Virus record (IMG/VR): IMGVR_UViG_3300046522_000237 | Span: 1 to 39,109 of that record | Reading direction: 5' to 3' (one strand) | DNA: 39,109 nt | Source: a virus | Shown: positions 1-39,109 of the stretch, piece after piece | Numbering within the stretch: the stretch's first letter is position 1 | How the letters are laid out: each line of letters opens with the position of its first letter | The notes under the pieces: generated by a model | Told to the model about the DNA's origin: nothing | Database searches by the model: none | Seen by the model: the letters and a program-made list of their open reading frames with translations, nothing else | Translations under genes and position numbers: made by a program

Positions 1-135
1 GCGGCTGCGCGGCTTCCTCGATGCGCGCGGCGTACGCGGCGAGCGATTCGACCTCGGCGGGTGCTGGGGGCGGTGCCGGATCCTGTGCCGGCGGCGTTTC
101 CACGGCCGGCGGCTGCGCGGCTTCCTCGATGCGCG
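1..135. repeat. 135-bp direct repeat of the window ends (left copy)
   Basis: Bases 1-135 are identical to 38975-39109. The copy is itself flanked by a 27-bp repeat (1-27 and 109-135), so it reads R-X-R with R = 27 bp and X = 81 bp. The window starts exactly at the first base of R and ends exactly at the last base of R; the neighbouring bases differ. R plus X is 108 bp, or 36 codons, and lies inside a coding region. This marks a circular sequence, and possibly a collapsed tandem repeat. Confidence 0.95.
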
Positions 136-220
136 GCGTCTCTACATGTTCGAGCGCGGGCGGCGGCTCGACCGGCTTCTGTTCGACCGGCGGCGCCGGG
201 GTTTTTCCGTTACGTGCCAT
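1..220 (-). CDS. N-terminal part of a Pro/Glu-rich protein split by the window ends
   Basis: The ATG at 220 opens a frame that runs off the left edge and continues at 38974-38847 when the sequence is circularised, giving 115 residues in total. The N-terminal 75 residues are low-complexity Pro/Ala/Glu. They contain the octapeptide RIEEAAQP twice, about 36 residues apart, which is the coded form of the 27-bp DNA repeat. The start overlaps the end of the upstream 99-residue gene by 11 bp, which suggests translational coupling in the portal-to-scaffold stretch. The family is not recognised. The position suggests a head-assembly accessory or small structural protein; this is inference. Confidence 0.75.
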   Translation of the reverse strand, partial: MARNGKTPAPPVEQKPVEPPPALEHVETPRIEEAAQPPAVETPPAQDPAPPPAPAEVESLAAYAARIEEAAQP

Positions 221-509
221 TGATCCTCCGTGTGACGGCTTCCGCCTTGGTTTCCATGTTTTCGCGCAGCAGAATCTCGTGCTGCGCAACCGTTGCGCCG
301 CCCATGAGCGACGTAAAGATGGCCTCGAACTGGTTCGCCGCCCACAGGAGGCGCTTCAGTTCTTCGGCCTGGGCCTTGTTCTCGACCGGCAGCGCGGCCC
401 AGCTCTCGGTGATCGCGAGCCGGGTCTCCCGCATCGCCTCCTGGAAGAGCGGGTCTTCGAGCAGGCGCTTCGCGTGCTCGCCGCGTGCGATCTGTTCTTC
501 AGGGGTCAT
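210..509 (-). CDS. Small helical protein next to portal (99 aa)
   Basis: The ATG at 509 overlaps the portal stop codon (ATGA), so it is probably translated by coupled reinitiation. The sequence is almost entirely predicted helix, with many Glu, Ala, Leu and Arg and no membrane segment or cysteine. Small helical proteins in this position, directly after a P22-type portal, are common in podoviruses and usually unnamed. It may be a head-assembly or portal-associated factor; that is inferred from location only. Its stop lies inside the start region of the next gene. Confidence 0.8.
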   Translation of the reverse strand: MTPEEQIARGEHAKRLLEDPLFQEAMRETRLAITESWAALPVENKAQAEELKRLLWAANQFEAIFTSLMGGATVAQHEILLRENMETKAEAVTRRINGT

Positions 510-2539
510 CCGTACGGTCCTTTATTGCCGGTAAAGTGGTCAGCGGTAGCGGCGCCCAGCTGCTGCGCGTGCGCCAGGTCGCCCCGGTCATCGCGCAGCA
601 TGCGGTGCTCGAGCTCGATGTGCTTGAGGCCCAAGTCGATCTCCTTTATCCGGACCTCCTTTTCCTTGAGCCGCAGCTCGATGCCCTTCAGTTGGGTCTC
701 GGCCTGCAATTTCGCGGCCGCCATCGCAATATCGTGCTGCGCCTGTTCGCGGCGACCTTCCTGCTTGATGCGCTCGACCTCGATCTGCGCTTCGGCAAGC
801 ATCTGCTCGGGCGACTTCTGCGGCTCGGGCTTCTCGGCTGTGCTGGGATCAGTCAACAGGCGCGTCTCGCCACCCTGAATGTTGCCGGCCTTGAGCAGCA
901 TCTTGCCCAGGTTGTAGACGTTCTCCGGCGTCACCACGCCCAGCGGCGCGGCCTGCTGGAAGTAGGCGCCCATCATCGACAGGAACTGGATCGTCTGCGA
1001 CTTGTCGCCCGTGCCCAGGCCCACGTTGATATTGACGTCCATTTCGGCCGACCAACTGCGCGGGTCGTATTCCACCCACGTGTTGCGCAAGCGGATCGTC
1101 GCCGGCTTGTCCTGGTACTCGCATGTCAGCTTGAGCAGGCGCTTGCATAGGTCCTTGCAGCCCGTCTCGGCGAAGATACGGAGCATCATCAGCTCGCGCT
1201 TCTGGTCGCGGGTCTGCGCGATCTGCGCGCCGGTAGCGGTCTTGTTGAGGCTGTCGGCGTCGAGGCCCTGGTTGAGGCGGCTGACGCCAACGCGCTCCTC
1301 GCGGACCGTGTTCATCAGCTCGATGCCCTGGAGCGACTCGTTGGCCACGAGCGAGGTTTGCAGCGGGCCGGCCATGCCGGGCTGCTTCATGCGCACCACC
1401 TTGCCAATGCGCGTACTCAGCAGGTCGTCCAGATCCACCTGGCCCAGGACCGCATACGTGGTCGGGTTGTTCGCCAGGTACAGCGAGTCCAGGTACTGAC
1501 GCTGCAGGCTGGTCTTCGTATCCTGAATCGACACGACCGGATCCGCCAGGGCCATGCCGATGATGCGATGGGGCAGCAGGATCGGGGACCACAGGCAGTA
1601 CTCGTGGTCGTCGACTTCCTCGTTCTCCAGGATGTCGTTGCCGGCCATGAAGACCCGGCGCCATTCAGCGATGCCGTCGCCGTCGAAGTCCAGGCGCACG
1701 AAGCCGAAGAACAACGTGATCTGCTGCAGCGCACCGTCGCCGGATTCGCCGGGTGTCGGTGCGTCAGGATCGCGCTCGTTCGACAGTGTCTCGGCTGCTT
1801 GGTAGTCCGACAGCAGCTCGACGCGGCCCTGCTTGAAGCCCATCTCGACCAGATCGGAGCGGGTGTACGTGCGCAGCTCACCGATCGCGGTGACGTCGGC
1901 CAGCTTCTTAGCGCCGCGGGTGAGGATGAAGCTCTCGGGCGGCACATTGTCGATGCGCACGCCGCGCGGGCCGCCGTCGACCAGGATCTCGACGTCGTGC
2001 AGTTGCAGCGCTGGATCGGTCGGGTCAGCGTAGGCGTCGTGCGTCGTGATCGTGATTCGCTGGTCCTGCACCATGCTTACCAGCTGCTGGTCGGTCAGGC
2101 CCGTGTACGATTCCTTCTTCTGCTTGCTGGTGCCATCCCACCAAGCGCGCACGATGCCGACCTTCGACAGCAGCGCATCCTTGATCCACGTGTTGAACAG
2201 GATGAAGCCATCGTTCTTGTTCTTGATCAGGTGGTTGATGACGTCGGTGGCCTGGTCGGCGTACTCCTCGTCGCCTGGCGCGGCCGGTTCGAACTCGCAG
2301 ATGTTGTCGCCGGCGAAGAACGGCTCGAGCAGCGAGGGCAGGGCGGACTCGATCACCTCGAACACATCCCAGCTCACGACCTGGCTGCGGCCCGGCACCT
2401 CGTTGCCCATCGGCAGACCATGGTAATAGCCAAGGTTGCGCTCGCGGTCGGCAGCCAGCTGCGAGCCGGTCCAGGCGGCGGACTCGCTTACTTCACGGTC
2501 GACCGCGCTGCGCAGCTCGTCGTCGGTCATTTTGGTCAT
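506..2539 (-). CDS. Portal protein, P22-type
   Basis: This is the dodecameric portal that forms the DNA entry and exit channel at one capsid vertex and docks the terminase. It is 677 residues, close to P22 gp1 (725). The N-terminal region contains the segment YYHGLPMGNEVPGRSQVVSWDV, typical in style of this family: a tyrosine- and glycine-rich start, then a helical, acidic body. The C-terminal 100 residues are a long charged helix rich in Glu, Lys and Gln, like the P22 portal barrel. I chose the ATG at 2539 because it overlaps the terminase stop (ATGA); an upstream in-frame ATG at 2578 would lie inside the terminase gene. Confidence 0.93.
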   Translation of the reverse strand: MTKMTDDELRSAVDREVSESAAWTGSQLAADRERNLGYYHGLPMGNEVPGRSQVVSWDVFEVIESALPSLLEPFFAGDNICEFEPAAPGDEEYADQATDVINHLIKNKNDGFILFNTWIKDALLSKVGIVRAWWDGTSKQKKESYTGLTDQQLVSMVQDQRITITTHDAYADPTDPALQLHDVEILVDGGPRGVRIDNVPPESFILTRGAKKLADVTAIGELRTYTRSDLVEMGFKQGRVELLSDYQAAETLSNERDPDAPTPGESGDGALQQITLFFGFVRLDFDGDGIAEWRRVFMAGNDILENEEVDDHEYCLWSPILLPHRIIGMALADPVVSIQDTKTSLQRQYLDSLYLANNPTTYAVLGQVDLDDLLSTRIGKVVRMKQPGMAGPLQTSLVANESLQGIELMNTVREERVGVSRLNQGLDADSLNKTATGAQIAQTRDQKRELMMLRIFAETGCKDLCKRLLKLTCEYQDKPATIRLRNTWVEYDPRSWSAEMDVNINVGLGTGDKSQTIQFLSMMGAYFQQAAPLGVVTPENVYNLGKMLLKAGNIQGGETRLLTDPSTAEKPEPQKSPEQMLAEAQIEVERIKQEGRREQAQHDIAMAAAKLQAETQLKGIELRLKEKEVRIKEIDLGLKHIELEHRMLRDDRGDLAHAQQLGAATADHFTGNKGPYG

Positions 2540-3987
2540 ACGATTCCCAGTGATTGATAGTTGAGGCTTCCGCCCCATGGCTTGTCGATGTCGCCATATG
2601 CGATTGCATGGCGCCGCATCATGTAGGCGTAGCGCACAGCGTCGAGTATGTCGTCGCGGGTCTTGGCGATCTTCCCGTCCTTGCGGTGGTACTGCAGGAA
2701 CTCGTCGAAGAAGTCGCGCAGGCCGGCGAACACCTTGAAGCGGCCGCTCATCATCAGGTCGCGGATTTCAAATACGCCGGCTTCGACGCCGTTACCTCCG
2801 TCCGGCCACGTGGCTCGCTCGAGCAACATGTTGAATCCTGCCTGCTCGTAGTAGGTCTTCTGCTGCTCGCCGCTGCTCTTCTCCGTTTGCAGGCCATCGG
2901 ACGGCCAAGCCGTGGGCACGCCATTCGCCCAGGACTTCACCGCGCCCCAGGCCTCGATCGGCTTGGTCTGCGCCTTCTTCCAGGCCTTCGTGAGGTAGAA
3001 CATGTCGCCTTCGGGGTCGAACACCAGCTGCACGTGCGCCTGCGGGTGGTCCCAGCCGAAGTCCATGCCGTCGATAACGCGGAAGTGCTTCGGGATCGCG
3101 AACGGCTCGCAGGTGATGGCGTCTTCGGCCAGGTCGTAAATTCGTCCGTGTCCCAGCATCGGGACTCCTTTCGTTCGCATGTCGCGTTGGTGCGCCGGGT
3201 AGCTGGCCAGCAGGCCTTCCTTTGCCTGCGTGCTGAGGTGGGGCGCATCGTCCCAGCCCTTCTGCATGCATATCTGCGCCGGCGAAGGCGTGTCCATGAA
3301 CTGGATCACCAGCTCGGTGCGACCGTTCTCCGGCGTGAAGGTCAGGATGCCGCGCCCGCCGGCACCCTTGTCGCCGGTAGCGGTACGCGTCAGCACCTGG
3401 GGGAAGATGGTCGGATCCCGCGGCTCCTCATCGATGTGGAACCAGTCGACGCTGTCGCCCATCAGCGCGTGCTGCCCCTGCGAGTACGACCAGAACTGGA
3501 TCGCGGCGTCGCTGGCCTGCACGTCACCGCCGCCGATCTGGCGGATGTAGACGGTGCGCAGCGCATTCGGCGTGCCGGACATTGCCTCGTAGCCTTTGAT
3601 GTGCTCGGGCGGGATCAGCCCGCCGGAGAACTTGCTGCCATCCTTCCGGCCGATGATCGGCTCCTGCAGCAGGTCGCGTGTCTTCTCGCCCGAGTAGCCC
3701 AGGCACCAGATCAGCGGCGCGTGCCCGAACGTGTGGCCCTCCCAGTCGTCCGGGTAGTCGCCCATGGCGTGGATCGCGTCGAGGTAGGTGCCGGTGTACG
3801 TCTTGCCGATCCGGTTGGCGGCGATCAGGCACACCTGGGTGTGGGACGCCGTGTTGGCGTTGAATTCACGCTGCCAGCCGTACAGCTTCTGGTGCAGCGC
3901 CTTGTAGCGGTAGACCCGGGCGCGGCGCTCTTTTTCCTGGAGCAGGGCGAGCAGACGCTCCTTTTCGGCCCTACTCGACGCCGTCAT
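2536..3987 (-). CDS. terL: Terminase large subunit
   Basis: This is the packaging motor: an ATPase that translocates DNA through the portal plus a nuclease that cuts the concatemer. It has 483 residues. The N-terminal ATPase carries a Walker A of the deviant viral type (AANRIGKT, residues 56-63) and a Walker B (WFHIDEEP, acidic residues 185-188). The C-terminal RNase-H-like nuclease begins at DGMDFGWDHP (Asp306, Asp309) and has a late acidic motif, DDILDAVRYAYMM. The length and motifs fit the Terminase_6 type found in Sf6- and SU10-like phages. It overlaps terS by 17 bp and the portal start by 4 bp. Headful packaging is the expected mode. Confidence 0.95.
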   Translation of the reverse strand: MTASSRAEKERLLALLQEKERRARVYRYKALHQKLYGWQREFNANTASHTQVCLIAANRIGKTYTGTYLDAIHAMGDYPDDWEGHTFGHAPLIWCLGYSGEKTRDLLQEPIIGRKDGSKFSGGLIPPEHIKGYEAMSGTPNALRTVYIRQIGGGDVQASDAAIQFWSYSQGQHALMGDSVDWFHIDEEPRDPTIFPQVLTRTATGDKGAGGRGILTFTPENGRTELVIQFMDTPSPAQICMQKGWDDAPHLSTQAKEGLLASYPAHQRDMRTKGVPMLGHGRIYDLAEDAITCEPFAIPKHFRVIDGMDFGWDHPQAHVQLVFDPEGDMFYLTKAWKKAQTKPIEAWGAVKSWANGVPTAWPSDGLQTEKSSGEQQKTYYEQAGFNMLLERATWPDGGNGVEAGVFEIRDLMMSGRFKVFAGLRDFFDEFLQYHRKDGKIAKTRDDILDAVRYAYMMRRHAIAYGDIDKPWGGSLNYQSLGIV

Positions 3988-4414
3988 GGGCTGCGGCCGC
4001 GCTGGCCTTCGCGATCTCGGCCTCCAGCTCGGCGTCGGTCATCGTCTTGATGCGGTGCTCGATCGCGCCGCCGCCTTCGCCGGTCAGCTGCATGCGGTTG
4101 CCGTACTTCTTTGGCTTCATGCGTTGGGCCTGCTCGACCCGGGCGTGGATCCGCAGCTTGGCCTTGCGGATCGAGTCGGCATCGACGCGGCAGTTGTCGG
4201 CGATGTCCACGATCTCATCGATCAGGGTGTCGGCTCGCTCGTCCGTGGCCACCTCGTAGGCTGCGGCGAACTCGGGATGCTCCCGCAGCCAGCGGAACAC
4301 AGCGGACTTGCTCGGCATGCCGTCGAGCTTGCACGCGGCGCGGATCGTCTTTCCATCCGCGATCGCCGCGCAGAACTTGTCAGCCAGTTCGGGCGTGTAG
4401 GTAGTCGCGGTCAT
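3971..4414 (-). CDS. terS: Terminase small subunit, Sf6-like
   Basis: This is the DNA-recognition subunit that selects the phage packaging site and hands DNA to TerL. It has 147 residues. The N-terminal helix-turn-helix spans about residues 20-48 (GKTIRAACKLDGMPSKSAVF, then RWLREHPEF), which matches the Sf6-type small terminase layout. A central helical oligomerisation region follows, then a basic patch (RMKPKKYGNRMQL) and an acidic C-terminus. It is the second gene of the late operon, after the 89-residue exported protein. An intrinsic terminator lies only about 12 bp upstream of its start, so expression should depend on readthrough. Confidence 0.9.
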   Translation of the reverse strand: MTATTYTPELADKFCAAIADGKTIRAACKLDGMPSKSAVFRWLREHPEFAAAYEVATDERADTLIDEIVDIADNCRVDADSIRKAKLRIHARVEQAQRMKPKKYGNRMQLTGEGGGAIEHRIKTMTDAELEAEIAKASAAAAHDGVE

Positions 4415-4425
4415 AGGTCAGGAAT

Positions 4426-4450
4426 AAAAAAGCCAGGCGCTCGGCCTGGC
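4426..4450 (-). terminator. Intrinsic terminator just before terS
   Basis: On the minus strand a stem of GCCAGG with CCTGGC and a 7-base loop is followed by six T residues. It lies between the 89-residue gene and terS, about 12 bp before the terS ATG. Leftward transcription should stop here unless antiterminated. Confidence 0.85.
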
Positions 4451-4582
4451 AAGGCCCTGGGGTGGGCAGGAGACATGTTGTGGCGGCCACGAGGGCCTCA
4501 CGCGTTCAGCGCTTGACCACACGGCTGGGCGGTCCCATGCGTGTGGTGACTGGTTACGCCAGTCAGGCGCCGCCCATCGAGG

Positions 4583-4852
4583 TCAGCGGTGATTTCGGCG
4601 GTTGCGCGCGATGCCGCGCTTCTTCGTGGCGGTACGACGCTGCTGCGCCATCGAAATGCAGGCGCCCTTGCGGCCGTAGCGGGCTGCGGAGGGAATGGCG
4701 CCACCGAACAGGCCGCGCTTGCTCGACTTGGTCACGCGAGGTGCGGACTGGACAAGCGCCGGCTGCGATGCGATACCGGGCGCGGCGCCCATGCCGAGGC
4801 CCAAGGTGGCGGCCAGGACGAAGGCGAGCCGGCGGCGAATCGATCCGAACAT
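4583..4852 (-). CDS. Small exported basic protein (89 aa)
   Basis: The ATG at 4852 has a good ribosome site (CAGGAG, 5 bases upstream). The N-terminus looks like a signal peptide: basic MFGSIRRR, then a hydrophobic stretch of about 15 residues, then a small-residue cleavage region (GIASQPA). The mature part is short and very basic, ending RRTATKKRGIARNRRNHR. The gene stands alone between two intrinsic terminators at the head of the late operon, before terS. I do not recognise a named family. Its place in a Q-controlled leader recalls small late-leader genes of temperate phages, but no function can be assigned. Confidence 0.7.
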   Translation of the reverse strand: MFGSIRRRLAFVLAATLGLGMGAAPGIASQPALVQSAPRVTKSSKRGLFGGAIPSAARYGRKGACISMAQQRRTATKKRGIARNRRNHR

Positions 4853-4876
4853 GTTTTCTCCTGGGAGCGGAAACGG

Positions 4877-4908
4877 AAAAGCCCCGCGTCATTGCTGATC
4901 GCGGGGCT
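4877..4908 (-). terminator. Strong intrinsic terminator in the late leader
   Basis: An 8-9 bp GC-rich stem (GCCCCGCG with CGCGGGGC) and an 11-base loop are followed on the minus strand by TTTT. It lies between the Q-like gene (ends 4996) and the 89-residue gene. This is the position of the lambda tR' terminator relative to Q and the late genes. The 130 bp between Q and this hairpin should hold the late promoter, but I see no convincing -35/-10 pair there. Confidence 0.85.
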
Positions 4909-4995
4909 TCGATGTTTGCCTAGAGACGCCGGGGGCTCCCATCTGGGAACCGGCCTCGTCGTGTTTCTAGACGGAATTAAGTTGTGACACGGAAT

Positions 4996-5421
4996 TTACT
5001 GCTGAGCTTTCCGGCTGTCAAGAAATTTCGTTCGGGAATTCTTTGCGGCGTTGTTTTGCTCGGCGAGCGCCTCGATCGCGACCTGGGCCTCCCGGAACAG
5101 GCGCACGAACTCCGTGGCTGGACGATTGGGGATACTCAGTCTCTTGCAGACCAGGTCGGGCGGCGCCTGGCGGATGTAGCACCACCACAGGAGCAGGCGC
5201 TGCTTCGTGTCGAGCAGCGGCATGCTGCGCTCGAACAGCAGGGCGTCAGCCTCGTCGATACGGCGGCGTTCGTCTGGCGCGCGCGAGGTGTCGCCCTCGG
5301 CCTCGCGGCGTAGTCGATCGCAAAAGGCGGCGGTCGGGCTGGACGCGGGCCGCCGTTCGTTGGCGGTGGCCCAGCGGCCCCAGTTCTCCAGGCGTGATCC
5401 GATGTCGCGGCGTTCGGTCAT
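4996..5421 (-). CDS. Putative antitermination protein Q-like
   Basis: This would let RNA polymerase read through terminators of the late operon. It has 141 residues. The central segment around residues 70-110 (LLDTKQRLLLWWCYIRQAPP, then VCKRLSIP) has the pattern of phage Q-type antiterminators and other sigma-4-like DNA-binding proteins: a YI-rich helix followed by C--L-I. It is the last early leftward gene, with the late leader and terminators directly downstream, which is the classical Q position. The ATG at 5421 overlaps the stop of the 23-residue peptide (ATGA). It could also be another small DNA-binding regulator. Confidence 0.6.
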   Translation of the reverse strand: MTERRDIGSRLENWGRWATANERRPASSPTAAFCDRLRREAEGDTSRAPDERRRIDEADALLFERSMPLLDTKQRLLLWWCYIRQAPPDLVCKRLSIPNRPATEFVRLFREAQVAIEALAEQNNAAKNSRTKFLDSRKAQQ

Positions 5422-5489
5422 GAGCAAACCCACAGGATCAGGCCGAAGGCCGCGCCGAAGCAGAGGGCGATGAGGAGGCGTTCGGTCAA
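5418..5489 (-). CDS. 23-residue single-span membrane peptide
   Basis: A TTG start at 5489 sits inside the RusA stop (TTGA overlap) and has an excellent ribosome site, GGAGG, about 6 bases upstream. The product is a short polar head (TERLL), then about 17 hydrophobic residues (IALCFGAAFGLILWVC), then a terminal Ser. The stop overlaps the Q-like start (ATGA). Conserved overlap on both sides and the strong ribosome site argue that it is translated. No family is known to me. It may act at the membrane or serve only to couple translation of RusA and Q. Confidence 0.55.
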   Translation of the reverse strand: MTERLLIALCFGAAFGLILWVCS

Positions 5490-5962
5490 GCTGCCTCCGC
5501 GAAGAGCCCCGATTGTGGCTGCACCGTCGGGATCGCCGTGATCGTCACCACCACGCGCGCTTCGCCGTCCGGCTCCATGCGCTCGCTGGTCAGGCGCCGC
5601 ACCCACTTGTCGTCCTCGATCGCCACGTCCTTCAGCGAGTCGAGCAGCACCTTGTTGGCGTTGTCCAGGTCCAGGCACTGCACACCATCGTCCCAGGCCG
5701 CGCCGAGCTTGCGCTGCCGTGCCTGCCAGTCGAGGGGACGGTGCGGGTAAAGCTGGACCTCGATGTGCACGCGGCCGGGCAGCGGTCTGCGCACGCCGGC
5801 GGCGGCCACGATGGCCTCGACGGTCGCCTTGAACGCCTTCGCCTCGGGCGTCACGTAGGTCATGGCCATGGCCTTGCGCGCGCCCTTGGCCGGGACGGTG
5901 CGGGTTGCCCAGTAGCGGTTCGCGCTGATCGGGTAGGGCAGGGTGAGGGTGATCGGTTGCAT
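5486..5962 (-). CDS. rusA: Holliday junction resolvase RusA
   Basis: This endonuclease resolves Holliday junctions and branched DNA formed during phage recombination and replication, acting as a dimer. It has 158 residues. The N-terminus LTLPYPISANRYW is the typical RusA opening. The catalytic core follows: LDLDNANKVLLDSL at 97-110 with Asp98, Asp100 and Lys104, then acidic residues at 117-118 (IEDDKWV). This spacing matches the three Asp and one Lys of RusA. The ribosome site is CAGGAG. It is the third-last early leftward gene and is coupled to the membrane peptide. It works logically with the YqaJ recombination genes on the other arm. Confidence 0.93.
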   Translation of the reverse strand: MQPITLTLPYPISANRYWATRTVPAKGARKAMAMTYVTPEAKAFKATVEAIVAAAGVRRPLPGRVHIEVQLYPHRPLDWQARQRKLGAAWDDGVQCLDLDNANKVLLDSLKDVAIEDDKWVRRLTSERMEPDGEARVVVTITAIPTVQPQSGLFAEAA

Positions 5963-6027
5963 GCTGGGCTTTCTCCTGTCGTTGTTGTTGTCGCCCGGGC
6001 TGGCCGGGCGGGGTGGTGCTGTTGCGG

Positions 6028-6936
6028 TTATTCGACGGTCAGCCAGTCTTCGGCCAGGGCATCACTGCCGCTGGGCGCCCAAGTGCTGACGGTGTCGTCG
6101 GCGCCCTTGAGCGCGAGGTAGGCGTTGTACGGAACCATGGCGCCTTCGCCGAAGTGCGCCTTCGCGGCGCCGGTCTGCACCGGGTAGCTGGCGGCCGGCA
6201 CCAGGTAGACGAACATGCCCTTGCCGTTCCATCCCGCGCGCGCCACGCGCTTGCCTGCCTTCAGGGCGCACAGCGCGGTGCCGAAGCTGAGCCCTGCAGT
6301 CGCCGACAGGCCACCGCCAATGCTGGAGGGCGAATGGTCAGGCAGCGGCGCGGTACCGGTGAAGGTCGTGCCGTCGGCGTAAGCCTTCGTCTCGACCGTT
6401 GGCGACTCGCCGAGCAGAACGCGAACCGTGTTGATTGCCGCCTTGGTCGCATCGCCATCGATGGCCAGCTGGTAGTCGAAGGTTTCGCGGATATGGCCAT
6501 CGGTAAGCGGCGCGCCCACGATGTGCGCCTCGTACGCAGCTGCAGCGCTCAGCACGTCGTGATGGCCGGACAGGCCCGGCGTGCGCAGCGCCATGTCGAG
6601 CACCTGAGCGCGGAGGCTTTCGGCTGCGTAGTCGTGGCTGGCCGTGATGGCTTGGCACTTCGCCGCGTGCTGCTCTTCCTCGGCCTTCTTGGCCTGGCCG
6701 AGCTGGTACGGCATCCAATGCCAGGAAGGGAAGCAGGCCGGCTCTTGCTCCGGATCCGCGTGGGTGACGCTCTCCTTGGTGCAGCAGTCGGCGTCAGCGA
6801 AGCCGAGCGGGAACGCATACAGGTCTGCGTTGAACGGGCCATTGCCCTTGATGACGATCGCAGGGCGAATCTCGCCGTCGGCGCCGCGGTACCAGACGAT
6901 GCGGCCAGTGGTAGGGGTGATGTGGGTGGTGCTCAT
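6028..6936 (-). CDS. Multidomain protein with C-terminal Tad2 (DUF2829) anti-Thoeris domain
   Basis: The protein has 302 residues. Residues 216-302 match the Tad2/DUF2829 pattern: LSFGTALCALKAGKRVARAG, then WNGKGMFVYLV, a later AYLALKGAD, and a terminal WAPSGSDALAEDW. Tad2 proteins bind the cyclic ADP-ribose signals made by Thoeris ThsB and so block abortive defence. Here the domain is fused to about 215 upstream residues: a small beta-like domain starting GRIVWY (about 8-78, with Cys51, Cys52 and Cys68) and a helical middle region (about 85-180). The ribosome site is GAAGGAG. The gene sits among early nucleotide/DNA-metabolism genes, as expected for an early-acting anti-defence factor. The anti-Thoeris role is inferred from family membership. 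Confidence 0.85.
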   Translation of the reverse strand: MSTTHITPTTGRIVWYRGADGEIRPAIVIKGNGPFNADLYAFPLGFADADCCTKESVTHADPEQEPACFPSWHWMPYQLGQAKKAEEEQHAAKCQAITASHDYAAESLRAQVLDMALRTPGLSGHHDVLSAAAAYEAHIVGAPLTDGHIRETFDYQLAIDGDATKAAINTVRVLLGESPTVETKAYADGTTFTGTAPLPDHSPSSIGGGLSATAGLSFGTALCALKAGKRVARAGWNGKGMFVYLVPAASYPVQTGAAKAHFGEGAMVPYNAYLALKGADDTVSTWAPSGSDALAEDWLTVE

Positions 6937-6973
6937 GCTGCTCCTTCAGGTGGGTGCTGCGGTTGGTGGTGGG

Positions 6974-7282
6974 TTACAGGGCCAGGCCGTTCAGCACCGA
7001 CTCCAGGCGCTCGACCGAGATTTCGATGCGCTGTTCGAGGCTGCGGATCGAATCTCCGAGCGGCGACAGCGCCTCCTGCGGAATGCCGGTCGGATGCGGG
7101 GCGGTGCCAGCGCCGGTGGCGCCGGTGGCGCGCATCAGCGGGCGCAGTCGATCTTCAAGCGCTTCGACACGCGAGCCGAGGCGCTGCACCGAATTCGATG
7201 CGAGGTCGAGGCGGGTTTCGATTTCGGATGGCAGGCGCTCGGCCTGCACGGATTTCAGTTGGCAGCTGCTTTCGTTGTACAT
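6974..7282 (-). CDS. Coiled-coil protein of unknown function (102 aa)
   Basis: The ATG at 7282 has CAGGAG upstream. The protein has two heptad-like helices (about residues 20-50 and 70-100, with the pattern SVQRLGSRVEALEDRLR and a matching C-terminal SIRSLEQRIEISVERLES) joined by a Gly/Pro/Thr loop. This predicts an antiparallel or dimeric coiled coil. There are no catalytic motifs and no membrane segment. It lies between the HD hydrolase and the Tad2-domain protein in the early leftward operon. Not recognised. Confidence 0.75.
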   Translation of the reverse strand: MYNESSCQLKSVQAERLPSEIETRLDLASNSVQRLGSRVEALEDRLRPLMRATGATGAGTAPHPTGIPQEALSPLGDSIRSLEQRIEISVERLESVLNGLAL

Positions 7283-7340
7283 GTTGCATTTCTCCTGAGT
7301 TGCTGCGGTTGTGCGCTCGCGCGCGAAGTGGTCTCGTTGG

Positions 7341-7895
7341 TCAGGCTGGGGTCAGTGCGCCGCACAGCTCGTGGTAACGCGCCAGGAACGCGGCCTTCGC
7401 CGCGACTGGCGACATCGGGACGATGGTTTCCGGCAGCGCGGTCACGCCCTCCAGGATTCCCCAGTCCGTAGCGCGCCGGGTCATCAGGTCGCGCTGCTCG
7501 GTCTTGAGCAGGATGACGTCGGCAACCTTGATCTCGGGCGGCAGCTTCGGATCAATGCCAAAGCGCGTCAGCACCGCGTGCTCGATGCGCTTCTCGATCG
7601 CCTTGTAGTCGGGCAGCAGCGCCTTGAGCGGTCGCGACACGTCGCCGATGAACGCCTCGGCCGCGTCATGCAGCAGGCCGGCCAGCGCATGCTCAGGCGG
7701 CACGATCTGGCTCACCAGCACCGAGTGCTGCGCTACCGAGTAGAACGTGTGGACGTGGCCAGTGAAGCGGCAGACGTGCGACAGCGCGTGCGCGATGTCA
7801 TCGATCCCGAATACCGACTGCTCCGGCGTCAGGAAGTTGAAGTAGTGGCCCGAGTTCGTCAGGATGTCGGGGCGCATCGGGTGTGGACTGCTCAT
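7341..7895 (-). CDS. HD-domain phosphohydrolase, YfbR-like
   Basis: The protein has 184 residues and carries the metal-binding HD signature: an early His in [11 protein letters not shown] (His57), the His-Asp pair in [16 protein letters not shown] (His76-Asp77), and a later Asp ([13 protein letters not shown]). This arrangement is shared with YfbR-type 5'-deoxynucleotidases and phage HD hydrolases of similar length. The likely substrate is a nucleotide or nucleotide-derived signal, so a role in nucleotide pools or in removing a defence signal is possible but not shown. The ribosome site is very strong (AAGGAGGA). Its neighbours are the CxxC protein and the Tad2-domain protein. Confidence 0.85.
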
Positions 7896-7946
7896 CGTGT
7901 CCTCCTTGTTGTCGTTGTGGTACTGCGGTGCACTCGCGTGCGAATT

Positions 7947-8177
7947 TCACACCTTGCTGACCTTGCGATCTCTCGGAAACTGGTCTCGACTGACTGCCTG
8001 CTCGAGCTGCCTCGTCTGCCATGCCCCACGTTCGAGGAACAGCACGCAGGGCCGATCGGTCGAGAGAACCTGCTTGTCCCAGCCGCTGCAGTGGCCTGTG
8101 CGCTCGACGCCTTCTTCCTTGGCCAATGCCGGCGGGAAGCGGTTGCACATGCCGCAGGGCTGGTGGTCGTGGTTCAT
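7947..8177 (-). CDS. Small Cys/His-rich protein (76 aa)
   Basis: The ATG at 8177 overlaps the stop of the replication gene (ATGA). The N-terminus MNHDHQPCGMCNRF has a CxxC pair next to histidines, and Cys30 in GHCSGW adds another possible ligand. It may bind zinc. No other motif is seen and the C-terminus is basic. It is an early protein of unknown role, possibly a DNA- or protein-binding accessory to replication. Confidence 0.7.
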   Translation of the reverse strand: MNHDHQPCGMCNRFPPALAKEEGVERTGHCSGWDKQVLSTDRPCVLFLERGAWQTRQLEQAVSRDQFPRDRKVSKV

Positions 8178-9262
8178 GGGTTGGCGCCTTTCCGCCTGGC
8201 GAGTTCAGCAGCGGCGATGCGTGCCGCGTATTCCTCGTAGCTCTCGTCGAGGCCCTTGGGATCGGTGCCTTGCGGTGCTGGCGGTCGATACTCGGCAACC
8301 GATTTCAGGCGGAAGGGGCCTGGTGCTGCCATCGGTGGCGGTGGCGCAGCCTGCTCGGCCAGCAGCTGGTCGACGATGCGAGCCAGGTACTTGACCGGGA
8401 TGCCTTCACCGGGCTTTGCTGCCTTGGCCTTCATGACGGCGACGTTCAGCACCTCGTCGGTGACGTTCGGGTTCTGGCTCCAGGTCACCGCGACGATCGG
8501 ATTTTGCGAGGTCGTCACGATGCCTTGGGCGCGCAGCAGCAGCGTGATCTGCAAGGCGCGGGCCATCCCCTCGACCAGGTCGGCCGGCGATTCGATCGAG
8601 GAATCGTCGTCTCGTGGTGTTGGCGGTTGAGATGACGATGATTCGCTTTTAGAAGTTAACTCTCCCTTCTTCTCTCCCTCTCCCTTACACACCGTGACAC
8701 CCTGTGACATGTCACGCTCCATATCCGTGACATGTGGGGGTGGCTCTTGTGACAAGTATTGGGCGGCCATGCCGCGCAGCGTCTTGGTTGACACGTTCCA
8801 GTCCGGCGTGACACCGTGACGCTTGAGGGCTTCGAACAGCGCCTTGCGGTCTTCGCGCTCACGGGCTTTTCGCTCTGCGTCGGCGCTCTTCTTATGGTTG
8901 AATTCCTCGCGACCAGGCAGCGCAGCCAGCGCCTTCTCCGCCACGACAGGGTGGTACCAGCGATCATCCGAGCACAGGATCCAGCCGCGCATGGCGCCGG
9001 CCTTGATGCGCTTCCACTTGGCGGCATTGCCCGAGAGGTGAGCGAGCACCAGGTCTTTGTTCGGCAGGCTGGCGGCTGGCACCTGCGTCCAGCTTTTGCA
9101 CCAGAGCGCGACCGCGGCCTTGAATTCGTCGCCGCTGGTCTCGGCGAACATGTCGGAGTCGAGCAGGCGAATTACATCCAGCGGCATGTAGGGCAGACCG
9201 CGCAGGTCGCAGCCGGCGGGTGTGAGGGGATCAGGGAGATCCTGTTCGGTCGGCGCCGTCAT
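8174..9262 (-). CDS. DUF1376 (YdaU-like) replication initiation protein
   Basis: The protein has 362 residues. The N-terminal ~105 residues match DUF1376, which is found at the start of many phage replication proteins: LPYMPLDVIRLLDSDMFAET, then ALWCKSW, and GWILCSDDRWYHPVVAEKAL. The middle is charged and helical (KKSADAERKAREREDRKALF), followed by a Ser/Pro-rich linker. The C-terminal domain (about 240-360) may bind the host helicase loader. It is the likely O-like initiator, and the candidate origin repeats lie within its gene. No primase, helicase or polymerase gene is seen elsewhere, so the host replisome must be recruited. The start at 9262 overlaps the upstream stop (ATGA). Confidence 0.8.
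   Translation of the reverse strand: MTAPTEQDLPDPLTPAGCDLRGLPYMPLDVIRLLDSDMFAETSGDEFKAAVALWCKSWTQVPAASLPNKDLVLAHLSGNAAKWKRIKAGAMRGWILCSDDRWYHPVVAEKALAALPGREEFNHKKSADAERKAREREDRKALFEALKRHGVTPDWNVSTKTLRGMAAQYLSQEPPPHVTDMERDMSQGVTVCKGEGEKKGELTSKSESSSSQPPTPRDDDSSIESPADLVEGMARALQITLLLRAQGIVTTSQNPIVAVTWSQNPNVTDEVLNVAVMKAKAAKPGEGIPVKYLARIVDQLLAEQAAPPPPMAAPGPFRLKSVAEYRPPAPQGTDPKGLDESYEEYAARIAAAELARRKGANP
8640..8821. other. Candidate replication origin: GTGACA iterons inside the initiator gene
   Basis: On the plus strand GTGACA/GTGACG occurs at 8694, 8704, 8727, 8749, 8808 and 8816, and inverted at 8709-8715. Two of these form the 12-bp palindrome GTGACATGTCAC at 8704-8715. Next to the array (about 8640-8690) is a pyrimidine-rich, less GC-rich stretch that could be the unwinding element. 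The array lies in the linker region of the DUF1376 gene, as the lambda origin lies inside gene O. This is an inference from the repeats; part of the pattern could reflect codon choice. Confidence 0.55.
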
Positions 9263-9468
9263 GGTGGCGAAACCCCCGCCAGCTGCGAGTCGACAGTCCG
9301 CCGGCCGCCCCGTGCCCACTGCGCGTAGCAGTGGTCGTATTCGTCCAGCCAATCCCGGAGCGCGGGAGCACCCGGGTTCATACCGTGGGAGTCGCGGCCG
9401 GCGCCACGTTCGAATGCAACGCGGGCCCGGGCGCGGATGGTGTCGCGGGAAATGATCGAGTCGTTCAT
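9259..9468 (-). CDS. Small protein of unknown function (69 aa)
   Basis: It starts at the ATG at 9468, overlapping the previous stop (ATGA), and ends overlapping the start of the replication gene (ATGA), so it is translationally coupled on both sides. The N-terminus is mixed and charged (MNDSIISRDTIRARARVAFE), with a central aromatic patch (LRDWLDEYDHCYAQW). No known domain is seen. Its role is unknown; its tight coupling suggests a replication-module accessory. Confidence 0.7.
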   Translation of the reverse strand: MNDSIISRDTIRARARVAFERGAGRDSHGMNPGAPALRDWLDEYDHCYAQWARGGRRTVDSQLAGVSPP

Positions 9469-9644
9469 GGCGACACCGCATCGTCGATGACGCGGCGCAG
9501 CTGCTGGCGCGCGCGGTATTCCAGTTTCTGCTTCTGCGGGTCCTGCTTGTCGGCGATCGCCGCCTTGTCGATGCTCCTCCAGGTCTTTGCCTGGTGGGCG
9601 ATTCTTTCGTCCGGCGTCGCCTTGTTGGTCTCTTGGCCTTGCAT
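9465..9644 (-). CDS. Small helical charged protein (59 aa)
   Basis: The ATG at 9644 has a strong ribosome site (GAAGGAAAAG) and the stop at 9465 overlaps the next start. The product is almost fully helical and rich in Lys, Arg, Gln and Asp (for example KAAIADKQDPQKQKLEYRAR), with no cysteine or membrane segment. The gene is short but well supported by the ribosome site and the chain of overlaps. No family is recognised. Confidence 0.75.
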   Translation of the reverse strand: MQGQETNKATPDERIAHQAKTWRSIDKAAIADKQDPQKQKLEYRARQQLRRVIDDAVSP

Positions 9645-9657
9645 GGTTCTTTTCCTT

Positions 9658-9783
9658 CTAATCGGTGGCTACCCAGGCGAGGGAGCGCGGTTTGAAATCG
9701 CCCTTAAAGGTGCAGGCGCTTGCCGGCACCTGCTGCTGCTGCCCGGCCAGGGAAGCGCTGCACGTGGCCCTGACGATGGCCAT
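9658..9783 (-). CDS. Possible 41-residue protein overlapping the RHH gene
   Basis: The ATG at 9783 opens a frame of 41 residues (start MAIVRATCSASLAG) that ends 14 bp before the next gene. About four fifths of its third positions are G or C, like genuine genes here. The overlapping end of the ribbon-helix-helix frame has clearly weaker bias. The ribosome site is poor. It could instead mark a frameshifted extension of the upstream gene. Confidence 0.35.
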   Translation of the reverse strand: MAIVRATCSASLAGQQQQVPASACTFKGDFKPRSLAWVATD

Positions 9784-9979
9784 GGCGTGGCCATTCGCTT
9801 CGGCCTGGCCCAGTTGTACGATTCGTCGTCTGGCGGATGTGCGCGGTCACGAGGTCTCGCACGAACGGGGCAACTTTTTCACCGATGCCGGTGCAGAACT
9901 TGCGCAACTGGTCCTGCTCGACGTCGTTCAACGGGACCTTCAACGTGTTCTCGCGTTTCAGGTTTGGCTTGCTGCTCAT
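9704..9979 (-). CDS. Ribbon-helix-helix-like small DNA-binding protein (91 aa)
   Basis: The ATG at 9979 has AGGAG upstream. Residues 8-50 look like a ribbon-helix-helix: a short beta strand (NTLKVPLN), then a helix (DVEQDQLRKFCTGI), then VAPFVRDLVTAHI. This fold binds DNA as a dimer and often serves as a regulator. After about residue 50 the sequence becomes Arg/Gly/His-rich and loses the GC3 bias of a coding frame, so the tail may be disordered or the true gene may end in another frame. It is the first gene after cro and its terminator, so it is an early regulator candidate. Confidence 0.6.
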   Translation of the reverse strand: MSSKPNLKRENTLKVPLNDVEQDQLRKFCTGIGEKVAPFVRDLVTAHIRQTTNRTTGPGRSEWPRHGHRQGHVQRFPGRAAAAGAGKRLHL

Positions 9980-10056
9980 GGTTTTCTCCTTGTGGGGCGG
10001 CGGTTCAGGACTTCGGGTGCTGTGGATAAATGGACTGCGGGCAACTTTTCGGGCAC

Positions 10057-10083
10057 AAAAAAGCGGTCATCGATCAACCGCTT
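10057..10083 (-). terminator. Intrinsic terminator at the end of cro
   Basis: On the minus strand AAGCGGT pairs with ACCGCTT around a 9-base loop, followed by six T residues. The hairpin overlaps the cro stop codon. It resembles the position of lambda tR1: transcription from the cro promoter is limited here and the replication genes need partial readthrough or antitermination. Confidence 0.8.
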
Positions 10084-10297
10084 GCTGAACTTGTCTCGAC
10101 TGGCGGGCCGTACTGACCCCGTGATCCTTGGCCAATTTCTCCAGGCCGAGGATCACCTGGTAAGAGGGGCGTTTAACTCCGGCTTTCCCTGCCGCCATGT
10201 CGCTGATCGTTGGCTGCTTGAGCCCGATAGCGTTGGCGATCTGGGTTTGTGTTAGCCCGGCCTTTTGAAGTTCGGAGAGGATGTGTTGGATGTTCAT
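10067..10297 (-). CDS. Cro-like repressor (XRE helix-turn-helix)
   Basis: The protein has 76 residues with a helix-turn-helix at about 14-40 (LTQTQIANAIGLKQPTISDM). It is transcribed divergently from the S24 repressor, which is the Cro arrangement: it should bind the shared operators and favour the lytic programme. The ATG at 10297 lies 7 bases after a perfect -10 box (TATAAT), so the mRNA is predicted to be leaderless. No ribosome site precedes it. An upstream in-frame start at 10393 would lie beyond the promoter and is rejected. A terminator overlaps the stop. Confidence 0.88.
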   Translation of the reverse strand: MNIQHILSELQKAGLTQTQIANAIGLKQPTISDMAAGKAGVKRPSYQVILGLEKLAKDHGVSTARQSRQVQQAVDR

Positions 10298-10304
10298 GAA
10301 CGCG

Positions 10305-10333
10305 ATTATAGGAACTCCGATTTTAGAAGTCAA
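10305..10333 (-). promoter_or_regulatory. Leftward early promoter (cro promoter)
   Basis: On the minus strand there is a -35 TTGACT (10333-10328), a 17-base spacer and a -10 TATAAT (10310-10305), 11 of 12 consensus matches. The start is predicted at about 10298-10297, the cro ATG. Two operator palindromes overlap it, one on the spacer and -10 edge (10308-10321) and one abutting the -35 (10333-10346), so repressor binding should block polymerase. Confidence 0.88.
10308..10321. promoter_or_regulatory. Repressor/Cro operator 1
   Basis: The sequence is ATAGGAACTCCGAT. The arms ATAGG and CCGAT flank a 4-base spacer, with one mismatch from perfect symmetry. It covers the spacer and the first bases of the -10 of the cro promoter. 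It shares the AT(C/A)GG-N4-CC(G/T)AT form with four other sites in the window. Confidence 0.7.
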
Positions 10334-10346
10334 TCGGTATTCCGAT
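10333..10346. promoter_or_regulatory. Repressor/Cro operator 2
   Basis: The sequence is ATCGGTATTCCGAT, a perfect inverted repeat (arms ATCGG and CCGAT, spacer TATT). It abuts the -35 of the cro promoter and lies about where the -35 of the repressor promoter would be. It is the best candidate for the middle, OR2-like site. Confidence 0.8.
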
Positions 10347-10358
10347 CTGATGCCCACG

Positions 10359-10364
10359 GATAAT
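10359..10364 (+). promoter_or_regulatory. Repressor maintenance promoter (-10 box)
   Basis: GATAAT (5 of 6) at 10359-10364 points to a start at about 10371, the repressor ATG. No good -35 exists 16-18 bases upstream; the region is occupied by operator 2. This is the layout of a PRM-type promoter that needs activation by bound repressor. Confidence 0.55.
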
Positions 10365-10378
10365 ATCGGGATGTCTAT
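10365..10378. promoter_or_regulatory. Repressor/Cro operator 3
   Basis: The sequence is ATCGGGATGTCTAT. The left arm ATCGG is perfect; the right arm TCTAT is degenerate. It covers the predicted start of the repressor transcript and its ATG (10371), so binding here would shut the repressor off, as OR3 does in lambda. Confidence 0.5.
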
Positions 10379-11087
10379 AGGATCAAGAATCAAAGAGGCG
10401 CGCCGTGCTGCGAAGCTGACGCAGAAGGCGCTCGCCCAAAAAGTGGGGATGGCTCAGGCATCCCTTTCCGAGCTCGAAACTGGGGAATCGCAAGGCACGA
10501 CCATGATCGGCTCGTTCGCGGCCGCTCTCGGCGTGAGCGCGCTTTGGCTGGAAACGGGGAAGGGCTCTATGGGCCTGGAGTCCCTGGCCGCGGAGTCGAC
10601 GCCGCCGTTTGTTGAGACGGATCACGATCTCGCGGGCCGGCCGGTTCGCGCTGGCGATGAGGGCGATACCGTCGCCATTCCTCGGGTCAAGCTGCGCCTG
10701 CGTGCTGGAATTGCTAACTATGACACCGAGCCGGACATGAACGGTGATGGGCACGAAGTGGTCCCACGTCAAATCCTGACATCGCTGGGTCTGAACGAAC
10801 AGAACCTCATGGCTGTGCGTGTTCGAGGAACGAGCATGGAGCCGATGATGTTTGAAGACGATGTCGTCATCATCGACAAATCCGATACGAAGCCAATTAG
10901 TCGTGAAGTCTATGCCGTGAATTTCGATGGGGATGCGTGCGTGAAACAGCTGCTTTATCGCGGCGGTCAATGGTATCTGCATTCCCTGAATCCGGACCAT
11001 GGGCCGGTGAATGTGAAAAGCGGGCAGTGCAGTATTGTAGGGCGCGTAGTTATCCAGCCGACTCGGGTATTGACTGGGCGGTTATAA
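10371..11087 (+). CDS. CI-like prophage repressor, S24/LexA family
   Basis: The protein has 238 residues. The N-terminal helix-turn-helix spans about 6-55 (IKEARRAAKLTQKALAQKVG, then QASLSELETG). The C-terminal S24 peptidase domain has the nucleophile in VRGTSMEPMM (Ser155) and the general base in DACVKQLLY (Lys192), 37 residues apart as in LexA. A candidate self-cleavage Ala-Gly lies at 112-113, with another at 94-95. It should hold lysogeny and be destroyed after RecA activation. The start at 10371 is chosen because the -10 box lies 6 bases upstream, implying a leaderless mRNA; an in-frame ATG at 10350 is upstream of that box. Confidence 0.92.
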   Translation: MSIGSRIKEARRAAKLTQKALAQKVGMAQASLSELETGESQGTTMIGSFAAALGVSALWLETGKGSMGLESLAAESTPPFVETDHDLAGRPVRAGDEGDTVAIPRVKLRLRAGIANYDTEPDMNGDGHEVVPRQILTSLGLNEQNLMAVRVRGTSMEPMMFEDDVVIIDKSDTKPISREVYAVNFDGDACVKQLLYRGGQWYLHSLNPDHGPVNVKSGQCSIVGRVVIQPTRVLTGRL

Positions 11088-11135
11088 GAAAAGACGGAAC
11101 GGCACGTCAGTTTGCCGCATATGTATAGGTATGAA

Positions 11136-11567
11136 ATGAGAGGTTTTGCCTGGCTTGCGATGACCGCGATTTTGGTTTCGATTCCATCTTATGCGGCTAG
11201 TTGGTTCCCGCTTACAGGGGCTGAGGGCATTGAAGTGCACGTTGACGCTAACTCGGTTGCCCCCGCTGGGGCCGGCCTGATAAAGGCGTGGGTGCGGCAT
11301 TCATATGCCGAGACGCAAAACTCGCGCGGTTACCCGCCATTCAGCTACAAATCAAGCATACAGCTCTATCTATTCAACTGTTCAGAGCGGACTATGGGCA
11401 CCATCCAAGATGCTTTTTATTCTGGCGAGAGCGGTCAGGGTGATTCGGTTAACTCGAATACATACTCGCGAAAAAATGTTGTTTTTTCCGACGTAATACC
11501 AGGCACTATCGGCGAGGGGACTTTGGAATTTTCTTGCGGCTGGATGAAGCGTAAGAACAAAAAATAA
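11136..11567 (+). CDS. Exported Adhesin_E-like protein expressed with the repressor
   Basis: The protein has about 143 residues. The N-terminus is a clear signal peptide (MRGFAWLAMTAILVSIPSYA, cleavage near Ala-Ala-Ser). The mature part begins WFPLTGAEGIEVHVDANSV and has two cysteines (LFNCSER and EFSCGWM), a pattern like the surface-adhesin E family of proteobacteria. It follows the repressor by 48 bp on the same strand, so it should be made in the lysogen and may alter the cell surface or exclude superinfecting phage. Starts at 11121 (ATG) and 11112 (TTG) are also possible; 11136 gives the best signal peptide. Confidence 0.7.
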   Translation: MRGFAWLAMTAILVSIPSYAASWFPLTGAEGIEVHVDANSVAPAGAGLIKAWVRHSYAETQNSRGYPPFSYKSSIQLYLFNCSERTMGTIQDAFYSGESGQGDSVNSNTYSRKNVVFSDVIPGTIGEGTLEFSCGWMKRKNKK

Positions 11568-11774
11568 TCCCCGCCCATGGTGGCGCGGGGAGTAAGGTTC
11601 CGGAGGCATCCGGGACTGCGGCCCGCAAGCCGCAGAAGGTGAAAGCAGTGGATGGATTGGCCTAGGGCCAGCAAACCTTAAACTGCCGAGCTGACCGCGA
11701 ACCGGTGAGACGCCGGCGATCGGGGCGGAGACGTGCTGCAGCACGTTGAAGCAAGTGCAAGCAATCGCACTTTA

Positions 11775-11805
11775 AAAAAAACCGCCAACCCTTAACCAGT
11801 TGGCA
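11775..11805 (-). terminator. Minus-strand intrinsic terminator in the lysogeny segment
   Basis: On the minus strand GCCAAC pairs with GTTGGC around a 9-base loop, followed by GG and then a run of eight T residues (A at 11775-11782 on the plus strand). It would end leftward transcripts from the 75-residue gene at 12393, after they run antisense through the 45-residue gene. Confidence 0.75.
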
Positions 11806-11834
11806 GGCCTGCCGGCGAAAACAGGGCTTATGCC

Positions 11835-11930
11835 ATGTTCAAACTAGCGACCAAAGCAGTAAAGGTGGAAATCAATTTGTGGGCATTTGCAGCGCTACTG
11901 CAGGTGTTCGCAAACTGGATCTCTTCCTAG
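11835..11930 (+). CDS. Possible 31-residue hydrophobic peptide
   Basis: The ATG at 11835 opens a 31-codon frame (MFKLATKAVKVEINLWAFAA, then LLQVF) with a basic head and a hydrophobic tail, like a small membrane-active peptide. No clear ribosome site is seen and it lies in the hairpin-rich segment, just before the GUAA-capped stem. It may be chance. Confidence 0.25.
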   Translation: MFKLATKAVKVEINLWAFAALLQVFANWISS

Positions 11931-12025
11931 CGGACCGCGGGTCGGCGTAAGCCGGCCCGCACTGCTGATGATTGAACTGTACTTCATGACGGATCTGTTT
12001 ACAACAACCACTGAAGGAGTAGTTT

Positions 12026-12163
12026 ATGGCGACAAATAACAAACAGACGTCCAAGAAAGTAGCGAGCGATGCCGGCAAGGCTCTGCGAGATCCTAAAGCA
12101 TCGGCAAAAGTAAAAGAGTTCGCCGCTACTGCACTGGCTCAGGCAAAGCCGAAGAAGAAGTAA
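12026..12163 (+). CDS. 45-residue basic helical protein
   Basis: The ATG at 12026 has a strong ribosome site (GAAGGAG, 7 bases). The protein is Lys/Ala-rich (MATNNKQTSKKVASDAGKAL at the start, KPKKK at the end), with no cysteine or membrane span. From memory, small proteins of this look (polar head, then alternating ASK/ALRDP segments, lysine tail) occur widely on proteobacterial chromosomes, plasmids and prophages without a known role. It lies in the lysogeny segment and is probably expressed in the prophage. The 75-residue gene ends two bases away on the other strand. Confidence 0.75.
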   Translation: MATNNKQTSKKVASDAGKALRDPKASAKVKEFAATALAQAKPKKK

Positions 12164-12165
12164 CG

Positions 12166-12393
12166 CTACTCCTTCTGCAGTCGCTCGATCGCCAGGTCGA
12201 GCAGCATCCCGGCTGTCGCATGACGGCTGGGGCTTGTCCCGCCGCCGTACCTGTACGTCCCATCCCCCAGCTCCTCCACCACGCTCACCGCCACCACAGC
12301 GCCGCTTTCGCAACGGGCCAGCAAGTCGCGCACATATTCCACGGTCGATTCGTTGTGACGGTTTGAGATAGCCCTGAGCATCAAGTTCTCCAC
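12166..12393 (-). CDS. Small protein of unknown function (75 aa), divergent from the rightward operon
   Basis: The frame starts at 12393 or 12381 (MLRAISNRHNEST). It contains helices and a short beta segment (GAVVAVSVVEELGDGTYRYG) and ends ATAGMLLDLAIERLQKE. It has no transmembrane span and no clear fold match. It is transcribed leftwards between the repressor segment and the rightward operon. A candidate extended -10 promoter lies about 50 bp upstream, adjacent to an operator, so it may be under repressor control. A terminator for it lies at 11775-11805. Confidence 0.65.
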   Translation of the reverse strand: MENLMLRAISNRHNESTVEYVRDLLARCESGAVVAVSVVEELGDGTYRYGGGTSPSRHATAGMLLDLAIERLQKE

Positions 12394-12416
12394 GCCCGCC
12401 AGCCGGGGCTTTTTTC
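12394..12416 (+). terminator. Possible rightward terminator before the early rightward promoter
   Basis: GCCC pairs with GGGC around an 8-base loop and is followed by six T residues (12410-12415). The stem is short. It would stop lysogenic transcripts (repressor, Adhesin_E-like, 45-residue gene) from entering the rightward operon. Confidence 0.4.
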
Positions 12417-12439
12417 GCCCGACGATTCGGGCAAGGGGG

Positions 12440-12448
12440 AGTGTAGCA
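12440..12448 (-). promoter_or_regulatory. Candidate leftward extended -10 promoter
   Basis: On the minus strand TGCTACACT (extended -10 form TGnTAnnnT) gives a start about 40 bases before the 75-residue gene. No good -35 is seen. The operator at 12465-12478 lies where the -35 would be. Confidence 0.35.
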
Positions 12449-12464
12449 ATTTTTCGAAAGAAAT

Positions 12465-12478
12465 ATAGGGAAACCTAT
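12465..12478. promoter_or_regulatory. Operator 4 (rightward control region)
   Basis: The sequence is ATAGGGAAACCTAT, a perfect inverted repeat of arms ATAGG and CCTAT with a 4-base spacer. It touches the first base of the -35 of the rightward promoter and lies over the -35 region of the divergent candidate promoter. Confidence 0.65.
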
Positions 12479-12506
12479 TGACACTAAATATCGGAACACC
12501 GATACT
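12478..12506 (+). promoter_or_regulatory. Early rightward promoter
   Basis: The -35 TTGACA (12478-12483) is perfect, the spacer is exactly 17 bases, and the -10 is GATACT (12501-12506, 4 of 6). It should drive the recombination, xis and int operon starting at 12561. Operator 5 fills the spacer and part of the -10; operator 4 abuts the -35. This predicts strong repression in a lysogen. Confidence 0.82.
12489..12504. promoter_or_regulatory. Operator 5 (rightward control region)
   Basis: The sequence is TATCGGAACACCGATA, a perfect inverted repeat of 6-base arms with spacer AACA. It lies between the -35 and -10 of the rightward promoter and overlaps the -10. It is the same motif as the operators at cro, 2.1 kb away. 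Confidence 0.78.
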
Positions 12507-12560
12507 AGCTCTAACGAAACGAGCTCAGCACCCAGCCGAGCCGCCAACCGGGAGAGCACG

Positions 12561-12953
12561 ATGAAGTTCTGGATCACTGCAGCAGACGCCGCCTCACGCG
12601 TCATCTTCAACAAGATTGTGGAAGCGCCGTCGCTCGAGCTGGCGGTGGAAAACGTGAAGGACCAGGTGCCAGTTGAGCACCACGGTTCCATCTGCGTTAC
12701 CGACGAAGACAACAATCCGATCGAGGGTGCAGAGGCGCTGCTGAAGCCAGTGGTGCTGTCGCTGGCCACCCCTCAGCTCAAGCTCCACGAGCAACGCTTC
12801 ATGGTCAGCCCATGCGGCTTCAAGGCTGACCACTTCCACGTGAACGACATCGCCCTGCAGGCGCCGAGCTGGACCGACTGCACGGACATGAGCGACGCCC
12901 AGGTCAACGATCTGATGGTCCGCCGCATGGCTGATTCGAAGAAGGCGGCCTGA
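12561..12953 (+). CDS. First gene of the rightward operon, unknown function (130 aa)
   Basis: The ATG at 12561 has GGGAGAG upstream. The protein is mixed alpha/beta (MKFWITAADAASRVIFNKIV at the start), and the middle contains SICVTDEDNNPIEGAEALLK. The last third has two cysteines and ends MADSKKAA. It has no signal peptide and no recognisable catalytic motif. As the first gene under the operator-controlled early promoter it is a candidate for a host-takeover or regulatory protein; this is inferred only from position. Confidence 0.75.
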   Translation: MKFWITAADAASRVIFNKIVEAPSLELAVENVKDQVPVEHHGSICVTDEDNNPIEGAEALLKPVVLSLATPQLKLHEQRFMVSPCGFKADHFHVNDIALQAPSWTDCTDMSDAQVNDLMVRRMADSKKAA

Positions 12954-12955
12954 CC

Positions 12956-13306
12956 ATGGCGCTCCACGACCCGATCGACAACGAGCAGCGCGACGAGAAG
13001 CTGGCCGAGCTGACCCGCGAGTGCGCCGACACGATCACCCAGGCGCTGGCCGCCGGCCTGCCGAAGACGACGAAGCTGATCGACGAAGCGCTGGGCGAAT
13101 TCATGCAGGACGACCTGGCGCGCGCCGAGCTGCTGCGCAAGACCGCCGCCGGCGAGAACGCGATGCACCAGGTGCTGACTGATCTGATCTGGAACGAGGC
13201 CCTGCAGCGCGCTGAGGCGGAGCTGACGCGCCAAGAGCGCAGCCGCCGCGACAGCGCCGACGAAGCCCGGGTCGACCTGGCCATCTGGCACCGCAAAGCT
13301 GCCTGA
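12956..13306 (+). CDS. Helical acidic protein (116 aa), unknown function
   Basis: It starts two bases after the previous stop. The protein is nearly all helix, rich in Glu, Asp, Ala, Leu and Arg, with periodic hydrophobic positions (KLAELTRECADTITQAL, KTTKLIDEALGEFMQD) that suggest a coiled-coil bundle. It has no cysteine cluster or membrane span. It is cotranscribed with the gene upstream. Not recognised. Confidence 0.75.
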   Translation: MALHDPIDNEQRDEKLAELTRECADTITQALAAGLPKTTKLIDEALGEFMQDDLARAELLRKTAAGENAMHQVLTDLIWNEALQRAEAELTRQERSRRDSADEARVDLAIWHRKAA

Positions 13307-13843
13307 CCGGTTTACCGAAGCGGCGCACCTCGGAACACAACGTGCGCTTTGCCCTGAATCTCGGGTCAGGAAATAGAGGGAGTGGGATCTCGAATGCCCT
13401 GGCAGCCTGGAACAGACAGGCACCACAGAGCAAGGGCGGCGTGGGAAATCGATGACACGCAAAGACGCATACGGGTGGAGCGTCAGAAAAGATAGTTCCC
13501 ATCGACGGCAGGAAGGTGGCCTCAGACCTCTCTACCAGCACGGGATGCTGGGTGAAGTCGAAACACATCGCCGGGGTAGCGTCCGGCCCCTTGCTCTGTG
13601 GTGAATGCGCAGGCTGATGCGCAGTGATGTTGAGGCGGGAAATCGCGACCTGACAAAGGCCGACACAACAAGCGCTCGGGGCTATGCCCGCGCACCGAGC
13701 AAGCCGGAGATCAGCACCGGCCACCACTCGCTAGCCTGATTGCGCATAGGCCCGCGACGAGCGCGGTTAGAGCTCGCCACCCGGTGAAAGGCCGGGACCA
13801 ACAACGATAGCCGGCCGCGCCGGCGCCAACGAGGAGAGCAGGG
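13307..13843. other. 537-bp gene-poor leader in the rightward operon
   Basis: No frame here has the GC3 bias of the flanking genes. Several stems are visible near the downstream end: an outer GCTCGG/CCGAGC enclosing GGGC/GCCC (about 13673-13700), CCGCG/CGCGG (about 13752-13766), and CCCGG/CCGGG (about 13781-13797). The octamer ATGCGCAG is repeated at 13605 and 13617. Two tiny abutting frames (13452-13604 and 13605-13739) lack ribosome sites. It may be a structured mRNA leader, an antitermination or processing site, or the remnant of lost genes. Confidence 0.4.
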
Positions 13844-14323
13844 ATGGACGTGACAACACACAACGGTCAAGCGGAGGTAGTGATGAGCAACACCGCTCGC
13901 GCCGTGACCAATATCGGTGAGCTGTTCGCTGCGCTCGCTGTGGGCTGGCAGGACGGCGGGCGCAATAACCGACGCCTGATCGCCGGCGACGGCGGCCAGT
14001 TCATTCGCGTCGATCCGCGCCGTCACCTGCACTCGTTCTACAGCCCATGGCCCGGCGATATTCCCGTCGATGGCGGCGGCTACTCGCTTAAGGGCTTCAT
14101 CCGCTTCGAGGCGCGCACCACGTTCCGCGACCTGTTCACCACCAGCAGCGCAGGCGACGACGTCTGGTGCAGCGCCGAGCTCACAGCGCGCGGCTTCGAG
14201 CTGGCGCAGGCCGGGCTGCTGCTGGACTGCACCGGACTGAACCACCCGTTCTTCTTCCCGCCGGCGGCTCAAATCGTGCCTGATCTTCAATTGGGTGCCG
14301 CCGTAAAAAGGATTGCGCCATGA
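13844..14323 (+). CDS. Protein of unknown function (159 aa)
   Basis: The ATG at 13844 has GAGGAGAG upstream; an internal ATG at 13883 is possible. The protein has a beta-rich central part with many Gly and Asp (GGRNNRRLIAGDGGQFIRVD) and aromatic motifs (HSFYSPWPGDIP). It has no signal peptide and no membrane span. It ends with an overlap to the next gene (ATGA). It is part of the early rightward operon upstream of the annealing protein. Not recognised. Confidence 0.75.
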   Translation: MDVTTHNGQAEVVMSNTARAVTNIGELFAALAVGWQDGGRNNRRLIAGDGGQFIRVDPRRHLHSFYSPWPGDIPVDGGGYSLKGFIRFEARTTFRDLFTTSSAGDDVWCSAELTARGFELAQAGLLLDCTGLNHPFFFPPAAQIVPDLQLGAAVKRIAP

Positions 14324-14529
14324 CCGTTGTCGCGCTCACCCGTGTCCCGCGCCGCCTGGTGCGCAAGCTGGCCAAGCCGGCGCTGCTCTGGCTGAACGCC
14401 TGGCGCTTCCAGGATTCGATGTTCGAGCTCGCGCGACTTCAGGCAGCGGGAAACGCAGTCGCCGTGGCCCGCGAGAGCCGCCACCAGGTGAAGCTGATGC
14501 AGCAGCGCCGCCAGATCCAGGGGTGGTGA
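14320..14529 (+). CDS. Small basic protein (69 aa)
   Basis: The start overlaps the previous stop (ATGA). The protein is Arg/Leu/Ala-rich and basic, with one amphipathic helix (PRRLVRKLAKPALLWLNAWR) and a Gln/Arg tail. It has no cysteine or clear membrane span. It could bind nucleic acid or the membrane surface; its function is unknown. The next small gene follows three bases later. Confidence 0.65.
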   Translation: MTVVALTRVPRRLVRKLAKPALLWLNAWRFQDSMFELARLQAAGNAVAVARESRHQVKLMQQRRQIQGW

Positions 14530-14531
14530 GC

Positions 14532-14636
14532 ATGCTGCGCTTCGTCGCCTACCAGTACCGCTATGCCTGCCGCGCCGGCTTCGGCCGCCGCAAGGCCATG
14601 ACCCGCGCCGTGCGCACCTACGTTTTCGGTTTTTAA
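14532..14636 (+). CDS. 34-residue basic peptide
   Basis: The ATG at 14532 follows the previous stop by two bases. The product is Arg/Tyr-rich (MLRFVAYQYRYACRAGFGRR, then KAMTRAVRTYVFGF). GC3 is high and the frame sits tightly between two genes, so it is probably translated by coupling. Function unknown. Confidence 0.5.
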   Translation: MLRFVAYQYRYACRAGFGRRKAMTRAVRTYVFGF

Positions 14637-14650
14637 CCCAGGAGAGCAAT

Positions 14651-15712
14651 TTGAACGACATGAACAAAAACGCCTTGGCCACGACCCAAGGATTCAGCGA
14701 ATCGAGCTCGAACTACGCGGTCCAGGAAACGGCATCCACGATGGCCGCCGCGCAGGGCAAGGCAATGGTCGAGGCGCGCTACGTGATGGCCCTGCGCAAC
14801 CCGCGCAACTGGGACCAGGTGCGCAGTGACATCCTGACCGAGTGCAAGCGCCCGTCGTTCGCGGACAACAAGAGTGTCTACTACCGCAAGCCGATCGGGC
14901 AGGGCGTCGAAGGCCTGGGTATCCGCTTCGTGGAGTCGGCCATGCGCCACATGCGCAACGTGCTGGTCGACCCGATCATGATCTTCGAGGACGACTTCAA
15001 GGAAATTTACCGAGTCAGCGTGACGGACCTTGAAGCGAACATCACCTACACCACCGACGTCAAGGTGTCCAAGACCGTGGAGCGTAGCAAGCCGATGGAT
15101 GACGGCAGCTATCTCTCGATGCGGCTGAACAGCTACAAGAAGGCCGTCTACACGGTGCCGGCGCAGGACGACGACCTCCTGAACAAGCGCGGCGCGCTGG
15201 TTTCGAAGGCCGTCCGCACGCTGGGCCTGCGCATCATCCCGGGCGATATCCAGGACGAAGCGATCGAGATCATCAAGAAGGTACGCCTGAACGACGCCGC
15301 ACAGGACCCGGCCGGCGAGCGCAAGAAGATCGTCGATGCATTCGGCGACATCGGTGTCAAGGCGGTCGACCTGGTCGAATACCTGGGCCACGCCATCGAC
15401 CAGTGCTCGCCGGCGGAAATCCTCGCACTGCGCGGCATCTACGGCGCGATCCGGGACGGCGAGGCTACCTGGGCGGGCGTGATGGACAACAAGGCGGAGC
15501 AGGACGCGGCGAAAAAGCCCGTCGGCGGCCAGCCAAAAGAACTGCCGATGTGCACCGCCGAAGAGTTCGCGAAGAAGACGCCCGAGTGGCGCAAGGTCAT
15601 CCTCGACAAGAAGAAGACGGTCGCGGACCTGGTCGCCACCATCCAGACCAAGACCCTGCTCACCGAAGACCAGAAGCTGACGATCGACAGCTGGTCCCAC
15701 GAAAGCGAATAA
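14651..15712 (+). CDS. Putative single-strand annealing protein, partner of the YqaJ exonuclease
   Basis: The protein has 353 residues and lies directly before the YqaJ exonuclease, the usual place of a phage annealing protein that pairs exonuclease-generated single strands. The central part has a pattern I associate with exonuclease-linked phage proteins: ALRNPRNWDQVRSDILTECK, then a Tyr-x-x-Pro-x-Gly turn, then a stretch on fitness for DNA (GLGIRFVESAMRHMRN), then SVTDLEANITY. I do not see a Walker motif, so it is not RecA-like. AGGAG lies 6 bases before TTG 14651, favouring that unusual start; ATG 14660 is the alternative. The annealing role is inferred from context. Confidence 0.6.
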   Translation: MNDMNKNALATTQGFSESSSNYAVQETASTMAAAQGKAMVEARYVMALRNPRNWDQVRSDILTECKRPSFADNKSVYYRKPIGQGVEGLGIRFVESAMRHMRNVLVDPIMIFEDDFKEIYRVSVTDLEANITYTTDVKVSKTVERSKPMDDGSYLSMRLNSYKKAVYTVPAQDDDLLNKRGALVSKAVRTLGLRIIPGDIQDEAIEIIKKVRLNDAAQDPAGERKKIVDAFGDIGVKAVDLVEYLGHAIDQCSPAEILALRGIYGAIRDGEATWAGVMDNKAEQDAAKKPVGGQPKELPMCTAEEFAKKTPEWRKVILDKKKTVADLVATIQTKTLLTEDQKLTIDSWSHESE

Positions 15713-15722
15713 GGAGAACACC

Positions 15723-17537
15723 ATGCAAATCCATAATCTCGTCCAGGGCAGTCCAGAGTGGCAGGCCTTCCGTCTCGATCACTTCGGCGCCAGTGAGGCC
15801 GCAGCCATGCTGGGCCTGTCGTCGAAGGTCTCGCGGACCGAGCTGCTGCACATGAAGCACACCGGTACCGCGCAGCAGTTCAGCGACTGGGTGCAGAAGA
15901 ACATCCTCGACCATGGCCACGCTGTCGAAGCGATGGCGCGCCCACTGGTCGAAGAACTGATCGGTACCGAGCTCTACCCGGTGACCTGCTCGGATGGTCT
16001 GCTGTCGGCTTCCTGCGACGGCCTGACCATGGCGGAAGATGTCGCCTTCGAGCACAAGCAGTGGAACCAGGCGCTGGCCGAGGCGATCATGGCCTTCGGT
16101 GAGCTGCCGGACGAATATATGCCGCAATGCCAGCAGATCATGATGGTGACCGGCGCCCGCCGCGTGAAATTCGTCTGCTCGGACGGCACGCTCGATAACT
16201 TTGTGCACATGGACGTGCTGCCGGATGCAGCCTGGCAGGCGCGTATCCTCGCAGGCTGGTCGCAATTTGAAAAAGACCTGGCCGAATACCAGCACGTCGA
16301 AGTCTTGCCGGCGCCCGTCGCCGCCGCGGTGCAGGACCTCCCAGCCCTGTCGATCCGCGTCGACGGTCAGCTGACCCTGAACCACAACCTGGTGCTGTTC
16401 GGGGAGAAGCTGCAGTCGTTCATTGCCGATATCGACACGAACCCGAGCGACGACCAGTCTTTCGCCGACGCCGAGCAAGCCATCAAGGTGATGGAGCGCG
16501 CCGAGAATGCGCTGGGCGCCGCCGAGGCCTCCGCGCTCGGCCAGATCTCGACCGTAGACGACATGGTGCGCACGGTGGCCAGCTACAAGGAACTGGCGCG
16601 CAAGACGCGCCTGATGCTGGAGAAGGTGGTCAAGGCGCGCAAGGAAACGATCCGCGTCGAGATCCAGCAGGCCGGCAAGGACAAGGCCACAGCGCACATC
16701 GCCGCGCTGAATACGCGCCTTGGCCGCCCGTACATGCCGGCCGTCCCGGTCGACTTCGCCGGCGTCATGAAGGGTAAGAAAACCGTCGCCAGCCTGCGCG
16801 ATGCGGTCGATACCGAGCTGGCGCGCTTCAAGATCGCGGCCAATTCCATCGCCGACCGCATCCAGGTGAACCTGGCCACGCTGCGCGAACTTGCGGCCGC
16901 CCATGCCTTCCTGTTCGCCGACACCGCGTCGATCGTGCTGAAGGACGGCGACGACCTGACCGCCCTGGTCAAGATGCGGATCGCCGACCACGAGAAGGCC
17001 GAGCTGGCGAAAGCCGAAGCGCTGCGCGCCCGGATCGCCGAGGAAGAACGCGTCAAGGCCGAGCAGGCAGCGGCGGAGCGCGTCCGTGCGGAGCAGGCCG
17101 AGGCTGCGCGCGTCGCCGAGGAAGCTGCTGCAGCCGAGCGCGCCCGGGTTGCGGCCGACACGAAACGCCAGCTCGAGGAGCAGGCCGCCAGCATCGCGGC
17201 TGCGCGCTCGCGGGAAGCGGAAGCCGCCCGGGCAGCAGCAGCCCAGGCACAAACCGAGCAGCAGAATATTCCTGAAAATATTCCTGCGCCGGCGCCCGCC
17301 CATGTGACGCCGATCGACGCCGCGCGCGCCCCCGCCGACGAACCGCTGCTGCGCCTCGGCCAGATCAACGAGCGCCTGGCGCCCATCGCGATCACCGCCG
17401 AAGGCCTGGCCCGCCTGGGCTTTGCGCACGCATTGACCGACAAGTCGGCCAAGTTGTATCGCGAGTCCGACTTCCACCGTATCTGCGCTGCGCTGATTCG
17501 TCACATCACCGCCGCCGCCCAGGCGAAGGCCGCGTGA
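15723..17537 (+). CDS. YqaJ/lambda-exonuclease family nuclease fused to a long coiled coil
   Basis: The protein has 604 residues, far longer than typical YqaJ nucleases (200-330). Residues 1-200 are the nuclease: GSPEWQAFRLDHFGASEAAA at 9-28, GHAVEA at 65-70, Asp99 (SASCDG) and Glu110-x-Lys112 (AFEHKQW), the metal site that degrades 5' strands of duplex DNA. Residues 200-420 are helical. Residues 420-520 are a near-perfect Ala/Glu/Arg coiled coil (repeated AERVRAEQAEAARVAEEAAA). The last 65 residues form a separate small domain (RLGQINERLAPIAITAEGLA onwards). It supplies recombination with the upstream annealing protein and may trimerise through the fused helices. Confidence 0.88.
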   Translation: MQIHNLVQGSPEWQAFRLDHFGASEAAAMLGLSSKVSRTELLHMKHTGTAQQFSDWVQKNILDHGHAVEAMARPLVEELIGTELYPVTCSDGLLSASCDGLTMAEDVAFEHKQWNQALAEAIMAFGELPDEYMPQCQQIMMVTGARRVKFVCSDGTLDNFVHMDVLPDAAWQARILAGWSQFEKDLAEYQHVEVLPAPVAAAVQDLPALSIRVDGQLTLNHNLVLFGEKLQSFIADIDTNPSDDQSFADAEQAIKVMERAENALGAAEASALGQISTVDDMVRTVASYKELARKTRLMLEKVVKARKETIRVEIQQAGKDKATAHIAALNTRLGRPYMPAVPVDFAGVMKGKKTVASLRDAVDTELARFKIAANSIADRIQVNLATLRELAAAHAFLFADTASIVLKDGDDLTALVKMRIADHEKAELAKAEALRARIAEEERVKAEQAAAERVRAEQAEAARVAEEAAAAERARVAADTKRQLEEQAASIAAARSREAEAARAAAAQAQTEQQNIPENIPAPAPAHVTPIDAARAPADEPLLRLGQINERLAPIAITAEGLARLGFAHALTDKSAKLYRESDFHRICAALIRHITAAAQAKAA

Positions 17538-17538
17538 C

Positions 17539-17781
17539 ATGGCCGGCCAGCGCGCGTGTCTCTGGACGGTCCAGCGCTGCCGCGAGCAGGCCTTCCAGAA
17601 GTTCCTCGGCGTCGACGGCGAGCAGGCCGCCGCCCGCCGCGTGAAGGAGGTATGCGAAGTCGGCTCCCGCGCGGAGCTGGATCGCGATGCAGCAGCCCAG
17701 GCGCGCTGGAACGAGCGGATCCGCCAGCGCTACCAGCAGTACCTGCAAGACCCTAAAAATCAAACCACCCAGGAGAAATAA
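17539..17781 (+). CDS. Small charged protein (80 aa)
   Basis: It starts one base after the exonuclease stop and ends directly before the next ATG. The protein is helical, rich in Arg, Gln, Ala and Glu, with two cysteines (LWTVQRCREQAF and VKEVCEVGSR). No family is recognised. Cotranscription with the recombination genes suggests an accessory role, but this is only context. Confidence 0.65.
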   Translation: MAGQRACLWTVQRCREQAFQKFLGVDGEQAAARRVKEVCEVGSRAELDRDAAAQARWNERIRQRYQQYLQDPKNQTTQEK

Positions 17782-18522
17782 ATGAGCGCCACGAAGAAAG
17801 CCCCAGCAGCAAACGACAGCACCCTGAAACGCAACGCAAACGGCTACGGCGCGCTGCCGGGCTTCGAGAACTTCACCCTGCCTGACGAGGGCTTCGCACC
17901 TGGCGCGGTCGTCAACGGCAGCGAGATCTCCGTACTGCGCCTCATCGATGACTCGAAGGCCAAGGACATCGCCGCCGCTTGGGTCGGCGGAAACGACGAC
18001 ATCAGCGCGTGGACGCCTTCGGTGCCGCTCGGCGACGACTGGCGCCTGGCCGCCGTGGCCGAGCACGAAGAAGGCCCGTTCGCGGTGTTCGCCCGTCCCG
18101 GTGTGCACGGTGTCCTCGACGGCAAAGCGTATGCGCAGGAGTTCCTGCTCGGCGCGATGATCAAGGCCTGCACCAAGCACCTGAAGACCCTGTCGACGCC
18201 CTGGATCAATCTGAAGGAAGGCGAGCAGAAGCGCGTGCTCGCCGCCGTGCAGGTGGATTGCCGCACTGCCGTGCGTGACGCGATCGACATCATCGCCAGC
18301 AATGCGCGCATGACGTTCCCCGCCGCTGTCGACCAGGTCGTGTTCAAGGATGGCGTGAAGTGCGTGCTGACGCTGGCCAAGGGCGATTGGGCTCACAGCT
18401 TGGCCGACGCCGAGGGCGGGTTCGTCACCATCGTCATCGAGGAGCGTTCGAAGCTGCTGCAGGAGGGTGATGCGCTGGCGGTCGAGAAAGACCAGAAGTC
18501 CCTGCTGGACGAGGCGGCCTGA
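17782..18522 (+). CDS. Recombination-module protein of unknown function (246 aa)
   Basis: It starts directly after the previous stop with AGGAG 7 bases upstream. The polar N-terminus (about 35 residues) is followed by a mixed alpha/beta protein with segments such as GNDDISAWTPSVPLGDDWRL and EEGPFAVFARPGVHGVLDGK. The last part is helical and ends with a charged KDQKSLLDEAA. It has no nuclease, ATPase or zinc motif. Proteins of this size just after a YqaJ nuclease are common in phages of high-GC hosts but are not characterised as far as I know. Confidence 0.75.
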   Translation: MSATKKAPAANDSTLKRNANGYGALPGFENFTLPDEGFAPGAVVNGSEISVLRLIDDSKAKDIAAAWVGGNDDISAWTPSVPLGDDWRLAAVAEHEEGPFAVFARPGVHGVLDGKAYAQEFLLGAMIKACTKHLKTLSTPWINLKEGEQKRVLAAVQVDCRTAVRDAIDIIASNARMTFPAAVDQVVFKDGVKCVLTLAKGDWAHSLADAEGGFVTIVIEERSKLLQEGDALAVEKDQKSLLDEAA

Positions 18523-18524
18523 GC

Positions 18525-18722
18525 ATGAAGCTCCAGGTCAAGGATTCCGGCGCCTGGCGCAACGTCCTGAACTTCGACCAGGGGCGTCGCGCGGAGGTCG
18601 AAGCCGCTGGCGCCGCGCTCCTCCAGGCGGCGGGCTGCGTGAAGACGACGATGCGGATCAGCGACGGCGAGCGGGCGCTGGCGTATTGCGAGCCGCCGGC
18701 ATGCACGTGGAGGCCAGCGTGA
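18525..18722 (+). CDS. Small protein of unknown function (65 aa)
   Basis: The ATG lies two bases after the previous stop. It starts MKLQVKDSGAWRNVLNF, a beta-like beginning, with a later helix and two cysteines (AAGCVKTT and AYCEPPACTW). The C-terminal Cys-containing turn could bind metal together with Cys in the middle. Its stop overlaps the GTG start of the HNH gene (GTGA). No family is recognised. Confidence 0.65.
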   Translation: MKLQVKDSGAWRNVLNFDQGRRAEVEAAGAALLQAAGCVKTTMRISDGERALAYCEPPACTWRPA

Positions 18723-19402
18723 CCAAGTCAAAAGGGATTCTCGGACCCCGCGCTGTGTGGACCGACGAGCAGCTCGAAACGCTGCGCCGGCTGTACCCGA
18801 ACTACAAGACCGAGGATGTCGCCTTCATGGTCGGGCATCCGCTGCAGGTGGTGTACCGGAAAGCCAACAGCCTGGGCCTGAAGAAGTCGGAAGAGTTCCT
18901 GTCCAGCGGCGCCGCCGGAAGGCTGGATGGCGTCCGAGGCGGATGCACCAGATTCCAAAAGGGCATCCAGCCGTGGAACAAGGGCGTGAAGGGCGTGAAT
19001 ATGGGCGATTCCGCCACCAGGTTCAAGCCCGGGCAGGCGCCGCCGAACACCCTGCCGATCGGAAGCACGAAGTTCGACAAGAGCGGCGTGCTGCTGCAAA
19101 AGGTCAGCGATGCGAAGGGTAACAACAGCAAGCGCTGGCGCGCTGTGCACGAGTTGGTGTGGGTAGCGGCGAACGGCCCGGTGCCGGAGAAGCACATCGT
19201 GGTGTTCAAGCCCGGCATGCGCACCAGCGCGCTCGAGGAAATCACGGTCGACCGGGTGGAGTGCATCAGCCTGGCCGAAAACATGAAGCGAAACACGCGG
19301 CATAACCTGCCGCCCGAACTTAACCAGGTGGTGCAGCTGCGCGCGGTGCTCACCCGACAAATCAACAAGAGGATAAAACATGGCCAAGAAGAACATCGAT
19401 GA
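18719..19402 (+). CDS. HNH-like homing-type endonuclease with N-terminal helix-turn-helix
   Basis: The protein has 227 residues. The N-terminal ~55 residues form a SANT/helix-turn-helix-like domain (WTDEQLETLRRLYPNYKTED, then VVYRKANSLGL). After a Gly/Lys-rich linker the C-terminal part has the phage HNH pattern with His in AVHELVWVAANGPVPEKHIV and a downstream Glu-Cys-Ile segment with NMKRNTR. The expected central Asn is weak, so activity is uncertain. GGAGG lies 5 bases before GTG 18719, which decides the start; ATG 18701 is the alternative. It may be a mobile endonuclease or a DNA-processing enzyme. Confidence 0.7.
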   Translation: MTKSKGILGPRAVWTDEQLETLRRLYPNYKTEDVAFMVGHPLQVVYRKANSLGLKKSEEFLSSGAAGRLDGVRGGCTRFQKGIQPWNKGVKGVNMGDSATRFKPGQAPPNTLPIGSTKFDKSGVLLQKVSDAKGNNSKRWRAVHELVWVAANGPVPEKHIVVFKPGMRTSALEEITVDRVECISLAENMKRNTRHNLPPELNQVVQLRAVLTRQINKRIKHGQEEHR

Positions 19403-19628
19403 CCTGCGCGAGCTGCTGTTCGACACGATCGAAGGCGTAAAGAGCGGCAAGCTCGACGTCGACCGCGCCCGCATGATTGGCGACCTGTCCCAGGTGATGG
19501 TGAACTCGGCGAAGGTCGAGGTCGAGTATGCGAAGGCCACGGGCCAAAAGGGCAGCGGTTTCCTCGAGCAGCCGCAGCAGCTGCCGCCCGGGATCACCGG
19601 CGTCACCGTGCACAAGATGAGGGGCTGA
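19380..19628 (+). CDS. Small helical protein (82 aa)
   Basis: It overlaps the end of the HNH gene by 23 bp. It starts MAKKNIDDLRELLFDTIEGV with regular charged helices through the first 60 residues (DRARMIGDLSQVMVNSAKVE), and a Gln/Pro tail. Proteins of this look are common in phage early operons without known roles. There is no membrane span. Confidence 0.75.
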   Translation: MAKKNIDDLRELLFDTIEGVKSGKLDVDRARMIGDLSQVMVNSAKVEVEYAKATGQKGSGFLEQPQQLPPGITGVTVHKMRG

Positions 19629-19630
19629 TC

Positions 19631-20593
19631 ATGACCACTGCCGAAGACCGCGACCGCCGCAAAAACGACCGGCAACCGGGCCAACAGCTCGAATGGGACA
19701 CCGAGAAGCCGCTGATTGCCGCGGCGCTGTCTCACCTGGCGCTCGAGCGAGCCGCCGCGTGCGCCATTCAGATCCCGGATACCGACCCGCCGCTGTACGT
19801 GGCGATCGGGACGCCGGAAACGATCGGGAAGCTGATGGAGATCGACCGGCCCGACACCTCGGCACATGGGCGGGAAGGCGAGCATGCTGGACGCTTCGAC
19901 CGCGTGACGCCGCAGCCTGACGGTTCGTTCCAGCACTCGTATCGGGGCGAGCCGGTGGCGGGGCCAACGCGCGTCGCCGCCCCTGCTACTGGCGCACTGG
20001 TAGCGATGCCCGAGGACGCGCTGCATTTCTTGGCAATCGCGATGGTGGGCTTCAATGGCCGCAAAGACGCAGGCTATGCGGAAGCACGCGCCGTACTCGA
20101 CAGCGTGCTGGCAGCGCCTCACATGAAGCGCATCTTCGCCGCCCCTGCTACTGACGCACTGGTAGCGGCACCGATCCAGATGATCCTGCATTGCCCGAAT
20201 TGCCACACGCAGCACATCGACGCGCCCGACGAGCGCACCGCCAGCTGGACGAACCCGCCGCACCGGTCGCACCTCTGCCACGCCTGCGGCGACATCTGGC
20301 GCCCGGCTGACGTTCCGACCGAAGGCGTGCGCGCCATCCGGACCAAGGGCAGCAACGACTCGGAAAGCGCAGCGGCACCGGCAGAGCCGACCGACGAACA
20401 GTTGCGCGATGCCATCGCGGACGGCCTGCGCGGGCTGTACGGCTGTGGCCGCGCGTGGAGCGCGTGGAGCGTCGGCACGATGTCGGAGGACGATTTCTAC
20501 CCTGCCGATGAGTCGGACGAGTGCATCACGCAAGTGTTCGACGCTATCCGCGCCACCCATCAGCCTACCGTGCAGGAAGGCGGTGCCGTATGA
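19631..20593 (+). CDS. Mosaic protein with zinc-ribbon segment and internal duplication (320 aa)
   Basis: The N-terminal part (1-110) is a small alpha/beta domain. Residues about 112-125 (RVAAPATGALVAM) and about 168-180 (FAAPATDALVAA) are duplicated linkers, encoded by 32-bp repeats with one mismatch, 162 bp apart. A zinc ribbon follows, with CPNCHTQHID and later HLCHACGDIWRP: four Cys plus His. The C-terminal part (about 255-320) is a separate helical domain. Such modular proteins are seen in phage early regions (Ea-like), where domains shuffle. The ATG at 19631 follows the previous stop by two bases; the end overlaps the ASCH gene. Function unknown. Confidence 0.8.
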   Translation: MTTAEDRDRRKNDRQPGQQLEWDTEKPLIAAALSHLALERAAACAIQIPDTDPPLYVAIGTPETIGKLMEIDRPDTSAHGREGEHAGRFDRVTPQPDGSFQHSYRGEPVAGPTRVAAPATGALVAMPEDALHFLAIAMVGFNGRKDAGYAEARAVLDSVLAAPHMKRIFAAPATDALVAAPIQMILHCPNCHTQHIDAPDERTASWTNPPHRSHLCHACGDIWRPADVPTEGVRAIRTKGSNDSESAAAPAEPTDEQLRDAIADGLRGLYGCGRAWSAWSVGTMSEDDFYPADESDECITQVFDAIRATHQPTVQEGGAV

Positions 20594-21267
20594 AAGAGCG
20601 CCCAATCCTGTTCAGCGCGCCGATGGTGCGCGCGCTGCTCGACGGCACTAAGACGCAGACGCGGCGGATTGTGAAGCCGCAGCCGCAAGACTGGCAGCAC
20701 CTGCAGCCCATGTGGGGCACCAGCCCGCCACCGAACCCGGTCGCTTTCGGTCGGCCTGGCGTTGTGCGGCCGGTGGCGCCCGACTGGCCAGATGGCGCCG
20801 CCGACGACATCGTGTGCCCCTACGGCCAGCCGGGCGACCGCCTGTGGGTGCGCGAGACGTGGGCGCAGCCGGCAGCGCTCGACCCGGGGCCGACCGTCTA
20901 CCGGGCCGACTACCCCGCATGCGTGCCGCACGGCTATACCAACATCCCGCCGGCCGACGAGATCCGCTGGAAGCCGAGCATCCACATGTTCAGGAAGGGC
21001 AGCCGAATCATCCTCGAGGTGGTGTCGGTGCGCGTCGAGCGGCTGAACGACTGCAGCGCGGTCGACGCGATCGCCGAGGGTATCCGCCGCATCGGGGAGG
21101 GCTTCGAGCGCTGGCACCCTGATCCGGCCGACACCGAGCACACGGGCACGACCAAAGATCCGGTGCTGGCGTATCGAGGGCTGTGGGAATCGATCAACGG
21201 CGCCGGCAGCTGGGCCGCGAATCCTTGGGTGTGGGTGGTCGAATTTAAACGATTGGAGGCAGCATGA
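20590..21267 (+). CDS. ASCH-domain protein (225 aa)
   Basis: The protein begins KERPILFSAPMVRALLDGTK followed by TQTRRIVKP, the typical opening of phage ASCH-type proteins, and it has a later RLWVRETWAQ motif. ASCH/PUA-like folds bind RNA or modified nucleotides. The middle contains IRWKPSIHMFRKGSRIILEV and the C-terminus WESINGAGSWAANPWVWVVE, both conserved in this family. It is coupled to the upstream gene (ATGA) and to the next one by overlap. A role in RNA or nucleotide recognition is possible, but the phage function is not known. Confidence 0.85.
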   Translation: MKERPILFSAPMVRALLDGTKTQTRRIVKPQPQDWQHLQPMWGTSPPPNPVAFGRPGVVRPVAPDWPDGAADDIVCPYGQPGDRLWVRETWAQPAALDPGPTVYRADYPACVPHGYTNIPPADEIRWKPSIHMFRKGSRIILEVVSVRVERLNDCSAVDAIAEGIRRIGEGFERWHPDPADTEHTGTTKDPVLAYRGLWESINGAGSWAANPWVWVVEFKRLEAA

Positions 21268-21575
21268 AACACATCTTCACCGCGCTCGCCCTGGTCCTGT
21301 CCGGATCGGCCGTAGCCGCCGACCGCTGCACCGAGCTGGCCGAGCTGGCCACCATGATCGCCGAGAGCAAAGCGGCCGGCATCCCGCAGGCGTCGGTGGC
21401 CAGCAGCTTGCGCGCACAGTACGAGAGCGACACCGAAGAGCAGCGCAACGGCAACGCGATGGTAGAGCACATGCTGCCGGCGATCTACCGGCTGAACGAG
21501 AAGCCGCAGCATGTGCGGCATGTGATCTACCTGAAGTGCAAGGCGGGCGAATTCGCCCCCAAGAAGACGCAATAG
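21264..21575 (+). CDS. Small periplasmic protein (103 aa)
   Basis: The start overlaps the ASCH stop. The N-terminus is a clean signal peptide: MKHIFTALALVLSGSAVAA, with cleavage probably after AVA. The mature protein is helical with two cysteines (DRCTELAEL and YLKCKAG) that could form a disulfide. Exported proteins in the early operon may act on the host envelope, for example against superinfection; no specific family is recognised. Confidence 0.75.
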   Translation: MKHIFTALALVLSGSAVAADRCTELAELATMIAESKAAGIPQASVASSLRAQYESDTEEQRNGNAMVEHMLPAIYRLNEKPQHVRHVIYLKCKAGEFAPKKTQ

Positions 21576-21584
21576 GAGGAATAG

Positions 21585-21773
21585 ATGTCAGGAGCAAAAC
21601 ATGCAATCCAATCGCGGTACGTCACCCTGCAAGAGTGGGCGGCGATGATGTTTTCGAAGGTCCCGCACGACAACACGCTGCGCCGCTGGGTCCACGACGG
21701 GCACATCCAGCCGCAGCCGAAGAAGGTGGGGAAGGCGTGGCAGGTGAAGCGCGACGCGCAATACGTGGGGTGA
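21585..21773 (+). CDS. xis: Excisionase
   Basis: The protein has 62 residues with the winged-helix excisionase pattern: RYVTLQEWAAMMFS, then DNTLRRWVHDGHIQPQPKKV and a final AWQVKRDAQYV. This parallels lambda Xis (YLTLQEWN... TVRRWVRE... IFPPPVK). It bends attachment-site DNA and directs the integrase to excision. The ribosome site is very strong (AGGAGG). It sits one base before int and is cotranscribed with it, which fits control by the repressor through the rightward promoter. Confidence 0.85.
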   Translation: MSGAKHAIQSRYVTLQEWAAMMFSKVPHDNTLRRWVHDGHIQPQPKKVGKAWQVKRDAQYVG

Positions 21774-21774
21774 T

Positions 21775-22875
21775 ATGGGACGAACGAGACTGGCGAAGAA
21801 TCGGGCCCTGCCGCCCAACCTGTACGTGAACCCGGCTGGGTACTACTACTACCGGGACCCGGAGAGGAAGACACAAAAAGGACTGGGAAGGGACCGGGCA
21901 AATGCCATCCAGGCGGCGAGGGCGGCAAATGCGGCCGTCGCCGCCCGCGAGTCATCGTCGCTGGTCGACTGGGTGCTGGGCCGCACGGATTACACCCTGA
22001 CCAAGTGGCTGCCGGTGTACCGGGAGCTTTGGGAGGCAAAGACCGAGCCGGCCGAGAACACGCTGCGGGCCGCAAAAAGCTTGCTCACCCGGCTCGGCGC
22101 ATCCGACTTTGCCAAGATGCGCATGAAGCACATCGAGACCGTGCACGCCGCGGCGTATCTGGAAGCCTTCGAGAAGGTCAGCGGCGCCGGCCAGGCGCGC
22201 AACATGCGGTCGAGGCTGAGCGACATATTCCGGTGGGCCGAAACGCAGGGCGTGATCGAGGTCGGGAAAAACCCGGTCGCGGCGACATTCAGCCCGGGCT
22301 ACAAGGTCAAGCGCGAGCGGCTGAGCCTGGAGCAGTTCTGGGCGATCCATGAGCATGCCTCGGTGTGGGCGAAGAACGCGATGATGCTGGCGCTCGTTAC
22401 AAGCCAGCGGCGCGACGACATCGCAAACATGAGGTTCGCCGACTACAAGGACGGGTATCTCCATGTGGCCCAGGGCAAGTCGGGCGGCGAGACGAAGCTG
22501 CAGATCGACGGCGCGATCACGCTGGCGAAGGTCGGGGTTTCGGTGGCCGAAGCGGTTGCCGCGTGCCGCGACCTGATCGTGAGTCGTCACCTGGTGCACT
22601 ACACCGAGCGCTCAACCATGGCGAAGCCGGGCGACATGGTACGAGGCCCGATCATATCGGTGGCCTTCCAGCGCGCACGCGAAAAGGCTGGGATTGAAGC
22701 TGTCGAGGGCCGCACACCGCCAACGTTTCACGAGATCCGCAGCCTTTCGGAGCGGCTCTACCGGGAGGAGTTCGGCGCCGAGTTCGCGCAGGCGATGCTC
22801 GGCCATAAGAGCGCCCAGATGACCTCGAAGTATGACGATCTGCGGGGCGGTTGGAAGGCGATTAACGCGAAGTGA
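21775..22875 (+). CDS. int: Tyrosine recombinase integrase, lambda-type
   Basis: The protein has 366 residues. The N-terminus (RALPPNLYVNPAGYYYYRDP) is the lambda-Int arm-binding domain; the central core-binding domain spans about 70-175. The catalytic residues are Arg212 (SQRRDDIANMRF), Lys235 (QGKSGG), His319 and Arg322 (FHEIRSLSERLY), His344 (LGHKSAQMT) and the nucleophile Tyr353 (SKYDDLRG). All are present, so it should be active. It integrates the phage at attP, and with Xis it excises it. The putative attP region follows its stop, the usual position. Confidence 0.96.
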   Translation: MGRTRLAKNRALPPNLYVNPAGYYYYRDPERKTQKGLGRDRANAIQAARAANAAVAARESSSLVDWVLGRTDYTLTKWLPVYRELWEAKTEPAENTLRAAKSLLTRLGASDFAKMRMKHIETVHAAAYLEAFEKVSGAGQARNMRSRLSDIFRWAETQGVIEVGKNPVAATFSPGYKVKRERLSLEQFWAIHEHASVWAKNAMMLALVTSQRRDDIANMRFADYKDGYLHVAQGKSGGETKLQIDGAITLAKVGVSVAEAVAACRDLIVSRHLVHYTERSTMAKPGDMVRGPIISVAFQRAREKAGIEAVEGRTPPTFHEIRSLSERLYREEFGAEFAQAMLGHKSAQMTSKYDDLRGGWKAINAK

Positions 22876-23157
22876 TTTAGTAAAATTTTATACGGATTTC
22901 TGTAAAAATCGCGGATAGCCTTTAGGTACGGGCGCGCTTTCGATAGCGAATATTTACAACTGAAACGTTTTGCCGCAGGTACGTTTTCATAGGTAAATCA
23001 GTGGGATAGGGTCGAAAATAGGGGTAGCTCATACCCACAATTTCCGACCTTTTCAACCTAATGGAATCAGATACTTACAGCTGTATTTTAGTAATGATGG
23101 GCGAGCACTTTTGAGCAGACTCACCCGGCGGCGCCGGCCTGCCGGTACCGTGTCGGC
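22876..23157. other. Putative attP region, AT-rich
   Basis: The 282 bp after int are visibly richer in A/T than the genome. They hold direct repeats AGGTACG at 22924 and 22977 with a partial AGGTA at 22991 (candidate Int arm or core sites), a short inverted repeat CGCT/AGCG near 22936, and a nested inverted repeat at 23010-23049. The crossover core cannot be fixed without the host junctions. No convincing gene is seen here. Confidence 0.5.
23010..23049 (+). repeat. Nested 40-bp inverted repeat downstream of int
   Basis: The outer arms GGTCGAAAAT and ATTTCCGACC (one mismatch) enclose the inner arms GGGTA and TACCC. The outer arm is followed by TTTT on the plus strand, so it could be a terminator for the int transcript. 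It could equally be part of the attachment site. Confidence 0.5.
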
Positions 23158-23355
23158 ATGACGCCGCGAACCGATCTCACCACCGCCTCCCGGGTCGACC
23201 TGACCCTTATCCTGCTGCCGGCGATCACCTGGCTGGAGGCCTCGTGCATGCTCGCGGTCAGCGGGGTACCGGCGGAGGTGGCGGCGCGGGTGCTGGTGGC
23301 CCCTGGGGCGCGACGGGCGACGGATGAAGGAACGCCCGACCGTCCTGATAACTGA
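23158..23355 (+). CDS. Possible 65-residue protein beside attP
   Basis: The frame from ATG 23158 has very high GC3, like true genes here. It has a helical hydrophobic middle (LTLILLPAITWLEASCMLAV) and an Arg/Asp/Pro tail. No ribosome site is evident and its end overlaps, antisense, the last late gene (23258-23398). It might be a short gene acquired with the attachment site. Not recognised. Confidence 0.4.
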   Translation: MTPRTDLTTASRVDLTLILLPAITWLEASCMLAVSGVPAEVAARVLVAPGARRATDEGTPDRPDN

Positions 23356-23398
23356 ACAGGTAGAGGTCGCCCTGCGGAGTGGCAAGGTGGAAGTCCAT
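23258..23398 (-). CDS. 46-residue protein coupled to Rz, proline-rich tail
   Basis: The ATG at 23398 is fused with the Rz stop (TGATG), so it is probably translated by reinitiation. The first 27 residues form a compact beta-like segment (MDFHLATPQGDLYLFSYQDG), and the last 19 are Pro/Ala (PPAPAPPPPPVPR). It is the final gene of the late operon. It may be a lysis or cell-wall accessory; that is speculative. Confidence 0.55.
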   Translation of the reverse strand: MDFHLATPQGDLYLFSYQDGRAFLHPSPVAPQGPPAPAPPPPPVPR

Positions 23399-23901
23399 CA
23401 CGGCCCCGCGTTCAAGGTACGGCAGGCTTCGAAGCGCTGGACGACGCGGTCGTATCGCCGCACGAGTCCCGCAATGTCTGCTCCGTCGCCGAGAATCTCT
23501 GCAGCAACCTCCGGCACAATTGACGGTCCTTCTCCGTCAGCACCAGGTCCGCCGGCAACGGGTCGACCACCGGGCGCGGCGGCGGCTGGTATTTGCCCGG
23601 GGCAGAGCAGGCGGTCAGTGCCAGCGCGCACGCGGCGCTGAGCAGCTTCAAGGTTCGCTTCATATTCCGCTTTCTTCTTCAAGGCGTCGGCGTCTTGCGT
23701 GCGCAGTTGGGCGCGCAGGTCCGACTCGGTTTTACGGGCTGCCGCGACGTCGCGGTCGTATTGGGCCTTGCCGTCGGCGACTGCGGCGTCGTAGCCAGCT
23801 TGATGCTGGCCGGCGCCATACCAGCGCACGCCCAGCGCGGCCAGCACCAGCAGACCGGCCAGCACGATCACGCCGGCGAGGATGCGTTCGGCGCGGCTCA
23901 T
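23398..23901 (-). CDS. Rz: Inner-membrane spanin subunit (Rz)
   Basis: The protein has 167 residues. It begins with a short cytoplasmic head (MSRAERI), one transmembrane span (LAGVIVLAGLLVLAALGV), and a long periplasmic coiled-coil region with repeated Ala, Gln, Lys and Glu (AAARKTESDLRAQLRTQDA). Together with the outer-membrane lipoprotein Rz1 it bridges the envelope and fuses the membranes in the last step of lysis. The start overlaps the endolysin stop (ATGA). Rz1 is encoded entirely within it in another frame, as in lambda. Confidence 0.85.
   Translation of the reverse strand: MSRAERILAGVIVLAGLLVLAALGVRWYGAGQHQAGYDAAVADGKAQYDRDVAAARKTESDLRAQLRTQDADALKKKAEYEANLEAAQRRVRAGTDRLLCPGQIPAAAAPGGRPVAGGPGADGEGPSIVPEVAAEILGDGADIAGLVRRYDRVVQRFEACRTLNAGP
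23412..23663 (-). CDS. Rz1: Outer-membrane spanin lipoprotein (Rz1), embedded in Rz
   Basis: The protein has 83 residues in a different frame inside Rz. The N-terminal signal has a lipobox LALTAC (Cys19, preceded by Leu-Thr-Ala), so the protein is lipidated and anchored in the outer membrane. The mature part starts with a proline-rich segment (SAPGKYQPPPRPVVDPLP), typical of Rz1, then a short helix with Cys. The nested gene layout and lipobox make this call firm. Confidence 0.88.
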   Translation of the reverse strand: MKRTLKLLSAACALALTACSAPGKYQPPPRPVVDPLPADLVLTEKDRQLCRRLLQRFSATEQTLRDSCGDTTASSSASKPAVP

Positions 23902-24362
23902 GCTGCAACCCTCGGGGCGAGGTCGTACTGGGCCATGTTCCGGCCGCGCATGACCGCAATCAGCTTCTTGGCATAGTCCGGGTCGGTGGCATAGCCGGCC
24001 GCCGCAGCAGCGCGCGCCCAGCCTTCGCCGGTCGTCTCGCGGAAGCACGGGGCGTAGCGTGGGTTCACCTTGAAGAAGCGCGCGTGGTCGACCATGCACT
24101 CGGCCCAGCTGTCGTAGGCGCGAAACTTAGCCATCATGGGCACCGACGAACCATGGATCACCTCGTGCGTTGGTACGTCGACGGCCTTGCCCTTCCAGCT
24201 GCTGTCGGCCTTCACGCCGAACAGGTTGTTGCCCGGAGCACGCTGCCCCCAGGACGACTCGAGCGCGGCTTGTGCCAAGGTGAACGACACGGGGATGCCG
24301 GTGACGCGGTGGCACTCGCGCGCGGCCGCCAGCAGCATGGCGATGAAAGAAGTGGGCGGCAT
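23898..24362 (-). CDS. Endolysin, GH73 glucosaminidase
   Basis: The protein has 154 residues. It cleaves the glycan strands of peptidoglycan during lysis. It shows the FlgJ-type GH73 layout: TLAQAALESSWGQ with the catalytic Glu35, then APGNNLFGVKADSSWKGKA, and later FRAYDSWAECMVDHARFF and a repeat-like tail (YATDPDYAKKLIAVM). There is no signal peptide, so export through the holin is expected. The start is fused with the holin stop (TGATG). Confidence 0.9.
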   Translation of the reverse strand: MPPTSFIAMLLAAARECHRVTGIPVSFTLAQAALESSWGQRAPGNNLFGVKADSSWKGKAVDVPTHEVIHGSSVPMMAKFRAYDSWAECMVDHARFFKVNPRYAPCFRETTGEGWARAAAAAGYATDPDYAKKLIAVMRGRNMAQYDLAPRVAA

Positions 24363-24742
24363 CAGATCACCTCCTTCACTTCGCGTACGATCTCCGCCAG
24401 GTCGGCGTCGCGGCGCTTGTCGATGTACTTGAACAGCGCACGCACGATGGCCCAGGCCGGCAAGCCGCAGGCGAACACGACGGCTAGCATGGCGATCATG
24501 CCGAACGGATCTTCGACCCAGTGTTGGATGCCCAGGTAGCGGACCAGCGCGGCACCGCCGCCGATCGAGCCGACGAGGGTGCAGATCAGAGCAACGCGCC
24601 ATTCCTGGTCGCTGTTGGGCTTGGTCATGGCCATAACGACGAACGCCGCCAAGCCGGCGCCGATCGCGCCCATGCCGGCGAGGCCGCCGAGGATCTTCCA
24701 GCCGGCTATGCCAGCGGCGGTGCCGGAGATTGGTTCACTCAT
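24362..24742 (-). CDS. Holin, three predicted membrane spans
   Basis: The protein has 126 residues directly before the endolysin. Three hydrophobic segments are visible: GWKILGGLAGMGAIGAGLAA (about 14-36), ALICTLVGSIGGGAALV (about 46-64), and FGMIAMLAVVFACGLPAWAI (about 75-96). A charged C-terminal tail (KYIDKRRDADLAEIVREVKE) follows. This is the class I holin plan: it makes inner-membrane holes that release the endolysin. The start could instead be 24757 (five residues more, possible dual-start regulation); neither has a strong ribosome site. Confidence 0.8.
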   Translation of the reverse strand: MSEPISGTAAGIAGWKILGGLAGMGAIGAGLAAFVVMAMTKPNSDQEWRVALICTLVGSIGGGAALVRYLGIQHWVEDPFGMIAMLAVVFACGLPAWAIVRALFKYIDKRRDADLAEIVREVKEVI

Positions 24743-24793
24743 TTTTTGAGCTTTCATGTGTAAAAGTGGGGCTGTGGTGGCCAAGCGGCCATT

Positions 24794-24814
24794 AAAAAAG
24801 CCGGACAAGGCGGC
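24794..24814 (-). terminator. Weak intrinsic terminator before the holin
   Basis: On the minus strand GCCG pairs with CGGC (7-base loop), followed by six T residues (A at 24794-24799 on the plus strand). It lies between the small tail gene (ends 24820) and the holin start (24742). It would dampen lysis-gene expression unless antiterminated. Confidence 0.5.
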
Positions 24815-24819
24815 CTGGT

Positions 24820-25299
24820 TTAGAGTGTTCCGGCCCATTCGAGGCTGGCCGAGATATTGTTCAAGACGATGACGGCCCCGGCGCCGTCCTGGACGGTGCA
24901 GCGAAGCGTCGCTGTGGCTGACCCGGTGGTGTTCTTGATGTAGCTATGTGCTACCGAACATGCCGCGCTGGTCGAGCTGGTGAGCGCGCAGGAATCCGGG
25001 TTACTCGTGAATTCCCACAGGTAGGTAATCGTGCCGGAGCCGCCGCCTGCGGTAACACGCGGGGAGCACGAAACGGAGCCTGCGCCGAACTGGGAATTTT
25101 CGAAGCCGGAATCGCCGGTTGCGGTGGCGCTCAAGGGTTGCGCGCCGCTCTTGCCGCGCATCTGGCCCAAGGTGATTGGCCCCGATGGCACGCCGGCGAG
25201 CGCGCGCACGCGGGAATCGCCCAGGGACAGCGGCAAGCCAATACCCAACTCGGCAGCTACCTGACCGAGCGTGATCGGGCCGGAGACGGGGATCGTCAT
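24820..25299 (-). CDS. Small tail-associated protein (159 aa)
   Basis: The start overlaps the stop of the S74 tail gene (ATGA). The N-terminal part has a duplicated short motif: SGPITLGQVAAELGI and later SGPITLGQMRGKS. I have seen this motif in phage tail-fibre accessory proteins. The rest is beta-rich with Ser, Thr and Gly and four cysteines (CALTSSTSAACSVAH). It may cap or extend the tail fibre. It is coupled to the tail protein and followed by a terminator and the lysis genes. Confidence 0.75.
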   Translation of the reverse strand: MTIPVSGPITLGQVAAELGIGLPLSLGDSRVRALAGVPSGPITLGQMRGKSGAQPLSATATGDSGFENSQFGAGSVSCSPRVTAGGGSGTITYLWEFTSNPDSCALTSSTSAACSVAHSYIKNTTGSATATLRCTVQDGAGAVIVLNNISASLEWAGTL

Positions 25300-26342
25300 G
25301 GGGCCTCCAGCTTGGCCAAGCGCGCACGCACGCGCATCAGTTCGCGGGCTACTTCGACCAGGACCGCCATCGCGGCGCCGCCGGTGTTCACAGTCTTGTC
25401 GCCGTTGTCGTCGGTGTAGACAGCCTCGGGCAGTATCGCTTCGAGCGACTGCGCGCCGGTTCCGACGGCGGCGGTGTCGCCTTTTTTCCAGCGGAAGGTC
25501 CCAGACTTCTTGATGCTTGCGAGACGTTCGATCAGGTCGCCGGGGAGACGCTTCCAGCACTTTTTCTTACGTTCGTCGGACGTTTCGGTTATCACCGGTG
25601 CAGAGAACACTCCGCTCTCGCTCAGATTGGCGATCTGGCCGCCTCCCGAATTCGTGAAGCGGATATTGGCTCCGCCGACGTTGCAGATATAGACGTTATT
25701 GTCGGAAGCGGTATAGAGCATGGTGCGGACCGCACCGACTGCATCTGTGCCGCGCAGGCCAACATTATTTGCGAATGTAATCGCCCCGGTAACCGTATCG
25801 CCGGCACGATTTACCGGCGTATATCCGAGCGGCGCCTGCTTGCCATTGAAAGTGTTCCAGTCAGTAGCCGACAGGAAGCCATTTCGACCGGTGGATGCCT
25901 GGATGACACCTTCACCGCCGATGCGGGTATAGGATAGGCACTTCCAGTTACCGGCGCCGAGGCTCTTAAACGCGGCGACGTCGCCGGCTGCGGTGACGAT
26001 GTTCGCCGTGCCAGGCAGTTGCAGGCTGGTCGCGTTGTGGGTGAGCGTCAGCGCGCCGGCAAAAGTCACCCAGCGCAGCGTGCCCTCGGCGATCGTGTCG
26101 AACGCGGTGATCGCGGTCGTGCCGGTGATCGACACGTTGGCAGAGCCGGCGAAGCCGATGTTCACCGTCGCGGCCGAAGCCAGCACCACGGTAGGGCCGC
26201 CGACCAGGTCGGAGAGCTGCCGTAGGAACGCGAAGCCAGCACGCAGGTAATCGTCAATCGTGCCCTTGACCGACTCGGTGCCCGCCGGGCTGTTCTCCGA
26301 CGCGACCTTGCTCAACTCGGAAATGGCGGTTGGGATTGGCAT
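25296..26342 (-). CDS. Tail fibre protein with C-terminal S74 intramolecular chaperone
   Basis: The protein has 348 residues. The N-terminal helix (about 1-45) may attach to the virion. The middle is beta-rich (GFAGSANVSITGTTAITAFD). The C-terminal ~95 residues are a peptidase S74 chaperone: it starts TSDERKKKCWKR with Ser255 and the Lys cluster, then SIKKSGTFRWKKG, and ends in a coiled coil (VLVEVARELMRVRARLAKLE). These chaperones trimerise fibres and then self-cleave. It is the distal receptor-binding candidate at the end of the tail module. The ATG at 26342 follows GGAG by 9 bases. Confidence 0.85.
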   Translation of the reverse strand: MPIPTAISELSKVASENSPAGTESVKGTIDDYLRAGFAFLRQLSDLVGGPTVVLASAATVNIGFAGSANVSITGTTAITAFDTIAEGTLRWVTFAGALTLTHNATSLQLPGTANIVTAAGDVAAFKSLGAGNWKCLSYTRIGGEGVIQASTGRNGFLSATDWNTFNGKQAPLGYTPVNRAGDTVTGAITFANNVGLRGTDAVGAVRTMLYTASDNNVYICNVGGANIRFTNSGGGQIANLSESGVFSAPVITETSDERKKKCWKRLPGDLIERLASIKKSGTFRWKKGDTAAVGTGAQSLEAILPEAVYTDDNGDKTVNTGGAAMAVLVEVARELMRVRARLAKLEAP

Positions 26343-26362
26343 TGTGTTATGCTCCAGGTAAT

Positions 26363-26385
26363 AAAAAAGCCCGCGCATGGCGGGC
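26363..26385 (-). terminator. Intrinsic terminator before the S74 tail gene
   Basis: On the minus strand GCCCGC pairs with GCGGGC around a 5-base loop, followed by six T residues. It separates the ejection-protein genes from the S74 tail gene. Confidence 0.8.
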
Positions 26386-26394
26386 CTTCAGGGG

Positions 26395-26481
26395 ATGATG
26401 ATGGACTTTATGATCGTGAAATTCTTGGTGCTCGTCGGCGTCGCTTTCCTCTACGGCTTCATTCGCGGCGGTCGGAAATAA
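26395..26481 (+). CDS. Possible 28-residue antisense membrane peptide
   Basis: On the plus strand GGGG precedes three consecutive ATG codons (26395, 26398, 26401). The frame codes for a hydrophobic peptide (FMIVKFLVLVGVAFLYGFI, then RGGRK). It lies in the only gap of the late operon large enough for it and is antisense to the operon. No promoter is evident. It could be a chance frame. Confidence 0.25.
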   Translation: MMMDFMIVKFLVLVGVAFLYGFIRGGRK

Positions 26482-27904
26482 CCGGTCCTGCAGAACGCAG
26501 CAGCGGTCGGTCCATTAGGTTTTCGAGCGCGGCCCCGGACTTTCGGAGCCCGCCTGCACTCGAGTTCAGCGACCTGGCAGCAAGGGATTTGAACAGGGCG
26601 CTCTTGTCCATCATGAAGGCCGCCCAAGAGGCCGGATTGCTTGCCAGCGAAGCCAGCCCCATGGGGTTTTTGTTCATCTCCATCAACGCGCGGCGCTCCG
26701 CGACGTTCAGGGTCGTGATCAGTCGCGACTCTTCTGCATTCAGGCCCTGCACCCCTGGAACGGCGGTGGCGATCTCTTCCTTCAGGCCGCGCGCCAGTCC
26801 TTTCTGTGCTTCCGTCTCCGCGCTGCCCACCTGGCCGTACTTTTTCTTGAGCACGCGGTAGGTCCCCTGCTTCAGGGCCTGCGCAGCGCCGACAGGGATG
26901 TCATCGCTCGGCAGATTCGGATGTGCCATAAAGTCATCGGCGACGCCTTGGATCGCGCGCAAGTCGCTTGTCGGGCTGACCTGACGGGAGAAGTTGCGGC
27001 GAACCTCATCCAGCGACTTGATCACGTTCTGCTTGTTGACTGTGGCTCCCGATGTCGCAATCTTGTCGGCGATCTGGTCGTTCAGGTCCCCGATCATGCC
27101 GCGCAGTTTTTCGGCGCCGCGCATCGTCGGATTGATCCCGCGATCGAGCAGTTCACGCACCGCTACCGCTGCATCGCCGCTCTTGAGCTGAGCGATCGTC
27201 GGCTTGATGGCACTTTGCATCAGGCGCGTCGAAATGTCGTCGACCAGCCCCGACGCCGCCTTACCGGCCTGGCCGGCAAACTTGACGGCGCCAGGAATCG
27301 CCGCGCCAACCAATGCACCGCGGCCGGCGTGCTCTGGATCCACCAGTGCGGCCGACGCTCCACCCGTGATGGCACTGCCGGCGGCGCGCGTGCCGATATC
27401 TGCCAGCTTTTGCGCGCGCGTTGCATTTGCTGGGAGGGTTGATCCAAGCCGCAGGCCGCTGGACCCTGCGGCGTTTGCCAGACGCTCGAGCGATGGCGCG
27501 GCTGCGGCCAAGCGGGGTAGTGCTGCCACTGACTTGATACCCTGAGCGACGATGCCCCCGACTGGAAGGGTTGCCGCAATGTTCCCGCCCATCCGACCGA
27601 GGTTGAACGAGGTCGAGTCCTTGTTCTGCTCGGTCAGCGCTTCGAAGTCGGCATTGCGGGTTCGATTCCACTGCGCGATTGTCGGGGAGATCTTGCCCGG
27701 CAGGTAGGTGAGCACGTTCAGCGCGGTGTTGCCGAGGTCGGCCACGCCCAGCGCGGCGCCGGCGGAAGCGCGGCTTGTGGTGCTGTCGCCGCCTGTAGGC
27801 GCGCCGCGGTCGAACTTCAGGGGCGTGCGCACCGCTGCGCCTGCACTCGGCGCCGATTCCGCTTCCAAGCGCGCGCGGAACTCGAATTCTTCCTGTTCGG
27901 TCAT
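26459..27904 (-). CDS. Internal virion/DNA-ejection protein (481 aa)
   Basis: The protein has a charged N-terminus (MTEQEEFEFRARLEAESAPS), then hydrophobic Gly/Ala-rich stretches (AATLPVGGIVAQGIKSVAAL, SAITGGASAALVDPEHAG) able to insert in membranes, then long helices. This layout fits P22 gp16-type ejection proteins that enter the host with the DNA. It is the last of four consecutive such genes. The start overlaps the preceding stop (ATGA). The exact counterpart is not assigned. Confidence 0.7.
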   Translation of the reverse strand: MTEQEEFEFRARLEAESAPSAGAAVRTPLKFDRGAPTGGDSTTSRASAGAALGVADLGNTALNVLTYLPGKISPTIAQWNRTRNADFEALTEQNKDSTSFNLGRMGGNIAATLPVGGIVAQGIKSVAALPRLAAAAPSLERLANAAGSSGLRLGSTLPANATRAQKLADIGTRAAGSAITGGASAALVDPEHAGRGALVGAAIPGAVKFAGQAGKAASGLVDDISTRLMQSAIKPTIAQLKSGDAAVAVRELLDRGINPTMRGAEKLRGMIGDLNDQIADKIATSGATVNKQNVIKSLDEVRRNFSRQVSPTSDLRAIQGVADDFMAHPNLPSDDIPVGAAQALKQGTYRVLKKKYGQVGSAETEAQKGLARGLKEEIATAVPGVQGLNAEESRLITTLNVAERRALMEMNKNPMGLASLASNPASWAAFMMDKSALFKSLAARSLNSSAGGLRKSGAALENLMDRPLLRSAGPVISDRRE

Positions 27905-29427
27905 TTTGCTTGGCTCCGTTTCCATGCTTGGTAACGCTCTTCCTTGCCTGGGTCGGCATACGCCTGCGCCGGCTTCTTCGGCAAATCCTTGAGGCCGGTT
28001 ACCTTGGCCGCTGGCGACAAGAATTTGCCGAAGTCTTCACGTCCGGTGCTCGCCTTGTACTGCTGCTCGAGCCCGTGCAACTGCCCGCGCATCAACTCCT
28101 TGTAGGTGCTGATGACGCCCTTGAGCTGTGCCGGGCTGTTTGCTGCCGCGATCACGCGCGCCGCCTCTTCGCGGTCGTGCACGCCACCGCCGCTGCCGAC
28201 AATGGCCTTCACCACCTCGTCGGCGACCACCTTCTTGGCCGCATCAAAGTTCGTCGGCGCCGGGCTGCCGGTCTGCGTGGCGAAGTAGTTACCCAACTTA
28301 TTGACGGCCTGTGCGTTGCCGTTGTGGAGCGCGTCAGCGAGTTGGTCGAGCGTGTCCATGTGCGAGAGCGACACGTTGAAGGACCGCACCGAATTGCCCT
28401 GTTTGCCGCTGGTGAACGCTTTCAACGCGGCGCCCTGCGACCCGAGCTCGTTCTTCGTCGTGATCTGGTCGCGGCGCTGCTGCGACGGATCGATGCCGGC
28501 GGCCAGCTCGGCCGCCTTGTTGAGGATGGCCGAGCGTCCGGCTGCAGCGTTCTTACCCATCCCCATCGGCGGGAGCGTGCCATCGAGGTTGTAGCGCGCC
28601 GCCGCGTTCAGGATAGCCTGGTCAGTGATCGCCGCTTGCGGGTCGTTGTCGGCATGTTGCATGTTGTGCGCTCGGCGCGCTTCCGCCACACTTGCCACCG
28701 AATCAGGCGACTGCGTGTTCTGGATCGTGTTGACCGGCTTGCCGGTGAACGGGTCGAGTGCCACGGTGGAGCCGCCGGTGTTCTGGAAGTTCAGCTTTTC
28801 GGCAGGCGCGTAACCGTCGACTGCCGTTGGGTTGCCGAACTCGTCGAAATTGACCAGCACCTGTTTGCCGCCGATCGTCATTACCTTCTGCTCCTTCAGC
28901 TTTGGCCGCAGTTTCTCCGCCAGTTCGTAGTACGGCTTTGCCTGTGCCGGGCGGCCTGCCTGCGTGAGGCGGTCGCCATACGACATGTAGGTCTGGAACA
29001 GATCGGCCGGCGCGGCCGACGCGGGCGCAGGCGCAGACGCGGCCGAAGGATTCGCGGCCGGAGCTGCGTCGACCGTTGGCGCGCCGCCGATGCGCGGCAG
29101 CCCGGGGGGAGGCCCCATTTGCGTAGGGGCTCCACCGGCCAGAATCTTCTGCAGTTGCATCGGCTCGTCGGCCGCGGCCTGGAGCTTCTGGTTCTCCAGC
29201 TTCGTCTGGTCGACCTGTGCCTGGCGCAGAGCGGTTTGCTGCTGCTGCACCAGCGCGCCGTTGTAGCCCTGCGAGCCCGACATCAGGCCTTGACCCAGGA
29301 CCTCGCCGAAGTTCCCACGGCCGCCCAGCATCGCGCCGCCGAAGGCCAACAGCCCCTGGCGCGCGGCCGCGTTCTTGTCCGGATCATCCGGCAGCCAGTT
29401 CGGCATGTAATCGCCCAAAATTCCCAT
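27901..29427 (-). CDS. Internal virion/DNA-ejection protein (508 aa)
   Basis: It starts MGILGDYMPNWLPDDPDKNA, followed by Gly-rich and Gln-rich helices (LVQQQQTALRQAQVDQTKLE) and a Pro/Ala linker (PAANPSAASAPAPASAAPAD). The C-terminal half is helical with TKNELGSQGAALKAFTSGKQ and GGVHDREEAARVIAAANS, a pattern I recognise from phage internal or ejection proteins. ATG 29427 follows GGAGA. It lies between the Ala/Gly-rich protein and the gp16-like protein. Confidence 0.75.
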   Translation of the reverse strand: MGILGDYMPNWLPDDPDKNAAARQGLLAFGGAMLGGRGNFGEVLGQGLMSGSQGYNGALVQQQQTALRQAQVDQTKLENQKLQAAADEPMQLQKILAGGAPTQMGPPPGLPRIGGAPTVDAAPAANPSAASAPAPASAAPADLFQTYMSYGDRLTQAGRPAQAKPYYELAEKLRPKLKEQKVMTIGGKQVLVNFDEFGNPTAVDGYAPAEKLNFQNTGGSTVALDPFTGKPVNTIQNTQSPDSVASVAEARRAHNMQHADNDPQAAITDQAILNAAARYNLDGTLPPMGMGKNAAAGRSAILNKAAELAAGIDPSQQRRDQITTKNELGSQGAALKAFTSGKQGNSVRSFNVSLSHMDTLDQLADALHNGNAQAVNKLGNYFATQTGSPAPTNFDAAKKVVADEVVKAIVGSGGGVHDREEAARVIAAANSPAQLKGVISTYKELMRGQLHGLEQQYKASTGREDFGKFLSPAAKVTGLKDLPKKPAQAYADPGKEERYQAWKRSQAK

Positions 29428-29436
29428 GTTCTCTCC

Positions 29437-30417
29437 TTATTGGCGGCGCGCGTTGCGCATTGCCATCTTCGCGACGAGACCCCGCATCGCGTCGCTGGTC
29501 TGGTTCAACGACCGGCCCGTCGTGTTCGACCCATCCGGCGCGATGGGCGCAGCCTGGCCTTGGTAGATCGGACGCGCCGGAGGCGCGCGCCGCGGGGGCG
29601 GCTGCCCGGCGTTCGTGGCGTTATTGACCGTGTTGTACGTGGATAGGGCCTTGCCGGCGGTACCCATCATGGAGCCGGCCTTGAGGTTACTAAGGGCACT
29701 GCCGTCAGCCACGTACGCCGGTTGACTGGCTGCTACTGAGTTAAGAGCGGAGCCGTTCGCGACGTACCCCGATTGGCTTGCCGCAATCTTGTCGAGCGAC
29801 GACATACCGGCCGTGTCAAGGATTCCGCCCGTACCGCCTGCGCTTGCGTTTCCTCCTGCGAGTACACCGCCTTGGCTGATAGCGGTCCCGGTGCCCGGGG
29901 CTGCTGCTCCGACGTTTGCAGTCGCATACTGGAAGACAGCTGGGTTTGACAGCTCGGCGCCAAGCGAGTTGAAACTAGCAGCCTGGGCCGACGTTACACC
30001 GGACCCCGCGCCACCGGCCGCACCTCCGCCGAGCATGCCGCCTTCCGTGACCGCTGGTGTCACGAACGTCATTGCCCCCGGTGCCGCGGCCCCAGCCTCG
30101 GCAGCCAACATGCCAGCGCCGACGCCTTCGCCAGCCATCCCGGCGCCATAGGCGGCCAGCGCGGCGTCGGCGGCTGCGGCTCCGGTCCCTGCCATCGCCC
30201 CGCCGGCTGCGCCAGCGCCGAGCATTCCAGCACCAGCACCGGCCGCTCCGAGCGCGCCAGCACCCGCTGCGCCAGCACCGACAGCGCCCGCGCCAGCTGC
30301 GCCAGCGGCGCCGGCACCAGCTGCGCCGGCGGCTCCTGCACCAGCTGCTGCGCCACCCGCTGCAGCTCCACCAGTTCCAGCGGCACCGAGTGCGGCTGCT
30401 GTTTCGATTCCCGACAT
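29437..30417 (-). CDS. Ala/Gly-rich internal virion protein (326 aa)
   Basis: The ATG at 30417 has a strong ribosome site (GGAG, 6 bases). The first ~75 residues are almost only Ala and Gly in short repeats (GAAGAGAAGAAGAGA), followed by a Gly/Ala/Met-rich region. The C-terminus is more complex (TGRSLNQTSDAMRGLVAKMA, then MRNARRQ). Such low-complexity, membrane-compatible proteins occur among podovirus ejection proteins. A longer frame in this phase opens at 30906, but it is antisense-free shadow of the upstream gene, so I start at 30417. Confidence 0.75.
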   Translation of the reverse strand: MSGIETAAALGAAGTGGAAAGGAAAGAGAAGAAGAGAAGAAGAGAVGAGAAGAGALGAAGAGAGMLGAGAAGGAMAGTGAAAADAALAAYGAGMAGEGVGAGMLAAEAGAAAPGAMTFVTPAVTEGGMLGGGAAGGAGSGVTSAQAASFNSLGAELSNPAVFQYATANVGAAAPGTGTAISQGGVLAGGNASAGGTGGILDTAGMSSLDKIAASQSGYVANGSALNSVAASQPAYVADGSALSNLKAGSMMGTAGKALSTYNTVNNATNAGQPPPRRAPPARPIYQGQAAPIAPDGSNTTGRSLNQTSDAMRGLVAKMAMRNARRQ

Positions 30418-30427
30418 TTTTTTCTCC

Positions 30428-31303
30428 TTATTTACCGAGCATTCCGTAGAGCGCTGCTGCACCGCCCACGGCCTGTCCGAGTTGGTTGGCGCCTGGCGCG
30501 GATTCGCTGACGGTCGAGCCGCCACCGACCGCCGCGCGGATCGTATTGCCGAGGACGTCGAGCTGCTTGTAGGGCGACTGTGCCTTCTCGTTGAAGTAGG
30601 CCATCTGGTCCGTAAGCTGCTGCTGGTCCGCGCCATATTGCAGTTCTCCCACGCCTTGCAGCTGCGCCGCGTCGGTGTAGGCCTGGTTGCCGTATTGCAG
30701 GGCCAGCGGCATGGCGCCCAGCTGACGCTGGCGCTCGGCCTGATAGCTCGCCTCGTTGCGGCCCAGGGCGCTCTCGGCCAGCCCAGCGCTCTGGTTGTAG
30801 TTCTGCATGCGCATGCTGGTCGCCGAGTCGGACAGGCTTTGCGCCAGGTTGCGCGAATTGCCTTCCTGCGCCTGCTGCCAGGCCGAGCCGCCGAACGCTC
30901 CCGCACGCGCCATCGTGGCGTCGGTCGCGTTCACGGCGCCGCTGTAGTTGCGTGTGATGTCGCCGGCCGCCTTGTCGATCGACTGCTGCAGGTATGGGTT
31001 ATCGCCCATGTAATCGTTGGCACCGGCCGTGTGGCCCAGGTACTGGCCGCCGAGCGTGCTTTGCAGCGCCTGGCTGCCGGCGTTGATCTCGCCCGATCCG
31101 CTCAACGCGCGATCGGTCGCCATGCCCATGCCCATCTTCTGGAAATTGTTCAGGCCCGCCGAGCGCTGGCCGTCGTAGACCGGCATTTCCTGCTGCGAGA
31201 GCGCGGAACCGCGATAGAGCAGGTTTTCCGCAGACTTCTGCGCCCATGCCGGAAGTTCGGTCGTGGTCTTGCTGGTGGTGTTGGCAGGGGTTCCGCCGCT
31301 CAT
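30428..31303 (-). CDS. Internal virion protein, gp7-like (291 aa)
   Basis: The N-terminus TSKTTTELPAWAQKSAENLL is followed by long, Gln/Ala-rich helices (AFGGSAWQQAQEGNSRNLAQ, QYGNQAYTDAAQLQGVGELQ). It has no membrane span, but a hydrophobic C-terminus is present (AVGGAAALYGMLGK). It is the first of the ejection-protein group and follows the acetyltransferase-like gene. This composition fits P22 gp7-class internal proteins; the match is by look and order, not proven. Confidence 0.75.
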   Translation of the reverse strand: MSGGTPANTTSKTTTELPAWAQKSAENLLYRGSALSQQEMPVYDGQRSAGLNNFQKMGMGMATDRALSGSGEINAGSQALQSTLGGQYLGHTAGANDYMGDNPYLQQSIDKAAGDITRNYSGAVNATDATMARAGAFGGSAWQQAQEGNSRNLAQSLSDSATSMRMQNYNQSAGLAESALGRNEASYQAERQRQLGAMPLALQYGNQAYTDAAQLQGVGELQYGADQQQLTDQMAYFNEKAQSPYKQLDVLGNTIRAAVGGGSTVSESAPGANQLGQAVGGAAALYGMLGK

Positions 31304-31312
31304 GGTGACTCC

Positions 31313-31726
31313 TTAAAGGGTGAGTTCGTAGCTGACTTGTTTTGGGGTGAACCCGAGGCGCGCGGCAGCCGCCGCCCACTCCGGGCGCGCCGACGAGAAG
31401 CTGATCCGGCTCGCGCCGTTGTTCGCGGCGATTGCCTTCACGTGCGGCAGGAAGGTCCGCAGCGCCGGCCTTTTCGTGGCCGAGTGCGCGCACCAGACCT
31501 CGACTTTCGAGCCGTGGAACGTCGGCAGCAGGCGCAGCACGACGAAGCCGAGGTATTCGCCGCCCTCGCCAGTGCCGATGTAGAGCGATGCCTGAGCCTG
31601 GCGCAGCGCCATGTAGACGTCTTCCGGCAGCCAGTCGTCGGTCGTGGCCTTCTTGACCTCGACCAGGCCGGCGCGCACGCGCTCCCACTCGGCGGCGAGG
31701 TGTTTCGGTTCGATCACGCGCAGCAT
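31313..31726 (-). CDS. GNAT-like acetyltransferase-fold protein (137 aa)
   Basis: The protein shows the GNAT strand-helix pattern: a start MLRVIEPKHLAAEWERVRAG, a central beta pair (LYIGTGEGGEYLGFVVLRLL), and a C-terminal SRISFSSARPEWAAAAARLG ending FTPKQVSYEL. The Gln/Arg-x-x-Gly-x-Gly/Ala coenzyme A loop is not clear, so enzyme activity is doubtful. In T7-like phages an acetyltransferase-fold protein is an internal virion protein, and the position here between nozzle and ejection genes agrees with that. Confidence 0.75.
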   Translation of the reverse strand: MLRVIEPKHLAAEWERVRAGLVEVKKATTDDWLPEDVYMALRQAQASLYIGTGEGGEYLGFVVLRLLPTFHGSKVEVWCAHSATKRPALRTFLPHVKAIAANNGASRISFSSARPEWAAAAARLGFTPKQVSYELTL

Positions 31727-32032
31727 TCAGTTTCCCGTCAAAAATCGTTTCTGGACGAAGGTGGTCGGCGCCGCGGTGCAGAGCCAGCCCTCCACGACGT
31801 ACCGCGAGCCGGCGGCGCCCAGCTCGACCGGCGCGCTGTTGCGCACGAAGTCGCCGGGGGTGTAGCTGCCGGTGGCCGGCGGCGCGTCGGTGGCGTTCGC
31901 GCAGCCCCGGATCGCGCCCTCGGCGAGCGCGTTCACCAAGAACGCGGTGTCGCGCTGCAACTCGCCAATTCGTTGCTTCAGCGCGCGCATGCTATCGGCC
32001 TGCGGCAGGCGCGCATCGGTGCTCAGCTTCAT
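31727..32032 (-). CDS. Small structural-module protein (101 aa)
   Basis: The start overlaps the nozzle stop (ATGA) and the stop directly abuts the next ATG. The N-terminal half is helical (DSMRALKQRIGELQRDTAFL) and the C-terminal half beta-rich (GSYTPGDFVRNSAPVELGAA). It has two cysteines, one in each half. It may be a tail-associated plug or chaperone; no family is recognised. Confidence 0.75.
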   Translation of the reverse strand: MKLSTDARLPQADSMRALKQRIGELQRDTAFLVNALAEGAIRGCANATDAPPATGSYTPGDFVRNSAPVELGAAGSRYVVEGWLCTAAPTTFVQKRFLTGN

Positions 32033-33486
32033 TCGGTTCCGTCCGGTATCAATGCCGGCGTAAAGCCGACGAGTTCGAAATCACCTTGCAGGTCGACCCG
32101 CAACCGGTGGTAGCGGCCCGACGCCAGAGTGTCGTAGTGGCTGCCCGACAGGGCGTTGCTGCCGCGCGCCTCCAGCTGGCCGCCGTCGAAGTTGCGCGTG
32201 AAGTGCGTCAGGCTCGACGCGCCGGGGCGCAGGGTGAACCGTGGCGTCACCCGCGACAGCGTTGTGTACTGGTCGTCGTCGCCAAAGTCACCGGTCGTCA
32301 GGGAAGCGCTGCCGCAGGGGCCGGTGAGCGTCTTGACCTTGTGATCGACGCCGACGACGCCCATCGCCGTGCTGCTCGTGTCGAACGCTGGCGAATCGAA
32401 CGGCAGGTCCGGTAGCGAGTCGTACGTGGTCACAAGCTCGAGCGGCCACGTGTCGTAGTTCGCTTCAGCTCCCTGGTACTGGAACACGGTCTCGATCGGC
32501 ATCGAGGCGCGCCCCCACCGATCGTTGTTCAGGTTGTAGACGACGGCGTCGGTGAGGACGCCGCCCGAGCCGGGGGTAGGGTAGAACCACCAGCACAGGT
32601 TCTTGGCCTGGTCGAAGTACGACCGAATCCGGTAGCGGTAGGTAATGTCCGAATTGGCGAAGAACCACTCGCGCACCGCGGCGCCGATCGGGCGCGGCGC
32701 GGAGCCATCGAATATCCAGAAGTCGTCGCGACCGATGAACACGTGCGCCGTCCCGGTGTCGATGACCGCTTCCGCGCCAATGGCACCCACGTTCGATGCA
32801 ACCAGGTCCCACTGCCAGATGACCGGTGGCCCGACGTAACGCCCCAGGTACATAGAGCGCTCCTTGTAGACCGCCACGTCCTTTCCAAGGCGCTTTGCAG
32901 CCCGGATGTCGCCTGGCGTGTCCATCAGGTAGCCGAACGCCGCCTGGTTGCTCGACGCGGGCGTCCAGGTCAGGTGGTCGTAGATGTGCGAGCAGGCCCA
33001 CGCGTCTGGTCGGTCGCCGCCCACATAGGTGGCGTTCAGGCCGAAGGCCAGCACGAAGCCCGACGCGGTCTCGATAATGCGTGCCTTGGGCGACTGCGGT
33101 ATGTCCGCGAACGCCGTGCCGCCGCCGGTCGAGACCTGGATCGGCTCGGTTTCGTTGCAGGCCAGCGATGCGTTGCCGAACTGGGTGAAGCGCCACCGAT
33201 TCTCGATGCTGCCGACATAGCCGCCGGCGCGTGACTGGTCGACCAGCGCGGTGCTCGAGTATTCGTAGAGGGCGGTCTGCGTGCCGACGAACACTCGGTT
33301 CAGTTTGTCCAGGCGCGTCACGACGGCGGCGCCGCGGCATTCCGAGGGCAGGCCGGGCAGCCCGACATCGAGTTGCGACGGCGCGCCAGCCATGCCCCGA
33401 AGCGTCGGGATCACGTTCGTGCAAGCGGTAAGCACACCTGGTGCCGTGGCGTCGGCATCCGGCGCGAAGCCGATCAGCGGGATCAT
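32029..33486 (-). CDS. Tail nozzle/gp10-like DNA stabilisation protein
   Basis: The protein has 485 residues. It is beta-rich with repeating blade-like segments, as in the beta-propeller of SU10-type nozzle and P22 gp10 packaged-DNA stabilisation proteins: TRLDKLNRVFVGTQTALYEY, FGLNATYVGGDRPDAWACSH, HVFIGRDDFWIFDGSAPRPI. It should close the portal vertex after packaging and carry the tail parts. It lies directly after the adaptor gene, with ATGA overlap on both sides. Confidence 0.85.
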   Translation of the reverse strand: MIPLIGFAPDADATAPGVLTACTNVIPTLRGMAGAPSQLDVGLPGLPSECRGAAVVTRLDKLNRVFVGTQTALYEYSSTALVDQSRAGGYVGSIENRWRFTQFGNASLACNETEPIQVSTGGGTAFADIPQSPKARIIETASGFVLAFGLNATYVGGDRPDAWACSHIYDHLTWTPASSNQAAFGYLMDTPGDIRAAKRLGKDVAVYKERSMYLGRYVGPPVIWQWDLVASNVGAIGAEAVIDTGTAHVFIGRDDFWIFDGSAPRPIGAAVREWFFANSDITYRYRIRSYFDQAKNLCWWFYPTPGSGGVLTDAVVYNLNNDRWGRASMPIETVFQYQGAEANYDTWPLELVTTYDSLPDLPFDSPAFDTSSTAMGVVGVDHKVKTLTGPCGSASLTTGDFGDDDQYTTLSRVTPRFTLRPGASSLTHFTRNFDGGQLEARGSNALSGSHYDTLASGRYHRLRVDLQGDFELVGFTPALIPDGTE

Positions 33487-34130
33487 CGCGCGCTCCCGAT
33501 GACGAGCGTTGAGCCGCTGTGGCGCATCTCGCTATCGGCGTCGATCAGCCCGTTGACCGCGCTGGCGTACATACGCGCGGCCAGCGGTATGCGCGCGTCG
33601 TCCTTCAGGTGCGCGTAGGCCTCGATGAGCGCCGCGTACAGGTAGGCCGACGGGCAGTTGTCGAGCAGCCAGTTCGTGTCGCCATCGCCCGCCAGCGCAG
33701 GGAAGCGCCGGTAGTAGCTCATGACGAAGTTGTCCGGATGGCCGCCCTCGACCGCAATCCCGCCGTCCTGGAACGTGTAAAAGCGCGCGAAGCCGGTGGG
33801 CGCCAGCTCGGCGAACCGCTCGGGAGTCACGTAGGACAGTGGGCGCATGCCGGCACCGTCGTTCACCGTCAGGCGCTCGAGCGACAGGAAGCCGGCAGGC
33901 AGGGCGGCCAGCGATTGCGATTCCGTCGCCAGCATCTGCGTCAGCCGCAGCGGCGCAACAGTGCCGTCGAAGTCACGCGAGCCCGTGTAGAGCCGGGACT
34001 CGGCGAGCGCTACGAAGTCGGGGATGACGTCGCCTAGGTTCGTGCGCCCAAGCCGACTTGCGATCATGGCCTTGAGCAGGCCATAGTTCTGCTCCCGAAG
34101 GGCCAGTGCTTCGGTAACGATAATGGTCAT
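33483..34130 (-). CDS. Portal adaptor (SU10 gp7-like / P22 gp4-like)
   Basis: The protein has 215 residues. It is helix-rich with SRLGRTNLGDVIPDFVALAE near the start, PRFAELAPTGFARFY-like text in the middle, and DNCPSAYLYAALIEAYAHLK near the end. This is the pattern of podovirus adaptor proteins that link the portal to the nozzle. The ATG at 34130 is chosen because the longer frame upstream runs into AT-rich intergenic DNA; 58 bp separate it from the SGNH gene. It overlaps the nozzle start. Confidence 0.83.
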   Translation of the reverse strand: MTIIVTEALALREQNYGLLKAMIASRLGRTNLGDVIPDFVALAESRLYTGSRDFDGTVAPLRLTQMLATESQSLAALPAGFLSLERLTVNDGAGMRPLSYVTPERFAELAPTGFARFYTFQDGGIAVEGGHPDNFVMSYYRRFPALAGDGDTNWLLDNCPSAYLYAALIEAYAHLKDDARIPLAARMYASAVNGLIDADSEMRHSGSTLVIGSAR

Positions 34131-34188
34131 GTCTATGCTTCCAATAAAGTAGCAGATGCCCGCACGAAGTGCGGAGCGGCTCGGCTTG

Positions 34189-36369
34189 TTATGCGAGCGC
34201 GGGGACCGGAGACCTGAGCACCACAAGCTCATGAATGGCGGCTGTGACGGCACCACTGATGCTTCCGGTGGCGGTCAGGCCGCCGACGAACCCGGCGAAA
34301 GGTTGAGCGATTGCGCCTCCGTTATAGGCGAGGCTGTACGTCATGATGGACGCGCCACTTACTGGATAGCCCCCATACAGGGTGACCGTTTGCGTATCTC
34401 CCGAACGGGTAATAACGATCTTGATCTTGGCTCGATTCGTCGACCAGGTGATGGGGCTCGAGGTGGCGATCGTCCCGCCGAATGTCGCAACTCCTGAGAG
34501 AAGCTGGCCGATGTGCAGTTGAAGCGTGCCATCGCCGGCCCTGTATAGAAACGAGAAGACCTTATCGCCGAATTTAGCGCCAGCAGCAAATGTCTGCGAC
34601 GACGAAAGGATGAACCCGGTCCCTACAGGCAGCGTGATATCCGCCAAAATCGTTACGGAGTCGGCGTCCATCAGCCCGTATGCATTGCTGCCGTCTAAAA
34701 ACTCCGGAAGCAGGGCGACTTGAGTCAGGTCAGTAACAAAATCGACCTGGAAATAGCCGACACGCTGCAACGCGTTACAGCTTCCCGCATTCCGCGGGGT
34801 TTGCCAGAACTCGAAATTTCCATACATCGCCGAGCTCGCGTTATCGCCCTTCAGGTACTGGATTTTTGACAAACCATACGGCAAATGCGTAACACGGTAC
34901 GGCAGATCCGATTTTCGGTATGACGAAGTCGACTCCGACGTAAAACCGACTGCGCCCGGGATGCGCGTAATCGATTTCCTCTGGATCATCTCAGCAACGC
35001 GAACCGATGGGCGAACGCCGCCGATCGCAGATTGGTATCCCTCATTGCCGATACCGCGATAGATGAGCTCGGTGCTGGGCGAGGTGTTCCACACCCACAG
35101 CGTCATCGCGGCGGAGCCTGTGACATTGTCGGTTGTGGATGTCGCACTTCGTCCCTGCGCGGTCAGCCCGCTCGATGTCATCTTCGTATAGACGTCCAGG
35201 TATGAGCTCCGGCTGTCCATCGAGCAAAGCCGCGTCCACTGGCCTTGTTCGACCACAAAAACATCACGGAAGAGCGCTTTTGCAATCGCGCAGGCCTTGA
35301 AGGCATGCCCGTTGTCGCCGAAGTGAAGACCATCGTTTTGCTCGGTGCCCCAGCGGTAACCATCCGAATTCTTGTTCAGCCAGTCCTTCAGATCAGCAGC
35401 GATGTCGATAATTGGGATTCGATAGGCTGCGGCGATCGAGCGTTTTGCCTGGTCGATTTGCCGACTCGCCTCCTTATGGTCGCGTATCGCGGCTTCATTT
35501 CGATAAGCGGCATCGCAGGTGAGTAAGACGGGAATCGTCCCGGCAGCCAGAAGTTTCTTGATCAGCAGGCGAGTTTGATCCGCGTGCTCGACGTACGAGA
35601 ATGTGTTTGAGATGTCGTTCAGACCGAACCCGATGAAGCACAGGTCAGCCCTGCCGTAAGCAGGGTTATCCGTGATCGCGCGATCATAATTTTCCAGCGC
35701 CCACCCGTCGTTGAGGGAGCGCCCGCTATATCCGGCATTCCAAACCGCGATGTTCGGGTTGCTGAACATGTCCTGGAGAAGGGCCTTCAGCTTAGCTGGC
35801 CAGGCATTCGGAGCGGTCGATTCATGGTCGGACGTGCCGAGCGCAGAGCCGCCGCCGGTCGTCGGGTTGGCGGACCAGCCCGTCGTGTTGTTACCATCGG
35901 TCGTGCTGTCGCCATAGCAAGCGATTTTGACGGCATCCCCGGCAGCCATACGCGCCGAGATGTACGCCATCAATTGGTCGCCTGCGCTCGTAGAACCGAC
36001 ATCGGCTACAGCGCCTAGGAGCTCATTGAGAACGTCGGCCACCGTCCTGCCATTGTGGCTTACCTTCGTGGTGCCATCGTCTGCGGCCAGTGACAGCAAG
36101 GTCACATCGTTGCTTGGGTCGTTCAGCACTACGTCCGCAACCACCAGCGGGCCAATTCCCTTACCGGTGATGTTCAAACAGTAGTGCCCGTCAGCAGCAT
36201 AGAAGGAAAAGCACCCGTTCTCGTCGGAGACGACGGACGGCACAGCCGCGCCGCCATCGGTCGCATAGATGATCGCAGGCGCGTTGCCAGGGTAGGCCGT
36301 GACCGTAACCACGGCGCCCGCCACCGGCTTGCCCTGCTTGTTGAGGATCGTGTCGGTATAGCGTTCCAT
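34189..36369 (-). CDS. Tail protein with SGNH esterase domain
   Basis: The protein has 726 residues. The N-terminal ~120 residues form a head-binding-like beta domain (TDTILNKQGKPVAGAVVTVT). The SGNH hydrolase domain follows: GDSTTDG with Ser155 (block I), NAGYSGRS (block II), GFGLND at 247-252 (block III) and DGLHFGDNGH with Asp346 and His349 (block V). All four catalytic blocks are present, so it is probably a surface-polysaccharide deacetylase. The C-terminal part is beta-rich. Base composition is lower in GC than its neighbours, and it stands between coat and adaptor genes, which suggests a swapped-in receptor module. The start is fused with the previous stop (TGATG). Confidence 0.87.
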   Translation of the reverse strand: MERYTDTILNKQGKPVAGAVVTVTAYPGNAPAIIYATDGGAAVPSVVSDENGCFSFYAADGHYCLNITGKGIGPLVVADVVLNDPSNDVTLLSLAADDGTTKVSHNGRTVADVLNELLGAVADVGSTSAGDQLMAYISARMAAGDAVKIACYGDSTTDGNNTTGWSANPTTGGGSALGTSDHESTAPNAWPAKLKALLQDMFSNPNIAVWNAGYSGRSLNDGWALENYDRAITDNPAYGRADLCFIGFGLNDISNTFSYVEHADQTRLLIKKLLAAGTIPVLLTCDAAYRNEAAIRDHKEASRQIDQAKRSIAAAYRIPIIDIAADLKDWLNKNSDGYRWGTEQNDGLHFGDNGHAFKACAIAKALFRDVFVVEQGQWTRLCSMDSRSSYLDVYTKMTSSGLTAQGRSATSTTDNVTGSAAMTLWVWNTSPSTELIYRGIGNEGYQSAIGGVRPSVRVAEMIQRKSITRIPGAVGFTSESTSSYRKSDLPYRVTHLPYGLSKIQYLKGDNASSAMYGNFEFWQTPRNAGSCNALQRVGYFQVDFVTDLTQVALLPEFLDGSNAYGLMDADSVTILADITLPVGTGFILSSSQTFAAGAKFGDKVFSFLYRAGDGTLQLHIGQLLSGVATFGGTIATSSPITWSTNRAKIKIVITRSGDTQTVTLYGGYPVSGASIMTYSLAYNGGAIAQPFAGFVGGLTATGSISGAVTAAIHELVVLRSPVPALA

Positions 36370-36677
36370 CAGATGCGGCCCTCGTAAATACGGCATTTGC
36401 TGTGCTCAGCCAGGAACTGGTCGAGCATCTTGTCCTCGCGTGCGACCACCTCCCAGGTGGTGCCGCGCTTCATCGCCCACTCGTTGAGCAGGTCGAGCGG
36501 AATGGATGCGGCGTAGTGGTCGCCGCCGTGGGTTTTGGTCGCACCTGCATTGCGGATCCGCTCGTTGCGCGCCAGCGCGGCGGACACATCGGTCGACTGC
36601 ACGATGACGCCGGAACCGTCGTTCTCGACCTGCATCGTCAGTTGGCTGTTGCTGGTGGCGTCAATGAGGTGTTTCAT
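36369..36677 (-). CDS. Small protein between coat and tail genes (102 aa)
   Basis: It starts at 36677 after a strong terminator and ends fused with the SGNH gene (TGATG). The N-terminus is beta-like (NSQLTMQVENDGSGVIVQST) and the C-terminal half helical (LLNEWAMKRGTTWEVVARED). It has no signal peptide. The position, downstream of the coat gene, suggests a head-completion or decoration role, but I recognise no family. Confidence 0.75.
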   Translation of the reverse strand: MKHLIDATSNSQLTMQVENDGSGVIVQSTDVSAALARNERIRNAGATKTHGGDHYAASIPLDLLNEWAMKRGTTWEVVAREDKMLDQFLAEHSKCRIYEGRI

Positions 36678-36692
36678 AAGTGTCCGGAAATG

Positions 36693-36720
36693 AAAAAGGG
36701 CCAGCGGTTCGGCTGGCCCT
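36693..36720 (-). terminator. Strong intrinsic terminator after the coat gene
   Basis: On the minus strand AGGGCCAGC pairs with GCTGGCCCT (9 bp, 6-base loop), followed by TTTTT. It lies 22 bp after the coat stop, a position that keeps coat protein expression high relative to tail genes. Confidence 0.9.
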
Positions 36721-36741
36721 TCGTGGTTGCTACGGGGAGGC

Positions 36742-37683
36742 TTATGCCAGGTCGAGCACCGCGCCGTGCGCTTTCGGGTTGTAGTCGCGCAGGGTGAATT
36801 CGCAGTTCACCAGCACGTCCTTGGTGTCACCGGTTTTGCCCAGCGGCTCGTCGTTCATCGGGCGGAGGATCGCCAGTTCCAGGAACTCAGGATTGATGAA
36901 GGCGACTTCGCGCTGACGCATATGGCGCGCGTTGACGGTCTTCACGCGGCCGAATGGTCCGATGTAGACCTCCAGCGTTGCCGTCAGGGTCTTGTCTTCG
37001 GCCTTGTCGAAGCGGGTCGTGCCGGCCAGGAAGCTATCGAACACCACGCGCTGAGTCGACGGCATCAGGCCGTACAGGCTCTCCATGTCGGCGCCGTTGT
37101 CGAACATCTGCTGCAGCACGCCCTTCATCAGGGTTTCGGTGAACGGGCGGGTAGCGCCGTCGACAGCTGCGGTGTTCGTCAGCGGGTTGGCCGCTGCGCC
37201 GCCGGCGCCGAACGAAACGTTGTCCGACATGAAGCCGAACAGGCCGCGCGCCTGCGGTGCTACGCCGGCGGCCGCTGCGATGGCGGTCGTGTTCTGCAGG
37301 ACGGCGAACTCGATGTCCTTCTTCAGTTCAACCATCGTCTTGGCCAGCTGGCGGTTGTATTCCGATTTGCCGCCGGCTTTTTCCACACGCTCCTGGGTGC
37401 CGGTCACGCCGAAGACGTCTTCGACGATCTGCGTACGATTGCCGTAGCGCAGCGGCGGCGTACGCGCGGTGCGAGTGGCGTTGTTGCCCTGCTCGACCTT
37501 GTTGGCTTTGGCCGCGCGGTAAGCGTCGGTGCTCCATTCGTCGAAGACGCCGTCTGCCTTGCCTTTGCCGATCAGCTTGAGGGTTGGGGTCTCTGCAACG
37601 CTGACGTTCCAGATCTTATTCATCAACTGCTCACGGTTGACCGTGGCGTTGAAGGTGGCGAAGGTATTTGCGGTTTGCGGCAT
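36742..37683 (-). CDS. Major coat protein, SU10/DUF5309-type
   Basis: The protein has 313 residues. It begins PQTANTFATFNATVNREQLM, then has VAETPTLKLIGKGKADGVFD, EDVFGVTGTQERVEKAGGKS and a long helix (YNRQLAKTMVELKKDIEFAV). The C-terminal half has the beta-rich TATLEVYIGPFGRVKTVNAR region and ends with ALVDLA-like residues. This is the HK97-fold SU10-type capsid pattern (DUF5309). It forms the icosahedral shell with the scaffold encoded upstream. A strong terminator follows. Confidence 0.88.
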   Translation of the reverse strand: MPQTANTFATFNATVNREQLMNKIWNVSVAETPTLKLIGKGKADGVFDEWSTDAYRAAKANKVEQGNNATRTARTPPLRYGNRTQIVEDVFGVTGTQERVEKAGGKSEYNRQLAKTMVELKKDIEFAVLQNTTAIAAAAGVAPQARGLFGFMSDNVSFGAGGAAANPLTNTAAVDGATRPFTETLMKGVLQQMFDNGADMESLYGLMPSTQRVVFDSFLAGTTRFDKAEDKTLTATLEVYIGPFGRVKTVNARHMRQREVAFINPEFLELAILRPMNDEPLGKTGDTKDVLVNCEFTLRDYNPKAHGAVLDLA

Positions 37684-37695
37684 GGTGAGTTCCTT

Positions 37696-38733
37696 TTAAC
37701 GTTTGGTCATGCCGAGCAGTGCAGCGAAGTCCTTGACGCTGCCGGTCTGATCGAGACGACGGGTTTGTTTTTCGATGTGCAGCTGGGCTGCGGGTTTGGC
37801 GGCCGGCGCGGCCTTGGCTACCTTGGTGGGCAAAGTCGATACCGCCTTGATCGCCTTTTGAGTGGTGCTCTGCTGCTTGTCGAACTGCGCGGCCTTCCAG
37901 AGCACCTCCAACATGCGCTTGTCGGCCACGTTCGCAAGCTCGGCATCGGTGAAACCGGCCTTCTGGCCGATCGCCTTCATTTCCGCGATGTGTTCCTTGC
38001 CGAAGCCGGGAACGATCGTCGCCATGTGCACCTGGGCCTCCTGCGACTGCCGGGCGAAGGCTTCACGCTGCGCCGCTGCCTGGGCCGCCGTCAGGGCCTG
38101 CTGCTTCTGGCCGATGCCGGCAACAACGTCACCGCGGCGCGCCCGCAGGTCGTTGAATTCGGCAAGGTGCGTGCTGTACGAAACCGGGTCCTCTGCGCGC
38201 AGCGCGGCCCAGTCGACCTGCTGATACTCGGCCAGAGCAGCGTCGATGTTCTGCAGCTGGCCGATCTCCTGGCTGAACTGCTGGACCTCGGCGGCCTGGC
38301 GCGCCACGTGCTGGCCCCATTCCTGGCGTTCTTGGGCGAGGCGTTGGGCCTTTTGAGTGTAATCCGCTTGCCGCAAATAACCACTCTTGGCCTCGTCCTT
38401 CGACACCTTGACCATTTCGCCATTGATTTCCAGCTCGAGGAACGCTTCGGGCGGGTCCGTTTCCGGTTGTCCGTCCGGATCCGCCTGCGGGTCGGCCTCG
38501 GGGTCCTGCTCCGGGTCGACTTCTGGTGGATCGGTTTCCTCGACAGGGTCCTGGTCGGGATCGACGTTTTGCGGGTCCGTTTCCGGTTGTCCGTTATCGC
38601 CGTCGCCGCCCAGCATTTCCGCGAAAGAGTCGGTGGTCAGGGTTTCTGCCGCCGTTGCTCCGCCGCCGCCACCGCCTTCGACGATGTGCATTGGCATTAC
38701 AAAGGACAGCAGGAATTTCAGCAGTTTGTTCAT
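37696..38733 (-). CDS. Scaffolding protein
   Basis: The protein has 345 residues and lies directly before the coat gene. It is acidic and Asp/Pro/Gln-rich at the N-terminal third (repeated DGQPETDPP and DPEQDPEADPQAD), helical in the middle (RLAQERQEWGQHVARQAAEV), and basic near the C-terminus (QLHIEKQTRRLDQT), the usual coat-binding end of scaffolds. The acidic part contains a 24-bp perfect DNA repeat (38451-38474 and 38571-38594), in frame. ATG 38733 has CGGAA upstream; ATG 38697 is an alternative. Confidence 0.87.
   Translation of the reverse strand: MNKLLKFLLSFVMPMHIVEGGGGGGATAAETLTTDSFAEMLGGDGDNGQPETDPQNVDPDQDPVEETDPPEVDPEQDPEADPQADPDGQPETDPPEAFLELEINGEMVKVSKDEAKSGYLRQADYTQKAQRLAQERQEWGQHVARQAAEVQQFSQEIGQLQNIDAALAEYQQVDWAALRAEDPVSYSTHLAEFNDLRARRGDVVAGIGQKQQALTAAQAAAQREAFARQSQEAQVHMATIVPGFGKEHIAEMKAIGQKAGFTDAELANVADKRMLEVLWKAAQFDKQQSTTQKAIKAVSTLPTKVAKAAPAAKPAAQLHIEKQTRRLDQTGSVKDFAALLGMTKR
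38451..38594. repeat. 24-bp direct repeat within the scaffold gene
   Basis: The identical 24-mer occurs at 38451-38474 and 38571-38594, 120 bp (40 codons) apart, so the repeat is in frame and codes for the segment GQPETDP. It may allow expansion or loss of the acidic linker. Confidence 0.8.
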
Positions 38734-38764
38734 GTGTTTTCCGTGAGGTGTGAGTTCAGAAATG

Positions 38765-38790
38765 AAAAGGCCACCTCAGCGGGTGGCCTT
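38765..38790 (-). terminator. Intrinsic terminator before the scaffold gene
   Basis: On the minus strand AAGGCCACC pairs with GGTGGCCTT (9 bp, 6-base loop), followed by TTTTC. It separates the split 115-residue gene from the scaffold gene. Confidence 0.82.
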
Positions 38791-38846
38791 CTGATTGTTC
38801 CTAACTCGACGGGCAGCGTTCAGGGGCACGCTGCCAGCCCGGGTAA

Positions 38847-39109
38847 TTAGATGGTGGAGCCGTCCGACAGCAAGGCGGCGGGGGTGTCGCCGCACACCAG
38901 CCGGATGCCCGCATACTTCCCGACATGCAGGCCGCCGTCCTTGGCGTCCGGATGCGTGATCTGGCAGACCGGGAGCGGCTGCGCGGCTTCCTCGATGCGC
39001 GCGGCGTACGCGGCGAGCGATTCGACCTCGGCGGGTGCTGGGGGCGGTGCCGGATCCTGTGCCGGCGGCGTTTCCACGGCCGGCGGCTGCGCGGCTTCCT
39101 CGATGCGCG
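38847..39109 (-). CDS. C-terminal part of the Pro/Glu-rich protein split by the window ends
   Basis: This is the continuation of the gene that starts at 220. Within the linear window the frame is open to the right edge; the GTG at 39077 could be taken for a start but is an internal valine in the joined gene. The last 40 residues are less repetitive and contain the segment VCQITHPDAKDGGLHVGKY, so the C-terminus looks like a small folded domain after a flexible acidic/proline linker. An intrinsic terminator follows at 38765-38790, before the scaffold gene. No family is recognised. Confidence 0.75.
   Translation of the reverse strand, partial: RIEEAAQPPAVETPPAQDPAPPPAPAEVESLAAYAARIEEAAQPLPVCQITHPDAKDGGLHVGKYAGIRLVCGDTPAALLSDGSTI
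38975..39109. repeat. 135-bp direct repeat of the window ends (right copy)
   Basis: This copy is identical to bases 1-135. Removing one copy leaves 38,974 bp and rejoins the split gene (220 down to 1, then 38974 down to 38847) in frame. The terminase is of the headful Sf6/P22 type, so I read this as an assembly overlap and not a packaged terminal repeat. Confidence 0.95.

Follow-up and report, generated by a model that had tools for sequence, protein, structure and literature searches.

The question raised by this locus is whether the Tad2-like sequence at the end of a 302-residue phage reading frame is a genuine Tad2 domain and, if so, what part the sequence joined ahead of it may play. The window, meaning the whole stretch of DNA analyzed, is a 39,109-base virus record that encodes an integrase (PF00589), an S24-type CI-like repressor, an HTH Cro-like gene, an SU10-type portal and capsid and a Terminase_6 protein, and was therefore assigned to a temperate tailed phage. 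The closest deposited phage DNA to positions 1-12000 of the window was limited to one short stretch in the RusA region that matched an Achromobacter phage, and a PADLOC run returned only a chance match. The 302-residue reading frame lies on the minus strand, from 6936 to 6028, a strand not given in an earlier note on this DNA, and belongs to a series of genes in the order CI/Cro - replication - RusA - Q-like. In lambda-like phages this is where accessory genes of the delayed-early class are found; the position is consistent with early expression without proving it, and the description of an early gene in the earlier note is upheld as a statement of position. Two further features were observed elsewhere in the window: a 320 aa reading frame at 19631-20593 on the plus strand, possibly a modular phage protein, with a CPNC...CHACG zinc-finger-like stretch, and a 735 aa reading frame at 34189-36396 in the structural region containing a GDSL-like lipase/acylhydrolase domain.

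A Tad2 pattern had been read in residues 216-302, and a profile search against PF11195, a structure prediction of the full protein and a survey of the fusion in other phages had been proposed. In the Pfam search residues 217-300 matched the Tad2-like family PF11195 (E=3.5e-22, 79.1 bits against a cut-off of 25, profile positions 2-72 of 73), confirming the pattern. The top match among PDB sequences by phmmer was ModTad2 (E about 6e-25), followed by AcrIIA7/HgmTad2, SPO1 Tad2 and SptTad2. A full-length AlphaFold2 model, built on a 30-sequence alignment, contained the Tad2 fold at pLDDT of about 74-94. When this model was compared with ten Tad2 entries by VIA-align 2, Z scores of 11.3-12.7 were obtained, the C-terminal part aligning with ModTad2 in complex with hisADPR (9eib) over 87 residues at 2.3 A (Z 12.7, 58% identity); structural identity to the SPO1, AcrIIA7/HgmTad2 and SptTad2 entries was 36-44%. 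All 20 of the Tad2 columns that are at least 85% conserved in 156 sequences are kept in the window domain, although conservation of GWNGKGMF is partly built into this sample since the peptide was one of the search patterns. A weak match to the transcriptional regulator family phrog_643 was also obtained (E=0.043). These data confirm a genuine Tad2 domain joined in frame to additional sequence, so that the protein is a 302-aa fusion rather than a single-domain Tad2 sponge of about 90 aa. No start codon was found between residues 140 and 231, nor was an internal start with a ribosome site found ahead of the Tad2 domain. The idea that an internal start allows Tad2 to be translated separately was accordingly rejected; for want of a plausible start codon at the domain itself, Tad2 would be made only as the fusion.

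The N-terminal beta domain proposed in the earlier note was borne out by a predicted barrel spanning approximately residues 1-76, with blocks within residues 11-60 at pLDDT 96-97 in the full-length model; the module modeled alone from a 64-sequence family alignment had a mean pLDDT of 89.6. This 'WMPYQ' module (hereafter N-module) is weakly related to phrog_2293 (residues 4-106, E=2.2e-5), a family matched by its relatives at E=1.5e-12 to 1.2e-5. Comparison of the barrel by VIA-align 2 gave Z scores of up to 6.9 with SAWADEE and about 5-6.6 with Tudor domains, values within the range of chance arrangements. Foldseek searches with the N-module returned no match at E 1e-3 among PDB or viral structures, and hhalign detected no homology of the barrel to the YIGTK module described below, to Tad2 or to gp49_66. 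The window version of the module was not matched in 50,697 phage records, in which a divergent stand-alone form matched one phage, PA8. The earlier description of two extra domains with a helical middle requires revision, as the model comprises one barrel, one helical arm and one disordered stretch: the helical character holds for residues 76-140 but not for residues 141-212, where pLDDT is below 50. The helical arm is common to L165, L002 and L198 among the fetched loci. Within the disordered stretch lies a VETKAYADG..TGTAPLPDHSP linker that also occurs in other phage proteins. In the form VETKxYADG..TGTAPLPxxSP it was observed in the window protein, in a Tad2 protein (L238:2866-3357) and in an unrelated non-Tad2 protein (L239:2845-3411). 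The positions of these segments and of the neighboring genes are given in Table 1.

Table 1. Features of the Tad2 fusion gene and its neighbors, in window coordinates
Feature	Position	Strand	Evidence or remark
Antitermination Q-like gene	4996..5433	-	phrog_79 E=3.2e-5; PF06530 below its cut-off
RusA-like resolvase, conserved downstream neighbor	5486..5962	-	PF05866 E=1.2e-22
Tad2 fusion gene, 302 aa	6028..6936	-	ORF; Pfam PF11195; stop codon 6028-6030
Tad2 domain, residues 213-302	6031..6300	-	Pfam, PDB sequence match, fold alignment, conserved columns
Predicted disordered stretch, residues 141-212	6301..6516	-	pLDDT below 50
Helical arm, residues 76-140 (helices 76-118, 125-140)	6517..6711	-	Model
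N-terminal 'WMPYQ' module, residues 1-82	6691..6936	-	Predicted barrel, perhaps Tudor/SH3-like, and start of long helix; AlphaFold2, phrog_2293, family alignment
AAGGAG Shine-Dalgarno-like site	6941..6946	-	4 nt ahead of ATG; read from sequence
Cys/His-containing protein, 76 aa, upstream neighbor	7947..8177	-	Conserved in 9 fetched loci
DUF1376 replication protein, true start uncertain	8174..9481	-	PF07120, phrog_22470

The protein is a mosaic in which the closest relative differs from segment to segment. Among the relatives compared, the nearest N-module is that of L011 (80% aa identity), followed by those of L002 (79%) and L022 (78%), the nearest middle is in L165 (58% and 68%) and the nearest linker in L238 (87% over 23 residues). 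The nearest Tad2 domain, that of L198, is 96% identical in amino acids and 91% in nucleotides, whereas the L198 N-module is only 38% identical. L165 contains the N-module and the same middle without Tad2. The fusion is kept under purifying selection, as supported by NG86 dN/dS ratios from pairwise comparisons of about 0.07-0.22 for Tad2 and about 0.2-0.66, mostly about 0.2-0.5, for the N-module, the maximum coming from the saturated L198 comparison.

The frequency of such fusions was surveyed with the whole protein in 80 viral and 80 genome loci, to which further loci were added for the N-module (9 and 65), the middle (2) and the RyR tail of L022 (38). Distinct complete ORFs were tallied in the loci fetched for the whole protein, the N-module and the middle, a sample selected for similarity to the window Tad2, and the counts are approximate since choice of the first possible start codon will have created some N-extensions. 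Fusions of a YIGTK module to Tad2 were the most frequent (56 ORFs), with Tad2 alone or with an extension of less than 45 aa in 52 and other N-extensions ahead of Tad2 in 19. The N-module was joined to Tad2 in at least 14 distinct ORFs and was present without Tad2, crAss001_48 or gp49_66 in 46; smaller classes carried crAss001_48 and gp49_66. Fused Tad2 is thus common, making up over half of the Tad2 proteins in the sample, and the rarity implied in the earlier note is not borne out. A literature search, covering few subscription journals, found no paper that describes Tad2 in fusion with Acb2 or with other modules. Several unusual arrangements were observed in the same sample. A single 428 aa chain (L058:4761-6044) contains a YIGTK module, Tad2, Phage_gp49_66 and crAss001_48. 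In L105:7686-8276 and L125:549-1139 Tad2 follows a module that starts with MKKLFISQPMNGKT or MKRLFISQPMKGKT and may be DUF4406/nucleoside deoxyribosyltransferase-like. In L196:3989-4606 the N-terminal barrel is followed by a Tad2-like tail that has no WNGKGM loop and may be a degenerate or altered Tad2.

BLAST searches with the window neighbors as queries showed that several relatives share the order DUF1376 - Cys/His - N-module protein - RusA - Q-like, and these neighboring genes recur among the fetched loci, although not every locus with this slot has every neighbor. The N-module in the slot carries Tad2 in L168, L178, L179, L180, L198 and, without a DUF1376 hit, L002; it carries crAss001_48 in L162 and L185, gp49_66 in L174 and another tail in L167. 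Payloads are thus exchanged at a single genomic position, which lies between the replication gene and RusA. Across about 240 fetched loci no counterpart of the HD hydrolase adjoining the window gene was detected at E 1e-5, and the 76-aa Cys/His protein had no family match. The earlier note had suggested an anti-defence and nucleotide cluster including the HD hydrolase and the Cys/His protein; the latter recurs, but a special cluster of this kind is not supported, as the HD hydrolase is not a recurrent neighbor. Fusions of the barrel to crAss001_48 were observed at L011:1453-2058 and L185:4001-4492, in the slot that Tad2 occupies in the window phage, and a PDB search with crAss001_48 for solved structures returned only spurious ubiquitin repeats.

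Beyond the domain identity, fold prediction and mosaic structure demonstrated above, the protein is probably a multidomain counter-defence factor in which a Tad2 sponge that captures a Thoeris signal of the ADP-ribose type is borne on an exchangeable carrier module. The Tad2 domain would most likely assemble as a Tad2-type oligomer, which for this family is a homotetramer whose signal pockets are shared, and sequester the ADP-ribose-derived signal, with the N-terminal, perhaps Tudor/SH3-like, module and helical arm acting as a putative carrier that phages set before various small payload domains. Being disordered, the linker would allow independent movement of carrier and Tad2, and the job of the carrier is most likely to be partner binding, targeting or multimerizing of the payload. 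It is conceivable, though doubtful, that Tad2 functions while the N-terminal module is a passive hitch-hiker, produced by frequent recombination in the cro-replication-RusA region joining unrelated small ORFs. Consistent with this, the N-module is mostly a stand-alone ORF of 90-120 aa, elsewhere joined to varied tails, and the linker motif too is shared by proteins that are otherwise unrelated. However, conservation of the barrel at the dN/dS values above and the number of distinct module-Tad2 ORFs in the sample argue against a passive module.

The carrier module is also linked to a second signal-binding family. In L022:4998-5633 an N-module 78% identical to that of the window protein forms a fusion with an RyR domain (PF02026, E=3.7e-10), L022 being on the same contig as L163, L175 and L268. 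A 2026 preprint describes RyR-domain proteins of phages (RyDEP) that either degrade 2'/3' cADPR or sequester it (PMC13232231), and residues H159, W162, H184 and D201 of L022 are spaced as the reported RyDEP ligand residues H75, W78, H100 and D117. With local profiles, gp49_66-like modules were found to precede RyR in six contigs (L240, L241, L245, L248, L263 and L266) and to be joined to Tad2 in L089 and L091, with a further gp49_66-Tad2 protein, L065, detected by Pfam. Two unrelated signal-binding families, Tad2 and RyR, therefore share accessory modules by association. For the N-module the link to counter-defence is associative, because the module also occurs alone in many phages and with domains of unknown function. 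We tentatively suggest that the WMPYQ barrel, Phage_gp49_66 and crAss001_48 may be unrecognized counter-defence modules, and that the replication-RusA slot may be a site at which counter-defence payloads are swapped behind a constant carrier. The shared fusion partners and shared slot offer a route to new candidate counter-defence domains among hypothetical phage proteins.

Small charged ligands and peptides are frequent binding partners of Tudor-like barrels, and a dual counter-defence factor could be envisaged in which Tad2 binds the Thoeris signal while the barrel recognizes either another signal or a protein of the defence system. Fusion of the module both to Tad2 and to RyR, whose members have been shown to bind cADPR signals or break them down, is in keeping with this, but the barrel matches Tudor-like domains at only Z 6-7, has no Foldseek match in the PDB at the threshold used and suggests no nameable ligand, making a dual role unlikely.

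For a single Tad2 sponge on a carrier, His-ADPR, the type II Thoeris signal, would be the most likely ligand because ModTad2 is the closest characterized relative, a prediction drawn from overall similarity to ModTad2. MoTad2 is reported to bind His-ADPR and in this way to inhibit type II Thoeris (PMC13299392). The long insertion of AcrIIA7/HgmTad2, described as a cyclic-dinucleotide site (review PMC12043709), was sought in alignments of the window domain and is absent. Loss of ligand binding, leaving the domain a structural or regulatory role only, is improbable: relatives such as L196 have Tad2-like tails without the WNGKGM loop and there is the weak phrog_643 match, but in the window domain the highly conserved residues are all kept and dN/dS is low. 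Least probable is that the domain is an AcrIIA7-type anti-CRISPR rather than anti-Thoeris since, although members of the fold bear the PDB labels 'AcrIIA7' and 'Inhibitor of Type II CRISPR-Cas system' (8kbi, 9kzr), several of these entries are complexes with cADPR and cGG and the window domain shares more identity with ModTad2 (58-61%) than with them (42-43%).

Among known systems, RyDEP and the phage RyR proteins (PMC13232231) resemble the window protein in that an RyR domain with matching ligand residues is also fused to a window-type N-module in L022, whereas RyR itself is an unrelated payload absent from the window protein. The phage proteins with YIGTK-SWSPK followed by Tad2 (phrog_872) likewise place an N-terminal module before a C-terminal Tad2, although that module has no detectable relation to the window N-module (hhalign probability 0.4%). 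AcrIIA7/HgmTad2 (8kbi, 8kbj and 8kbk) are alike in fold (Z 11.3-12.2), and the 158 aa chain of 9kzr also has residues ahead of Tad2, but these proteins carry the long insertion that the window domain lacks and are about 42-43% identical to it. SPO1 Tad2 (8sme/8smf), which binds gcADPR for type I Thoeris, is again alike in fold (Z 11.6-11.8) but more distant, with 41-44% identity, and is free-standing. Closest is ModTad2 of a Myroides odoratus prophage (9eib/8v3e), alike in fold over 87 residues with 58-61% identity and only a two-residue gap in sequence. ModTad2 is free-standing at about 88 aa, as characterized Tad2 sponges are mostly small single-domain proteins, whereas Tad2 in the window protein forms the last part of a longer chain and is an interchangeable payload.
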